From contig OX442322.1 in the NCBI GenBank assembly GCA_949358305.1, positions 4,774,001 through 4,838,000 on the forward strand: a DNA stretch of 64,000 bases, read 5' to 3'. Shown in pieces: positions 1-64,000 of this stretch. The stretch's first letter is position 1; each line of letters starts with the position of its first letter. Made by a program: the position numbers and the translations under genes. The notes under the pieces were generated by a model. It was given only the letters and a program-made list of their open reading frames with translations. It was not told where the DNA came from and did no database searches. The DNA comes from Strigamia acuminata (Eukaryota > Arthropoda > Chilopoda > Geophilomorpha > Linotaeniidae).

Positions 1-330
1 CACAATTCCAAACGGCAAACGCAAAAATCGATACCGACCCCATGGCGTATTAACTACCAAATACATCGACGTGCGCTTGGTTACTTTTACTTGCCAATAT
101 CCATGCCTGAGATCGAATTTCGCAAAATACTTAGGCTTTTTTAATTTTGGCTTCACCGCCTCGAATGTTTTGAGCGGGTAATGTCGCCGTTTGATATGTC
201 TATTTAAATCCGTCGAATCCATACATAACCGGATTTTCTTCCCTCTCTGGACAGTGACCAACGGACTGACCGCCGGTGTCGGCTCCGAAACAGGCTCTAT
301 GACACCCATTTTCTCCATAGCGTGCAGAGG
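1..330 (-). pseudogene. Gypsy-type reverse transcriptase fragment, cut by window edge
   Basis: Read on the minus strand this stretch is one open frame that runs off the window start. It encodes the N-terminal half of a Ty3/Gypsy reverse transcriptase. Visible motifs are ME-KMGVIEPV, RLCMDSTDLNRHIKRRHYPL (RT motif with the R-L-C-x-D core) and KFDLRHGYWQV, whose Asp is the first catalytic residue of the RT palm, followed by LRLPFGIV. The YxDD box would lie outside the window. Upstream the frame reads without a break into a tRNA-iMet primer-binding site and a Copia-type LTR, which is not a natural Gypsy arrangement. The fragment is therefore the product of a deletion or recombination junction. 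No protease or Gag precedes it, so it is a remnant. Confidence 0.85.
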
Positions 331-334
331 ATTA

Positions 335-352
335 AACCATCCTCTGCTACCA
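335..352 (-). other. Primer-binding site, tRNA-iMet 3' end
   Basis: The plus strand reads AACCATCCTCTGCTACCA, which I recognise as the 3' end of eukaryotic initiator tRNA-Met including CCA. On the minus strand it is the primer-binding site next to the LTR at 355-900. The same 18 bases occur beside the LTRs of CopD (44631 and 54179) and CopJ (60389). The start of the Gypsy RT fragment forms a perfect 9-bp inverted repeat with this site (324-332 and 339-347). Confidence 0.8.
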
Positions 353-354
353 AT

Positions 355-900
355 TGCAGGTCGGTAGCAGAGGAAAACGACCAAAATTGCTCGAAATATC
401 GAGCGAAACGTGACGAAAATGTTCGCAAATGCGTCGCACTACTCGTGCGAACGTGTGGGCGACGTCGAGGTCGGAAAATAAACGAAACGGCAGCGATATT
501 CGCTTATATGCCGTGGGAAATAATAAATGAATGCTTAAAAGCATAAAATAAGTTTAATATAACGAAAATACTCACTAATGTAGAGTTTATAGAGTTGAAA
601 AGGATGGGCGAGAGCCAAAACAATGGTCGCCGCCATCTTGGAAGGTGATAAGTGTACAGAAACGACACCTAGTGTCGTAAAGTGGCGTTATGGAATTGAA
701 AATTCCATAAAGCTTAACAAAAGATTAGAAGCAGCATGATACCTCATGCATAAATACAATAATAGATTGTAAATACTTTGAAATGATATAAACGATCAAA
801 TATGAATAAACATCGGGGTAAATAAGCGAATATAATAAATCAGGAGGTCGTAATGTGATTCTATATCACATCGATAATGTCATGGTCCCATAGACCAACA
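355..900 (-). repeat. Copia LTR (5' type), 546 bp, of a deleted element
   Basis: In minus orientation it starts TGTTGGTCTATGGGACCATG at 900 and ends CA at 355, with a tRNA-iMet primer-binding site two bases further on. It is related to the CopH 3' LTR at 9189-9705, which starts TGTTGGTCTAAAGACCATG. The two share segments such as GCTTATATGC and the CGCCATCTTGG motif (here at 630-640). Its terminal part contains CCTCTGCTACC, a sense copy of the tRNA 3' end. The interior of the element is gone and is replaced by a Gypsy RT fragment. Confidence 0.75.
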
Positions 901-1002
901 AAAACGTCATCTTGGAACGAAAGCTTATCGACCATACCCGATGTCCAGCACGGCCAAGTGGCGTCGACATGCTCGTAAAGAAATTTCTGGGGAGATGTTA
1001 GA
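901..1002. other. Unassigned spacer
   Basis: This short flank lies between the Copia LTR ending at 900 and the LTR-like unit starting at 1003. I see no ORF or repeat in it. Confidence 0.3.
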
Positions 1003-1319
1003 TGTTGAACCGGATTAATTAATAAAACTATTTGTAAATTTATATTTATTGCGAAATAATTGAAACCATGTACACATATCTTTTATCGGATTGTAATAAT
1101 GAAACGTTTGTTGATAGTACGTGATATTGTAGAAATTCAGAACTTAAAATGAATTAGCGATGTAAACATATAACGACGTTCTCTTGTAGAAAACAAACAG
1201 TTTTAAATACTCAAAATCAGTGTTGTCAATTACACAAGTATCGTTTGTATCAAAGTGCAAATAAACAAGATAAATTACCGTGCAACGAGTTCAGTCTTTG
1301 ATTAACTCCGGATTCAACA
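1003..1319 (+). repeat. LTR-like unit with inverted ends, next to Cop1 leader
   Basis: The unit starts TGTTGAACCGGATTAAT and ends ATTAACTCCGGATTCAACA, so its ends are imperfect inverted repeats with the usual TG...CA termini. It lies directly upstream of the Cop1 leader, where a 5' LTR is expected. However, its sequence does not match the Cop1 3' LTR at 6230-6521, and no target duplication is visible. It may be the 5' LTR of a chimeric element, or an unrelated solo LTR beside a 5'-truncated Cop1. Confidence 0.45.
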
Positions 1320-1759
1320 CCATCAACCACACGTGAAGTGTGAACGGGAATCGAAGATAACGCAAGCAGAGGAAAAGAATTTCAAACACAACAGAAACGA
1401 GCTGGAAATTATTGGACAATTTTGTGAACATTTTGTGGAATTAAGACGACACGACAGAGACTCGAGGAGAACACACAATAGTGAGCTGCAACAGTGTAAT
1501 TCGGCGAGAAATACAACGGGAAAACACCTCGAAGACGTCATTCTTGAATACATTTGTTGAATTTATGCATTTAGTATTGTTTAGCTTGAACAAATCATGT
1601 ACCAGTCGCAATTATTTGTTACTAGCTTTAGATACTAACATAATTTTAAGAGCGAACTAACATCACAACTTTGCACTTTGTTGTGATTATCTAGTACTAA
1701 GAGTGTTTTTGGGGAAATTGTGTGTGCGCTGGTTGACAAGTTAGTGCTTCTAAAACACA
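1320..1759 (+). other. Cop1 untranslated leader
   Basis: About 440 bp separate the LTR-like unit from the Gag start codon. No canonical TGG-type primer-binding site is visible directly after 1319. The short open frames here show no recognisable domain. Confidence 0.4.
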
Positions 1760-2632
1760 ATGGATTTGGACAAACCGGAAAGAAAAGTGACATTGCTAAA
1801 CAGGACAAATTACGAAACGTGGAAACAGCAAATAAAGGTTTTGCTGATGCACCACGGCTGCTGGGCTTTCATGGATGGTTCGGAAGAAGCTTTAGCACCT
1901 GGAGCGTCATGGCGTGATCGTTCCGACTATAAACTGAGGAAAGGAAGGGCTTTTAGCCTAATTTATTATTTCATAGAAGAACAATACCACGAGTTGTTAA
2001 GTGGAATAGAAGATGCAAAGAAGGCGTGGGATACACTAAAGGCGAACTTTGAACCGGTCTCACGTGCACGAATTATACGTTTACTGGACAAATTTTTCAG
2101 CCTGAAATTCGATCCGACGACGGAAACAATTGGTGTTTTCGCCGCGAAAATGAGGAATGCCGCGAAGAAACTCACCAATGTCAAACATCAACTGGATAAT
2201 TTGTACCAAGCATTCCAATTAATCCGGTATCTGCCACAGGAATATCAGTCGATTGTCCAAGCCATATATAGATGGGACGACGTGAATTTCACATTGGAAA
2301 AGGTTGAAGCGGAACTGGCTGCTGAAGAAGGCAGACTCGCACAACAAAGGAGAGACTCTGGCCAAGGACCGATTGTGGACGCGTTCAGCACTGGACCGGG
2401 CTCTACCAACACTAAAACTAATGATAATTTGTCGAAAGCCCAGCAACAGAGCAATAACCAAAGCAATAAGGCGAATTATACTGGACAAAGAGGCGGCAAA
2501 TCGAATTATCGAGGCGGCCGAAACACAAGAGGAAATTTTAGAGGGAACACGATCGGATCAACGGGACGGGGGCCGTGTTTTCGTTGTAACCAACACCGAC
2601 ATTGGGCCAAGGATTGCACAGTCCAATTCTAA
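1760..2632 (+). CDS. gag: Copia Gag polyprotein (Cop1)
   Basis: This 290-residue protein forms the capsid and nucleocapsid of the virus-like particle. The N-terminus has the usual Copia Gag start, LNRTNYETWKQQIKVLL, followed by the helical capsid region through about residue 190. A Gln/Asn/Gly-rich basic linker with RGG-like repeats (RGGKSNYRGGRNTRG) follows. It ends in a single zinc knuckle, CFRCNQHRHWAKDC (CX2CX4HX4C), which binds genomic RNA. The TAA stop lies just after the knuckle and the downstream protease continues in the same frame. The stop could be a natural Gag terminator read through at low rate or a mutation. I favour mutation, because two more in-frame stops follow. Confidence 0.85.
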   Translation: MDLDKPERKVTLLNRTNYETWKQQIKVLLMHHGCWAFMDGSEEALAPGASWRDRSDYKLRKGRAFSLIYYFIEEQYHELLSGIEDAKKAWDTLKANFEPVSRARIIRLLDKFFSLKFDPTTETIGVFAAKMRNAAKKLTNVKHQLDNLYQAFQLIRYLPQEYQSIVQAIYRWDDVNFTLEKVEAELAAEEGRLAQQRRDSGQGPIVDAFSTGPGSTNTKTNDNLSKAQQQSNNQSNKANYTGQRGGKSNYRGGRNTRGNFRGNTIGSTGRGPCFRCNQHRHWAKDCTVQF

Positions 2633-4264
2633 TTGGCGCCAAACAACAATATGAAGACGAATACGGTGGAGGAACTTGACTCCAACATGCTGGATGTCGG
2701 ATTCCTTACGGAATTGTGCAACGAGGAGATGTTGCAGTGCAGTGGAGCAAACAATTGCTGGATTTACGACACGGGAGCCACTGGACACTTTTGTAAAGAC
2801 AGAGCTCAGTTCCACAATTTCAAGGAAACAACTGGAACGATAAGTCAAGCAGACAAGAAAACACTAATCCAGATTCAAGGAGTTTGAGATGTCTGCATTA
2901 TGTGTCTGGTTGGGAATGAAACAATTCCCATTACGCTGAAAAGGGTCTATTATGCACCGGATCTGCGAAGGAACTTGTTGTCGGGGCCGTGCATTGACGA
3001 AGCAAGATGCAGAGTCGCAATTGGTTCGGGTTTAGTGAAAATCTACGACCCACAATGGAAAAGACAATTAATGGAGGGCATAAGGAAGGACAGACTCTAT
3101 TATATTCGAATCAGCGACGAAAAACCCGACATTGACAAACTGAGGCAAAAAGAAAAGAACAAAGCCAACATTAGTAAAGAGAAGAAACAACAAACTGTTG
3201 GATCAAGCAGGAGTGCTTCCAATCCAGAAGAGGCTAGACTTTGGCACGAACGACTAGGCCATATCCATTTTCCCAGCGTACAACAAATAAGCAAAATGGA
3301 TGCAGTAATTGGATTGCCCGTGCTGGATGTGCCCATCACACAATGCGATGTGTGTGATTTGGCAAAGAAGAAATCAGTTCCACACAAACCTTTGCCGGGA
3401 ATTAGATCGAAGGAACCGCTGGAACTTTTACACATGGATGTGTGCGGAGCCTTTGGAACCCCAACACTATCAGGAATTAGGTATTTCCTCACCATTACGG
3501 ATGATTATTTGCGATATTTAATGGTATACTTGATGAAACAAAAGGATGAAGTATTTGAATTGTTTAAGAAGCACGTGAAACGAATCGAGCGGCTACTTGG
3601 CAAATCGATTTTAGCCATACGAACAGATAATGGAATGGAGTTCTGTTCCAACAAATTCGGATTGTACCTTGAGGAGCAAGGAATTGCGCACGAAAGAACA
3701 AATGTGTATACTCCAGTCCAAAATGGAGTTTCGGAAAGATTAAACCAAACTTTGGCGAATGGAATGCGAGCTCTTGTGTACGATGCACAATTAGAACACC
3801 GGTTTTGGGGTGAAGCGATTCTAACATTCAACTACCTCAGGAATAGGATTGCGAAGTTGAATTCTGACAAGACGCCAATGGAACTATATTATGGTCGCAA
3901 ACTGTCATTCAGACATTTAAGAAAATTTGGAAGTCTATGCTTTGTGCAAAAGAAAGTACGAGACGGAAAGATAGATAACAAGGGTCTACATGGAATTATG
4001 CTTGGGTATTCGAGGATCACAAAAGGATACAGGATTTGGCTGCTGGAATTTTCGAAGGTCATCGAAACCAGCGATGTGAAATTCGTTAAAAGCAGGCGCG
4101 GAGTTGAAGGCGTGCTGGGCCTACCGGAGAAATACACCACATACATTGACAATCTGAATGACAATTTGGAGGATGATGATCGCCAATATTACTCCGTTGA
4201 AGATGTCAGGCCACCGCTACTCCCGCCACAACCAATCAAGAAAAGAGAAGATCCAGAACTGTAA
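2633..4264 (+). pseudogene. pol: Copia protease and integrase region (Cop1), with in-frame stops
   Basis: This segment continues the Gag frame and is closed by TGA at 2885-2887 and TAA at 4262-4264. The protease active site is seen as CWIYDTGATGHFCKD. After the first stop come the conserved VYYAPDLRRNLLSG block and the GAG-pre-integrase motif LWHERLGHIHFP, with CDVCDLAKKK completing the HHCC zinc site. The integrase core has all three acidic residues: LLHMDVCG, IRTDNGMEF and GVSERLNQT. The integrase C-terminal block (FRHLRKFGSLCFV, GIMLGYS, GYRIW) is also present. Each stop is a single codon in an otherwise open frame, so the copy is dead but young enough to read. Confidence 0.9.
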
Positions 4265-6211
4265 CTGCCTCCAGTTAAACTGAAGTTTAGGTTGCCGGAA
4301 GAGAAACTGCAACCACATTTGCCAGGAGTGAAGCTCCCGAACGTTTTGCCACAACCTGGACAAGCACTTTTGAATCCAGTTGCAACAATAGCTGCACTCG
4401 TTTGGAAGAAAACGGAAAAGAGCCGACCAACTGGACATAAAGATTATGAATACACAATAGAAGGATACGATAAGCCTAAATTACGGTTGATACCGGATGT
4501 GAAACGTTATTGTGCGGATCATAATCTACGTGTGCCAGAACACCTTTTTGACGACAAAAGGAAAAAGAAGTCTTCTGAGTCGAATACGACAATGGATGAT
4601 TTAATCCCCGACCTAGAAGCAAATCACTTAGAAGTTTACATTCCTACACGCTTTGAACAGATAGCCACTCTACCTGAGAAGGAAGAATGGAATCACGCAA
4701 TGTGCGACGAAATCGACACGATGCATGAACGCGAAGTATGGGAATTGGTACCACCGCCACCCGACACGAAGATAATTGGGTGCAAATGGATTTATACAGT
4801 TAAGCCAAATGACAAAGAAGTCACAAAATATAAAGCGAGACTTGTGGGGCAGGGCTTTTCACAAATCTATGGCGACTCATATGAGGAAACTTTCTTACCT
4901 GTGGTGGACTTTTCGATCGTTTGCTTCATGTTTACGCTACTAGTTTGCATGTTGAAGTGGTCTTACGTTCAGGCGGATGTGAAGTGCGCCTACCTTTACG
5001 CGAAACTACACAAAACGATATACATGCGTCAACCGAAAGGTTTTATTGCTGAAGGGAAAGAAAACTACGTTTGCAAACTCCTTAGAGCCATATACAGATT
5101 ACATCAATCAGGGAGAGAATGGGGCATAGAATTGGAAGACACCCTATTGAAACTCGAATTGGAGCATGTAAATTGGTGTAATTGTGTCTATAAATTTGGA
5201 AACGTTGCGTATTTAATTGTGTACGTTGATGACATCGTCGTTTTTGGCAAACAACTTGAAGACGCAATGAACATACTCAACATGATAAAGACTCAATTCG
5301 ATCTTGTGATTTTAGGACAGACAAAGAAGCTATTAGGAGTCGAATTCTACTCATATAATCGACAAATGGTTCTACACCAGAGGTCATACGTCGATAAACT
5401 CTTGCTGAGATTTAAAAATGATCTGGAACCAGTGAAGATCAGGTCACAGCCAATGACCAAATCAACCGTACTCACCAAACAGGAATGTCCGAACACATTA
5501 GAAGATTTCAAAGGGATGGAAGGAATACCTTATCCAAGTCTACTCGGGTGTTTTGCTTTCACTGCATCGCGTACGAGACCAGACATGACATATGCCGTCA
5601 ATATCTTGAGTCAATTCCAATCCAATCCAGGATGGGATCACTGGATCGTACTGCTGGACTTACTGAGTTATCTACGGACGACGAAAAATTTTGGTTTGAT
5701 GTTATTTCCAAACGATCGAGTTGAAGTCATCGGCTACAGTAACTCAGATTATGCCAATAACAGAGATGATCGCATTTCCGTAGGAGGAACTCTTGTAACT
5801 TTGGGAAGTGCACCCATTTATTGGAGGACCTTCAAGCAACGAAATGTAACGCTGTCGACCATGGAAGCAGAATATGTGGCCCTCACAGAGACAGTGAAGG
5901 ACTACATATGGATCGTCAGAGTTTTGCACGAGATCGTTCCCGACTTAGCGGACAAGTTCTACCATCGTGTTTTCTGTGACAATATCTCAACCGTCGATTT
6001 CACGAAGTCTTGTGTTGAGAACCGAAAAACAAAACATATAGACATTCGCTACCACTTTATACGGAAACTTGTCAAAAAGGACAATCTCCACATTGTGCAT
6101 GTAGGCACAAAGTGCAATTTTGCTAATATTTTCACTAAGTCTGTCGATAAGACAGATCTTATACAGTTCTGCAATTGTTTTCTGGTCGATATTGATTCTT
6201 TACGCACTTGA
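4265..6211 (+). pseudogene. pol: Copia RT and RNase H with MBD-like segment (Cop1)
   Basis: The frame continues from the integrase. Nucleotides 4397-4555 encode VWKKTEKSRPTGHKDYEY, then KLRLIPDVKRYC and LFDDK. This segment aligns with the MBD-like domain of CopJ and CopG and sits between integrase and RT. RT motifs follow: IGCKWIYTVKPN, ARLVGQGFSQ, DVKCAYLYAKL and the catalytic box YVDDIVV (about 5222-5242). RNase H has STMEAEYVAL and CDNISTVDF and ends NFANIFTKSVDKTDL, the usual Copia C-terminus. The first RNase H acidic position reads YSNSDYA where YxDxDW is usual, so it may be inactive. The stop is directly followed by the polypurine tract. Confidence 0.88.
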
Positions 6212-6215
6212 TTAT

Positions 6216-6229
6216 ACGAGGGGGCCGAT
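6216..6229 (+). other. Polypurine tract of Cop1
   Basis: CGAGGGGGCCGAT lies between the RNase H stop codon and the TG of the 3' LTR. It is the usual plus-strand primer position. Confidence 0.75.
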
Positions 6230-6521
6230 TGTTGGGTTATTGCACATATTACTTACTGTATATTTATGTCGTATCATCAAGTGGTGTTATACTCTCTGTT
6301 TATTATGTTCTTGTTTGTGTTTACATTTACTATTACGAGTGTTTGTATTTTCTCACATATAACTTATGTATTATGCCTATAGGTGGCTCTGTATACTTTG
6401 GGAGTCACATGACTTGGGAATAAACTGACAATCTATGTCTTGGTTCACACCTGTAAACACCTGGCTCTTTATTTACTCACTTGGACATTTTCCACACCAC
6501 TGCAAACAAATACAACTCACA
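6230..6521 (+). repeat. 3' LTR of Cop1
   Basis: It starts TGTTGGGTTATTGCAC immediately after a polypurine tract and ends near ACAACTCACA, about 292 bp. AATAAA at about 6420 could serve as a polyadenylation signal. The right boundary is uncertain by a few bases. No matching 5' copy is present upstream of Gag. Confidence 0.65.
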
Positions 6522-8244
6522 CAAATTAGGAGCTGTTTTTAACAGCCACTAGATGGCGCGATTACGTTTCAGCGGTAAATTCGAATTACGAGTTAAAGAA
6601 ACTAGTAAATAAATATAAGAATATATTTATTAGAATGAAACAACACTTTATTAGTATTAATATAAATATATATTAATGATTATTATTCACAATAACTAAT
6701 GATTAGAATCTCCAGTTCGGCAGAAAAGGAGATTTAGCCATCAATCGATCAACCGACCGATTGATTGGTGGAACCCATTTCCGGTCCTGGGTATCCAGTT
6801 CCGGTTGTTGTGAGAATTAGCATAATGCTCCTCCGTATCCACTTCCGGTAATACAGGATTGGAGGGGTTCGTGGAACCCATGTTCCAATTGGATGACTGG
6901 TTTAATCCTTAATCCAGTCAGGTTATATAAACCCGAACAACAGGCCATTTTGCGGCTCTGTTTGATTATTTCTGTTTGGTATTATTACTTAAGAAATATG
7001 ATTCGTTGTCCACTAAAAAACCACTTGGTTCTTTGCTGATTTATTCACAAAGAACCGCGGCATGATTCTACCGAATCATGTCACTCCGGCAATTGAAGCC
7101 GACGTATTGGATAATTATGTAGCATAACTGTTTCAATTTACGGTCTCGCCGAAGAGAACCCGCTTTCTATGCAACTCAGTATCCTCCGGGCAGGTCCAAG
7201 TGGTCATTTTCGGTATGAACACATTCTGTAACCGTCAGTAAGCACTGGTATTGTTGAGAGTTGGTTCCATCGCCTGATGGTGTCAAAGTAGTCTGATTTA
7301 CAGTAACCACGAGTAGCACCAAGTGTTTGGTAAACTAATTTCTCTTGGTATTCGGTGCCAAAGCAGTCAGTCTGTTATTAGTACCGCAAAAGACTAAACT
7401 GCTGTGCGGAGCCGCGAGCTATCGACTCCAGTGGAGTAGTGTCTTCAATCGCTAGACGAACGACCGCGCTTGATACCGTTCTGCTTGGCAAGGCGTTTTC
7501 TATCGATGGCAACTGTGTGATTGCAACGGGAAGCTTAATATTTATCTTTACCAATTTGTACAGCAAAGCTTAACTTGAATACAAGTTAAGCAAATAAGTC
7601 AGAAGACTTGATTATATTTCCAATTGTACTCAATGTAACAAATAAAGTTGACAACAACTTACCGGCAAAATATCTAACATAAACTCACAACCAATATGAA
7701 TTAAATATAATTCATCAACGGGACTATTGATAAGTAAATGAATACATTTACTTACACCAATATCCAACCTAAGTTTTGGCGGTGCACATGAGTCAACCGC
7801 ACCTCTCAGATCTCTCGATTCATCGACGTGCGATGATTTACACAAGCGAACCAAGGAACCAGCGAAGCCGTATCGGACTCCAGGACCCAGCCATCCGGCT
7901 TAGATGACATCTATAACCCGGTCGAGCGATGGGGAAACCGCTCCCCTATTCCAGACACATAATGATGTTATTTAGGGCCAATTAGCCAATTCTTTGTATA
8001 GTTTAAATAGTCAGTTAACTTGCCAAATGTCGGCATTAGTCTTATGTATAATTTAGTCCCGATTCTATTGTTTACCAACAATAAACTGTCACGTAGTGAT
8101 AATTCTGTTTTGTCTTGTATTTATCTCGTATTATATTCACTGTCTTTTTATTGCGATCTATTCCCGGTACCATTGTTAAATGGGAGTTGTGGTCGTCACC
8201 GTCACACAGTCCAGTCAAGTTTACTGCCGCAAGTAAATACAGCT
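6522..8244. other. Unassigned sequence, possible old LTR
   Basis: No convincing coding region is present in these 1.7 kb, only short open frames. AT-rich sequence near 6600-6700 is followed by three TTCCGG repeats and a TATATAA box at 6924-6930, with AATAAA near 8080. This could be a degraded LTR or another non-coding repeat. I could not match it to any other part of the window. Confidence 0.35.
6776..6932 (+). promoter_or_regulatory. Possible promoter: three TTCCGG sites upstream of a TATA box
   Basis: CATTTCCGGTCC (6776), CCAGTTCCGGTTG (6795) and CCACTTCCGGTAA (6839) are spaced repeats. The third is a good ETS-type site (ACTTCCGG). They are followed 75-150 bp later by GGTTATATAAACC (6921-6933). 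Function is inferred only from motif content. Confidence 0.3.
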
Positions 8245-8844
8245 TGTCGCGCTCAACTCGGTCTATTGCTGATACGTGGTATGAGTCACTCTCTAATCTC
8301 GCAATACCGCTTTAATCAAGCGGTTACCCAAATAATGTAACACGGCAAACAATGTAAAATGGTAAATATAATAAATGTATTTATTATACGGGAATGTACA
8401 GTTAAAAGGGATAAAATATGTAAAGGGATAAAAAGGTAGGGTGTGTAAAGGATGGCGGGAAACTGGTCGAGGTCGTCCTTTGTTGGCGCTCTGGATCCAA
8501 GATGGCGTCCGCGTGGCAACGTGGTGTCGTCTTGGGCCGGCGTGGCAATGAATGGCGTCCTCGTCTCACGTTTCGTGGTCGGTCCTTCGGGCTCACGCTG
8601 GTCAGGCGCAAGTGAATGCCTAAAAGGTCTTACTTCTGGTCTGTTGTCTAGGTTTTAGGGTTTTGTGTAGGTGTCCGGCGATCACACAGCGGCGGACGCT
8701 TGGTGGTTCCCGGCGATACACACAGCGGCGGGAACGCTCGTCGTGGTTACTGCAATTTAGGCTTGTGCGACCGTTTGTCTGCACAACTCGCTAAATTGGA
8801 GTACGTTTACTATTTCTAGCTGGCTTGCTAAAATAGTGTGGTAA
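8245..8844 (-). repeat. Truncated 3' LTR of GypC
   Basis: It begins TGTCGCGCTCAACTC like the GypA LTR. It keeps the same blocks in the same order, including CCAAGATGGCGTCC (8497-8510), the GGCGATCACACAGCGGCGG repeats and GCTAAAATAGTGTGGTAATCTT. At about 8844 it jumps directly into ORF3 coding sequence. The roughly 390 bp of LTR distal part plus the polypurine tract and ORF3 3' end, present in GypA, are therefore deleted. Confidence 0.8.
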
Positions 8845-9188
8845 TCTTCGGAACTACCGCCTGTTGGACAGTCTCTTCCCGCGCTTGCTGGGCTGCGGGA
8901 GGCGTCAGGCTCTGGCGAGCGGCGGACATCGTTGGTGGCGTCCGACACAACAAGCGTCTTGGCTTACCCGCCGCATTTGATAGGACGGGTGTCTGTGGTG
9001 CTGCCGCTGGTGGCATCGGTGGCGGCGGCGGCGGTGGAGTTGGGGCTCCACGTGAAGCAGTCGAAGAGGCGGCGTCGCTCTCCATCGGCTCTTCACTCGT
9101 GACCATCATCGCGCACGGCTGCGTTGATGGTGTCGGCGCCCACGTGGTAACGGCGTGGCGGAAGTATAGCCGAGTAATAGCGCAGATT
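8845..9188 (-). pseudogene. GypC ORF3 remnant (proline-rich C-proximal part)
   Basis: The minus-strand frame reads LYFRHAVTTWAP, a proline run, then NAAGKPRRLLCRTPPTMSAARQ. It corresponds to GypA ORF3 around FRYTSATWTA, PPPMPAE and VAGKPKRLLCRTPP. The right edge is cut by the CopH 3' LTR and the left edge is fused to the LTR remnant by a deletion. The conserved C-terminal domain of ORF3 is lost. It is a non-functional relic, useful mainly as proof that GypC flanks CopH on this side. Confidence 0.75.
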
Positions 9189-9705
9189 TGGTGTAAATAC
9201 ACCTGAATGAAGCGTGAAAACGTAAATTGGCGGGTCCGATTATCGGAATTAACCAGACGAAAATGCGCGCAACCTAATGTTGCTTATATGCGCCATAAAC
9301 AAGTGGAAAGCACTTATAAACGTGCTGAATAAGTTGCCAATAATGTAAAACAATAAAACGATATGTTTAATTAATATAATGCTTACAGAAAGTATCCTTT
9401 TCATAGGAAAATGAAGGCAATGCGCACATACACCCGTATGGCGCCATCTTGGATTGGAGATAACAGTGCAGAGTGGCACCTAGTGCCAGAAATTGACATT
9501 GAATATGAACAAATCATTTGATAATAGGACAAATCATATGAGAATATGATAATGGTATGGAATTACATACGAGACAGCGCTAAATTAAAGTTAACATCGA
9601 AAACAATCAAATAATAACTGATATGCGCTGAATATCTAAACATAATGGGAAATCAAGAAGAAATAAAATATATACATCGATAAAAACATGGTCTTTAGAC
9701 CAACA
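9189..9705 (-). repeat. 3' LTR of CopH
   Basis: On the minus strand it starts TGTTGGTCTAAAGACCATG at 9705, directly after the polypurine tract (plus strand AATCCCCTC at 9706-9714). It is related to the LTR at 355-900. The left end near 9189 is approximate and was placed where GypC ORF3 homology stops. It holds the CGCCATCTTGG motif at 9442-9452. Confidence 0.65.
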
Positions 9706-9921
9706 AATCCCCTCTTCGATGGAAATATTTATCAGGGGACGAGATGAACGCATACTGGAATTACAGTTGATAATTAACGAGAAATGAAAATAATAAAGTC
9801 GAATCATCGGGCCGGGTACTGTGATTGAAGAACTCTTCCTTAAGGAAGGCCCGAAAATTCCCTCGAATACTCGATGATCCTCGAAGTCGGGTGAAACTAA
9901 AATAGGAATGTCGCGATTGGA

Positions 9922-10725
9922 TTAAACTCGGAAGATCTTTGAAATTAACGATCGCAGACGTTCGGACGATAACCACTTGGTGAAAATGTCTGCGATGTTC
10001 ACTTCCGAGGCGACTTTTCGTAGATCGAAGACTCCTGTCGTATACCACTTCCTGAGCCAATGATATTTCACGCGAATGTGTCGAGTTTTCGCGTTTTCGA
10101 TGTCATTCGAAGTGAACTGGATAGCGGCCAGGGCATCGGAGTAGACGACGGGTCGAGATAAACGATTGAGAATCGGGAGATCGGTGTAGACGGAGTCCAG
10201 CCAGAATAGCTCCTTTACACACTCTACTAGGGCGATGAACTCCGCTTCCATAGTAGAGCATGCCACGGTCGACTTTTTTCGACAGGACCAGCCGATAGGG
10301 ACGTTACCGATGTACACGATGTATCCTCCGAAACTCAAAGATGTTTCCGGATCGCTCGCCCACGATGCGTCGATGAAAGCCGATAACTGGCTGGAAATGC
10401 AACCAGACAGTTCGATACAAAGGTCTGCAGTGTTTGCTACGTACTGCAGAACCTGGAGAAGGGCGCGGATGTGGGTTCGGTTGTAGCACGTGTTGTATTG
10501 TGCTAAGGCGATCACGGAGTATAGGATATCGGGACGAGTTCTCGATGCCAAAAACAACAGTGAACCGATTACCGATCGACAGGGAAAATCTTTGAGGTTT
10601 TCGGTGGATCCTCTGACGAGCGTCGTTCCCGGGGTCACTGGCACCTTGACGAGGTTATTAGTCGATGTCCCGAACTTCTTTACAATCTTGGCGATGTAAG
10701 CACGCTGGGTGATAAACGTGCGTCC
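9922..10725 (-). pseudogene. pol: Copia RNase H and RT C-terminus (CopH)
   Basis: The frame opens at the CopG junction with RTFITQRAYIAKIVKKFG, the usual end of a Copia RT, and continues to a stop without interruption. The connection motif VIGSLLFLASRTRPDILYSV is followed by RNase H with AFIDASWASDPET (Asp), STMEAEFIALVE (Glu) and YSDALAAIQF (Asp). It ends KTRHIRVKYHWLRKW and NIADIFTKWLS. All RNase H catalytic positions look intact, but the RT palm with YxDD is absent because sequence was lost at the CopG junction. The product cannot work alone. Confidence 0.88.
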
Positions 10726-11484
10726 TGCGTCGCGAATGAATTAGCGCAGGAAAGCGAACGGAAGTGAACGAGGCAGTTTTAGACGTTTTTCGAGGAAAAA
10801 CGACGTGGAATCATCGTGGGAGTGTTTGCCTAGACAGTAGGAACAATTGTCGTTTAAATTGCGATTAATTTGGTGAAAATAACACCTATTTTCGACAAGA
10901 CGAAAGCCACGATGACGTATGTTTTCAAAATGGCGACGCTCAGTGTATTTTTCAGAAGTGGCCGTGTTTAGACTGTTTCCAGGTCGCCCAGCGGTTTACA
11001 ACGCTGGATTTGGCATCGTTTTAGTGCAAAAAGGCACGGCGGATTGTTTGGAAGCGGTTTCGAGTTGATTCGAGGGCAACTTTTGGTCGAAACGAGGATT
11101 TTTGACCGGCGACGTGCGCGAACATATTTCGCCAACACATTACGAGTGTTTTCGCCAGTTTTAACGTCTCTCAGCACTGGAAATTACAACGTGGGACCAC
11201 ATAAGGATCCCAGGAAGCGATAGGAAGCGGTTTGGAAATAAATCGAATTGTTTTTCGTCGGAAACGAGCATTTTTCGGCGGCGACGAGAACGGCGTCGCA
11301 TTCGACGATAAAGCGTCGAAATTCATCAAGAGACGAGTGGAATTCGGCTGTGGAATCGTGTAGGAACACGATTGGATTCCCTAGAGACAGTAGGACATTT
11401 GTATTAATCGATTTATTATTAATTTGCGTTGTATTTTTGCCGAGATGTGCGGGGCAGCCAAATTCAAGATGGCGCCACACGTGT
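10726..11484 (+). other. CopG leader, first part
   Basis: This is homologous, in inverted orientation, to the CopD leader at about 53300-54150. An example is the block CCCAGCGGTTTACAACGCTGGATTTGG. It contains CAAGATGGCGCC at 11465-11476. It is non-coding and is continued after GypA at 37854. Confidence 0.75.
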
Positions 11485-12500
11485 TGTCGCGCTCAACTCT
11501 AACCGTCGCTAACTCGTGGGTTGATTACTTAATTCGACTAACTCACTACCGCTTTGTCTCAAGCGGTTTACCCAAAGAAATGATTACACAGATATAAAAG
11601 GTAAAATATAATATAGATTTATTCTGTGGGACAATGTACAGATATATCTTATATATATATATGAAAGGTAGGTAAAAGGTAAATCGGAATGGGTGAAGGG
11701 AAATGGAAAGGTAAAGGTATGATGAAAGCTGGCTGGAATCGGCGAGGTCGTCTGTTGTCTCGGTCGTGTCCAAGATGGCGTCCTCGTTGTGGCAACGTGG
11801 TGTCGTCTTGGGCCGGCGTGGCAATATGGCGTCCTCGGCTCGTCTCTGGCTGGTCCTTCGGGCTCACGCTGGTCGGGCGCGAGTGAATGCTTAGTTAAAA
11901 GGCTTACTTCGGGCTGTTGTCTAGGTTTTTGTGTGGTGTCCGGCGATCACACAGCGGCGGACTCTTCTGGTTCCCGGCGGTCACACAGCGGCGGGAACGC
12001 TCGTCGTGGTTTTACTGCAGTTTAGGCTTGTGCGACCGTTTGTCTGCACAACTCGCTAAACTGGAGTGGTTTTTACTATTTCTAGCTGGTGTGCTAAAAT
12101 AGTGTGGTAATCTTATCTCGCAGGTTACTCTGCGGAGTTTGACACTGACCAAACGTACTCACGGTAAATTGTCCTTTGTCCTCGGTCAATCCCAGTATAT
12201 TTACTTGGGCCTGATCTTGTAGGACGACGGGTTTACGTGTGTTTCTCGTTTGATGGTTGTGTTGGTTCTGCCCGCTCAGTGCAAGGCACATTCCTTTGCA
12301 CAAAGCGGGGTTGACAGGTGACCGGAATCACCCAATGGTGGGGTGGACGAGCCATCCCCACTCCCTCAGGGCAGACGCCTGTCCATTGACTAGATGTCAA
12401 TGCACTGAGGGAAGGGAGACGCGCTTGCGGCTCCCCTTACACCCGAAACGAGGTCACGAGAGAAACTCTTCGTTGACCCCGGTCCAGTCGGGTCACAACA
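11485..12500 (-). repeat. 3' LTR of GypA (1016 bp)
   Basis: On the minus strand it runs TGTTGTGACCC...GAGCGCGACA. The reverse complement of the TATATATATATA run near 11650 gives a TATA-like box, followed downstream by AATAAA (complement of 11617-11622). CCAAGATGGCGTCC lies at 11769-11782. The small open frames inside are repeated exactly in the 5' copy, as expected for an LTR, and are not genes. Confidence 0.93.
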
Positions 12501-12515
12501 CTTCCCCCTCCGAGC
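12501..12515 (-). other. Polypurine tract of GypA
   Basis: The minus strand reads GCTCGGAGGGGGAAG and abuts the TG of the 3' LTR. Confidence 0.8.
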
Positions 12516-12536
12516 TCAGACCGTGGGGCTGAGCGA

Positions 12537-15302
12537 TCACTTCTTTCCTGGGGGACCCGACACTGAGTCCGTCACCTGGGCGTAACTCACTCCAGGGACA
12601 GGCGGTTGAGTGCCGGGTGGCGCGGGTAGATCGCCTACTAACGCCGAGGACCGATCTCGGGGGTCCTCATGCTCCGTAATGAAGCATAATGCATGGCCGT
12701 CAACTGGCTCATGCGGGGCACGCGTCCTCTCGTGTAACCAAACGCTCGGGATGTAGGCGGAGAAGCCGGTGTTCGTATGCCGGATGGCATTGGCTTCCGC
12801 TGGCGTCACTGGCACACGGTGGGCTCTCAGCAACCTCTGGTGGAAGATGAGGTCTCTAGTCTTCCGGATCTGGTTGTGAAGCCAGATGAAGACTGATTTG
12901 CCTTTGTCCCGCTGCGCGAGGATAAACCTCCTGGTCGCCGTCGTCATCGAGAGATGGGGAAACTCTTCGATGATTCGCCCGTAATAGTCTGGCGGAGGCG
13001 GTGCCGGCTTCGGCTTCTGGGTGGCCGCGGGAATAGCGGCTTGCGTCGTTGTCGCCGCTCGGGCCGGTGAGGTCCCGGGCGGTGTCGGCTTCGTTTGCTC
13101 GACGGACCTGACGGGTGGCGTTCGGCACAGCAAGCGCTTTGGTTTACCCGCCACTTCGAACAGGGCGGGTCCTTGCGGGGATATCTCCGCAGGCATCGGT
13201 GGCGGAATCGGAACTCCGCTCGTCGGCGAGATCACCATTTCTACATCCTCTGCCGATTCTTCCGTCTGGATGGTCAAGGCGCGCAGTTGTTGGGTAGGCG
13301 CCGCTGTCCAGGTGGCGGAGGTATAACGAAACGCCGTGCTTCGCAACTTGTACCCCTCAAATTCGGGGTTTACCACATCCCTGGTTAGCTCGTACCGAGT
13401 CAACACAGGGTCGGGCAGAATGGAGCTCCACTCTGCGAGGAGTGCACGGGGAACCTGTACACCCTCTCTGTCCACGACAGACCATGCGGCCATCGCCTGA
13501 CGCCCTTCTCCGAAGAGTGCTGGGGTTAGCAGCTGCATCATGACCTTGGTCAATGATAGCTGTAGGCTGCGACGATTCACTGGATTCGATCGCTCCGAAT
13601 CCGCAGTGAAGGCACACGAGAGCTTACTCATCATCGCCGTTGCCCATTCGATGAAATATCGCTGGGCCTGATCCACACCTCGCAAGGCGGGCGCGGAGAC
13701 TCTTGGGTCTTCCATCACGAAGCGAAACGCTGAGAGCTCGGAGATAGTCGGATTGGCGGCTTCTCTCGCGAGTCGCGCTTCTTCGTCTCGCCTCTCGAAA
13801 AACAGGGCCGAGGAACCGGATCGGGGTTGGCTCGGCCTGTAAATGCCGGTCAAATTGGCTCGACATTCCTGCGCAATGCTCTGTCCAACGGGGGGAGGGA
13901 CTGAGCGGTCGGTGGGTAAATCCGGCGGATCGCTCGAATTCAACAACGACGGCGGCGGCAGGTTCGGAGGCGGCTGCGTCTTGGTCGGCAGCGTCGGCGT
14001 CGGCAGCGGTGGTGTTGGCTGCGTCGGCGGTGGTGGCGTCTCCGTCGTCTGCACTCCAGTCATTGCGACTTGGAGCGCCGGGAGATGTTGTCCGGAGCCT
14101 GAAGGCTGCACGATGGCGGTTGGCATGCCATCGGGTCGTGGTCGCGAATTAATGTAGTCTGCGAGCCACCTTGCCACCTCGTGTGGGGTCACCTTCCCGT
14201 CGGTGACAACACCCATCTTCCTGGCGTGTTTCATCGCGGGATCGAAACGTGTCAGTTTCGTCCGCTTCATCTGAGTCAGAATCTCGCGAAGGTCCCGCGT
14301 ATCTGCCGCTGGGACGTTTCGCTCACCTGACTGGCTACCACCTCGTCGACCCGCTCTCTTGGAGGCGTAGGCGGGTTCGGGGATGGGACGGCCCCGAGCT
14401 TCGCACCTCGCGAAGTATCGCTCTTTGCGATCTTTTTTCCGCTGCTCGCGATGAGTCAGCGGACGTCTAGAAGTGCTGGGACGAGAGACTCGCTCTTCGT
14501 CACCAGACATCCAAACCTCCTTGCACTCCTTACCGTCTTTAATCTGACGGTTTATGAAAATTCGCGGTCGGGAATACTGCGAAGGGTCACGCACCGTACT
14601 AGTGGATGGCCCAGCTTCGTTGCCTTCAGTCGTGTTTTGAGCGACACGCTGCTTCTTGGTTGTCGCTGGGGAACGCGACTGGCTGTCCCCGGCGCCTTTG
14701 GAGCGCTTGCGCTTCCGCGGGTAGCTGCTCTTGGGCCCCAAAATCCCCAGGTAGTGGAGCTGCCACATCTCGGCTTGGGACGTCAAAATTCCCATCCGAG
14801 GTCTCCACTGGGGCGTACTCTCTCCCAATCGCAGCCTCTCAAACCACAGATGAATATCATCCGCGGTCATCCCCTCGTTTTGGAGGATGCGCTCGGCCAC
14901 TGCCGTAGCGGTATCCACCAGCTGTTGTCTATAATGCTGGTAGATGGCCTCACGGGCCTCTTCTGTCTCGGCTGCTCGCCACGCATGCAGCACGTGTTCC
15001 TCCGCCGGGTTGCCAGTGTACTGACTTGACAATCCGGGGTGGAAAATCGGCGATTTCGGGTCATCGTTACGAGCTAACTCTGTGGCGATGCCTTCGCGCA
15101 TTCCCTCCGGGAACGTATCCAGGAGCGTGCAGTCTCGTACCCAACGTCGGGCGATGCATCGGGAATGTAGTATTCGCAGGCGCCAAGGGTCGGCGTCTTC
15201 GCCGAAACATCGTCGGTAAAAATCGGGCAGCGCGCCTCGAAATATCCCGCCACGAGTGATGCAAGCGGGGTCTAATGGTCCCCATGTTTTACGTAGTGCC
15301 AT
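12537..15302 (-). CDS. GypA ORF3, main exon: unknown protein in the env position
   Basis: This encodes 921 residues from MALRKTWGPLDP. I do not recognise a known family. A conserved N-terminal block (GIFRGALPDFYRR ... WQLHYLGILG, about 1-185) is followed by a nuclear-localisation-like PRKRKRSKG and a basic LTHREQRKKDRKERYF block. A proline-rich middle comes next, then a predicted helical core (VDQAQRYFIEWA ... RQAMAAWSVVDREGV), the VAGKPKRLLCRTPP motif, and a conserved C-terminal domain (FHQRLLRAHR, SVWLHERT). No signal peptide, membrane segment or furin-like site is seen, so it is not an envelope. The ATG sits directly on a splice acceptor (polypyrimidine, TCCTTCCAG|ATG), so the mature protein probably starts in the small exon upstream. 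Confidence 0.85.
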   Translation of the reverse strand: MALRKTWGPLDPACITRGGIFRGALPDFYRRCFGEDADPWRLRILHSRCIARRWVRDCTLLDTFPEGMREGIATELARNDDPKSPIFHPGLSSQYTGNPAEEHVLHAWRAAETEEAREAIYQHYRQQLVDTATAVAERILQNEGMTADDIHLWFERLRLGESTPQWRPRMGILTSQAEMWQLHYLGILGPKSSYPRKRKRSKGAGDSQSRSPATTKKQRVAQNTTEGNEAGPSTSTVRDPSQYSRPRIFINRQIKDGKECKEVWMSGDEERVSRPSTSRRPLTHREQRKKDRKERYFARCEARGRPIPEPAYASKRAGRRGGSQSGERNVPAADTRDLREILTQMKRTKLTRFDPAMKHARKMGVVTDGKVTPHEVARWLADYINSRPRPDGMPTAIVQPSGSGQHLPALQVAMTGVQTTETPPPPTQPTPPLPTPTLPTKTQPPPNLPPPSLLNSSDPPDLPTDRSVPPPVGQSIAQECRANLTGIYRPSQPRSGSSALFFERRDEEARLAREAANPTISELSAFRFVMEDPRVSAPALRGVDQAQRYFIEWATAMMSKLSCAFTADSERSNPVNRRSLQLSLTKVMMQLLTPALFGEGRQAMAAWSVVDREGVQVPRALLAEWSSILPDPVLTRYELTRDVVNPEFEGYKLRSTAFRYTSATWTAAPTQQLRALTIQTEESAEDVEMVISPTSGVPIPPPMPAEISPQGPALFEVAGKPKRLLCRTPPVRSVEQTKPTPPGTSPARAATTTQAAIPAATQKPKPAPPPPDYYGRIIEEFPHLSMTTATRRFILAQRDKGKSVFIWLHNQIRKTRDLIFHQRLLRAHRVPVTPAEANAIRHTNTGFSAYIPSVWLHERTRAPHEPVDGHALCFITEHEDPRDRSSALVGDLPAPPGTQPPVPGVSYAQVTDSVSGPPGKK

Positions 15303-16148
15303 CTGGAAGGATGGAGAAATAAACAATTAATAAAAAGTTAATATTTAAATACGTAGATAAATGGTTGGTTTCGAGGGACGTTGCCAGTACGTGCAGCCGT
15401 CCGTCGAGACCGATTCCTGTCTATCGGTGCAAACGTAGGACGAATTGTCCCTCGTCGGATAGAAAAAGAGAAGTCATCACGTGAAAAATCTGTCTCATGT
15501 CCAAAACGCACAGCGAGACGGAATCGAGCCTTTAATCTGGATTCTTATCATCAGATTTTACTTCAAATTAATTCTAACATTAATTAGAACATTACTAATA
15601 ATTAAATTAATAATTATCAGTCATTCGTAAAAAGAATTCGTCGGGTGTAAATTATTACTAAAATCGCACAATAAATGTGCTTGTCGAAATGTTATTAAAT
15701 AAATAAACCTAATAAAGAATTATTCCGAAGTCGGACTTTGTCTAATTTTTAAAAAAGTTAAAGTCAAATTAAATTTATCCAACACACCGAAAAATTCATC
15801 GTACGAATGTTAAGTTGCATCAATTTGATGCGTCAAATTACTTGTGGAGAAAAAATATTCTTTTACAGAATATTCTCCCCTTGTCATAAAATTATATATG
15901 GCTCGAGCCCATTGTCTCGCTCGTGACTCAAGTCATGAGGAATTTTCGAGACGCGAGGCGACGTGAAGTCTGCGCTCGCACCTCGAAAACAAATTAACAA
16001 GGAAAAAAATACGATCGTGTGAGCGATCGCGGTTAATAATTAATTATACGCTATTTCGAGTGCAAAGCACTCATGTCAGGTATTAGTCAACAAAATTTCT
16101 TCTTCAGCAGCACGGAACTAGTTCTCATGTGCCGATGCCGACTTCTAC
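15303..16148 (-). other. Predicted intron joining the small exon to ORF3 (GypA)
   Basis: On the minus strand the interval begins GTAGAAGT after CAG and ends TCCATCCTTCCAG. These are GT-AG boundaries with a pyrimidine-rich, AT-rich tail. The same donor occurs in GypC, and both ends have counterparts in GypB and GypC. The interval is AT-rich and has no convincing ORF. Confidence 0.7.
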
Positions 16149-16238
16149 CTGATCGGGCTGGACTTGGTTTACATCGCGGTCCCAGTTTTCCTCGTCCTCG
16201 TGCTCGATGGCCAGCACGTCGTTCTCTTCCTCGTCCAT
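16149..16238 (-). CDS. GypA small acidic exon, 30 codons
   Basis: The frame starts ATGGACGAGGAAGAG and encodes an acidic peptide containing EDEENWDRDVN. It ends in PDQ at a CAG|GTAGAA donor in phase 0. Reading on without splicing meets TGA seven codons later. GypB (28771-28887) and GypC (61806-61907) have the same kind of unit, an acidic stretch with a DENWD/EENWD core ending exactly at CAG|GTA. It is too short to be found by ordinary ORF length limits. I infer that it is the start of the ORF3 protein, giving a 951-residue product. The upstream boundary of the exon is unknown. Confidence 0.65.
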
Positions 16239-16714
16239 GGCGAGGAGCGCGCACAAAAATCTCAATCACGATTTAAAAAGGATGATAAAACTATCTCAAA
16301 AACTCGGTGAAAAACTCGGTAAAACGTTAAAAACGAGGATCACGCACGAATGCAGCGATCAGCTGTGAAAAGCGGAAGTCTGTGTGAACACGAGGTAATC
16401 GCGATGGATTCTGGGTAATATACTCCAGAACCCGGGTGTTTGAGACTAGTGCGCACCTACCCGTGCGCATGTTACGCTACGGGTCTCCTTTGTTCTCACT
16501 CCCGTGCGCGATTGCTGCTACGGGGTCTTTTGCACGCGGTATCCGACCCGTGCCGATAATTTTGCTACGGGTCCCGCGTTTCCACGCCATCTCGTGACGC
16601 GAATTCGACCGATATCCGCTTTGTTGGACTTAGCGAAATTTTCTGCGACGTGATGGCTTGCACTATCGGTCGATTACATTTATTTTTAGTGCCGCCATCG
16701 ACTCGTAATTTATT
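16239..16714 (-). other. Pol-ORF3 spacer with three CCCGT...ACGGG stem-loops
   Basis: Three consecutive inverted repeats pair ACCCGT (16459-16464) with ACGGGT (16479-16484), CCCGT (16501-16505) with ACGGG (16520-16524), and ACCCGT (16546-16551) with ACGGGT (16567-16572). The same array recurs in GypC at about 62110-62240. The loops hold GCTACGGG. An RNA role such as export or splicing control is only a guess. Confidence 0.4.
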
Positions 16715-19700
16715 TTACTTCTTTCCTACGACCTTTCCGCCTTTTATGAACGGATTATCTCTTTTTGGTCGCAGGTTACGGATCGAGGCAGGTACGATAT
16801 TTTTTGTTGTTTTTTGTGTCTGTACCTCCTCATTATTGTTTTCTTTTTTATCCGTGTTTTTTGTGTTTGTTTCAGGAGTTTCTCCTGTTTCCCCCCCGAC
16901 CAAAATTGGATCCGGAACGGATTCAACTATCTCGTTTACCGGAGGTGAAGGGGCGTCGAAATACTCCTCGTTGTCACTTGGCGGTGCTTTTTCCGACTCG
17001 CCAGCGAACATATCGACGATTTGGCCGTCAGTTTTAGACTTGACTTGGCCCTTGGCCCACATTTCTTGCGGGAATTCCGGAATGTACGGAGTTAACTCTC
17101 GTACTTGTATCGACTTATGCTCGGTATTGTCCTCGAGCTTACGTAATTTATACGCGTTACCGCCATGCTTGCCGATGATCACATATGGACCATCTCTCTT
17201 GTCGGCCAAGCTGGCGGTGATTCCTCTCGCTGCATTTGAGAGGGTGTGTGCATCTTTCCACACCAAATCATTGATCTCGAAATTCACGAATTTTCCACCG
17301 CTTTTATCTTGTAAAATGCGGTCGCGCATGTTAAAAATGTGCGCCATCATATGCTTGTATGTGTTCGAAATTGTTTGCTCCAATTTATACACATACTCAT
17401 GTGGTTTCTCTGGGTCCACCACATTTACCGACTCTGCCACTCGTGGGTCCCAAGGCACTCGTAGCTCTCGGGCGAAGTTGAGGTAGGCCGGAGAAAAATC
17501 TCTCGTCCTCGAGACTGTTGTTCGTATGCTGAACGCGATCTCCCTCAAGTATTCATCCCACCTATTGTGGATGTCAGTGAATATGCTTAGTGCATATTTA
17601 ATGTCCCTGTTGAGTCGCTCAACGGGATTTGTTCTGGGATTGTAGGTCGAAGTATGTGACGCCACAATCCCGAATTTCTCACAAAACTTACCCCAAATTT
17701 TCGAGATAAATTGGGGTCCGTTATCGGATATAATTTTACGTGGAAATCCGTAACGTAACGCCACGTCGTAGATACATTCAACGATTTTCTCTGCTGAAGG
17801 TCTAGCGACGGCGTACAACTCGGGCCAACGAGTTGCCACGTCCATTATAACGATAATGTACGCATTTTTATTTCCCGTAACGGGTTTTGGGCCCATCACA
17901 TCGACACTTAAACAATCAAAAGGCGCGTAAGGCCCTAAGAAAATAGTTTCGAATGGTGATTTACTCCTCGGCTTGCACGCTTGACATCGCTGACATTGGT
18001 GGACAAAAAGAGCAATATCTTTTTTCATCCCTGTCCAGTGAAAAAGCTGTGTAGCACGATAGAGTGTTCTGCTTACTCCCGCATGGCTCGCAAGCGGGTG
18101 CCCGTGTAACAACCACAGCACGCGACCGATTAAGGAAGCAGGTATTACTACCTTTACTGCGGTGTCCGATTCACTCAAGTCATCTTGGTGATTTGGGTGA
18201 TGTTTCACTAAAAGGCCGTCATCCAATAGGTAATCTATGGATTCGTGTGCATAACGACGCTTCTGCCTTCTGGTTAGATTGGGCGGATATTTTCCTGTCA
18301 GTACGAATCTAGCTCTGTCCTGACATTTTTTGTCTAATTTTTGTTGCACAATTATTTCCTCCCTTGTCGGGGGATTGCTTTGCATCTGCTTGCCGACATG
18401 AGCGTGGAAGGCGCTTAGAAGCGGGTCATTTATTCTCCGCTCTAGCTTAAATTCCTTCTTTGCATTTGGGTAATTGTCAGCAGCTGGTTGGTATAACCGC
18501 GTCCAGAATCCACAGAATTTTACATCTGCCGGAGACGCGGTAGGAATTTCATTCATCTTCCTTAAATCCCAACGGTGACAACTCGTAGGGCAATAAATGA
18601 TGCGGGAGTCATCCTCGCCATCATCGTCAGCGTCGATTGGATCTGACACTGGTGCCCGTGACAGAGCGTCAGCCACGACGTTATATTTGCCGGGCTTGTA
18701 TTGAATGGTCAAGTCGCATGCCATCAGTTCTAACTGCCATCTGGCTAGTCGACCGGCTGGCTCTTTTAATTTCATCAGCCATTGTAACGCTTGATGATCT
18801 GTGTGGACCACAAATTTGGTATATTCGAGATAATCTCTGAATTTCCTTATGGCCCACACAACGGCCAAACACTCCAACTCGGTGGCATTGTAATTTTTTT
18901 CAGCGCCTTGGAGTTTGCGACTTATAAACATGCACGGCAGGTCTTGTTCGACTCCGTCGCGCACGTGTGTTTGAAGCAACGCGGCTCCCAACCCAACTCT
19001 GCTGGCGTCCGTATGTAATATGAACGGCCGGTTTAGGTCGGGTAGAGGCATTACGCCGACTTCCGTCAGCATCCTCTTTATCGCATTAAATGCGATGTTG
19101 CACTCATTTGACCATACAAATTCGTTTTCATTCTTCAGGAGGTCGGTAACTGGGGCTGCCACTTCAGCTAGACCCGGTAGCAACCTGCCGAAGAAGTTTA
19201 TCATTCCCATAAACCGTTGGACACCTTTAACGTCCTCGGGTGGTGGGAAACGATTAATCGCATCGATTTTTTCGGGGCCAATAGCTAAACCATTGACTCC
19301 AATGCGATAACCCAGGAAGGCAAGCTCCTTTCGACAGAACTTGCTTTTGCCCGGATGCACGTGTAACCCAGCTTTTGCCAGCCGGGTGAGCACTTGGTCG
19401 ATGTGCTCAATGTGCTCTTCGAATGTTTTAGAGGCAATAACTATGTCATCTAGGTATGCCCATACAAACTGATGCAGGATATCACCCAATACGCTTTCGA
19501 TTAGCCTCTGAAAGGTACTGGGAGCATTCACTAAACCAAATGGCATGACGTTGAACATCAACCGTCCAATTGGCGAGTAAAATGCTGTTTTTATCTTATC
19601 CTCTGGCCTCATCTCAACTTGCCAGTATCCCTTCGACAGATCCATCGTCGTAACCCAAGAAAAGGGGCTAAGCTCTCTCAAAATGGATTCGATAGACGGC

Positions 19701-20785
19701 ATCTGTATGGGATCTATTTCTGTCACCGCGTTTAATGGGCGGTAATCAATGCATAGTCGTGGGTCCGAGCCCGGGCGCATCACGAGCACAACTCGCGTCG
19801 CGTATTCTCCCTGGGCCTCGGAGACAATGCCACTGTCTAGCATTTCTTGGCACATTTTTTGCACTATTTCACGTTTTTGCGGGTTCATTCCCTTATACGC
19901 AACTCGTATAGGTTTATTATCCGTCAATTTAATTTCGTGAATAGCCCTATTCGTTCGGCCCGGTTTTTTCGACAGGATCCCCTCATATTTAAGTAGGACC
20001 CTTCGTAGGGCTGCCGCTTCGTTTAATTCTAAAGCGGCGTCGGCGACAAGCGTTTCCACTACATTGTCCCGTTGCAATTCTGTTACGAATGCTTTAAAAT
20101 CGTAATCTTGAACGAATTTCTTTAGGCCTTTCTCCCACTGTGTCTTGTCGGCCGCTTCTTTTACAAGAGCTGGTGGCACGACAATTGCGGGTCTTTCCTT
20201 ATCATTTCTGATATAATTCCAAGATTTCGTTATTGGATTGGGTTGTATTTCCATTGACGCCATGAGGTCTAAGCCCAACAGAAAAATTCTGTCGCATGTG
20301 GGCAGGACCAGGAAAGGGTGCTGTTCTACCCCTCCGAGCCACTCCATGGTCAATAATATAACTCCTTTTGGACGCGCCATTCCGTTGGCGGTTTTTAGAC
20401 GTATATTTTTATTAACGCCTTTTATCTTATCGGTGAGACCCAATGATGCTACTATGTCTTCGGAAACGAACGAGCGATCTGCTCCCGAGTCTAGTAGTCC
20501 CATAATTTTTTCACGTTCTATTGTCATGGGCAACATACATAGGCGGTTGGTGTATTCGACCGCCACGTTGCACATGAAAACACGAAATTCTTCTGTGTCT
20601 TCGACTACTTGAGGTAATTCTTCAAGCAGTAGGTTCGGTTCTTCCGCCTCAGCCTCAGCGTTTGCGGTAATTACCTGCAAAGCGTTGTTGGCCCTGTCTT
20701 GAATTTGGGCGTTAGCTATGTCACTACCCATTTCTTTGACTGGTGGCGGCTTATCGAACCCTTTGTTAAACCCCTTCTTCTTCAT
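16715..20785 (-). CDS. pol: GypA Pol: protease, RT, RNase H, integrase
   Basis: This is a 1356-residue polyprotein of Ty3/Gypsy type. The aspartic protease site is LLDSGADRSF (about residue 99). RT has LCIDYRPLNAV (about 343), MDLSKGYWQVEM and the YLDD box in FVWAYLDDIVIAS (about 445). RNase H has HTDASRVGLGA, ELECLAVVWA and HTDHQALQW. The integrase zinc site is HPLASHAG with CQRCQAC. Its catalytic triad is SVDVMGPKP, SDNGPQF and NPVERLNRD. It is followed by a GPY/F module (DKRDGPYVIIGKHGG). The C-terminus NPFIKGGKVVGKK is conserved in GypB and GypC. Pol is in the -1 frame relative to Gag, and that frame is open across the Gag stop, so expression by -1 frameshifting is plausible. Confidence 0.95.
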   Translation of the reverse strand: MKKKGFNKGFDKPPPVKEMGSDIANAQIQDRANNALQVITANAEAEAEEPNLLLEELPQVVEDTEEFRVFMCNVAVEYTNRLCMLPMTIEREKIMGLLDSGADRSFVSEDIVASLGLTDKIKGVNKNIRLKTANGMARPKGVILLTMEWLGGVEQHPFLVLPTCDRIFLLGLDLMASMEIQPNPITKSWNYIRNDKERPAIVVPPALVKEAADKTQWEKGLKKFVQDYDFKAFVTELQRDNVVETLVADAALELNEAAALRRVLLKYEGILSKKPGRTNRAIHEIKLTDNKPIRVAYKGMNPQKREIVQKMCQEMLDSGIVSEAQGEYATRVVLVMRPGSDPRLCIDYRPLNAVTEIDPIQMPSIESILRELSPFSWVTTMDLSKGYWQVEMRPEDKIKTAFYSPIGRLMFNVMPFGLVNAPSTFQRLIESVLGDILHQFVWAYLDDIVIASKTFEEHIEHIDQVLTRLAKAGLHVHPGKSKFCRKELAFLGYRIGVNGLAIGPEKIDAINRFPPPEDVKGVQRFMGMINFFGRLLPGLAEVAAPVTDLLKNENEFVWSNECNIAFNAIKRMLTEVGVMPLPDLNRPFILHTDASRVGLGAALLQTHVRDGVEQDLPCMFISRKLQGAEKNYNATELECLAVVWAIRKFRDYLEYTKFVVHTDHQALQWLMKLKEPAGRLARWQLELMACDLTIQYKPGKYNVVADALSRAPVSDPIDADDDGEDDSRIIYCPTSCHRWDLRKMNEIPTASPADVKFCGFWTRLYQPAADNYPNAKKEFKLERRINDPLLSAFHAHVGKQMQSNPPTREEIIVQQKLDKKCQDRARFVLTGKYPPNLTRRQKRRYAHESIDYLLDDGLLVKHHPNHQDDLSESDTAVKVVIPASLIGRVLWLLHGHPLASHAGVSRTLYRATQLFHWTGMKKDIALFVHQCQRCQACKPRSKSPFETIFLGPYAPFDCLSVDVMGPKPVTGNKNAYIIVIMDVATRWPELYAVARPSAEKIVECIYDVALRYGFPRKIISDNGPQFISKIWGKFCEKFGIVASHTSTYNPRTNPVERLNRDIKYALSIFTDIHNRWDEYLREIAFSIRTTVSRTRDFSPAYLNFARELRVPWDPRVAESVNVVDPEKPHEYVYKLEQTISNTYKHMMAHIFNMRDRILQDKSGGKFVNFEINDLVWKDAHTLSNAARGITASLADKRDGPYVIIGKHGGNAYKLRKLEDNTEHKSIQVRELTPYIPEFPQEMWAKGQVKSKTDGQIVDMFAGESEKAPPSDNEEYFDAPSPPVNEIVESVPDPILVGGETGETPETNTKNTDKKENNNEEVQTQKTTKNIVPASIRNLRPKRDNPFIKGGKVVGKK

Positions 20786-20808
20786 GAATGGCGCAGACGG
20801 TCGAGAAG

Positions 20809-23800
20809 TTATTTCTTCGCCGCCTGCGCTGACTCGTTTTTTGACTCGTTTTTTGCCATGGCGAGTTTAATCTCTGCCATCTGCTTCATTATTGCGTCAA
20901 ATTTAGCGTCTTCTTTCGCTGTTCTTGGGCACTCATTGGAATAGTGACCCGGTTGGTTACACTTGAAACAACGAATATTTGATTTGTCTCTTGGGGCTTC
21001 AGTCGATTTTTTCTTTTCAGGGTCTGCTTTCGACGGTGGCGTGTAATTTTTTCGAAAATACTTCGGAATTCGGCCGGCATTTGGTTTTAACCTGGCGCGA
21101 AATTCTTCTACCGCTCTATCTCGATGGATGAGATGTACTAGCGGTCCTTCCTCATCGCAACCCGTTGATAAGGTATCGCGATAGCTTCGTATTTCTTCGT
21201 CCGTCGAATAATCGTCTTTTTCTTCTTTTTCGTCTGATTTTCCGACATTTTGTTCGGCTTCCTCCCCCTCCTTGACCTCCTCCAGTGTCGCTTGCATGGC
21301 TGACGCTGTCGGTGCCTTTTTAGGGGCGGCCAAAGGGTTGGAAGGCAGCGGGGATGTCAGTTTATTTTTTATTTGCAAACCAACGCTAGCTTCTGCCAGC
21401 TCCATTATACCGCTAAGATATTCAGTAGGGCGCATAATCTTATCTGTCGCCCCATATCTTTCCGCACTCAACTTGAGACGTTTTGCGGTCGCTGCTTTCT
21501 CCGCTTCTGGTAAAGCGGAATAATATCTCTTCTCGATATCTATCGTGTTCTCGAACAGGAAGGCGCTCATCTCCTCGTAGCTACCTCCTGTCGGTGCCCT
21601 TTCTTCAAGTAGCACCCTTTGCGAGTATTCCGACAAACCGCCGAGAAAGAAAAGGTTGAATCCCGTGGCGTGAAATTCCATCGGGGCCTTTTCGAACAAC
21701 AATCTGGCGCGAATGTCGTAATCCATTATGGTTTCACCAGGCATCTGGCGAAGACCTCGCATCTTTCGGCTCACCTCTTCGGGTGTCTCGCCGTAGCGCA
21801 GGTCGAATCTCATTAAAAAGTCGTCCCAATTGACGCCTTTCAATCCTTGGTACCACTCACGTGCCGAGCCTGTCATTAGCTCGACAATACCGTGGGTGAG
21901 CATGTCTCCTACGGTGGCTTTAGTGGCAGTCTTAATTCGAATTACTTCGTCAAGGAAGCGATCTCCCGCTTTCCATGACCCATCGAAACGGTTCTGAATA
22001 TAAAATTGCCACCTAATATTCCCGGTAACACTCATGGTGTCACGTCGGGAGACAGCGTATTTTTTCTTTACGCGGTCACCAGTGCTACGATTACGATCGT
22101 TTCGTTTGCTCAGATCAATTCCCTCGGCTTTTAACGAGCCGAGTAGGGCTCTTCCAAGCTCTCCCATCGTATACTGCCGACCCGTCGAATCGGTAAACGC
22201 GCTTTGTCGGGGAAGGTCCTGAAACTCCTCCCGTCGGTGGTCGCTATTTTCCGATCGACGTCGTTTCTCTCTATCGCGCGGAGAGTTGGATCTCTTCCGG
22301 CGATTACTTGATTTTTCCTTTCGTCTGTCGTCGTTGGATGAGGGGTCGGAGCTGGGGTCGGGAGACGGTGAGCGGCGTGGCGGGTTGCGCCGTGAAGAGT
22401 TTGACTCTTTCCGGCCCCTACGACGGTCGTCACGTTCCCTTTCTCTGCGTTCATCGCGTTCTCTTTCCCTTCGTCTTTCTCCGGAACCTCTCTCCGAATC
22501 GTGATGACTGGGTGCATTTGACTCCAGTCCATCTGACGACGAATCACTATTTCCGTAGTGAAAATATTTCGGTCTTTCATCGCGTTTGCCTTCTTCTCGC
22601 GAAGAGGTGCGATCATGCGATTGTCTCCTTGACGACTCGTCGTCTTTAAGGATGGGCACTGGTTGTTGCCACTCAGTCCCTTGTGGATTATCATGCTGTT
22701 GGCTTGTGAGAGCTTGCTCTTCATTTCGCCTAGCATTATTAGCGTTGATTAATCGCGTTATCGCATTATTTGTGGCTGAATCGAGAGCTTGCATGCGGGG
22801 CCGAGTTTGTTGTTCTCTGGCCGACGCATCTCTCTTGCGCGGAGTAGCTGGTGTTGCTCTCTCCGGCTGGGGTTTGGGTTTGGCCTTCGGCGTGCGCTTT
22901 GGGTCTCCCTCTAGGCTCTCGTCGGACAGCTCGGATGAACTGACCTCTGGTTTGCGGACGGATTTCGGGTCATCTCGTCGCAATCTGGCCATAAATGCTC
23001 GCTCTGCTTCTTGTTGCGAGTGGAAAGCATATCGATGTGCTCTCAGGGCTCGGTCAACTATTTCTACCTCCTCGGGAGTAGTCGGATTGGGCTGGGTTCT
23101 GCCGTACTCGAGAGCTTGCGCTTCTCTTTCCGCCAGCTTCCTCCGTCTCTCGCGAATGGCTTGACGAGCCTCGTTCTCTGCATCCGCTTCAAATTGAGCG
23201 GAATCAACCAATTGTTGAGCGTGTGCACCTTCAACAATGGTGATTTGTGGGGATACACTGTGCGCTTTTAAAGCTGCACGTACGATCTGTAACGTTTCGT
23301 ACACGGTAATTTTCCCCGTCGGAAGGGTGTATCTCACTCCTTCCGCCTGTGCCAATTGCATCGCATCAACCAAGGTGCCCGAGACGCTGTAAGGCTGGCT
23401 CGAAACACGCTTGACAGAGGATGAGTTGGACTTGTGTCCTTCAGACACTACCGAGGCTGGTCGACTGTGCGTAACTGGCGTGTTTAGTGCCGAATTAGCG
23501 GTCGTATTTGAGGCCGTCTTTTGTATCGGAGACGCTGCTTTCGGACTGCCCACCTCGGTGTCGTGCGTTAGACGAGGCGATTGGTTACGGGATAAAACCT
23601 CGTTTCCGCTCGTCTCGCCGTCACGGTTAGAACGCGGCAGTTTGGAGTGAGATTGCTCTTCACCCCGCTCTGTCTCGTCCAATCGCTGCCTCGTCTCGGC
23701 GCGAGACGGGTGCGATGCCTCTGATGCGCTTCTACGATCGGGTTTAGGCTTACGCCGTTTTTGCCTCGCTTCGTGCGCTGAGGCTTTGGGTAAGGGACCT

Positions 23801-23892
23801 CCAGATCGCAAGTGATAGTCGGCGCCTTTACGACTGCCGGCTCTCTTGTTTGCGTCGGAGTCGGAATCTGTTACTCGGGTATTATCTGCCAT
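20809..23892 (-). CDS. gag: GypA Gag with Arg-rich segment and zinc knuckle
   Basis: The best start is MADNTRVTDS. Open sequence upstream of it has no ATG. The protein is 1027 residues, far longer than most Gypsy Gags. Residues 1-600 are charged and low in complexity, including an SR/RE-type segment (about 465-560, for example RRRERERDERRERERDD). A capsid-like region begins near residue 623 (IRWQFYIQNRFDGSWKAGD) with GSAREWYQGLKG and DLRYGE. The nucleocapsid knuckle CFKCNQPGHYSNEC lies near 972-985. The capsid part is closely related to GypB, but the N-terminal half is not. It should build the particle and bind genomic RNA. The Arg-rich part suggests an extra RNA or splicing-factor contact, which is inference. 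Confidence 0.93.
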   Translation of the reverse strand: MADNTRVTDSDSDANKRAGSRKGADYHLRSGGPLPKASAHEARQKRRKPKPDRRSASEASHPSRAETRQRLDETERGEEQSHSKLPRSNRDGETSGNEVLSRNQSPRLTHDTEVGSPKAASPIQKTASNTTANSALNTPVTHSRPASVVSEGHKSNSSSVKRVSSQPYSVSGTLVDAMQLAQAEGVRYTLPTGKITVYETLQIVRAALKAHSVSPQITIVEGAHAQQLVDSAQFEADAENEARQAIRERRRKLAEREAQALEYGRTQPNPTTPEEVEIVDRALRAHRYAFHSQQEAERAFMARLRRDDPKSVRKPEVSSSELSDESLEGDPKRTPKAKPKPQPERATPATPRKRDASAREQQTRPRMQALDSATNNAITRLINANNARRNEEQALTSQQHDNPQGTEWQQPVPILKDDESSRRQSHDRTSSREEGKRDERPKYFHYGNSDSSSDGLESNAPSHHDSERGSGERRRERERDERRERERDDRRRGRKESNSSRRNPPRRSPSPDPSSDPSSNDDRRKEKSSNRRKRSNSPRDREKRRRSENSDHRREEFQDLPRQSAFTDSTGRQYTMGELGRALLGSLKAEGIDLSKRNDRNRSTGDRVKKKYAVSRRDTMSVTGNIRWQFYIQNRFDGSWKAGDRFLDEVIRIKTATKATVGDMLTHGIVELMTGSAREWYQGLKGVNWDDFLMRFDLRYGETPEEVSRKMRGLRQMPGETIMDYDIRARLLFEKAPMEFHATGFNLFFLGGLSEYSQRVLLEERAPTGGSYEEMSAFLFENTIDIEKRYYSALPEAEKAATAKRLKLSAERYGATDKIMRPTEYLSGIMELAEASVGLQIKNKLTSPLPSNPLAAPKKAPTASAMQATLEEVKEGEEAEQNVGKSDEKEEKDDYSTDEEIRSYRDTLSTGCDEEGPLVHLIHRDRAVEEFRARLKPNAGRIPKYFRKNYTPPSKADPEKKKSTEAPRDKSNIRCFKCNQPGHYSNECPRTAKEDAKFDAIMKQMAEIKLAMAKNESKNESAQAAKK

Positions 23893-23943
23893 TTCTTGCT
23901 TTGGGTATGATGTAATCACAGGTTAGAATCAGTTATTCAACTT

Positions 23944-23962
23944 GATCCCGGACAGGCCCCCA
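23944..23962 (-). other. Primer-binding site of GypA (tRNA-Pro-like)
   Basis: The plus strand GATCCCGGACAGGCCCCCA lies two bases from the LTR end. It resembles the 3' end of eukaryotic tRNA-Pro (from memory, AATCCCGGACGAGCCCCCA), with the unusual C before CCA. GypB has the same site. Confidence 0.6.
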
Positions 23963-23964
23963 CG

Positions 23965-24557
23965 TGTCGCGCTCAACTCTAACCGTCGCTAACTCGTGGG
24001 TTGATTACTTAATTCGACTAACTCACTACCGCTTTGTCTCAAGCGGTTTACCCAAAGAAATGATTACACAGATATAAAAGGTAAAATATAATATAGATTT
24101 ATTCTGTGGGACAATGTACAGATATATCTTATATATATATATGAAAGGTAGGTAAAAGGTAAATCGGAATGGGTGAAGGGAAATGGAAAGGTAAAGGTAT
24201 GATGAAAGCTGGCTGGAATCGGCGAGGTCGTCTGTTGTCTCGGTCGTGTCCAAGATGGCGTCCTCGTTGTGGCAACGTGGTGTCGTCTTGGGCCGGCGTG
24301 GCAATATGGCGTCCTCGGCTCGTCTCTGGCTGGTCCTTCGGGCTCACGCTGGTCGGGCGCGAGTGAATGCTTAGTTAAAAGGCTTACTTCGGGCTGTTGT
24401 CTAGGTTTTTGTGTGGTGTCCGGCGATCACACAGCGGCGGACTCTTCTGGTTCCCGGCGGTCACACAGCGGCGGGAACGCTCGTCGTGGTTTTACTGCAG
24501 TTTAGGCTTGTGCGACCGTTTGTCTGCACAACTCGCTAAACTGGAGTGGTTTTTACT
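23965..24557 (-). repeat. 5' LTR of GypA, inner part
   Basis: By eye this is identical to 11485-12077 of the 3' LTR. It is cut by GypB after TACT (24554-24557), and the LTR resumes at 37423. Confidence 0.92.
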
Positions 24558-25377
24558 TGTCGCGTCCTACTTGGTATAGGTTTAAATAGCGCTAACGTGT
24601 AATACTTTACCTGTGATCAATTATGTAAATACCCAAATGAATACCAAATGTATGTAAATAAACAGGTAATTTATTCACCAGGCTTTATGCCTTTAAAATA
24701 CACTCAGTACTAATTCTAGAGTCGACGTGGTCAGCGTCGAACAAAGGATTTCTCAAGATGGCGTCGTCGATTCCGCGTGGTCGGCGGAACAAAGGCGGCG
24801 TCTCGAGTTGTCGTTAATTCGTCACGGATTCGTCTTCACGGACGCGGTGGAATGCTCTTTCGAGTCTTCTATCCGTGCCTGTTGTCTAGGGTTTGTTTAG
24901 CGTCGCAGAGGCCTCGTCTAGGAACTTTGGGGTTCCCTACAAAGCACTCGGACACTTACTTCGGCGAATAATCGTTTGGGCGATTATTCTGGGTGATTTC
25001 ACAAGGGCTATTCTCGTGCTTTCGCAGGAATAGCTCGCAAGTGACTTCGTGAGAGTTACAGTTTGCACTTTACTCAGCGATCCTCGATCAATCCTAACTT
25101 GTAGTTGAAGTTGGCCTGACGGTGAGGTAGTTGCTGTGTTCTTGGTGTCGTTTGTGTAAGTTCTGTCTTTAGGCGGGAAACACAGCCTTTTATGCAGTGG
25201 GGTGAAGGGCCGGCGATCAACCAATGGGGGCTGACCACCAGCCGCTTCCTCCCCCTCGGGGCACACACCTGCCATGGGGAGGTGGAGCCAACTCGGGGGG
25301 GAACGACTCTTTAATCATAGTGACTCATAGGACAAGTATCCGCCCTGGGGGGACACTTATCCAACTGGGTCACCACA
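24558..25377 (-). repeat. 3' LTR of GypB (820 bp)
   Basis: On the minus strand it runs TGTGGTGACCC...CGCGACA. It contains CAAGATGGCG at 24754-24763 and, in minus orientation, AATAAA near 24670. The embedded short frames recur exactly at 36822-37320 because the LTR is duplicated. Confidence 0.95.
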
Positions 25378-25392
25378 CGTCCCTCCTCCAGC
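25378..25392 (-). other. Polypurine tract of GypB
   Basis: The minus strand reads GCTGGAGGAGGGACG and abuts the TG of the LTR. Confidence 0.75.
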
Positions 25393-25424
25393 TTCGATCT
25401 CGGATCGGAGCGATCTCAATTTTC

Positions 25425-28211
25425 TCATCGCTCTCCTCTGCGAAGAGCCGGCAGCACTCCTCTGCATGGGCGGAGGATCACGGGTGGCACTGCCGGTGGC
25501 GGCGGTGGTAAATCCGGGGGCAGAGAGGTTGTCAGATCCGCAGGATTTTGTCGCTCGTTGATGAAGTACTGCGGGTGACTGCCGGCTGGCTCGCCAACCA
25601 ACCCCGTACGCTCATGGATCCAAATCCGGGTAGACGCGGGGAATCGATCGGGGACGAGTCGGATCCTTCGCGACTCGGCGCTCGATCCGGGTTTCCTGTG
25701 GGCCCGTAGGATACGGCGATGGAAGACGGCGTCCATGGTGGATCGGGCTTCTCTGTTTAGCCATTTGAGGATTGATTCGCCGTGATCGCCGGAGTCAATG
25801 ATGCGTTGTCGCGTGAACTCCGACATCTGAAGGAAGGGGTATTCCACTCCCAGCCTCAAATAAAGCTGCGCTGCTGGGGGCGGCGGAGGCGATGGTGGGA
25901 GCGGAATCTCCATTGGGCTCTCCAACGGTGGCGTAGCCGGCTCTGCAGAGAGAGCGGCCAGCCCTGCCGCTGGTGGTGAAGGAGAGGGCAGCGGAGGAGT
26001 TCGGGGTCCTCGCTTGGAACGCTTCGGAATCAATATGGGTCGATTCGCGTGTCGCTTCTCCTTCGGGAATACCGGCTTTGGGGTCGGTATGTATGGTTGG
26101 ACCGCCGCCTCTGGGGGGGCGGTCTCGATGGCCTGTGGAAGGCTCGCCGCCGTTCCCGGTATCTCCGGAACCTCCCGAATTGTTCGCAACAAGGAAGGGT
26201 GGACTCCGGGGTTCCGGTAGCGGAATGCTAACGAACGCATCTTTGAAAACTGTAGGCCTGGGTTTTCCGTATTTCTGGCCAGGTCGAAGCGCAGCGAGGC
26301 GGGCTCAGGAGTCCATCCGGCCCATACCTGGTACAACGCCCGAGGAAGGTGAACTCCCTCACGGTCGACGATTGTCCAGGCCGCCATAGCTTGCCGACTG
26401 TCCAAGAAGACGCCCAGGGATAGCAGCTGGGCCATGACGTTCGTCACTGCCAAATTCAAACTGCTCCGATGGCAGGGGTGAGCGCGGTCCGGATTGCCAC
26501 TGAATTGTTGCGACAGCGTCCGCATCTGTTCGATCGCCCAATTGATGTGGTGGGTTTGGGCGGCGTCGGCCTGTCGTATGGCCAACTCGGCAATCGCGGG
26601 GTTCTCGTATTCGGCCAGATATTCTTGTAGCTCGCTGAGTGGGGGATAGGCCGCTTCACGCCGGCATCGAGCGTCCATCTCTCGCTGGGCGTACCATTCG
26701 GCGTTGCGATAAGGTCGACACACTCGTGGCGTTGGGGGTGACGGTGGACGGCCCAGCCCGGGTAGATTATCGTATCTGACCCGCTTCGGAGCTGGATCCC
26801 CCACCGGAATCATCCGGGGAGGGGTCCAAGCGGTCACGGCTGGGTTTGTACCCTCGAGGAGTGGCGGCCATCGCGATTGCACTTGTGGGGGCACAAGCGC
26901 GGTGGGCACAGCCGGTGTTGAGCCCGACGGCCGGTTGGCCGCGTATCCTCGGAAGGCGTTCTTCAATGCTACGGCCAGATCCTGTTTTGTAACCGGCCCA
27001 TCTTTGTCCGACTCATCTGGGGACATTTGCTCTTCCGTCAACTCTCCCAAATCAATCTCTGCTTGGCGCCTGGACGGTCCAGCCGTGGGTCCGAGACTCT
27101 GGGGTTCGGACCGTTTCGCGGCGGCCATCTCTCGCTCCTTCTCTAATCCCTTAGCTATCAGGGATTGTGCTCGCAACTTCTGACGGACTTTGCGCTTTCG
27201 ATTCCTCCGGGTGCTGGCTGCGACGGATCTTCGTTGGGCCGTCCTCTGGGGGACGTCCGTCGGAGAATCAGGTCTCTGGTGTGTTGAGACGGTTCGTCGC
27301 GACGAGGATTGATCTGACGACTGTGTGGTAATCGCCATAAACAACGAGGATCTTTTCTTTCCTCGATCTTGGTGTGTCTCGGTCCTCGCAGCCCAGTGGG
27401 CGGAAGATTCGACCGTTCGCTCAGCCCGCGCGTCGTCTGGCGAGGCAGGCTCGAGCGTTACTACTCGGCGACACTCCGAGCGCACGACAACTCGAGTTCG
27501 GGAACTGGAGCTGCTCGAGCGGCTGCGGTAGTCGCGACTCGTTGACGGGCCGGCCTCTGTTGGGGAGACGGCCTGTCTTCTTCGTGCGGGTCCGCGCGGG
27601 GCGGACTCCGCCGGACGCTTCGATCTTCTGTGATGGCGGCGACTTCCCAGGATACCAGCGTGGTATAACTGCCACATCTCAGACTGCGTGGCCGTAAAAT
27701 TCGCCGGCGGTATCCATCTGGGTGTCAGATGATCTTCTTCGATGTCGCGAAGCCATCTACGGATTTCTTCGGGGGAGAAACCGTTTCTCTCGAGAACTCG
27801 GGTTACTCCGTGAGTCTCGGTGCGCTTTAAGCGTTTGATCTCGTCGTCCACTATTCTCTGGCGGGCTGCCAAGGTCGGGGCCTCGCTCCACCTATGGGAG
27901 GTGTGCAGCTCGGCCACCGTGCCTGGGTAAGCCTCTTCCAGGTACCCGGAGTAAACGGGGCTCGGCGGATCCGCATCGGGTGGGATCCGCGGCCCCACTC
28001 GCTCCCTCATCTCCTTCGTCATGCACTCGACCAGCGTTTTTGATCGCTCGAATTTTTCCTCGAGGGTCCTGGAATACATCAATCGGATTTTCCAGGCGCT
28101 GGTCTCTGCAGGATAGGCCTGCCGCAGGTAAATCGGCAGGGCTCCGCGAAAGATGTTGTTGGCGGTTGACGCCGTCGGAGGCAGGGCGTCCCACGATTCT
28201 AGCGGGTCGAC
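25425..28211 (-). CDS. GypB ORF3, main exon: unknown protein in the env position
   Basis: The frame is open from the splice acceptor (TTATTCAG|GTCGAC) to the stop, 928 residues. It has no ATG at its start; the first internal ATG lies 44 codons in. Those first codons (NIFRGALPIYLRQAYP) are homologous to GypA ORF3 (GIFRGALPDFYRRCFG), so they are coding and must come from a spliced message. Shared blocks with GypA are WQLYHAGILG, a basic RRHHRRSKR region, a proline-rich middle, RQAMAAWTIVDREGVHLPRALY and the C-terminal FHRRILRAHRKP with WIHERTG. The rest is widely diverged. There is no signal peptide, membrane segment or known catalytic motif. A nuclear or nucleic-acid-binding role is suggested only by the basic stretches. 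Confidence 0.88.
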   Translation of the reverse strand, partial: VDPLESWDALPPTASTANNIFRGALPIYLRQAYPAETSAWKIRLMYSRTLEEKFERSKTLVECMTKEMRERVGPRIPPDADPPSPVYSGYLEEAYPGTVAELHTSHRWSEAPTLAARQRIVDDEIKRLKRTETHGVTRVLERNGFSPEEIRRWLRDIEEDHLTPRWIPPANFTATQSEMWQLYHAGILGSRRHHRRSKRPAESAPRGPARRRQAVSPTEAGPSTSRDYRSRSSSSSSRTRVVVRSECRRVVTLEPASPDDARAERTVESSAHWAARTETHQDRGKKRSSLFMAITTQSSDQSSSRRTVSTHQRPDSPTDVPQRTAQRRSVAASTRRNRKRKVRQKLRAQSLIAKGLEKEREMAAAKRSEPQSLGPTAGPSRRQAEIDLGELTEEQMSPDESDKDGPVTKQDLAVALKNAFRGYAANRPSGSTPAVPTALVPPQVQSRWPPLLEGTNPAVTAWTPPRMIPVGDPAPKRVRYDNLPGLGRPPSPPTPRVCRPYRNAEWYAQREMDARCRREAAYPPLSELQEYLAEYENPAIAELAIRQADAAQTHHINWAIEQMRTLSQQFSGNPDRAHPCHRSSLNLAVTNVMAQLLSLGVFLDSRQAMAAWTIVDREGVHLPRALYQVWAGWTPEPASLRFDLARNTENPGLQFSKMRSLAFRYRNPGVHPSLLRTIREVPEIPGTAASLPQAIETAPPEAAVQPYIPTPKPVFPKEKRHANRPILIPKRSKRGPRTPPLPSPSPPAAGLAALSAEPATPPLESPMEIPLPPSPPPPPAAQLYLRLGVEYPFLQMSEFTRQRIIDSGDHGESILKWLNREARSTMDAVFHRRILRAHRKPGSSAESRRIRLVPDRFPASTRIWIHERTGLVGEPAGSHPQYFINERQNPADLTTSLPPDLPPPPPAVPPVILRPCRGVLPALRRGER

Positions 28212-28770
28212 CTGAATAATTTTAGATCACAAGATTAATATAATAAATCCCAGTTAACGATGGGGATCAGAAATATGCTCAAGATCGACGGTGGCAGCAA
28301 CTCCTTTCTTTTGTTGCGGCCGTCGGTCTTATTTTCTTGTTTCGCAGTTCTGCGATGATCTCCGCCGTCGTAGCGCTGATCCAACACTACCTTTGAACTC
28401 AGGTGATCCGCTTTTTAGGAAGGGGTCGCAGGCAAAACCGATCGTTAAATTCTTAATATTACGTTAAACTTTTTATTTTAACTCTAATCGTATTTTAATT
28501 TATTACGATGTTTAAATTTAAAAGAAAGAAAACCTTTAGTTTTGGTTTTGGTTTGCCACGACGCCATTCCGCGAACACTTCCTTTGTTCTAGTTTTTTGG
28601 CGGCCTTGACTCCGAGGTGAATCTGGGTCCACTCTCGGGTTTTTAGCCAGCCTTAAATCAACAATAAAACAGAAAGAAATATATCAGTCACAAGTCACGC
28701 TCCAATCTGGGTTGGATGCAACAGATTCAAAGAATTATGTGATTTCTCTGGGGAAATCACACTAATTTAC
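28212..28770 (-). other. Predicted intron joining the small exon to ORF3 (GypB)
   Basis: On the minus strand it begins GTAAATTAG and ends AAATTATTCAG, so GT-AG. Without removal, translation of the small exon stops at its third intron codon (TAG). The interval is AT-rich with no coding potential seen. Confidence 0.72.
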
Positions 28771-28887
28771 CTGCAACGGCGGTTGTTCGTCCCAATTCTC
28801 ATCGTCTTCTGCATTTACGATTAGGCCGTCGCTCTCGTCTCTCGACGATGCGCTCGGCTCTAATCGTGGGTTGCGTCGATCGGCCAT
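28771..28887 (-). CDS. GypB small acidic exon, 39 codons
   Basis: It begins MADRRNPRLEPS and ends NAEDDENWDEQPPLQ at CAG|GTAAAT in phase 0, matching the phase of the ORF3 acceptor. The DENWD core is shared with GypA and GypC although neighbouring sequence is not. Joined to ORF3 it gives a 967-residue protein. It supplies the most natural initiation codon for GypB ORF3. Confidence 0.68.
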
Positions 28888-29264
28888 TTCAATTTAGGAA
28901 AATGAAGTTTTTTGAGAGGTCTTTGTTTTCTCTTTGGGGAGAAGCAAAAAACACGTCTCGTCGTGTTAAAAACAGTCGGAAACTGGGCCCATCGACGCTG
29001 AGAATTGTGGGTCTCGAACGCGTCTCGTATTTTGCGAGATCCGCCGTGCTGGCAATGATGCTACGGGGTCGACCGCGTGGTTTCATTGTCACGTGGTCGC
29101 CCGATACGTCATAACTTCTCGTCTGTTAGTGGTGACTGCGACAATTCGTTGCGAAGTTTGGACTTAGCCAAATTTTCGCGTCTCAACATGTGCAGCAGCT
29201 CTCGTAAGTAAATCTTTTTATTTTACAAGGCCTCCGCTCCATGTTATCACATTTTCTTTTATTT
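28888..29264 (-). other. Pol-ORF3 spacer (GypB)
   Basis: About 380 bp lie between the Pol stop and the small exon. A GCTACGGGG block near 29060 recalls the stem-loop array of GypA, but only one unit is seen. No ORF is supported. Confidence 0.4.
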
Positions 29265-32200
29265 TTAGTTCTTCCCCACGACTTTGCCGTCCCGAATGAA
29301 CGGATTATTGCTTCGTCGTGGTCGAAGGTTGATTTTCGACGTGCTCGTAGATCGTGACTCTACTTGCTCGTTCATCTCCGATGTGTTGGCATTTTTCTCA
29401 TTATTAATTTTTTTATTTTCCATTTCAGAAGTACATTCTTCTGCTTCCTCCCTCTCCGAAATTGCTTGCTCCGGCTGAGTTGGAGCCTCGTCGGCTGGGG
29501 ATTCGGCGTCGAAGAATTCATCCTCGTTTTCCGCTATATTTTCAGCTTCATTTGTTTTTTGGAACGTGTCGACCACGGTGCCCCCTTGGCCGCTGTGTGT
29601 CTGACCTTCCAGCCAAATTTCCTGTGGAAATTCTGGCAGATATGGCCTTAAATCTCGGCCATGTATCGACTGAAAATTTTTGTTGTCCTCTAGGCGGCGT
29701 AGTTGGTATGCGTTGCCTCCGTGTTCGGCCACAATTACGTAGGGACCGTCCCTCTTGTCGGCTAAACCGGCGGCGATGCCCCTCGCTGCATTGGACAACG
29801 TGTGTGCCTCCTTCCACACTAGATCATTCACTTTAAAGTTCGCGAAAGCGAGATCGCCTTCTTTATCTGCGATTCTCTCTCTCATGTTGAAAATATGCGC
29901 CATCATATGCTGGTACGTGTCGGATATAGTCTGTTCCAACCGGCACACGTACTCATGTGGGCTCGACGGGTCTAATACGTTAACAGCTTCGGCAACGCGT
30001 GGGTCCCATGGCATCCTTAATTCGCGGGCGAAGTTGAGGTACGCCGGTGAGAATTCGCGTGTTCGTGACACGGTTGAGCGAATGCTGAAAGCGATTTCTC
30101 GCAGGTATTCGTCCCATCGATTGTGAATGTCGGTGAATACTGTCAGCGCATATTTTATATCTTTATTTAATCTCTCGACTGGGTTTGTCTGAGGATTATA
30201 TGTGGAGGTGTTCGATGCATCCATTCTAAATTTCCTACAGAAGTCCTTATATATTCTTGATCGGAATTGGGGGCCGTTATCCGAAATGAGTTTTCTGGGA
30301 AACCCAAATCGCATTGCCACGTCGTAAAGGCACTCGACTATGTTTTCAGCCGAGGGCTTCGCGAGGGCGTACAGCTCCGGCCATCGGGTGGCCACGTCCA
30401 TAATTACGAGAATATACATGTTCTTGTTTCCCGTTGTGGGCTTGGGGCCCATCAAGTCTATGCTTAAGCAGTCAAACGGTGCGTAGGGTCCGAGAGACAT
30501 GGCGTTTCTGGCCACTTTATCTCGCGGTCTGCACGCTTGGCACCGGGGGCAGTGTCGGATAAATTTCGTTATCTTTTGCCGCGCGCCCGGCCAGAAGAAA
30601 AGTTGTTTTACTCGATAAAGGGTCCTCGCCACGCCAGAATGGCTGGCGAGCGGGTGTCCGTGCATCAGCCACAACAGTCGGGTGTGCAGCGATGCCGGCA
30701 CGACCACTTTAACCGAGTTTCCCGCTCCGCTGAGGTCATCTTGAAACGTCGGGTGGTATTTTACCAGGAGTTCATCATCTATGAGGTAGCTTGTTGCTTC
30801 TTTGACGAACTGTTTCCGGCGGTGTGGGTTTGTCATCCCTTCCGGAAATTCGCCGTTCAGCAAATATTGCGTTATAATTTGACATTTTGTGTCTGCTGCC
30901 TGGTGTTCGACGAACTCACGTCTCGTGGGTGGAGCGTATTGTGTTTTTTCTTCAATTTTTGCTGTGAAGGCGCGTAGTAGTGTTTTGTGGGTTTCTCCGG
31001 GGGGCGGAGATTGAATTTCGGATGTTGAATTGTTTGTCCCAGCTGGCTGGTATGTTCGAGTCCAAAAACCACAAAACGTTCTATCTTCAGGCTCCATCAC
31101 TGGTAGCTCGTTCGCCTTTCGCAAACGCCATATTCTCCGTGGAGTCGGGCAGTACAAGAGGTGGGTGTCGTCCTCGCCGTCGTCGTCTGGTCCCTGGGGG
31201 TCAGAGGCTGGGGCTCTTGAGAGGGCGTCGGCCACATGATTGTACTTCCCGGGGCGGTACGTAATTGTTATATCGCACGCCATTAACTCCAGTTGCCATC
31301 TTGCGAGTCGGCCGGAAGGTTCCTTGAGCTTCATCAACCAGCTTAGTGCCTGGTGATCTGTCTGAACCTCGAAGTTCGTGTACTCCAGATAGTCGCGAAA
31401 TTTTCGAACTGCCCAAATTACGGCTAGGCATTCTAGTTCCGTTGCCGTGTAATTTTTCTCCGCGCCCTGTATTTTCCTGCTTATAAACATACAGGGTACT
31501 TCTTGCGAGATTCCGTTGTACACGTGGGTCTGCAGAAGGGCTGCACCCAGTCCGATTTTACTCGCGTCGGTGTGCAACACGAACGGTCGGTTTAGGTCCG
31601 GCAATGGCATCTTTTCGACGTCAGCCAGCATTTGCTTGATAGTGCTAAATGCGGCCTCGCACTGGACCGTCCACTCAAACTCTTTATCCGTTCGTAAGAG
31701 ATCTGTTATAGGCGCGGCCACCTCAGCCAGACCAGAGAGTAGTCGGCCGAAGAAATTGACCATGCCCATGAATCTTTGGACACCTTTTATATCTTCGGGG
31801 GCGGGGAATCCGTTTATTGCTTTGACCTTTTCGGGGTCAATCGCGATTCCCTCGACTCCTATTCGATATCCTAGGAAGGCAAGCTCTTTTCTGCAAAACT
31901 TGCTCTTCCCTGGATGGATGTGGAGTCCCGCCTTGGCTAGGCGAGAGACCACTCTGTCGATGTGGTCTATATGCTCTTCGAATGTGTCCGACGTTATTAT
32001 TATGTCGTCGAGATACGCCCACACGAAGTCGTGAAGCATATCTCCCAACACGCTTTCGATCAATTTCTGGAACGTGCTCGGGGCGTTTACAAGCCCGAAC
32101 GGCATCACGTTGAACATTAATCTTCCTATCGGGGAGTAGAAAGCCGTTTTTAGTTTGTCTTCTGGTTTTAGCTCCACTTGCCAATACCCCTTTGACAGAT

Positions 32201-33296
32201 CCATCGTGGTTACCCACTTGAACGGGCTCAGTTCCCGGAGGATCGAGTCTATAGACGGCATCTGAATCGGGTCTATAACTGTTATCGCATTCAGGGGGCG
32301 ATAATCAATGCATAGTCGAGGCTCCGAGCCTGGACGCATTACCAGGACGATCCGCATCGCGTATTCGCCCAGCGCTTGAGTTACTATGCCCTTGTCGAGC
32401 ATGTCTTGGCACATCTGCGTCACAATGTCTCTTTTCTGGGGGTTCATCCCCTTGTAAGGCACTCGAATCGGCTTGTCTGTGGTTAAGACTATTTCGTGGG
32501 TTGCTTCCGTCGTTCGACCAGGTGTCTTGGTCAGAATTCTTTCATGTTTTCGAAGCACTCGCCTTAGTAGCGATGCCTCGTTAACACGCAGTGCTGCCTC
32601 CTCGACCAGTGTGTCCACGACGTTACTCCTCTGTAATTCCAGAGTGAAGGCTGCGAAATCGTAATCTTGGACGAATTTTCGCAATCCTCTTCCGTATTCC
32701 TCTTTGTCCTTGGCTTCGTCCAGTAATTTTTGGGGAACTACGGGGACTGGCCGTTCTCCCTCGGGACTTATCCAGTTCCATGAACGGGTTATCGGGTTTG
32801 GCTGAATTTTCAGTTTTGCCATGATATCCATCCCTAAGAGGAATACTTTGTCGTGGGATGGCAAGACTATGAAGGGGTGGGACAGGTTCCCCCCCTTCCA
32901 GTCGATCATGATGCGAACTACGCCCCTCGGCTTGACGTAGCCGTTGGCGGTGAGCAATTCTACGTTCGCGTTCACTTGTGCCACCTTTTTTTCAATATCC
33001 AAGTCCTTTACTATATCTTCGGATATGAATGAACGATCTGCTCCTGAATCCAGCAGACCGAACAATTTTTGGTTTTCGATCTCCACTGGCAGCATACACA
33101 GAGTTTCGCAATGTGTTTTCGTGACATTGCAGTGAAAAACGCGTAATGTTTGGGGCTCAACCTCCAGATTGAACGGGAGGTCCGTCCAATCTATGTCGAC
33201 CTCCGGCTTCGTTCTCACTTGCATACTTGTCAGCGTCACTGTTTCTTCCTTCTTCGGAATGGTCTGCATGCGATCTTTGATCTGTGCTTCTGCCAA
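29265..33296 (-). CDS. pol: GypB Pol: protease, RT, RNase H, integrase
   Basis: This 1343-residue Ty3/Gypsy polyprotein is collinear with GypA Pol. Protease is LLDSGADRSFISEDIV. RT has LCIDYRPLNAI, MDLSKGYWQVEL and the YLDD box (FVWAYLDDIIITS). RNase H has HTDASKIGLGA, ELECLAVIWA and QTDHQALSW. Integrase has HPLASHSG with CPRCQAC, then SIDLMGPKP, SDNGPQF and NPVERLNKD, and a GPY/F module (DKRDGPYVIVAEHGG). The C-terminus NNPFIRDGKVVGKN is the conserved tail. There is no good ATG at the left edge of the frame. The frame continues upstream over the Gag stop as EINSASSAPAAEIKKKK, so a -1 frameshift product is the more likely form. Confidence 0.95.
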   Translation of the reverse strand: MAEAQIKDRMQTIPKKEETVTLTSMQVRTKPEVDIDWTDLPFNLEVEPQTLRVFHCNVTKTHCETLCMLPVEIENQKLFGLLDSGADRSFISEDIVKDLDIEKKVAQVNANVELLTANGYVKPRGVVRIMIDWKGGNLSHPFIVLPSHDKVFLLGMDIMAKLKIQPNPITRSWNWISPEGERPVPVVPQKLLDEAKDKEEYGRGLRKFVQDYDFAAFTLELQRSNVVDTLVEEAALRVNEASLLRRVLRKHERILTKTPGRTTEATHEIVLTTDKPIRVPYKGMNPQKRDIVTQMCQDMLDKGIVTQALGEYAMRIVLVMRPGSEPRLCIDYRPLNAITVIDPIQMPSIDSILRELSPFKWVTTMDLSKGYWQVELKPEDKLKTAFYSPIGRLMFNVMPFGLVNAPSTFQKLIESVLGDMLHDFVWAYLDDIIITSDTFEEHIDHIDRVVSRLAKAGLHIHPGKSKFCRKELAFLGYRIGVEGIAIDPEKVKAINGFPAPEDIKGVQRFMGMVNFFGRLLSGLAEVAAPITDLLRTDKEFEWTVQCEAAFSTIKQMLADVEKMPLPDLNRPFVLHTDASKIGLGAALLQTHVYNGISQEVPCMFISRKIQGAEKNYTATELECLAVIWAVRKFRDYLEYTNFEVQTDHQALSWLMKLKEPSGRLARWQLELMACDITITYRPGKYNHVADALSRAPASDPQGPDDDGEDDTHLLYCPTPRRIWRLRKANELPVMEPEDRTFCGFWTRTYQPAGTNNSTSEIQSPPPGETHKTLLRAFTAKIEEKTQYAPPTRREFVEHQAADTKCQIITQYLLNGEFPEGMTNPHRRKQFVKEATSYLIDDELLVKYHPTFQDDLSGAGNSVKVVVPASLHTRLLWLMHGHPLASHSGVARTLYRVKQLFFWPGARQKITKFIRHCPRCQACRPRDKVARNAMSLGPYAPFDCLSIDLMGPKPTTGNKNMYILVIMDVATRWPELYALAKPSAENIVECLYDVAMRFGFPRKLISDNGPQFRSRIYKDFCRKFRMDASNTSTYNPQTNPVERLNKDIKYALTVFTDIHNRWDEYLREIAFSIRSTVSRTREFSPAYLNFARELRMPWDPRVAEAVNVLDPSSPHEYVCRLEQTISDTYQHMMAHIFNMRERIADKEGDLAFANFKVNDLVWKEAHTLSNAARGIAAGLADKRDGPYVIVAEHGGNAYQLRRLEDNKNFQSIHGRDLRPYLPEFPQEIWLEGQTHSGQGGTVVDTFQKTNEAENIAENEDEFFDAESPADEAPTQPEQAISEREEAEECTSEMENKKINNEKNANTSEMNEQVESRSTSTSKINLRPRRSNNPFIRDGKVVGKN

Positions 33297-33367
33297 GGCA
33301 TGACCTGCGGGTCCAGTGTGATATTTCTTCTTTTTAATTTCCGCGGCTGGCGCAGACGAAGCTGAAT

Positions 33368-36300
33368 TTATTTCGGCGACGCCTGCGCTTGGGAGTTTTT
33401 TGCTAGATTAGTATTTAACTCCATCATCATTTTCATCAAGGTTTGCATGATGCCTTTTTCTTTGACGGTTTTTTCGCATTTGTCGGAGTAGTGACCGTAT
33501 TCTCCGCAGCTGTAACATTTGATGTTACTTTTATCCCCTGTGGGAGTGAATCCCGGTTTTTTCGGGACGAAGGGCGTCGGGAATCGTCTTTTTCCTCCCA
33601 ATGCCCCTCTCGCTTTTGTTGCCTGCACGTGTGCTCTGAATTGTGCGATTGCTAAGGCCCGGTGTGCATGGTGCAAATAGGGACCTTGATCGTCGCATCC
33701 CGTCGACAAGTTTTCGAGGTGCTCATTTAGGGCTTCCTCGTCGCTTGATGCTGGCTCCTCTTCTTTAGCCGTGGCGAGAGGTGTTGTCTCTTCGACTTTC
33801 TCCATCTGGGTGGAGTCCGTCGAGGTCACCTGCATCGCCGTTGCTGCCGGTGCTTTCTTTGGGGCAGCTATCGGGTTGGCTGGAAGAATACTGCCTGCTT
33901 TAGGCGTCAGCATTCGTCCGAAGGATGCTTCGGTGAGACTCATTATGCCGCTCAAATATTCACTTGGCCTCATTAATTTCTCTGAGGTCTTGTGACGTTC
34001 GGCGCTCGTCTGCAACCGTTTCTCGTGCGCGTCAGCTTCCTCCGGGGGCAGAGTGGCGTAATACCGCTGTTCTATTTCTAACGTGTTTGTTAGAAGATAG
34101 TTACTGACATCTTGGTAATCGCCAGTGCGGGGTGCACGCATGTCTAGCAGAATTCTTTGCGAGTGGGCCGATAATCCTCCGTAAAAGATCATCGTAAAAC
34201 CAGCGGGGTTTATTTCGTACGGCGCTCTTGCAAACAGGAGTTTCGCTCGGGCGTCGTAGTCGGCTAATGTTTCTCCTGGGGCTTGCCGTAGACCACGTAA
34301 TTTGTTACTGATCTCGTCTGGAGTCTCGCCGTATCGGAGATCGAAACGGACGAGAAAATCGTCCCAGGTTGGGTTTTTCAGTCCCTGATACCATTCTCGA
34401 GCTGACCCCGTGGTTAGCTCCACTAGCCCGTGGGTTAGCATGTCGGCGACGGTGGCTTTTGTCGCTTTCTTGATACGCATTACTTCGTCCAGGAAGCGGT
34501 CTCCGGCCTTCCACGAACCGTCAAATCGCGTTTGAATATAGTGTTGCCAGCGGATGTTACCCGTGGCTTCACTGCTTGGTTCGTTTCGTACGCCATATTT
34601 GCGCTTAACCCTCTCTCCAGCGCGATTATGTTCGTCGCCTGGATGGCCTAGATCGATTCCTTCTCTTCTGAAAGAGTTCAGCAGGGCTCGGCCTAGCTCA
34701 GACATCGTGTAATGTCGGCCAGATGAGTCCTGAAAGTTCCCTTCCTCTGAACGAGGGTTGGAGCTCCGGGAAGAGCGGTCTGAAGCATTCGGCCGGTTCG
34801 ACCGGTGCCCATCGCTGTCTTCTTGACTCCTTCCTGTAGACGGTCGACTCGGATGGTCGTCGTCCGACGAATCGGAGGGCTCGGAGGGATCTCCTTGGGG
34901 GTGAAACCTCGGCCCTCTCGGTGGGGTCTCTCCGCCAGCCTTCTTCTGTTTCGAGCCTCCGGATGGCGGCGGCTCCCCTCCGTCGTTGTTCTCGTAAAAA
35001 GAATGCCATCTGTTTTCCTCGCTTTCGGGGCGTTCCCGATTTTTATTTGCGTTTTTCTTTTCGAGTAACGCGTCGATGGCTGCTCCCGTCTCGGATCTTT
35101 TTGAGGGGTGACGGTCCTTTGTTTTTGGGACCGACTCGTCTCTCTTTTGAGATTTCCCCCTTTTCGCCGTTTTTGCCGGCTTTGTTGCACCTTCTCCTGT
35201 GTCGGTATCAGAGCCGCTGGGGGGTTCTGGTTTCCGTTTCAGGTTTTCTTCATTTTTCTTCCTGTCCGAGACGTCTTGTGCGTACTCTTTCTGGAACTTT
35301 TCTGTCTCCTTCTCCCAGTTTTCGGCTTCCCATCTTTTTTGCTCATCTATTATAGCTTGTTTCTTCGCTTTGTACTCTTCGGTCCATCTGACTCGATCCC
35401 ACTCTTCTTTCTCTTTCAGAAACTGTTCTTTTTCTTTTCTGGCTTCCTCTTCTCTCAACCTCTCGCGATGTTGTTCTTCCCATTTCTGATGTTGTAGAAT
35501 GGCCTCTTTTCGCAACATTTGTAGTTTTTCTGTTTTTCTTTGAGCTATTAGCGCTTGAAATTGGTCCTCGTACTCTTGAGCTTCTCGATGTCGCCCTTCT
35601 ACTGTTGCGTTCCATTCTTTTCGAATTTTAGCTTCTCGTTCTTCCCTCATTTTTTGGACCAGTTTCTCTGTTCTCTCGGTGGTTCTTCTCTCGCGTTGCT
35701 CCCTTTCTTCCTCTTCCTTCCAGAGTTCTCGCCGCTCTGCGCTCAGCCTTCGTTGGCGACTAGTCGCTTCTTGTCTGGCTTCCTCGCGGGCCTTCTCTCT
35801 GGATTCGTGAAGTGTTCGGTTGGGGTCTGGCGCGAAACCTCCGGTGTCACTGGGCGTTACCTGGGGCATGGGCGTCTCCGCTGCTGGTCTTGCGACCGGC
35901 GTCGGGGCTTGTGCCGCACAGATAGCGTCAGTGAGTAGGGTAATCGATTCCCAGACTGACGTTCCTACTGGAATGTCTATCATCGCTTTCAGTTGGGCAG
36001 CTTGCCGTGTCAACCGAATTAGGTGAGATACCTCGAAGGAAACAACCGCAGGACTCGCCGTAACTCGGGGGGTTATCGGGGTCCCGCCGTCGTTTTTTCG
36101 TGGGGTTTGCTCCACGGACGTCTGAGCCGTGGGTGGCGATGGGTTCGTGCCGACCGTGACCGTTATTTTCGGAGCTTCATTCGTCTCCTCGGTCATCAAT
36201 ATCGATACTCGTCCTGGCGATACGTCGCGAATTTCTTCTCGATTTTCTATGGCTTCCGGATCGGTATCCTCGAAGGGTTGCATATTCAAGGGAACCCGCT

Positions 36301-36508
36301 CTCGCTCTGGCCCGTCTAGGGCCGCGAGCGATGCAGCTTGCTCCTCTTTCTGCGCCTTCGCTCTCCTTTTATTCGCTCGGGCTTTCGCCTTTGCGGACAT
36401 TTCAGGGACGGGACCATCCGATCTCAGGTGGTAGTCGGAGGTCCTTTTTCCCTTCTCGGGCATTCTCTGCTCGGTTTCAGACGTGGATTGCTCGTCTTTG
36501 TCTGACAT
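33368..36508 (-). CDS. gag: GypB Gag with long coiled-coil-like helix and zinc knuckle
   Basis: This 1046-residue protein starts MSDKDEQSTSETEQ. Residues about 235-410 are almost entirely Glu, Arg, Lys, Gln and Trp in a helical, coiled-coil or single-alpha-helix pattern (REKAREEARQEATSRQRR and onward). A Ser/Arg/Pro-rich linker follows. The capsid-like part from about 652 (IRWQHYIQTRFDGSWKAGD, GSAREWYQGLKN, DLRYGE) is close to GypA. The nucleocapsid knuckle is CYSCGEYGHYSDKC near 1000. The shared capsid with an unrelated N-terminal half shows modular replacement between sibling elements. The Gag stop overlaps the -1 frame that leads to Pol. Confidence 0.93.
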   Translation of the reverse strand: MSDKDEQSTSETEQRMPEKGKRTSDYHLRSDGPVPEMSAKAKARANKRRAKAQKEEQAASLAALDGPERERVPLNMQPFEDTDPEAIENREEIRDVSPGRVSILMTEETNEAPKITVTVGTNPSPPTAQTSVEQTPRKNDGGTPITPRVTASPAVVSFEVSHLIRLTRQAAQLKAMIDIPVGTSVWESITLLTDAICAAQAPTPVARPAAETPMPQVTPSDTGGFAPDPNRTLHESREKAREEARQEATSRQRRLSAERRELWKEEEEREQRERRTTERTEKLVQKMREEREAKIRKEWNATVEGRHREAQEYEDQFQALIAQRKTEKLQMLRKEAILQHQKWEEQHRERLREEEARKEKEQFLKEKEEWDRVRWTEEYKAKKQAIIDEQKRWEAENWEKETEKFQKEYAQDVSDRKKNEENLKRKPEPPSGSDTDTGEGATKPAKTAKRGKSQKRDESVPKTKDRHPSKRSETGAAIDALLEKKNANKNRERPESEENRWHSFYENNDGGEPPPSGGSKQKKAGGETPPRGPRFHPQGDPSEPSDSSDDDHPSRPSTGRSQEDSDGHRSNRPNASDRSSRSSNPRSEEGNFQDSSGRHYTMSELGRALLNSFRREGIDLGHPGDEHNRAGERVKRKYGVRNEPSSEATGNIRWQHYIQTRFDGSWKAGDRFLDEVMRIKKATKATVADMLTHGLVELTTGSAREWYQGLKNPTWDDFLVRFDLRYGETPDEISNKLRGLRQAPGETLADYDARAKLLFARAPYEINPAGFTMIFYGGLSAHSQRILLDMRAPRTGDYQDVSNYLLTNTLEIEQRYYATLPPEEADAHEKRLQTSAERHKTSEKLMRPSEYLSGIMSLTEASFGRMLTPKAGSILPANPIAAPKKAPAATAMQVTSTDSTQMEKVEETTPLATAKEEEPASSDEEALNEHLENLSTGCDDQGPYLHHAHRALAIAQFRAHVQATKARGALGGKRRFPTPFVPKKPGFTPTGDKSNIKCYSCGEYGHYSDKCEKTVKEKGIMQTLMKMMMELNTNLAKNSQAQASPK

Positions 36509-36581
36509 TTTCTTTCGGTAATTCTACGATTTGGGTTATCTTATTGAGAGATCACAAGTTCAGATTTGAGATTTATTTCTA

Positions 36582-36600
36582 AATCCCGGACAGGCCCCCA
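36582..36600 (-). other. Primer-binding site of GypB (tRNA-Pro-like)
   Basis: AATCCCGGACAGGCCCCCA on the plus strand is two bases from the LTR. It is essentially identical to the GypA site. Confidence 0.6.
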
Positions 36601-36602
36601 CG

Positions 36603-37422
36603 TGTCGCGTCCTACTTGGTATAGGTTTAAATAGCGCTAACGTGTAATACTTTACCTGTGATCAATTATGTAAATACCCAAATGAATACCAAATGTATGT
36701 AAATAAACAGGTAATTTATTCACCAGGCTTTATGCCTTTAAAATACACTCAGTACTAATTCTAGAGTCGACGTGGTCAGCGTCGAACAAAGGATTTCTCA
36801 AGATGGCGTCGTCGATTCCGCGTGGTCGGCGGAACAAAGGCGGCGTCTCGAGTTGTCGTTAATTCGTCACGGATTCGTCTTCACGGACGCGGTGGAATGC
36901 TCTTTCGAGTCTTCTATCCGTGCCTGTTGTCTAGGGTTTGTTTAGCGTCGCAGAGGCCTCGTCTAGGAACTTTGGGGTTCCCTACAAAGCACTCGGACAC
37001 TTACTTCGGCGAATAATCGTTTGGGCGATTATTCTGGGTGATTTCACAAGGGCTATTCTCGTGCTTTCGCAGGAATAGCTCGCAAGTGACTTCGTGAGAG
37101 TTACAGTTTGCACTTTACTCAGCGATCCTCGATCAATCCTAACTTGTAGTTGAAGTTGGCCTGACGGTGAGGTAGTTGCTGTGTTCTTGGTGTCGTTTGT
37201 GTAAGTTCTGTCTTTAGGCGGGAAACACAGCCTTTTATGCAGTGGGGTGAAGGGCCGGCGATCAACCAATGGGGGCTGACCACCAGCCGCTTCCTCCCCC
37301 TCGGGGCACACACCTGCCATGGGGAGGTGGAGCCAACTCGGGGGGGAACGACTCTTTAATCATAGTGACTCATAGGACAAGTATCCGCCCTGGGGGGACA
37401 CTTATCCAACTGGGTCACCACA
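36603..37422 (-). repeat. 5' LTR of GypB (820 bp)
   Basis: It has the same length as the 3' copy and is identical by eye. CAAGATGGCG is at 36799-36808. It is followed by the TACT duplication. Confidence 0.95.
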
Positions 37423-37849
37423 TACTATTTCTAGCTGGTGTGCTAAAATAGTGTGGTAATCTTATCTCGCAGGTTACTCTGCGGAGTTTGACACTGACCA
37501 AACGTACTCACGGTAAATTGTCCTTTGTCCTCGGTCAATCCCAGTATATTTACTTGGGCCTGATCTTGTAGGACGACGGGTTTACGTGTGTTTCTCGTTT
37601 GATGGTTGTGTTGGTTCTGCCCGCTCAGTGCAAGGCACATTCCTTTGCACAAAGCGGGGTTGACAGGTGACCGGAATCACCCAATGGTGGGGTGGACGAG
37701 CCATCCCCACTCCCTCAGGGCAGACGCCTGTCCATTGACTAGATGTCAATGCACTGAGGGAAGGGAGACGCGCTTGCGGCTCCCCTTACACCCGAAACGA
37801 GGTCACGAGAGAAACTCTTCGTTGACCCCGGTCCAGTCGGGTCACAACA
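37423..37849 (-). repeat. 5' LTR of GypA, outer part
   Basis: It matches 12074-12500 of the 3' LTR and ends at the GTGT duplication (37850-37853). On the minus strand this is the beginning of the element. Confidence 0.92.
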
Positions 37850-37853
37850 GTGT

Positions 37854-38537
37854 GAACACGGAAAAGCGAGGAGAATCGTCTGCAACACGTCGTAGGATTA
37901 TTTCCACGTGGGATTTCGTCGATTGGACGATCTACGAGGTTGCAACAAACGTTTCAGCGACGTTTCGGGATTTTTGGCGAACATTACGAGATTTTTGGAC
38001 GCGTTTCGTGCGACGGGCACAAACGCATCACGGATTAGCCCGGGACGGGTATCTGTGCAACGAAGGGACCGGATAAGTCTTGTGCCAGGTGCACAAGTGA
38101 ATTGCAACGATTCGGATCGACGTTTTAACGGCGTCTACGTGGGATTTTGCGACGCGAAAATCCCGCAAACAAGAAGACAACTTGCCAGCAAAGTGTTATT
38201 GTTTATTTTCTGGGTTGTCGTGAAACTTTGTATAGTTTATAAGTTTTTGTTTGGGCCTATTAGTGTATTCTGCACCCTTTTGGGTAGTCACCCAAGTGCA
38301 GTCTTATTTCGGTTTGGGCTTGTCCGTGGTACAAGGTAGCCGTCCCGCGCCACCAGGTTGGCGGTCGGAAGCTATCAGGGCGACCAAACTCGAGTATTGA
38401 TCCTTCTTATAAGGATTTTCCCGGGAGGATTGTTATTTTTCTCCTTCATTTTGGTTGGGGAAAATTGTGTTTTTGTGAATTTTCCAAAGTGGAAAAGTGT
38501 ATTTATTTGTGCAAAGTGCTGCAAATAATCAGTGAAA
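37854..38537 (+). other. CopG leader, second part
   Basis: It continues the leader interrupted by GypA and is homologous in inverted orientation to the CopD leader (about 52605-53240). Shared blocks include CCGGGACGGGTATCTGTGC and the AT-rich stretch just before the ORF (GGAAAATTGTGTTTTTGTG). No supported ORF is seen. Confidence 0.75.
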
Positions 38538-41500
38538 ATGTGTTTTGTGCCATCACTAAATATATTAGTGAGTGTGGTGTTGTTGAGCGGTACACGTTTT
38601 GTACAAACAGTGTTTTGTGCGACGAAAAGGTCTGTAACAGACAGTGTGAATGCTTTTAGCAGGCAGCCAATGGATGACACACACAAGCCACAATTGGAGA
38701 TGAAAACACACGAACAGAATGTCTTTAACGGACATACAGTGTATAACGCACTGAAAGATCATCTGAAAAGGAAAGATGATGTCTGTGAAGAAGAATATTT
38801 AGAGTTTGATTCTGATTTAGACAGAAATGTAAAATTACTAACCCATTTAATTTATAAGAGCGCATTAACACATGACATTGTAGTGTTGGCAGGGGCCATT
38901 AATGATCTAATTTTAGCGATTAGTAAAATGCATGTGCATAAAGGGGAAGCGAATGGGGTTAGCAGTAACAAAGTGCAGGGCACTAGTGATGGTAATCAGA
39001 ACAGCAACGTGGTTGATTCAAATGTGATTTTGAATGCCATGGATGATGTGCAAAACATCAAATCCCAACATGGATACGGGGATTTAGAATATTTGAACAA
39101 GGTTCAAATTAGAAAAGGAAATAAAGAATTGAATTTCACCACAATTAAAGGTAGTAACCCCCTTAATTCTGTTAAAACAAAGGAAGAAATTAGGCCTAAA
39201 TTCACAGAAATGGAACATTCGAACCGGGTTCGGAATGAAAAGAGAGAGGGGGACCCAGATAATATGAAAAAGGGTTTTGTAAGCAATAGGAAGTTGCATG
39301 GTGCAACCTTAATTAAGGGAAGTGGTCTTCCAAAGGGGATTTCAGGGAAATCCAAAAGAGGTTTGAGTAACCAAAAGTCAAGTATGACAAGAATTAAACC
39401 AAATGATCCCTTGAATTCTGATGCTAGAAATCAGAAAAAGAGTTCTAAAAATGTTACAAAGCGGAAAGAAAAGTTTTACAAGGACAGGGCTCTTCCATTC
39501 TCATTGTGGCATACCCGGATGGGGTATTTAAATGAGGAAAGTGTTTACGCCATGAATGGGTCACAAGATGTTTTTGGTGTTCAATTGGAGAACACAGGGA
39601 CCTCTCCTATGACAGGAGATTTGGCAAAGAAGAATGTTCTTCCAACACGGATGAATAAAGCAAATGGGACATTGTATTTGGTACATCTGAGTGTCTGGGA
39701 TGTCCCACATGCACAGGGAGACAGATATGTCGTATTTGTTGATGACCATTCGGAATATGTTTGGTTAAGACCGCTAAAGAAGAGTGTACTGGGTGAATTT
39801 CAAGAATGGTTATTTGAAATTGGACAAACAATGGAGAAAATAGTTAAGAAAATTAGATTAGGTCCCGAGATAACTTCTTCACAAGAGGAATGGAATGAAT
39901 TCACCCAAGTTAGAGGAATTGAAATTGATGAAGAGGTATTTGATGATTTAGATGTCAATTCCATCTTAAAAAAGACAAATGAGAATATCACAGAAAGAGT
40001 GGAAACTTTAATTTTGGAAAATGGATTTCCAAGCAATTTGTGGTTGGAGATGGCCAACACAATGGTTTACTTGTGGAATAGGACCCCCAGGATTAGTTTG
40101 GATTGGAAATCCCCGTACAATATATTGTATAACAGATGCATTTCTGTGCGACACCTGAGGTGTATTGGGTCAAAAGTTACGGTGTTTTATGTTAAGGATG
40201 GACTGAAACACTCCTTGGTGGGTGCCTTAATTGGGTATTCAAAATTTGGTAGGAAATATCGGATATGGGATCCGGAAAGGAACAGAGTATTTCAGTCAAA
40301 TAATGTTAAGATACATGAGTGGAGTTATTGGCACGAGGGGGAATTGAAACCCTCTCTGAAAGTATCCAACAGTTGCAATAGTTGCATTGAGAGTTTGAAA
40401 GCTGAAATTTCATCGAAGGTTGGTGTGCCAATATCCCCTCATCAAGAAGCCCCATCAACATTAGACTTGTTGGAATTAGAAAATCCCCCATTGTCGTTAA
40501 GTAAAGAAGTCGACATTAATGAGTGTGGAATTATTGAAAACGAGGGGGAACTCTTAGAGAGAATTGAATGTGATCTCTTAAAGACACATGTTGATTCCAA
40601 AGTGGAAACGGATGCGTTTTCTAGAGTTGATAAAGTTGGTTTGTCGACACCTAGGGAAGTTGACAGAGAAGGAGTTTATGAGGAAAATTTCCCATTGTTA
40701 CCGAGCGGAGAAATTTACGTTGATAAGTGCGAAAGCATTGAAAACGAGGAAAAACACTTAGGAACATTTGTCACAAGTGATGAAGAGGTTTATGAGGGAC
40801 TTACTTGTGAACAGGAATCTTCCTCTTTAGTGAATACAGTGGAAGATAAAATTTCCCCATCATCAAGCGAGGATAAAATGATTAAGACAGAGGGGGAGTT
40901 TGAAAGGGATTTTAGCAATAAGGAGAATAATTTGCCAATAGAAATCCCTCCAGAGTTAACACATGAGGAGTCTGAGCCAATTGCAAACGAAAGGGAAAAA
41001 TTGGAACAGTTTACATTGGAAATTGAGCCCAATTCTGATGAAGGGTTTGGGCAGTTTGATCCCTTGACAGTTTGTGAAATCACTTCGACGTCACTGGAGG
41101 ATGACATTTTCCCAACACCGATAGAGACTACGGGTGTGAGTGACTACAAATCCATTGGGATAGAGGGGGAATGCCTAAAGACTAAAAGACGTAAGAAAAG
41201 ATGTAAGAAAGCTAAGAATATTGCTTTAATGAAAACAAATGACGATGAATATCAATTAACGGTTAATGAACCGATATTGGATGATGAAATACCTAAAATT
41301 GAACAGAACTTAAGTCTCACGGCTGAGAACGACATGGGCGTAAGACTTAAACAAGACTTAGATATGAGTAGGTGGTGGAGACAAGCCACAACACACCAAA
41401 TAGATAGTTACACAGAATGGGTCAGTGTTATCTATATTTCACCGAGCAATGACCGGCTTGAGACTATGAGTGATGTGAAAAGGTGGTGTGTTGCGGAAGA

Positions 41501-41633
41501 TTATGTATTTGATTTAAGCCTATTCGATTTTTGTAACAGGGATCCAGTACACCCAGCATATCCTGTTTGTAACATGAGGTTGATTGAACTCAAGAATTCA
41601 AAAATAATCAGAGACAAATCCATTGAATTCTGA
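38538..41633 (+). CDS. CopG ORF: relic integrase plus MBD-like domain, no RT
   Basis: One open frame of 1031 residues. The N-terminus MCFVPSLNILVSVVLLSG looks like a signal peptide or anchor rather than Gag, and no zinc knuckle follows. A charged region with degenerate repeats (EYLNKVQIRK, NPLNSVK, EMEHSNRVRN) precedes the GAG-pre-integrase motif FSLWHTRMGYL (about 321). The integrase fold is recognisable (VVFVDDHSEYVWLRPL, NGFPSNLWLEMANTMVYL, SVRHLRCIGSKV), but the catalytic positions are gone: HLSVWD for HMDxWG, IRLGPE for RTDxG, ITERVETL in the Glu region. A long acidic linker leads to an MBD-like segment (RWWRQ ... SVIYISPSND ... DVKRWC ... LFDF, about 944-1000), then the stop. Staying open without catalysis suggests a non-enzymatic role. 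Confidence 0.85.
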   Translation: MCFVPSLNILVSVVLLSGTRFVQTVFCATKRSVTDSVNAFSRQPMDDTHKPQLEMKTHEQNVFNGHTVYNALKDHLKRKDDVCEEEYLEFDSDLDRNVKLLTHLIYKSALTHDIVVLAGAINDLILAISKMHVHKGEANGVSSNKVQGTSDGNQNSNVVDSNVILNAMDDVQNIKSQHGYGDLEYLNKVQIRKGNKELNFTTIKGSNPLNSVKTKEEIRPKFTEMEHSNRVRNEKREGDPDNMKKGFVSNRKLHGATLIKGSGLPKGISGKSKRGLSNQKSSMTRIKPNDPLNSDARNQKKSSKNVTKRKEKFYKDRALPFSLWHTRMGYLNEESVYAMNGSQDVFGVQLENTGTSPMTGDLAKKNVLPTRMNKANGTLYLVHLSVWDVPHAQGDRYVVFVDDHSEYVWLRPLKKSVLGEFQEWLFEIGQTMEKIVKKIRLGPEITSSQEEWNEFTQVRGIEIDEEVFDDLDVNSILKKTNENITERVETLILENGFPSNLWLEMANTMVYLWNRTPRISLDWKSPYNILYNRCISVRHLRCIGSKVTVFYVKDGLKHSLVGALIGYSKFGRKYRIWDPERNRVFQSNNVKIHEWSYWHEGELKPSLKVSNSCNSCIESLKAEISSKVGVPISPHQEAPSTLDLLELENPPLSLSKEVDINECGIIENEGELLERIECDLLKTHVDSKVETDAFSRVDKVGLSTPREVDREGVYEENFPLLPSGEIYVDKCESIENEEKHLGTFVTSDEEVYEGLTCEQESSSLVNTVEDKISPSSSEDKMIKTEGEFERDFSNKENNLPIEIPPELTHEESEPIANEREKLEQFTLEIEPNSDEGFGQFDPLTVCEITSTSLEDDIFPTPIETTGVSDYKSIGIEGECLKTKRRKKRCKKAKNIALMKTNDDEYQLTVNEPILDDEIPKIEQNLSLTAENDMGVRLKQDLDMSRWWRQATTHQIDSYTEWVSVIYISPSNDRLETMSDVKRWCVAEDYVFDLSLFDFCNRDPVHPAYPVCNMRLIELKNSKIIRDKSIEF

Positions 41634-41680
41634 TGGGCTCATAGTTTTTCTTTTTGTTCTAGTGGGACCCCATATGCTGC

Positions 41681-41692
41681 TCAGAGGGGGTA
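41681..41692 (+). other. Polypurine tract of CopG
   Basis: TCAGAGGGGGTA precedes the TG of the 3' LTR. CopD has the same context (CTGCTCAGAGAGGGTA). Confidence 0.75.
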
Positions 41693-42102
41693 TGTTGGTA
41701 TTTGGAGCAGGCATATGGTGTCGGTCAGCTAAAGTCGCGTGATTTCGGTTAAATGCGACTGCGATACATCAAGTGTTTAACCGTATTTTGTCTCGAGGTC
41801 GAGAGTCGCTTGATTCTGGTTTTTATCTTGCGTGTTTCTATACCGCAAGCGGCTCATATACTGCGGTGTTCAATTGTTGTGTCGTCTGCTCAAATGAGCA
41901 ATTTATGTTTGTACAGGACAAATCAACTTATGTTTAACTTTGATTTGTCCTATTCTTAGATATAGAGTGCAAAATAGCCTCTATGCATGTAACTTTTAGT
42001 TCACTTGTTATGCCTGAAATAAAATGGCCACTTGCATGACTGTTCAAGTGCAAGTTTTGAAAACCTGCCTATTATTTGATACACTCACCTGCCTATTAGT
42101 CA
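41693..42102 (+). repeat. 3' LTR of CopG
   Basis: It starts TGTTGGTATTTGGAGCAGGCATATGGTG and is related to the CopD LTR start TGTTGGAATTTGGAGCAGTC. The right end is approximate, because a short direct repeat (ACCTGCCTATTA at 42063 and 42088) blurs the junction with CopH integrase sequence. Confidence 0.65.
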
Positions 42103-42106
42103 ACAG

Positions 42107-43438
42107 AGGCGAGGGTGGAGCTGATGGGCGAGGCGATGGCGGGGCAGATTGACGAGGTGTCGACAGAGGTAGTTGATGCGACGATGTTTCTGCTGACGCG
42201 CCAACAAGTTCGGACGTCTCGGGATAAACCGATAGCTTATCCATCTCTCGGATGTCGTGGTCGGTGTCACGTTCTTCTTCATACGAAATGTGATGGGATT
42301 GGCGAAGAGACGCAGAACCTGGAGGCAATGTCGCACATAAATCCAGCAAAAGCCGCTCCGGAGTTGTCGGTGGCGGTATGTGGATGTGCGGAAAAGCCGG
42401 AGGCGTGTGCATCGATGCGGATGCAGTTGACACGTGCTGACTATTTCCATTGTCAGAATCGTTCGCGGAATGTCCGGATGCCTCGGAATCAGATCCCCTC
42501 GGCCACTGATGGTAATGGAGGTTGTCGTCGAATGTGACGGATTGCTGATTCGGGCTCGGAAACGATTCTTGAGGTCGTTGAGGCGAAATTTTGATGGATT
42601 TCCGATAAGATTGTCGCTCATCGACTTTGACGTGAATCGATTCGTAGACTTTGTTGTCCATCGGGTTCCAAATTCTGAATCCACGGGTCCCTGTGGCGTA
42701 GCCGACTAAATACCCCTCCCAGGCCCGCGGATCCAGCTTCTTTCGGCCTGGCGCGGTGTAGTGTACCCAGAACTTCGAACCGACTTTTCGTAGATGACGT
42801 AACGAAAGGGCTCTCTGTCGCCAAAGGATGTACGGGACCTGATTGTTAAGTCGAGAATGAGGGCACCGGTTCTTGATATACGCGAACGTAACCGCGAGCT
42901 CGGCCCAGAGCGCTTCCGGCAACTTGGTTTCGGATAAGACTGCACGAAAGTTGTCGGCCATTGTCCGGTTTATGCGCTCGGCCGTGCCATTCATCTGTGG
43001 CGATGATGGATTCGTTCGTTGACCTTGAATACCTTTGTCTTGAAGGTAGCGGAGAAATTCGTTCGATAAAAATTCGCCACCCCGATCCGTACGGATAGCC
43101 TTGACTTTCGCGTCCTGTATCCGCTCCACCCGTGCAACAAAATCCTTAAAAGTTGCGAAAACTTGTGATTTCTGCGCTAGCGGTATGATTCAGCAATAGC
43201 GAGTAGCGTCGTCGATGACGATAAGGACAAAACGCGCTCCTCCAAACGATGGGGTAGGGGCGGGCCCCCAAATATCCATGTGGAGAAGGTCCAAAGGCTT
43301 TGTTGTCGAGGGGTTCGGATCGGGCTTGTGAGAAGCTCTAGTCGATTTGGCGATCCGACAATCGTTGCAGGCCAACTCCCTGCTGACTTCCCCTGGTTGC
43401 ATTCCGAAAACTTGGTCGTTTGCGGCTAACAACTTCAT
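42107..43438 (-). pseudogene. pol: Copia integrase (CopH), one in-frame stop
   Basis: The frame reads MKLLAANDQVFGMQPGE, CNDCRIAKST (second half of the zinc site) and LLHMDIWGPAP (first Asp). It then meets a TGA in IDDATRYC-stop near 43191 and continues in frame with FKDFVARVERIQDAK, IRTDRGGEFLS (second Asp) and NGTAERINRT (Glu). The C-terminal block RHLRKVGSKFWVHY and GYATGTRGFRIW follows, with a Ser/Pro-rich tail that is cut at the CopG LTR. The His-His part of the zinc site and everything upstream were lost at the junction with the CopD leader copy. No MBD-like segment is visible before the cut. Confidence 0.87.
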
Positions 43439-43450
43439 TCCATTTGTATG

Positions 43451-44655
43451 ACGCCGTTAAAACGTCGATCCGAATCGTTGCAATTCACTTGTGCACCTGG
43501 CACAAGACTTATCCGGTCCCTTCGTTGCACAGATACCCGTCCCGGGCTAATCCGTGATCGGCGAATCTCAATTCGCACGTCGCGTGCGCCAAATGCTCGC
43601 AAAAATCGAAATGTCTTTGAAAAATTCCGTAACGTCGCTGAAACGTTAGTTGCACACTCGTAGGACGTCTACACGACGTAATTCCACGCTTGGATAATCC
43701 TACGACGAGCTGTGAACGATCCTCGTTCGTTTTCACCAGACTGGCATGGACGGCGCCATCTTGGATTCGGCTGCACCGCACATCATGGTGAAAAATACAT
43801 GAATAAATAATATTTTGATTCTTACTGTCCCTTTTGGCAATCCTATGCTTATCACACGAAATTTCCTGTCGAATTCCGCTGATTCTCGACGCTTTATCGT
43901 CGAATGCAACGCCGCTTCCGTCGCGGCCGAAAAATGCTTGTTTCCGACGAAAAACAATTCGATTTATTTTCAAACCGCTTCCTATCGCTTCCTGGGATCC
44001 TTATGTGGTCCCACGTTGTAATTTCCAGTGCTGAGGGACGTTGAAACTGGCGAAAACACTCGTAATGTGTTGGCGAAATATGTTCGCGCACGTCGCCAGT
44101 CAAAAATCCTCGGTTCGACCAAAAATTGTCCTCGAATCAACTCGAAACCGCTTCCAAACGATTCGCCGTGCCTTTTTGCACTAAAACGATGCCAAATCCA
44201 GCGTTGTAAACCGCTGGGCGACTTGGAAACAGTCTAAACACGGCCGCCAACTCGTATTGCGATGAGCGCCGCCATCTTGGAATTTCCCGTCATCGTGGAT
44301 TTGAAATAAAGAAAAACCGGTGTTAATTTCACTAAATAAATTCGATAAATACTTTCTAATGTTCCTGCAGTCCAGGCAACTAATCCCACGATGATTCCAA
44401 GCTGTTTCGCCGCCAAATTCGTTGACAATCGCTTCTCACTGCTTTGGGTCGCAATTCGCCGACTTCGCTGCTTTACGAAGCACGCGAAACTCGCTCGTCC
44501 GGTCGGAAAAATCGTCGCTCTTGTGCTGCCCGCCGCTCCGGCAATTCCCGTCGACGCGTACAAGACGTTCCCGGCCAGAATTTCGTCGCGAATTCGATTC
44601 CGAGCGTTAAATTAACGTAGCATTCACCAAAACCATCCTCTGCTACCATTATCAG
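43451..44655 (-). repeat. Extra copy of the CopD primer-binding site and leader
   Basis: It is almost identical to 53008-54203. It sits beyond the 3' LTR of CopD, where flanking host DNA should start, giving the order LTR-leader-ORF-LTR-leader. It is cut at 43451 where CopH integrase begins. It includes the tRNA-iMet site at 44631-44648 and CGCCATCTTGG motifs at about 43754 and 44269. Confidence 0.85.
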
Positions 44656-45140
44656 TGTCCAAACCGTGGTGAGTGCATGTGAGAAGCCAAAAAGTCAGAA
44701 TTGCTAAAACCACCATTCTAATCCAGTGGTGGCTGACATCTTTATTTGTCAGAAAACAGAAAGCAAGTGTCATGACTTGAGATTTGTTCTTCTCAAGTCT
44801 ACAAAACATAAAAGATGAGAACAAATCAATTCATAGTGATGGTTGATTTGTTCTTTACAAAACAAAGTAAATAATCAACATAAAACCAGCCTTAACAATG
44901 GATAAGCTGCTGGGGCAAACTAAACGATAAGAGCTCATCTGAGCAGACGACACAAACGTTAACCATTGCAAAGCATGCGCCAACCGTAGCACCGTAACAC
45001 GCGCAATACCAGTTAATAACAATTGGCGCTCGACATCGTGACAAGAATACAATGGTAATGCAATGCGCCGTTGTCGCACTATGTCCAGAAACATGCGACA
45101 TTTACAAGTTGGCACCATATGACTGCTCCAAATTCCAACA
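44656..45140 (-). repeat. 3' LTR of CopD (485 bp)
   Basis: On the minus strand it runs TGTTGGAATTTGGAGCAG...GGACA. It differs from 54204-54688 at only a few positions by eye. A polypurine tract lies directly to its right (GAGAGGGTA on the minus strand, 45141-45149). Confidence 0.88.
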
Positions 45141-45369
45141 TACCCTCTCTGAGCAGCATATGGGGCCCCACTGGGACAAAAAACAAAGTGACACTACCCT
45201 GATGACTTGAAACAACCCCGACACTGCGACATTACTCCGAATGCGCCCCGAATATATAATTACCTAGGGTTATGACATAAAAGCAAATCAGTAACATTAT
45301 TTTTGCCCATGACATGCCTGAGATCAAAGACTCCAATTAGATTAACGTGCAAACTTCATCATTCCCCCT
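45141..45369 (-). other. CopD 3' untranslated region
   Basis: About 230 bp lie between the ORF stop and the 3' LTR. They end in the conserved CCCCATATGCTGCTCAGAGAGGGTA context on the minus strand. No further coding sequence, and in particular no RNase H, is present. Confidence 0.6.
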
Positions 45370-45869
45370 CTAATATTTGGGATAAATGAAGCTTTCATCC
45401 CACGTGAATCCTAACTCGTCAATTATAGTTTGTTTGTCCCGTTCGCTTAGCTCTTCAAATTTCACATCCCCTTCGGTCAGGACATAACTAATACAATCCG
45501 GCTCAGCGGCCATCAATTCACATTCCATGTCATCCGCTTCCATCAAAGTAACATTTTTAGTTGTTTCATTATCCAATATTGATTCATTAACCGCCAAACG
45601 ATATTCATCATCCTTTGTTTTCATTAAAACAACATTCTTGGATTTCCTACACTTTTTCTTGCGTCTTTTGGTCTTTCCGCATTCCCCCTCTGTCTTAAAG
45701 ACTTTATCTTCACCCACACCTATCAGTGTCTCTACCGGTGTTGGGGAAATGTCATCTTCCTGTGACGTCGAAGAAATATCGCAAACTTTCATGGGATCCT
45801 GCCTAATCCCTTCAACGGACTTGGGCTCATAATCCAATGCAAACTGCTCTAATCCTTCACTTCCGTTTG
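45370..45869 (-). pseudogene. CopD ORF, C-terminal part
   Basis: The frame continues the ORF broken by GypE (EGLEQFALDYEPKSVEG corresponds to KLEQFTLEIEPNSDEG in CopG). It includes KTKRRKKKCRKSKNVVLMKTKDDEY, a basic block also found in CopG. After that it diverges and ends SERDKQTIIDELGFTWDESF before the stop. The MBD-like segment at the CopG C-terminus is not recognisable here, so it was lost or replaced. Confidence 0.75.
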
Positions 45870-45874
45870 CAATA

Positions 45875-46002
45875 TGGAGTATATTGATTGTAACGCCATC
45901 TAGTGTTCTTGTATTGAGATTATGTATCTGTGTTCGAGATTAAAACTTGTTAACTTTGCAACCATCATGGAGTTCACTGCCTCGTGATTTCGGTATATTA
46001 CA
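45875..46002 (+). repeat. 5' LTR of GypE (128 bp)
   Basis: The TGGAG...TTACA termini match 50126-50253 base for base by eye. TGGCGACGAGGTC at 46005-46017 follows directly and is the likely primer-binding site. I could not name its tRNA. Confidence 0.93.
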
Positions 46003-46073
46003 ATTGGCGACGAGGTCAAAATTTTGTGTGTGAAAGGTGCATTTTGGACAATTTATTTCAATTTGGATCAACC

Positions 46074-49000
46074 ATGGCTCAATTCATTGGACAGTTATCT
46101 GAGTATGATGTCAACTCAGACTGGGACATGTATGTGGAGCAATTGGAGCAACTTTTTGAACTGAATGCAATTGAAGACAAGAAAGTGGCTATTTTATTGG
46201 GAACAATTGGATCACATGGCTACAAAATGCTGAGGGATTTATGTGCACCTGATTTGCCAAAAACCAAGACTTATGAGGAATTGGTTACATTAATGCATGA
46301 CCACCAGAAACCGAAACCAATGGTTGCTGCTGAGAGGTTTAGATTCTTTAGAACTACTCAATTGGACACTGAATCAGTAAGTGCATTTGTTATCAAGTTG
46401 AAAGCAGCTGCAGAATTTTGCGAATTTGGACAACAATTGAACGATTATTTACGCGATCAATTTATTAACGGATTGAGATTTGAAAACGTGCAGCGCCATC
46501 TGTTGACGGTGAAGGGACTCACATTTCAAAAAGCAACTGAGACTGCGCTCAGCATGGACACGGCATCAAAGGAAGTGCAGAAGTTTCATTCTAAGACTGA
46601 AAATAAGGACAATACTGTGCACAAAATTCAGGACAATAAATCGGGGTTTTATAAAAAAGGTAAAACTGATTTTAAAAAGAAATTTTCAAATTCTCAGGAT
46701 CACTCATCTGGCCAAAAATCTGATGGAAATAAGCAACGCAGATGCTATGCGTGTGGTTCACCAGATCATTTTCGTGATAAATGCAGATTTAAGGATTCTG
46801 ATTGCCACAACTGTGGTCAGAAAGGACATATTCGCAAATTTTGCCATGTGCGGTCAACATCTCATCAGCTCAATCAGCCAAGCAGGGACAGAGGTGGAGC
46901 ATCATCGGGCAAGCAGCCTGCAGCGAATTCCGTGCGTGTTGATGATGATATTTTTGTGCCATTCCACCGTGTTTGCCACGTGCGTGACACCATCGTGGAT
47001 CCTGTATTTGTTGACGTGAACATTGAAGGAGTCAATTTAGCCATGGAAGTTGACAGTGGATCTTCACTCACATTAATTGATGAACAATGTTTTAATACTC
47101 ATTTTTCTAAATTTAAGTTAAATGCTTCTCCAGTTCGCCTGCGTGCGTTCACTGGTGAATTGTTATCACTTTTGGGGGTATTTGGGGTATCAGTGTTTTT
47201 TCAGGGTGCCCATTACTCTGTCCAATTGCATGTTGTTGAGGGAATGAAGGGGTCGTTACTGGGTAGGGATTGGTTGGACACTTTTGGGTTGTTGAAATCA
47301 ATTCGGGGTTTAGTTAGTGAGCCCAAACAAGTGAATGCAGTTGATGGGGTTTTGCCTTCTCCACCACTTGATTTAGCTAGTGCAAAAGTACAACTTGAGG
47401 AAATTTTGGCAAGTCATAAGACTGTTTTTAGTGGGGGTATTGGTCAGTGTAAGGGGGTACAATTGCACATACCTGTTGACAAAAATTTTCAACCAATTTT
47501 TCTGCCAGCACGTAACCCGCCACTAGCCTTACGAGCTAAAATGGAGGCTGAGATTGATCGTCTTGTTGAAGCAGGGGTTCTGGAACCGGTTCAGCATGCC
47601 CGGTGGGCTACACCGGTCACTCCAGTGGAAAAATCCGATGGAACAGTTAAATTGGCGGGACTGTATAATTTAACAGTGAACAAGGCACTGCCTAAAGTGG
47701 TTTACCCACTTCCACGTTTTGAGCAAATCACAAGCACACTGGCGGATGGTGAGTATTTTTCAACTTTTGATTTTTCGGATGCGTATAATCAGTGGGAACT
47801 TGATCAGGAGTCACAGGAGGTTATGGTTATCAATACGCATAAGGGTTTATTTTTGGTGAAAAGATTGTTTTATGGGGTTTCGTGTGCGCCCGCATTGTTT
47901 CAACAGTCAATGGAACAGTTGGTCAAACCAGTTGTGAAGACCCAACCTTTTTTGGATGATGTGTGTGCCACTGGTCGCTCAGTTCCTGAGCATCTCAAGG
48001 TAGTTGATCATTTGCTCACAATTTTTGAGGAAAAAAATTTGCGGTTGAATGCAAGGAAATGCAAATTTTTTCAAGATAAGGTTAAATTTTTGGGTCATGT
48101 GTTTTCAAAGGATGGATATGCGCCGATTCCAGCACGCATTGATGGTCTGGTTAAGGCAGCTACACCGAAGAATGCAGGTGAATTGCATACGTACATTGGC
48201 ATGATAAATTATTATGCTCGGTTTTTGCCGAACTTAGCCACTGTTTTGGAACCACTTTATTTTTTGTTGCGACAAGGGGTGGTGTGGCGTTGGGGCAAGC
48301 AACAGGAACAAGCTATTGACGGGGTGAGGAAATTATTGGCTAGTGCCACATTTTTGGTACATTTTGACCCGTCAAAGCAAACGGTTTTGACCGTGGATGC
48401 ATCTCCTTTTGGAGTAGGCGCGCAGTTATCCCAAGAGGATGAATTGGGTCGGAAACAAACAGTTGCCGTTGCGAGTGGTCTTTTGAATGCGGCTCAGCGC
48501 AATTATTCGCAGACAGATCGTGAGGGGTTTGCAATAATCTTTGGAGTTAAGAAATTCCACCATTATTTGTATGGGCACAATTTTATTTTGGAAACCGACC
48601 ACAAGCCTTTAGTTTCAATTCTTGGGGATAAGCGCGGATGCAATGAAATTGTGGCGGCTAGATTGCAACGCTGGTGCGTATTTTTAAATGCGTATAATTT
48701 TCAGATTAGGCACATTGCTGGCAAGAGTAATGTGGTAGCGGATGGGTTGTCACGGTTAGCGATTAATAATGTTGATTTTGATGACTCCGACATTCCGTTA
48801 CATGCCGTTTTCCGTGCACAATTAGAATCGATGCCTATTTCTGCGGTTGTAGTTAGGAAACGGACTTTGGAGGATTCTATTTTAGCTAGAGTTTTGCTTT
48901 TAGTGCGTGAGGGGTGGCCCTCGGGAACTATTGAAGTGGATCTTGCGCCTTGGCATCGGGTTAGGAAGCAGTTATCAGTAGAGGACGATTGTTTGTTTTA

Positions 49001-50102
49001 CAATGACAGGGTTGTTGTACCTAAGGTGCTACAGAGCAGTATTTTGACAGAGTTACATTCTGGACATCCGGGGATGGTCAAAATGAAATTATTGGCCAGG
49101 TCAATTTGCTGGTGGCCCCGCATGGATTCAGATATTGAGCGAATGGTCAGGGAGTGTGAATTGTGTCAAATCAATTTACCGGCTCCGGCTCGTGAGCGTA
49201 ATGTAGCATGGCCAACGCCTGCAGAGGCATGGGGGCGAATTCATGTAGACTTCGCTGGGCCCTTCTTTGGTCACATGTCTATTTTGTGTGTGGATGCAAA
49301 ATCCAAATGGCCGGAAATTATTATGATGAAGGGTACGACAGCACGTGACACGATTGAGGTATTTGAGGAATGGTTTTCTAGGCATGGTCTACCTTTGCAT
49401 GTACATTCAGACTGTGGACCACAGTTCACAAGCGAGGAGTTTGTTCAATTTTTGGCAATGAATGGGGTGCGTCAGTCCCGTTCGCCACCTTACCATCCAG
49501 CGTTGAATGGGGCTGTGGAAGGATTTGTTGGTACTTTCAAGACAGGAATGAAGAAGTTTATGGCTGAGCCTGGAAACATTAAGCGTGCGTTGCGCCAGTT
49601 TTTGTCTAGTTATCGTACCACTCCTCATTGTACTAATTTTGTGACTCCAGATGCGTTATTCAGGGAGAAGGAGATGCGTACGAGGTTACATTTATTGCGA
49701 CCTAGGCGAGAGGACGAGTTGTCCACTCCAGTGGTGTGTAGGAAGTTTTCGATTGATGATTTGATTTATGCCAGAGACTACAGAAGTAGTAGTCGATGGA
49801 TTGCGGGAAAAATATTTAAGTTGTTATCACCTGTAACTTATTTAGTTCAATTGCATAATGGGGTATTTTGGAAGCGTCATGCTGATCAATTGCGTGGCCG
49901 AGTTGTACAATCTTTGAATGGTTCTAGTTCTTTTCAAGTTGAGGAGGACTGGGAACCTGGGAATGGAAATTGTGTTGTTGGTTCTGGTAATGAGAGTTCT
50001 GGGGTTGAACAGGATGCTGGAAATGATCCTGTAGTTGCATCTAGGCGATCAACTCGTGTTCGTCGTCCCCCAGCTCATCTCAGAGATTTTATTAGGGATT
50101 AA
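46074..50102 (+). CDS. gag-pol: GypE Gag-Pol polyprotein
   Basis: This is a single 1342-residue fusion starting MAQFIGQLSEYD. The same frame is open upstream but has no ATG. Gag has a capsid-like N-terminus (WDMYVEQLEQLFELN) and two zinc knuckles, CYACGSPDHFRDKC and CHNCGQKGHIRKFC. Protease is MEVDSGSSLTLID. RT has FSTFDFSDAYNQ and PFLDDVCATG as catalytic motifs. Its motif near the fingers reads KLAGLYNLTVN, where an Asp is usual before the aromatic. RNase H has TVDASPFGVGA, EGFAIIFGVK and ETDHKPL. Integrase has a zinc site (HSGHPGMVK, CELCQ), HVDFAGPF, HSDCGPQF and GAVEGFV. Having no frameshift between Gag and Pol sets it apart from GypA and GypB. Confidence 0.95.
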   Translation: MAQFIGQLSEYDVNSDWDMYVEQLEQLFELNAIEDKKVAILLGTIGSHGYKMLRDLCAPDLPKTKTYEELVTLMHDHQKPKPMVAAERFRFFRTTQLDTESVSAFVIKLKAAAEFCEFGQQLNDYLRDQFINGLRFENVQRHLLTVKGLTFQKATETALSMDTASKEVQKFHSKTENKDNTVHKIQDNKSGFYKKGKTDFKKKFSNSQDHSSGQKSDGNKQRRCYACGSPDHFRDKCRFKDSDCHNCGQKGHIRKFCHVRSTSHQLNQPSRDRGGASSGKQPAANSVRVDDDIFVPFHRVCHVRDTIVDPVFVDVNIEGVNLAMEVDSGSSLTLIDEQCFNTHFSKFKLNASPVRLRAFTGELLSLLGVFGVSVFFQGAHYSVQLHVVEGMKGSLLGRDWLDTFGLLKSIRGLVSEPKQVNAVDGVLPSPPLDLASAKVQLEEILASHKTVFSGGIGQCKGVQLHIPVDKNFQPIFLPARNPPLALRAKMEAEIDRLVEAGVLEPVQHARWATPVTPVEKSDGTVKLAGLYNLTVNKALPKVVYPLPRFEQITSTLADGEYFSTFDFSDAYNQWELDQESQEVMVINTHKGLFLVKRLFYGVSCAPALFQQSMEQLVKPVVKTQPFLDDVCATGRSVPEHLKVVDHLLTIFEEKNLRLNARKCKFFQDKVKFLGHVFSKDGYAPIPARIDGLVKAATPKNAGELHTYIGMINYYARFLPNLATVLEPLYFLLRQGVVWRWGKQQEQAIDGVRKLLASATFLVHFDPSKQTVLTVDASPFGVGAQLSQEDELGRKQTVAVASGLLNAAQRNYSQTDREGFAIIFGVKKFHHYLYGHNFILETDHKPLVSILGDKRGCNEIVAARLQRWCVFLNAYNFQIRHIAGKSNVVADGLSRLAINNVDFDDSDIPLHAVFRAQLESMPISAVVVRKRTLEDSILARVLLLVREGWPSGTIEVDLAPWHRVRKQLSVEDDCLFYNDRVVVPKVLQSSILTELHSGHPGMVKMKLLARSICWWPRMDSDIERMVRECELCQINLPAPARERNVAWPTPAEAWGRIHVDFAGPFFGHMSILCVDAKSKWPEIIMMKGTTARDTIEVFEEWFSRHGLPLHVHSDCGPQFTSEEFVQFLAMNGVRQSRSPPYHPALNGAVEGFVGTFKTGMKKFMAEPGNIKRALRQFLSSYRTTPHCTNFVTPDALFREKEMRTRLHLLRPRREDELSTPVVCRKFSIDDLIYARDYRSSSRWIAGKIFKLLSPVTYLVQLHNGVFWKRHADQLRGRVVQSLNGSSSFQVEEDWEPGNGNCVVGSGNESSGVEQDAGNDPVVASRRSTRVRRPPAHLRDFIRD

Positions 50103-50125
50103 GTGTTTGTCTGAGGGGGAAGAGT

Positions 50126-50253
50126 TGGAGTATATTGATTGTAACGCCATCTAGTGTTCTTGTATTGAGATTATGTATCTGTGTTCGAGATTAAAACTTG
50201 TTAACTTTGCAACCATCATGGAGTTCACTGCCTCGTGATTTCGGTATATTACA
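50126..50253 (+). repeat. 3' LTR of GypE (128 bp)
   Basis: It is identical to the 5' copy. The polypurine tract CTGAGGGGGAAGAGT lies just before it. Confidence 0.95.
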
Positions 50254-51436
50254 CAATAACCTCGGAATTATTCATGTCAACCCCGTGTGTTGACTCTGGA
50301 GGATTTTCTACAAGCAATTTAATTTCCTCATCACTAAATCTCCTTTCTTGTTTCAATTCTTTCGGTTTCTTATTAACCTCCCCCTCTGTCTCAGTCAGTT
50401 TCCCCTCGCTTAAGGATGTGGAGATTTCATCTTCCACTGTGTTCACTAAAGTGAGTTCCTCATAAATCTCTTCATCACTTGTGGCAAGTGTTTCTAAGTG
50501 TTTCCCCTCGTTTTTAATACTTTCACACTTATTCATGTCAACTTCTTCACTTAACGACAATGGGGGATTTTCTGGATTCAACAAGTCTAATGTTGAGGGG
50601 ACTTCTTGATGAGGGGACATTGGCACCCCAACCTTCGATGGAATTTCAGCTTCCAAACTCTCAATACAACTATCTAGGTTGACAAATTTCAGAGAGGGTT
50701 TCATTTCCCCCTCTTGCCAATTATTCCACTCATGTATTTTAACATTATTCGTTTGAAATACTCTATTTCTTTTCGGGTCCCACACCCGATATTTCCTCTG
50801 TGTATTCGAATATCCAACTAGAGCACCCATCCATGAACACTTCTGTCCATTTTTAACATGAAAAACCTCTATCCTTGACCCAATACACCTAAGGTGTCGC
50901 AAAGAAATGCATCTGTCATACAGTATATTGCATGGGGTTTTCCAATCTAAATCAATCCTGGGCACTCTATTTCGTAAATAGACCATTGTGTTGGCAATCT
51001 CCAACCACAAATAACTTGGAAATTTATTTTCTACAATTAAACTTTCCACCCCGTCTATGATATCTGAATTAGCCCTCTCGGAGATGCAATTAGCCATTGG
51101 GTTATCAGAATCTACATTATCAATTGTAATCCCGAAATTCTTCATTGTTTCTACCCATGCTGTTAATTCTTCTATAGAAAAATCTATCTCAGGGCTCAAA
51201 TAAACCTTATTCACGGTTCCTGTCAAGCATTTAATTTCATTTAACCAACTTTGAAATTCTATTAAAATGCTGTTTCTCTTTAATGGTCTAAACCATGCAT
51301 ACTTAGAACAATCATCAATTATAATGAGATATTCATCCCCAGTTGGGGCCCTCCAAACACTCAAATGTACAGCTTCTAAAGCTGTCCTGTCATTATCTCT
51401 TTGTGTTGGGTAAATATTTGCCTTTACTTTCTTCAC
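50254..51436 (-). pseudogene. CopD ORF, middle part: relic integrase
   Basis: It reads AVHLSVWRAPTGDEYLIIIDD, NKFPSYLWLEIANTMVYL, SLRHLRCIGSRIEVF and RKYRVWDPKRNRVF, collinear with CopG. The catalytic Asp and Glu positions are lost as in CopG (HLSVW, VYLSPEIDFS, ISERANSDI), so the loss is older than both copies. An acidic linker follows and is cut by GypE. The left part of the frame is shifted relative to the N-terminal half. Confidence 0.8.
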
Positions 51437-52604
51437 TTAAATACCCCATCCGGGTATGCCACAATGAGAATGGAAGAACCCTGTCTTTGTTAAACTTTCC
51501 ATTCCTAGAATTCTTTTTCTGGTTTTTAATACCGGAATTTAAGGGATCACTCTGTCTAATTCCTGTTGTCATACTTGACTTTTGGTTATTCAAACCCCTT
51601 TTAGACTTCCCTGGAATGTCCTTCAAAGAACCAATTCTATTCGGGTCCCCCTCTCTCTTTCTATTTCGAATCCGGTTCAAAAATTCCATTTTTGCAAATC
51701 TATTTGCATTTCTATTGTTCCGACTATCGCCATTAAGGGAGTCACCACTTTTAATTGTGGTTGCACAATCCAATTTGTTCAATTCCCTATTCTGTTCTAA
51801 AGGAGGAGGATTCTTTTTCCCGGTTTTTACAAAAACCCTTTGTCGATTCTGTCTACAAGAACCTTGAATGTTAATTTGATTAACTTTGTTCCCCTCGTTC
51901 CTTTTATTCCGAACCTGGTTCAAATGTTCCATTTCTGTCAATTTAGGCCTAGTTTCTTTCTTTATTTTAACAGAATTAAGGGGGTTACCACCTTTAATTG
52001 TGGTGAAATTCAATTCTTTATTTCCTTTTCTAATTTGAACCTTGTTCAAATATTCTAAATCCCCGTGTCCATGTTGGGATTTGATGTTTTGCACATCATT
52101 CATGGCATTCAAAATCATATTTGAATCAACCATGTTGCTGTTCTGATTACCATCACCAGTGCCCTGCACTTTGTTACTGCTAACCCCATTTGCTTCCCTC
52201 ACATGCATATGCATTGCACAAAGTGTCAAAACTAGATCACTAATGGCCCCTGCCATAACATCAATGTTTTCTGTTAATGCGCTCTTACAAACTAAATGGG
52301 TTAATAACAATACACTTTTGTCAAAATCAAAACACAAATCAAATTTTTCTTTTCCAAGAACACTAATTTTCCTTTTCAATTGTTCATTAAGTGTGTTACA
52401 CACTGCCTGTCCGTTAAAGACATTCTGTTCGTGTGTTTTCATCTCCAATTGTGCCTTGTGTGTGTCATCCATTGTCTGCTTGTTGCAGGCACTCACATTG
52501 TCTGTTAAAGACCTTCTTATTGCACAAAACGCTTGTTGCACGAAATTTGCACTACCAAGCCACAGCATACTCACTAACAAATTTAGTGATGGCACAAAAC
52601 ACAT
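51393..52604 (-). pseudogene. CopD ORF, N-terminal part
   Basis: It starts MCFVPSLNLLVSMLWLGSANF, the same hydrophobic N-terminus as CopG. It continues through the shared region THKAQLEMKTHEQNVFNG and degenerate repeats (EYLNKVQIRK, EMEHLNQVRN, KMEFLNRIRN) to FSLWHTRMGYLSEES. After a deletion the frame is lost. Compared with CopG it carries one or two more copies of the roughly 35-residue repeat. There is no Gag zinc knuckle and no protease DTGA motif. Confidence 0.8.
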
Positions 52605-54203
52605 TGCTTCAATTATTTGTAGCACTTTCACAAATTAACACTTTTCCACTTTGGAAAATTCACAAAAACACAATTTTCCCCAACCAAAATGAAGAAGAAA
52701 AATCACAATCCACCCCGGGACTTATCTCAATAAGTGAGACGCAAAACTCCACACAGTATTTCCCAAGTTCCGACCGGTGCGCCTGGGTCCGCGGGACACT
52801 TGGTGGCCAGAAATAGCCTGTGTGGAAATAGGATTCCGCTACTCGAATGAGTAAAGGGCGGAAAACAAACAAAGGGACCCCAAAACAAAACCTTAAATAA
52901 CTATACAAAGTTTCACGACAACCCAAAATAATAATACACTCAGTTGGCACGTTGTCTTCTTGTTTGCGGGATTTTCGCGTCGCAAAATCCCACGTAGACG
53001 CCGTTAAAACGTCGATCCGAATCATTGCAATTCACTTGTGCACCTGGCACAAGACTTATCCGGTCCCTTCGTTGCACAGATACCCGTCCCGGGCTAATCC
53101 GTGATCGGCGAATCTCAATTCGCACGTCGCGTGCGCCAAATGCTCGCAAAAATCGAAATGTCTTTGAAAAATTCTGTAACGTCGCTGAAACGTTAGTTGC
53201 ACACTCGTAGGACGTCTACACGACGTAAGTCCACGCTTGGATAATCCTACGACGAGCTGTGAACGATCATCGTTCGTTTTCACCAGACTGGCATGGACGG
53301 CGCCATCTTGGATTCGGCTGCACCGCACATCATGGTGAAAAATACATGAATAAATAATATTTTGATTCTTACTGTCCCTTTTGGCAATCCTATGCTTATC
53401 ACACGAAATTTCCTGTCGAATTCCGCTGATTCTCGACGCTTTATCGTCGAATGCAACGCCGCTTTCGTCGCGGCCGAAAAATGCTCGTTTCCGACGAAAA
53501 AACAATTCGATTTATTTTCAAACCGCTTCCTATCGCTTCCTGGGATCCTTATGTGGTCCCACGTTGTAATTTCCAGTGCTGAAGGACGTTGAAACTGGCG
53601 AAAACACTCGTAATGTGTTGGCGAAATATGTTCGCGCACGTCGCCAGTCAAAAATCCTCGGTTCGACCAAAAATTGTCCTCGAATCAACTCGAAACCGCT
53701 TCCAAACGATTCGCCGTGCCTTTTTGCACTAAAACGATGCCAAATCCAGCGTTGTAAACCGCTGGGCGACTTGGAAACAGTCTAAACACGGCCGCCAACT
53801 CGTATTGCGATGAGCGCCGCCATCTTGGAATTTCCCGTCATCGTGGATTTGAAATAACGAAAAACCGGTGTTAATTTCACTAAATAAATTCGATAAATAC
53901 TTTCTAATGTTCCTGCAGTCCAGGCAACTAATCCCACGATGATTCCAAGCTGTTTCGCCGCCAAATTCGTTGACAATCGCTTCTCACTGCTTCGGGTCGC
54001 AATTCGCCGACTTCGCTGCTTTACGAAGCACGCGAAACTCGCTCGTCCGGTCGGAAAAATCGTCGCTCTTGTGCTGCCCGCCGCTCCGGCAATTCCCGTC
54101 GACGCGTACAAGACGTTCCCGGCCAGAATTTCGTCGCGAATTCGATTCCGAGCGTTAAATTAACGTAGCATTCACCAAAACCATCCTCTGCTACCATTAT
54201 CAG
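52605..54203 (-). other. CopD primer-binding site and long leader
   Basis: The site AACCATCCTCTGCTACCA is at 54179-54196, followed in element order by about 1.57 kb of leader with no supported ORF. CGCCATCTTGG occurs at 53301-53311 and 53819-53829. It is nearly identical to 43451-44655 and an inverted homologue of the CopG leader. Confidence 0.8.
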
Positions 54204-54688
54204 TGTCCAAACCGTGGTGAGTGCATGTGAGAAGCCAAAAAGTCAGAATTGCTAAAACCACCATTCTAATCCAGTGGTGACTGACATCTTTATTTGTCAG
54301 AAAACAGAAAGCAAGTGTCATGACTTGAGATTTGTTCTTCTCAAGTCTACAAAACATAAAAGATGAGAACAAATCAATTCATAGTGATGGTTGATTTGTT
54401 CTTTACAAAACAAAGTAAATAATCAACATAAAACCAGCCTTAACAATGGATAAGCTGCTGGGGCAAACTAAACGATAAGAGCTCATCTGAGCAGACGACA
54501 CAAACGTTAACCATTGCAAAGCATGCGCCAACCGTAGCACCGTAACACGCGCAATACCAGTTAATAACAATCGGCGCTCGACATCGTGACAAGAATACAA
54601 TGGTAATGCAATGCGCCGTTGTCGCACTATGTCCAGAAACATGCGACATTTACAAGTTGGCATCATATGACTGCTCCAAATTCCAACA
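54204..54688 (-). repeat. 5' LTR of CopD (485 bp)
   Basis: It has the same length as 44656-45140, with a handful of differences (for example GTGACTGAC for GTGGCTGAC). GypC ORF3 coding sequence begins directly to the right. Confidence 0.88.
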
Positions 54689-55696
54689 GAATCACGGTAC
54701 CATCCTCGACGATGCCCATCTTGCGGGCGAATTGCATCGCGGGGTCGAAACGCGACAATTTCTTGCGTTTCATCTGAGTGTCCCGCGTGTCTGGCGCTAG
54801 GACGCGACGCTCCCCGGAAGATCTGCCACTCGACTTCGATCGTGCTTCTCTTGCTTCCTTCGCTTCTATTGCTTTGAGAGCGTGTTCGGGAAGGGGAATT
54901 CCCCGCGCTTCGCAGCGAGCGAAATACCGCTCTTTGCGGTCTTGTTTCCGCTGCTCGCGATGAGTCAGCGGACGTCTGCCGGCACGGGGACGAGAGACTC
55001 GCTCTTCGTCACCCGAAATCCAGACTTCTCGAGTCTCTTTACCGTCTTTCACCTGACGGTTCACAAACATTCTTGGTCTGTGATAATTCGCGGAGTCGCA
55101 CGGTGGCTGCGCTGACGTTCCGGCTCCATCGTTTACGGTCGAGTGCTTTTCAATGCACTGTTTCTTCGACCGACCCGGGGAGCGCGATTCGCTGCCCCCG
55201 GTTCCCTTGGAGCGCTTGCGCTTCCGTGGGAAATTGTATTTGGGGCCAAATAATGCAACTGCCACATTTCGGCTTGTGACGTGAGAATCCCCATTCTCGG
55301 TCGCCACTGTGGCGTAACTTCTCGCCGAATCTGCTCGCACCACAGATGTATGTCTGCGGTACTCATGCCTTCGTCCTGCAAGACACGCTCTGCAACCGCC
55401 GGCGCAGTGTCGATTAGCTGCTGGCGGTAGTGTTGGTACACTTCTTCGCGGGCCTCCTCGGTCTCGGCCGCTTGCCACGCGAACAACACATGCTCCTCCA
55501 CTGGCCTGCCGGAGTATTGGCTCGACAGGGCCGAGTGGAAGATTAGCGACTTTGGGTCGTCGCTGCGAGCTAACTCTGCAGCGACAACAGCTCGAACCGA
55601 CTCCGGAAATGCATCCAGGAGAGAGCAGTCATTTACCCATCGCTTGGCGAGGGCGCGCGAAAATAATACGCGAATTTGATACGGATTGGCATCGTC
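54689..55696 (-). pseudogene. GypC ORF3, middle part
   Basis: It reads on the minus strand from the CopJ duplication as DDANPYQIRVLFSRALAKRW, DDPKSLIFHSALSSQYSG and EEHVLFAWQAAETEEAREE to SQAEMWQLHYL. A small deletion shifts the frame near 55240-55255. It continues GPKYNFPRKRKRSKG, PRMFVNRQVKDGKE, LTHREQRKQDRKERYFARCE and FDPAMQFARKMGIVEDG, where CopD cuts it. It is closely similar to GypA ORF3 residues 35-390. The NLS-like basic cluster and the RKERYFARCEARG block are conserved. Confidence 0.88.
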
Positions 55697-56180
55697 TGAC
55701 GATGATAAGTGAAGTTGTCAACGCCGGGAAATAAACTGGAGACGAAACGAAAGTCATTTTGTGCCTGAAAACCGCACAAACGCGTCGGCCATCTTTATTC
55801 AGGCAAGAACAGGTGAGCAAGTGAATATGTACAGGTGTCGAGGCTATTTGCCCTCGATCTAAAAGTAGAACAAATCATCCTGATGGAAAGGTTGATTTGT
55901 TCTTTACATAACCAAAGTAAAGATAACTCAAAGCCAGCATTAACACTGGATAATGCACTGGGGGAAATAATAGATAAACTAAATCATAGCAGACGACAAC
56001 TCGAAATCCATTGTGAAACATGAGCCAACTGAAGTGCTAAGCATGTATTGAAACAATCCAAAGCAGTTGGCTCCCGATTTTGGGACATTAAACAATGCGA
56101 CACGAATTCCGCCTTTATCGCACTTAACCGGAAAAGGTGCGACGTTAACTACGTGAAATGAAAACTGCTTTGACCCAACA
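55697..56180 (-). repeat. 3' LTR of CopJ (484 bp)
   Basis: On the minus strand it runs TGTTGGGTCAAAGCAG...CATCGTCA. The polypurine tract is at 56181-56190 (minus strand GAGGGGGTTC). GGCCATCTTT lies at 55788-55797. Confidence 0.93.
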
Positions 56181-56189
56181 GAACCCCCT

Positions 56190-56350
56190 CTAAACAGTTA
56201 TCCATTTCAATCAAAAATGTGATCGCATAATGCGTCAAGACGTGGGCGGGAAACCCACTTGGTCAAAATGTCTGCGATGTTCAGCTCGGACTTTATTCCG
56301 ATCGAAGATGTAAATCCCCTTAACCATTTCCTTGCCCCAATCCTCATTGC
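56190..56350 (-). pseudogene. RNase H C-terminal tail left in CopJ, out of frame
   Basis: In the frame shifted from the main ORF the sequence reads ARKWLRGFTSSIGIKSELN, then IADILTKWVSRPRLD and DHIFD-stop. This is the standard Copia RNase H ending, as in CopH (NIADIFTKWLS). It overlaps the 3' end of the main ORF. It shows that CopJ derives from an element with a full RT-RNase H region and marks the right edge of the deletion near 56350. Confidence 0.85.
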
Positions 56351-59312
56351 TGAGACCAGTCATGGTTTCTCCTAAGGTACCTTGTTTTAAGTAACAAAAA
56401 CTAGCGAATGGTAGAGGAACTTGTGCCCGCGGTTTCGCTTTAAAGTCGAATAACCCTGCATCATATTCGTAGTCTTTTTCCTCACACCACCTCACTACAT
56501 CGATGCGACTTCTAAATCGAGTGCCCGTCGGTGCAATGTAGTGAATGAAAACATGTCCGGCTTGTGCTCCGGATTTCCTAATATATTCTACTCGTTTCCA
56601 TTTCGTGATATCAATTTGTTGTAATTCAACTCCCCCAACTGCCCCAGTATGCCTGCCCCTTACATTAGGAGACTGTGCCACTAACTCTTCATATCTGGCA
56701 TCATCGTCACTGCCTTCACTTGGAGTAGCATCTCCTGCAGTGTGAGCGACATCCTCTGGTAAATTAGGGTCTAATTGGGGTAATGGAGCAGGTTGAGACG
56801 TAGACGCCTCATCCTCTGGCTCCGTCGTCGTTGCAGGAATAATCTGTGGCGTGGGAAGTCTAACAGTTTGTTGCGTTGTCGACACAGGGGGACTTTGAGG
56901 AACTTCCTCCTCTTCTGCTTCGGATTCGCTAATTAGATGAATGTACTCATCAGATCCAAACCCCCTCTTAGCCTTAACGCTTCCGAATCCTTTTGGAACT
57001 GATTGTGTTCCCTCGTACCAATATTGATTCTCATCAATTTTCACATGTTTCGATGCAAAGACTTTGTTCTTGTGTGGGTCCCAAATTCTGTATCCAGCTG
57101 TGGTTATTGCATAACCAATTAGGGCCCCCGACCAAGCTCTGCTGTCTAGTTTGCTTTTCCGAGTTTGCGCTGGGATGTGCACATACACTTTCGACCCAAT
57201 ACAGCGCAAATGTCGCACTGACATACGACGTCCGAAAAATACATTATAGGGAGTCCGTCCCTGTAAACTTGAGTGAGGGTATCTATTTTTCAAATACACA
57301 ATGGTATTTGCCAACTCAGCCCATAAAAAGTGTGGAAACCCATTTTCCAATTCCATAGCTCGCACCCCCTCTATGACGGTGCGATTCGATCGCTCCGCGA
57401 CCGAATTCATCTCGGGGCTGTAGGCGTTGGTCCGTTCACACTTGATTCCGCAAGATTTAGTATAATTATCCCATTCTTTGGACACAAACTCACCCCCCCT
57501 ATCTGTGCGGATCGTTTTAACCTTTCTAGAAGTCGCACGCTCGACTTCTGCTTGCCATACTTTAAAATGGGCAAAAGTTTCACTTTTATGCTTTAGAAAA
57601 CTGATCCACATATATCTAGAGTGGTCGTCCACAATAATGAGATAATACTCAGCCCCCCCTAAGGATTTGCATGATGCGGCACCCCAAAGATCCATATGAA
57701 TTAAGTCTAAAATTCCCTTGGACTTGATCTCGGCTATTGGAGAAAAGGTTGCTCTAACCCGCTTGGCCCTATTGCACGCATCACAAGGAGAAGCCACTTC
57801 ATTGCTTAATTTAACGCCAAAAATTTCTGTGGATTTTTGCATCATCACAATGCCCTTTGAGTTCAGGTGTCCCATTCTGCCGTGCCAAAAATCCATCGGT
57901 ATCGCTTTTTCGTTGTCTAATTTCTTCCCATTGTCTTCATTATTTGCCGTTAAAGCTGTCTTAATTGGTCCCCCTACTGTTGGTTTAGTCTGTTTCACTC
58001 CAATCTGATTAACCCCCTGTACCACATTACTAAACGTGCGCGCATTGTTCGCATTGCTCGCATTATTCACTGCGCCATTTGTTGCAACAATCGTTTTCCC
58101 ATTCGATTGCACATTAGAAGTGGTTAGTTCACACTTAACTTTAGGCATGGTTAATACAGTTTGTTTTACACAATTAGTTATGCCAACTGCCTCCTTCTGC
58201 GCAGGGATGGCAGTTGCATTTACAGAGGTGACAGACACATGTCCGTTAACTTTATATAGACGATTACTAAGTCGTACCGCTGTTATCGATGGGTCTTCAA
58301 TCTTTTTCCGAAATAAAGTCATTTTGCCGTCTGCAACGTATGTGCGTAAGCCAGCCTCATCAGTGCGCCCCAGAGAGATAAGATTCTTCCGAAAATTCGG
58401 AGCATAATAGACGTTGTTCAAAGTAACAACTCTACTCCTGTTGCCATATGTGGAAATTAACTCCACAGATCCAATCCCTTCTATTTTAGAGGTCCCTTCC
58501 CCTAACTGCACTGTGTAATTGAGAGGCTTAAAATTTGCAAACCACTCTTTGCAAAAGGCAAAATGGTCAGTAGCACCGGTATCGACGTACCAAGCGGTGT
58601 CTACTGGGCCATTTGACAAAAATGACGATACAGGAGGCGGTGGCTCCTCCACTTCCATGTAGAGAGAGTCTGGGTCGTCAATCCAATTGTCGACTAAGTT
58701 GGCTTTGCGCCCACCACGTCCTCCTTTTCCACGATTTTTCCCACGTGGTTGTCCTCTAAATTGAGATGTTGGTCCAGCGTTGGACGACTGAGGATTCTGT
58801 CCAGTTTTGCGTTGCGAGGGACATTCTCTTGAGAAGTGACCCGAACCGCCGCAATTATAACATATCACGTTAGGTGATTTGACAATTTTCCATTGCATTG
58901 CTCCGTAGTGTGCCAATGGTTGCTGCACACACGAAGCCCCCAATCCACGGTCCTCATCTCGTTCATCTCCACTTGAGAAATCTGTGTCCGATGAGGTGTC
59001 CATCGGTTGGACCGGCGGGGGATGCAATCTGTCATATTCCATTAAGAATTCCTGGCGAATCCTTTCCAGATTAATGTCCTCCTGCGGCCAATCATCAATT
59101 CTCGCCTTCATAGGCTCGTATTCAGGCCCTACACCATCCATATACTGGAAAATGACGAAAATTGGAGTCAATTCCAGGCCCGCTTCGTTAACCTCGACCG
59201 CTTTCTGATCCACACGGTCCAAAAACTGTCGCATTGTCTCATTATCGTTCATTCTTAAGTCTAGAAACTGCCGTCGCAGTTGAGCTCTCTCAAATCTCGG
59301 AGCTACTGCCAT
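56235..59312 (-). CDS. CopJ Gag-protease-integrase-MBD-like polyprotein
   Basis: It starts MAVAPRFERAQLRRQFLDL, a Gag start; open sequence upstream lacks a good ATG. It is 1025 residues. Gag has MNDNETMRQFLDRVD and the zinc knuckle CYNCGGSGHFSREC (about 150). Protease is WYVDTGATDHF (about 240). Integrase has HGRMGHLN with CDACNRAK, and an intact triad in LIHMDLWGAA, IRTDRGGEF and SVAERSNRT. Residues about 900-961 read WKRVEYIRKSGAQAG, HYIAPTGTRFRSR and GLFDFKAK, which matches the methyl-CpG-binding fold signature very well. RT is absent. The final 30 or so residues translate the RNase H tail in the wrong frame. The long uninterrupted frame suggests recent selection. Confidence 0.9.
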   Translation of the reverse strand: MAVAPRFERAQLRRQFLDLRMNDNETMRQFLDRVDQKAVEVNEAGLELTPIFVIFQYMDGVGPEYEPMKARIDDWPQEDINLERIRQEFLMEYDRLHPPPVQPMDTSSDTDFSSGDERDEDRGLGASCVQQPLAHYGAMQWKIVKSPNVICYNCGGSGHFSRECPSQRKTGQNPQSSNAGPTSQFRGQPRGKNRGKGGRGGRKANLVDNWIDDPDSLYMEVEEPPPPVSSFLSNGPVDTAWYVDTGATDHFAFCKEWFANFKPLNYTVQLGEGTSKIEGIGSVELISTYGNRSRVVTLNNVYYAPNFRKNLISLGRTDEAGLRTYVADGKMTLFRKKIEDPSITAVRLSNRLYKVNGHVSVTSVNATAIPAQKEAVGITNCVKQTVLTMPKVKCELTTSNVQSNGKTIVATNGAVNNASNANNARTFSNVVQGVNQIGVKQTKPTVGGPIKTALTANNEDNGKKLDNEKAIPMDFWHGRMGHLNSKGIVMMQKSTEIFGVKLSNEVASPCDACNRAKRVRATFSPIAEIKSKGILDLIHMDLWGAASCKSLGGAEYYLIIVDDHSRYMWISFLKHKSETFAHFKVWQAEVERATSRKVKTIRTDRGGEFVSKEWDNYTKSCGIKCERTNAYSPEMNSVAERSNRTVIEGVRAMELENGFPHFLWAELANTIVYLKNRYPHSSLQGRTPYNVFFGRRMSVRHLRCIGSKVYVHIPAQTRKSKLDSRAWSGALIGYAITTAGYRIWDPHKNKVFASKHVKIDENQYWYEGTQSVPKGFGSVKAKRGFGSDEYIHLISESEAEEEEVPQSPPVSTTQQTVRLPTPQIIPATTTEPEDEASTSQPAPLPQLDPNLPEDVAHTAGDATPSEGSDDDARYEELVAQSPNVRGRHTGAVGGVELQQIDITKWKRVEYIRKSGAQAGHVFIHYIAPTGTRFRSRIDVVRWCEEKDYEYDAGLFDFKAKPRAQVPLPFASFCYLKQGTLGETMTGLSNEDWGKEMVKGIYIFDRNKVRAEHRRHFDQVGFPPTS

Positions 59313-60407
59313 TTTGCAGGAGATGTAGCACAAAACACAAAATTCACACAATTCGTAGCACTTTGCACACAAACAAATAACACTTTCCCACCAAAATGTA
59401 GGCGAATAATATACACTACTTCCCGGGGTACAGCTCAATAAGTGAGCACAACTAACTTGACCAGTCGCTACAAAGGCTTCCGTCCGACACACCTGGGGTC
59501 GCGGGATTGCCCCCTTGCTTCGAGCAAGCCTGGCCAAGAATAGGATGACACTAGGCGAATGCCTAAAGGGTGCCAAACAAACAAAAGGTCCCAAAAGCAA
59601 AAACTTAAATTTATACAAAGTAATTCGACCCCGAAAATGCAATAAATAATACGTTGTGAAGGTGGCACGTTGTTTTCCGTTGTTGGCGGGACAAATTCGT
59701 CGCCAAAATTCCAACGGCGATCCACCGACGACGTACGGTGCTCCAACGTTGCAAACGAGCGTGCGCGTATGCACTAACCCGCCCAGAATACGAATTTCGC
59801 GTGTATTCTGGTTCCACCAACTTCCTGGTCTTCACTATTGCACTCGTACGTGCGAATAGTGGCTCTTGATCCCGACAGTAAACGTCGTTTGCGCGTGCTC
59901 GTCTCGTACGATGCCGCACACACGTAACTCGCTCGAAAAGTGTCCGTCTCGTTAGTTTCGCCAAAATTCCGCCTCGAAATAAATGCCTGCTTGTTCCAGA
60001 CGATTCCCACGACGATAATTAGTCGCCACGTTGTGTTTTCCTTCGCTGGAAAACTCCACGACGTGAAGAAACGGCCCAAACTCTGCTTAAACTCGCATCG
60101 CACTGGGGGCCGCCATCTTGGAAATGGTCGGCAGCGAAGCTCGACGAATGGCCATTTTCGCATGAAATGAGCCAAAAATACACGATTAATATGCGAAATT
60201 AAATGCTTACTGTTTCTAAATGTCCTTTCCAACGCCCAAACACTCGTTGGAACACAGAATCGGCGATGTGAACGTAAACACGACGTTCGCTCGTCGCGTC
60301 AAAGCGCGGATACGGTTCCGCCCAAATTGACGTGTCCGGCGTCGATTTCGTTATGAAATCCGCTGGAAAACTTCACGATTCGGCCATCAACCATCCTCTG
60401 CTACCAC
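59313..60407 (-). other. CopJ primer-binding site and leader
   Basis: AACCATCCTCTGCTACCA at 60389-60406 is one base from the LTR. The leader is about 1.08 kb, includes CGCCATCTTGG at 60111-60121, and has no supported ORF. Confidence 0.75.
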
Positions 60408-60891
60408 TGACGATGATAAGTGATGTTGTCAACGCCGGGAAATAAACTGGAGACGAAACGAAAGTCATTTTGTGCCTGAAAACCGCACAAACGCGTCGGC
60501 CATCTTTATTCAGGCAAGAACAGGTGAGCAAGTGAATATGTACAGGTGTCGAGGCTATTTGCCCTCGATCTAAAAGTAGAACAAATCATCCTGATGGAAA
60601 GGTTGATTTGTTCTTTACATAACCAAAGTAAAGATAACTCAAAGCCAGCATTAACACTGGATAATGCACTGGGGGAAATAATAGATAAACTAAATCATAG
60701 CAGACGACAACTCGAAATCCATTGTGAAACATGAGCCAACTGAAGTGCTAAGCATGTATTGAAACAATCCAAAGCAGTTGGTTCTCGATTTCGGGACATT
60801 AAACAATGCGACACGAATTCCGCCTTTATCGCACTTAACCGGAAAAGGTGCGACGTTAACTACGTGAAATGAAAACTGCTTTGACCCAACA
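60408..60891 (-). repeat. 5' LTR of CopJ (484 bp)
   Basis: It is nearly identical to 55697-56180. Visible differences are AAGTGATGTTG for AAGTGAAGTTG and TTCTCGATTTCGG for CTCCCGATTTTGG. Confidence 0.93.
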
Positions 60892-60896
60892 TCGTC

Positions 60897-60999
60897 GCCA
60901 AAACAACGGCGGAGAAAATCAGGCAAGACGCCTCGATAAATGCCAGCCCGCACAATGCATGCGGGGCTGAGCGCTCCCCACGTGTTTCGGAGCTCCATC
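60897..60999 (-). pseudogene. GypC ORF3 start
   Basis: It reads MELRNTWGALSPACIV and YRGVLPDFLRRCFGDD, corresponding to GypA MALRKTWGPLDPACIT. The frame resumes across CopJ at 55696. The ATG follows a splice acceptor (TCCATCATTACAG|ATG), as in GypA. Confidence 0.85.
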
Positions 61000-61805
61000 T
61001 GTAATGATGGAAAATAAACAATTAATAAAATGTTGAGAGACACGGAGATAAATAAGGGTGGGCTCGAGGAACGTCGCATAAACGTGCGGCCGCTCGTCGA
61101 ATCCGATTCCTGTTCATCGGTAGAAATTCAGGACAATTCGTCCTTTGTCAGGAAGAAAGAGTCTTCATGGCACATCTGGCTCACGTCCAAAATAACAACG
61201 GGACGGAATCGAGCATTGAAATCCGGAAATTCTCCTCGGATTATTTAATATTTTAAATGTAAAATTATTAATTCGTAATAATTACGTAAATTCGCAATTT
61301 ATTCGCAAAATCTCGAATGTCGCTAACGAACATATAAATAAATGTTCTCGTCGAAATTAAATCGTAAAGAATAAATTTATCAAAGCTAAAAACTCCAAAT
61401 TCGAAGTTATGTATTAATTTAATATCAATCAAACTATAATGACATCGAGAAAAATCACGAACAAACAGTGAATCAAAATTAGAAATCATCGTTCTGCTAA
61501 TTCTTTTAACGACTAGTTTTAACAAATTATTTCCATCTCGGGAAACAATAAAACAAAGCTCGAGTCCTTTTGTCTCGTTTACAATTGTCGTGAGTTATCT
61601 TCAAGGAGCGAGGCGACAGTTTGTCTGCGATCGCGTCCTTGAAGACAAATAATAGGAAAAAATACAATCGCTCTCGCAATCGTGAATATTAGTATAATCA
61701 TTATACACTATTGCGAAAGCAGAGCGTTCATGTCAAGTATTAGTCAAATGCATCTTTAATTCAACCGCACAAAGCTAAGTCTCGTGCGTCGACACCGACT
61801 TCTAC
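61000..61805 (-). other. Predicted intron joining the small exon to ORF3 (GypC)
   Basis: It begins GTAGAAGT and ends ATCATTACAG on the minus strand. It aligns with the GypA interval in position and boundary but is diverged in its AT-rich interior, as expected for intron sequence. Confidence 0.65.
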
Positions 61806-61907
61806 CTGATCAGGTGGAACCACGTTCATATCCTGGTCCCAATTCTCCTCAGCTCCGTCTCCCTGCCCGATCTCGAGCATTTCCTCGTCCTCTCCTTCCT
61901 CAGCCAT
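61806..61907 (-). pseudogene. GypC small acidic exon, 34 codons
   Basis: MAEEGEDEEMLEIGQ is followed by AEENWDQDMN and ends PPDQ at CAG|GTAGAA in phase 0. The ENWD core and the donor are conserved with GypA and GypB. It is intact itself but belongs to a dead element. Confidence 0.62.
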
Positions 61908-62383
61908 CGTGAGGATTGCGCTTGTAAGTCAAACCACGATAAAATGTTAAAAAATTCCTCGTAAAAGTGGATAAAAAACTCGGTTAAATAAACACGAAGT
62001 GAATCACGTGCGGACGGCGATCAGCTGATTTAGCGGAAGTCCGGGTGAAAACGAGGCAAACGTGGTGGGTTTTGGGTAATTTACTCCGGAACCAGGTGTT
62101 TACGACTTGTGCGCATTGGCCCGCGCGCATGTTACGCTACGGGGCCTCTTTGTCTCTACACCCGTGCGCAATCGCTGCTACGGGGTCTTTTGCACGCGGT
62201 ATCCGACCCTTGCCAATAATTTTGCTACGGGTCCCGCGTTTCCACGCCATCTTGTGACGTGAATTCGACCGAAATTGCTTGTTGGACTTAGCAAAATTTT
62301 CAGAGTCTCGGATTTTGATGGCTAGCGCTGTCGATCGATCAATTTTTTTGTTTTCAGCGTCGCCATCGACTCGTAACGTTTTG
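61908..62383 (-). other. Pol-ORF3 spacer (GypC)
   Basis: It carries the counterpart of the GypA stem-loop array (GCTACGGGG and CCCGTGCGC blocks at about 62110-62240). No ORF is supported. Confidence 0.4.
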
Positions 62384-64000
62384 CTACTCTTTTCCTACGA
62401 CCTTTCCGTCTTTTATAAACGGATTACTTCTACGGGGCCGCAGGTGATGGGCTGAGACAGGTACGATATTTTTTGTTGTTTTTTGTGTCTGTACCTCCTC
62501 ATGTTTCTTTTCTTTTTTATCCGTGTTTTTTGTGTTTGTTTCAGGAGTTTCTCCTGTTTCCCCCCCCGACCAAAATTGGATTCGGAACGGATTCAACGAT
62601 CTCGTTTACCGGAGGTGAAGGGGCGTCGAAATGCTCCTCGTTATCGCTTGGCGGTGCTTTTTCCGACTCGCCAGCGAACATATCGACGATTTGGCCGTCA
62701 GTTTTGGACTTGACTTGGCCTTTGGCCCACATCTCTTGCGGGAATTCCGGAACGTACGGAGTTTACTCTCGTACTTGGATCGATTTATGCTCGGTATTAT
62801 CCTCGAGCTTACGCAATTTATATGCGTTACCGCCATGCTTGTCGATGATTACATACGGACCATCTCTTTTGTCGGCCAAGCTGGCGGTGATTCCTCTCGC
62901 TGCATTCGAGAGGATGTGTGTATCTTTCCACACCAAATCATTGATCTCGAAATTCACAAATTTTCCACCGCTTTTATCTTGTAAAATGCGGTCGCGCATG
63001 TTAAAAATGTGCGCCATCATATGCTTGTATGTGCTCGAAATTGTTTGCTCCAATTTATACACATATTCATGTGGTTTCTCGGGGTCCACCACATTTACCG
63101 ACTCTGCCACTCGTGGGTTCCAAGGCACTCGTAGCTCTCGGGCGAAGTTGAGGTAGGCCGGAGAAAAATCTCTCGTCCTTGAGACCGTCGTTCGTATGCT
63201 GAACGCGATCTCCCTCAAGTATTCATCCCACCGATTGTGGATGTCAGTGAATCTGCTTAAAGCATATTTAATATCCCTGTTGAGACGCTCAACGGGATTC
63301 GTTCTGGGATTATAGGTCGAGGTGTGTGACGCTACAATCCCGAATTTCTCACAAAATTTACCCCAAATTTTCGAGATAAATTGGGGTCCGTTATCGGATA
63401 TAATTTTCCGCGGAAATCCGTACCGCAACGCCACATCGTAGATACATTCAACAATTTTTTCTGTTGAAGGTCTAGCGACGGCGTACAACTCGGGCCAACG
63501 AGTTGCTACGTCCATTATAACGATAATGTACGCGTTTTTATTTCCCGTAACGGGTTTTGGGCCCATCACATCGACACTTAAACAATCAAAAGGCGCGTAA
63601 TGCCCTAAGAAAATAGTTTCGAATGGTGATTTACTCCTTGGCTTGCACGCTTGACATCGCTGACATTGATGGACAAAAAGAGCAATATCTTTTTTCATCC
63701 CTGTCCAGTGAAAAAGCTGTGTAGCACGATAGAGTGTTCTGCTTACTCCCGCATGGCTTGCAAGCGGGTGCCCGTGTAGCAACCACAGTATGCGACCAAC
63801 TAAGGAAGCAGGTATTACTACCTTTACTGCGGTGTCTGATTCACTCAAGTCATCTTGGTGATTTGGGTGATGTTTCACCAAAAGGCCGTCATCCAATAGA
63901 TAATCTATGGATTCGTGTGCATAACGACGCTTCTGCCTTCTGGTCAGATTGGGCGGATATTTTCCTGTCAGTACGAATCTAGCTTTGTCCTGACATTTTT
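62384..64000 (-). pseudogene. pol: GypC Pol, integrase end, cut by the window edge
   Basis: The frame enters from beyond the window (TGKYPPNLTRRQKRRYAHES) and reads the integrase zinc site (HPLASHAG, CQRCQAC), SVDVMGPKP, SDNGPQF, NPVERLNRD and the GPY/F module (DKRDGPYVIID). It is closely similar to GypA. A TTA-to-TAA change makes a premature stop at about 62763-62767. Further on, a run of eight C (seven in GypA) near 62569-62577 shifts the frame before the conserved tail NPFIKDGKVVGKE. It is a decayed copy of GypA-type Pol. Confidence 0.92.

Follow-up and report, generated by a model that had tools for sequence, protein, structure and literature searches.

A methyl-CpG-binding domain behind the integrase of a non-autonomous Copia-type retrotransposon family in the centipede Strigamia acuminata

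Does the Copia-type element in the window (the whole 64,000-nucleotide stretch of Strigamia acuminata DNA analysed here) encode a genuine methyl-CpG-binding domain (MBD), and what might a retrotransposon do with one? A preliminary description of this DNA had proposed an MBD-like domain within a Copia polyprotein. By self-comparison, the element, 5195 bp long, is an LTR retrotransposon (55697-60891, minus strand). It has the marks of the Copia type (LTRs, primer-binding site, polypurine tract and a 5-bp target-site duplication, TSD), and the ends of the window copy are intact, with only four mismatches between its 484-bp, TG...CA-bounded LTRs. Its features are the following.

55692..55696, no strand: left copy of the TSD, TCGTC, flanking the element
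55697..56180, minus strand: 3' LTR (484 bp, TG...CA; self-comparison with the 5' LTR)
56181..56191, minus strand: polypurine tract AGAGGGGGTTC, before the 3' LTR (direct reading)
56235..59774, minus strand: open reading frame (ORF), 1179 codons long when counted from the first start listed, encoding Gag (part), protease, integrase and MBD (ORF list and Pfam profiles)
56238..56429, minus strand: short stretch similar to the segment preceding reverse transcriptase in locus L050, ending in ...DQVGFPPTS and a stop (resemblance by reading)
56430..56600, minus strand: MBD (Pfam PF01429, phmmer and family profile)
57015..57236, minus strand: integrase C-terminal SH3-like domain (profile match)
57414..57704, minus strand: integrase core, rve (profile match)
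58350..58592, minus strand: protease-type beta-barrel, Pol_BBD, with VDTGA (profile match and reading)
58815..58865, minus strand: CCHC zinc knuckle (profile match)
59028..59291, minus strand: Gag, C-terminal half only (positions 80-166 of 172 of the Retrotran_gag_2 profile)
60391..60406, minus strand: primer-binding site TGGTAGCAGAGGATGG, after the 5' LTR (direct reading)
60408..60891, minus strand: 5' LTR (484 bp; self-comparison)
60892..60896, no strand: right copy of the TSD, TCGTC

The primer-binding site TGGTAGCAGAGGATGG is presumably the complement of the end of the initiator-Met tRNA. Its domains come in the order Gag (part), protease and integrase, with a GAG-pre-integrase match between the protease-type barrel and the integrase core of the 1179-codon ORF, and the D, D and E residues of the integrase are all present, the last two 35 residues apart by reading. 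No N-terminal half of Gag was detected in the element, either with profiles or by eye in three frames of the 5' region. Reverse transcriptase (RT) and RNase H are missing from the window copy, whose last 195 codons gave no match to either profile at E up to 1, but both follow the MBD in L050; the integrase-MBD-RT architecture of the preliminary description is thus not that of this copy. An idea that the element is a three-LTR recombinant was dropped, since its LTRs are 484 bp long and flanked by a TSD.

The domain itself is confirmed by several lines of evidence. The Pfam profile PF01429 matches 56430-56600 (minus strand) with an E-value of 2.7e-10 and 40.1 bits, above the curated cut-off of 21, and the motif string from WKR to FKAK lies at 56600-56433 within the open frame. 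Against the PDB, phmmer matched the window MBD to MBD1 (6d1t, 6.3e-7) and MBD2 (2e-6). A profile built from 15 aligned MBD stretches, to which the window contributes two and of which 14 have an individual Pfam match, found MBD2 as its best match (2e-14), followed by MBD1 (2.7e-13) and MBD3 (1.7e-11), with weaker matches to MBD4 (7.1e-10), MeCP2 (1.6e-9) and BAZ2B (7.2e-5). The AlphaFold2 model of an 84-residue stretch (mean pLDDT 80.3, pTM 0.62) has confident core blocks of 83-93 and places strands at 17-22 and 32-37 and a helix at 47-57. In the profile matches the domain comes after the integrase SH3 domain, adjoining the integrase as had been described. We conclude that it is a true MBD, conserved and in frame behind the integrase. 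Its original placement at residues 900-961 holds if translation starts at an ATG located some 154 codons inside the listed frame, but in the 1179-codon ORF the domain occupies residues of about 1059-1115. A search of the MBD region against a collection of 5.8 billion proteins returned 62 candidates, none of them at an E-value of 0.001.

The absence of RT might be an accident of this copy: if a single copy were all that was seen, one deletion in an element that was complete when it inserted would give the same picture. Among 150 places scored with the window MBD, 20 (including the window's) share 98-100% identity in the MBD stretch, and their open frames measure 201-1198 aa, none of RT-bearing length. 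In addition, all eight family loci that were read, the window copy included, have an ORF end without RT and with nearly identical last residues, which makes loss after insertion highly improbable. At six of the seven remaining loci, similarity to the window copy extends across the LTR and is lost near its end (query 949-954), the sequence differing beyond; the exception is L039, where the similarity already ends within the LTR, at query 844. Taken together, the shared RT-less end, the matches stopping near the LTR end and the TSD of the window copy suggest that the RT-less form has probably been mobilised in trans, with RT coming from elsewhere.

A single frame at locus L050 encodes MBD, RT and RNase H, with the MBD directly before RT. 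The LTR of this locus shares 98.6% identity with the window LTR over 484 bp and its MBD stretch is 83% identical in the search with the window MBD, and on this resemblance it is a candidate for the RT-supplying partner of the RT-less family. The window element is best seen as a non-autonomous member of an arthropod MBD-Copia lineage, in whose other members the MBD lies between integrase and RT. TRIM, LARD and BARE-2 are non-autonomous LTR elements mobilised in trans, and the window copy resembles them in having intact LTRs and a TSD without the full enzyme set; it differs in that its family has kept the integrase-MBD part and lost RT. This makes the family an unusual non-autonomous element, one that retains the integration and targeting half.

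An MBD profile search of the 237.5-Mb genome from which the window comes gave 1092 first-look candidates, and all of the 150 that were scored matched; 119 of these 150 places lie in open frames of 1500-1718 aa. Wherever the frame could be followed, reading gave the order integrase SH3, MBD, RT start. Twenty loci were examined in wider stretches, one of which, L009, lies at the edge of the window and has no MBD hit. Full LTR pairs with 98.1-100% identity and 5-bp duplications were read in L012, L013, L014 and L023, a pair without duplication in L022, and a pair cut by the edge of the stretch in L015, while the remaining 14 have no LTR pair within the fetched stretch. By comparison, an MBD between SH3 and RT was absent from all eight Copia elements sampled from 150 RT-profile rows. 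Two further Copia-type ORFs in the window have weaker MBD-like stretches:

41331..41576, plus strand: MBD-like stretch, degenerate and below the Pfam threshold, in a second ORF of Copia type (38532-41633)
4292..6211, plus strand: third ORF of Copia type, in which a very weak MBD-like stretch precedes RT (E 0.019; no Pfam MBD match)

The integrase phylogeny (23 sequences) separates the eight MBD-less Copia from the other 15 with a support of 100. These 15 comprise 11 sequences with an MBD, the two window elements with degenerate MBD-like stretches, and two window fragments in which a six-frame scan of the window gave no MBD-like hit. The RT phylogeny (20 sequences) likewise separates the eight from 12 MBD-side rows with a support of 99; these are 12 of the 17 rows planned, since the pattern used detected no RT start motif in L006, L014, L021 and L026, and the window ORF 38532-41633 is left out. 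The simplest reading of these trees would be a single capture of the MBD in the MBD-Copia lineage.

In terms of residues, the preliminary description had recorded both CpG-contacting arginines (in RKSG and RS) and the replacement of the Asp before the YY pair. The window copy has both arginines, and Phe in place of the Asp. Absent from that description is a change of the first Tyr of the pair to His. If MBD1 numbering is applied to the aligned positions, as we assume, these two sites are Asp32 and Tyr34, and the window MBD is without two methyl-CpG contact residues. Asp32 is a methyl-selectivity-type contact residue in MBDs, and not every MBD has both Asp32 and Tyr34. The arginine pair is kept in 14 of the 15 aligned members and Asp32 in 13, and Tyr34 is found in four (L001, L003, L004 and L014), the other 11 having Ile, Val, Trp or His at that position. 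Families without Tyr34 form one group in the RT phylogeny (support 99), L014 being outside the sampled rows.

The MBD2/3-type gene of the host has Phe at the Tyr34 site, as read from two exons. In MBD3, a change from Tyr to Phe at the matching site explains most of the lower methyl selectivity of that protein (PMC9520026). Because Tyr34 is replaced, the MBD of the window clade is probably MBD3-like, and we predict that it binds CpG or DNA while hardly favouring 5-methylcytosine (5mC). The likeness to MBD2 and MBD3, the former giving the family profile its best match in the PDB, is one of domain and not of setting, as these proteins are subunits of host chromatin complexes and stand outside any polyprotein.

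The preliminary description also held that no Copia element with such a domain had been described. This does not stand, as the title of a 2019 paper announces an arthropod retrotransposon family that captured a functionally active MBD (de Mendoza, Pflueger and Lister, Genome Res 29:1277-1286), and six further papers cite that title (PMC11721087, PMC9246332, PMC8226279, PMC7343188, PMC11292947, PMC8821070). Judged by the title, those elements and the window element alike have a polyprotein with a captured host-type MBD, and the window copy is distinguished by having no RT or RNase H, no detected N-terminal half of Gag, and neither Asp32 nor Tyr34. What the window adds is the RT-less family and the Tyr34-less clade, either of which the 2019 text may mention. 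The elements of de Mendoza and colleagues are reportedly Copia, are said to bind CpG-dense methylated DNA, and reportedly have insertion biases that differ between centipede and spider.

We estimated selection on the domain from dN/dS in 12 pairs, of which eight gave a ratio, one was skipped and three were saturated; the pairs have members in common and some dS values are near saturation. In all eight, the MBD has a dN/dS of 0.02-0.14, below that of the linker immediately preceding it (0.16-0.39), and is under purifying selection. The constraint extends past the MBD, as the segment from the MBD to RT has similarly low values (0-0.04) in seven of the eight pairs.

A domain of this kind could serve as a general module for nucleic-acid binding or particle assembly, without any role in chromatin. 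The loss of Tyr34 across one whole clade is in keeping with such a function, as is the second family in the window, which keeps an MBD-like stretch in an ORF (38532-41633) whose integrase, by reading, is without catalytic residues. Retention of the CpG-contacting arginine pair in nearly all aligned members and the strong constraint on the MBD speak against it, and we regard it as improbable.

The reading that we favour, and hold to be moderately probable, is that of a non-autonomous MBD-Copia element that obtains RT in trans and whose MBD tethers the integration complex, the MBD of the window clade being MBD3-like. RT would be supplied to the RT-less copies by relatives such as L050, and the MBD would remain on the integrase side after processing of the polyprotein. 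There it could tether the integration complex to CpG-bearing heterochromatic DNA, by analogy with the Ty5 targeting domain or with chromodomains, while in the window clade it would have shifted to reading CpG or DNA with little preference for 5mC. The chromodomains of chromoviral Gypsy integrases read histone tails. These elements, like the window element, have a chromatin-reading domain appended to the integrase, but one that reads histone tails, in Gypsy and not in Copia. In the yeast Copia-type element Ty5, the targeting element is likewise in the integrase, where it binds Sir4, and Ty5 has a bias towards heterochromatin (PMC7175516). It differs in being a six-residue peptide that binds a protein, as opposed to the folded DNA-reading domain of the window element.

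A bolder version, which we consider doubtful, is a division of labour in one sub-lineage of the known MBD-carrying elements, in which RT-less elements with integrase and MBD would use the RT of relatives through shared LTRs, their MBD having moved from 5mC-selective to MBD3-like. If true, the element would have changed which chromatin its integration complex reads. Retrotransposons with epigenetic readers offer a direct test of whether mobile elements use host chromatin marks in the choice of insertion sites, and the question can be posed within one species because this genome has long-ORF MBD families with and without Tyr34, MBD-less Copia and DNMT1-type genes.

A PF00145 search for methyltransferases in the host genome gave 11 exon hits at five loci. 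Three were tested: two proved to be DNMT1 (E 2.9e-52 and 5.9e-42) and the third DNMT2 (4.5e-24); the two further loci look DNMT1-type by reading only. The host also has an MBD2/3-type gene, found as one MBDa hit and MBD exons. For CpG, the observed/expected ratio (CpG o/e) stands at 1.06 for the window element, 0.92-1.56 for 18 fetched loci with flanks and 1.39-1.76 for the methyltransferase loci. Among five of the eight copies of the window family, CpG sites have 38 transitions in 1091 comparisons against 51 in 4336 at other C/G positions (odds ratio 3.0), and the excess is 1.7-fold over all eight, poorly aligned ones included. These values allow for some germline methylation of the elements, and dense methylation is disfavoured because the CpG o/e of the element is near 1.06.

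The MBD might instead counter silencing by the host, occupying methylated element DNA or competing with host MBD2/3, and not direct integration at all. The presence of MBD2/3-type and DNMT1-type genes, the raised CpG transitions in the window family, and a CpG o/e that is lower in the element than at the methyltransferase loci, and so compatible with some 5mC, are all in accord with this explanation. It sits poorly with the fusion of the MBD behind the integrase in one frame (in L050 the MBD and the RT that directly follows it share one frame), with the absence of Tyr34 from most aligned members, and with a CpG o/e near 1, which speaks against heavy methylation. We consider it quite improbable.

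The preliminary description had suggested that the domain could target integration complexes to methylated or CpG-rich chromatin. We compared 146 MBD-Copia with 113 other Copia, each of at least 1000 codons, the latter taken as MBD-less from eight rows read of 150 (76 of the 113 share their ORF length with one of those eight). Among the three nearest neighbours, the share of the same class is 0.735, whereas 2000 permutations gave a mean of 0.506 and reached at most 0.598, and rows of opposite class are never closer than 3.7 kb. The median distance to the nearest kinase locus is 1.97 Mb for MBD-Copia versus 1.00 Mb for other Copia (nominal p 1.2e-5), with MBD copies farther away on seven of the nine contigs with a kinase and members of both classes, and the reverse on C3 and C8. 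MBD-Copia thus occupy gene-poorer regions, away from other Copia.

Gypsy/BEL-type elements, identified with the H2C2 profile, are enriched in the same regions, averaging 0.97 at up to 500 kb from an MBD copy and 0.30 at up to that distance from another Copia. The location therefore needs no MBD, and we rejected it as proof of targeting. Moreover, all MBD families are one lineage, so that the association with location is a sample of one. The clustering may reflect retention instead of targeting: MBD-Copia would insert in many places and survive in gene-poor regions only, an explanation to which we give serious weight, if somewhat short of an even chance. It accords with the concentration of Gypsy/BEL-type elements there, but not with the distribution of other Copia with ORFs of at least 1000 codons, which are not concentrated in these regions. 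On these observations, targeting driven by the MBD is no more than plausible. The earlier suggestion is accordingly upheld in part, by the position behind the integrase, the purifying selection and a distribution unlike that of other Copia, and weakened by the shared distribution of Gypsy/BEL and by the two methyl-CpG contact residues missing from the window copy.

CpG density in 12 flanks, without a control set, ranges from 1.9 to 10.7 CpG per 100 bp. The 1626-aa MBD family is an exception to the clustering, with a share of MBD neighbours of 0.33 (n=4). Among 16 contig ends examined, TTAGG arrays were found at the start of C1, the end of C8 and the start of C11, and the start of C9 reads N. 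The MBD-rich end is opposite the TTAGG end on C1 and C8, and the four MBD copies on C11 lie in its telomeric half.

The Copia-type ORF at 38532-41633 still carries the integrase SH3 domain and a degenerate stretch resembling the methyl-CpG-binding domain (MBD). It is listed here with other features of the window.

4292-6211, plus strand: Copia ORF; a very weak MBD-like stretch precedes the RT
16715-23919, minus strand: Gypsy-type element with long open frames
29265-36508, minus strand: Gypsy-type element with long open frames
38532-41633, plus strand: Copia-type ORF with a degenerate MBD-like stretch; integrase catalytic residues lost, as judged by reading
50249-52631, minus strand: two more ORFs

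The MBD-like stretch of 38532-41633 recurs at five places with 96-100% identity, four of which lie within a 1034-aa open frame; the family, its integrase apparently dead, has thus multiplied. In the integrase tree, the integrase part of 50249-51436 clusters with that of 38532-41633. In the RT tree, the ORF at 4292-6211 branches off first among the sequences on the MBD side. The six-frame scan of the window returned no MBD-like match in the two Gypsy-type elements.

At about 3.1 kb in locus L030 is a short peptide resembling the final part of the MBD-like stretch of 38532-41633 (E 0.057), located directly past the 3' end of a copy of MBD-Copia, the retrotransposons encoding an MBD between the integrase SH3 domain and the RT. 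This arrangement perhaps reflects insertion into, or beside, a related element.

In the host genome, DNMT1-type catalytic exons are found at four loci (L067, L068, L069 and L071), two assigned by comparison with PDB and two by reading. Contigs C9 and C11 carry a 280-bp tandem repeat at their ends (L060, L066).
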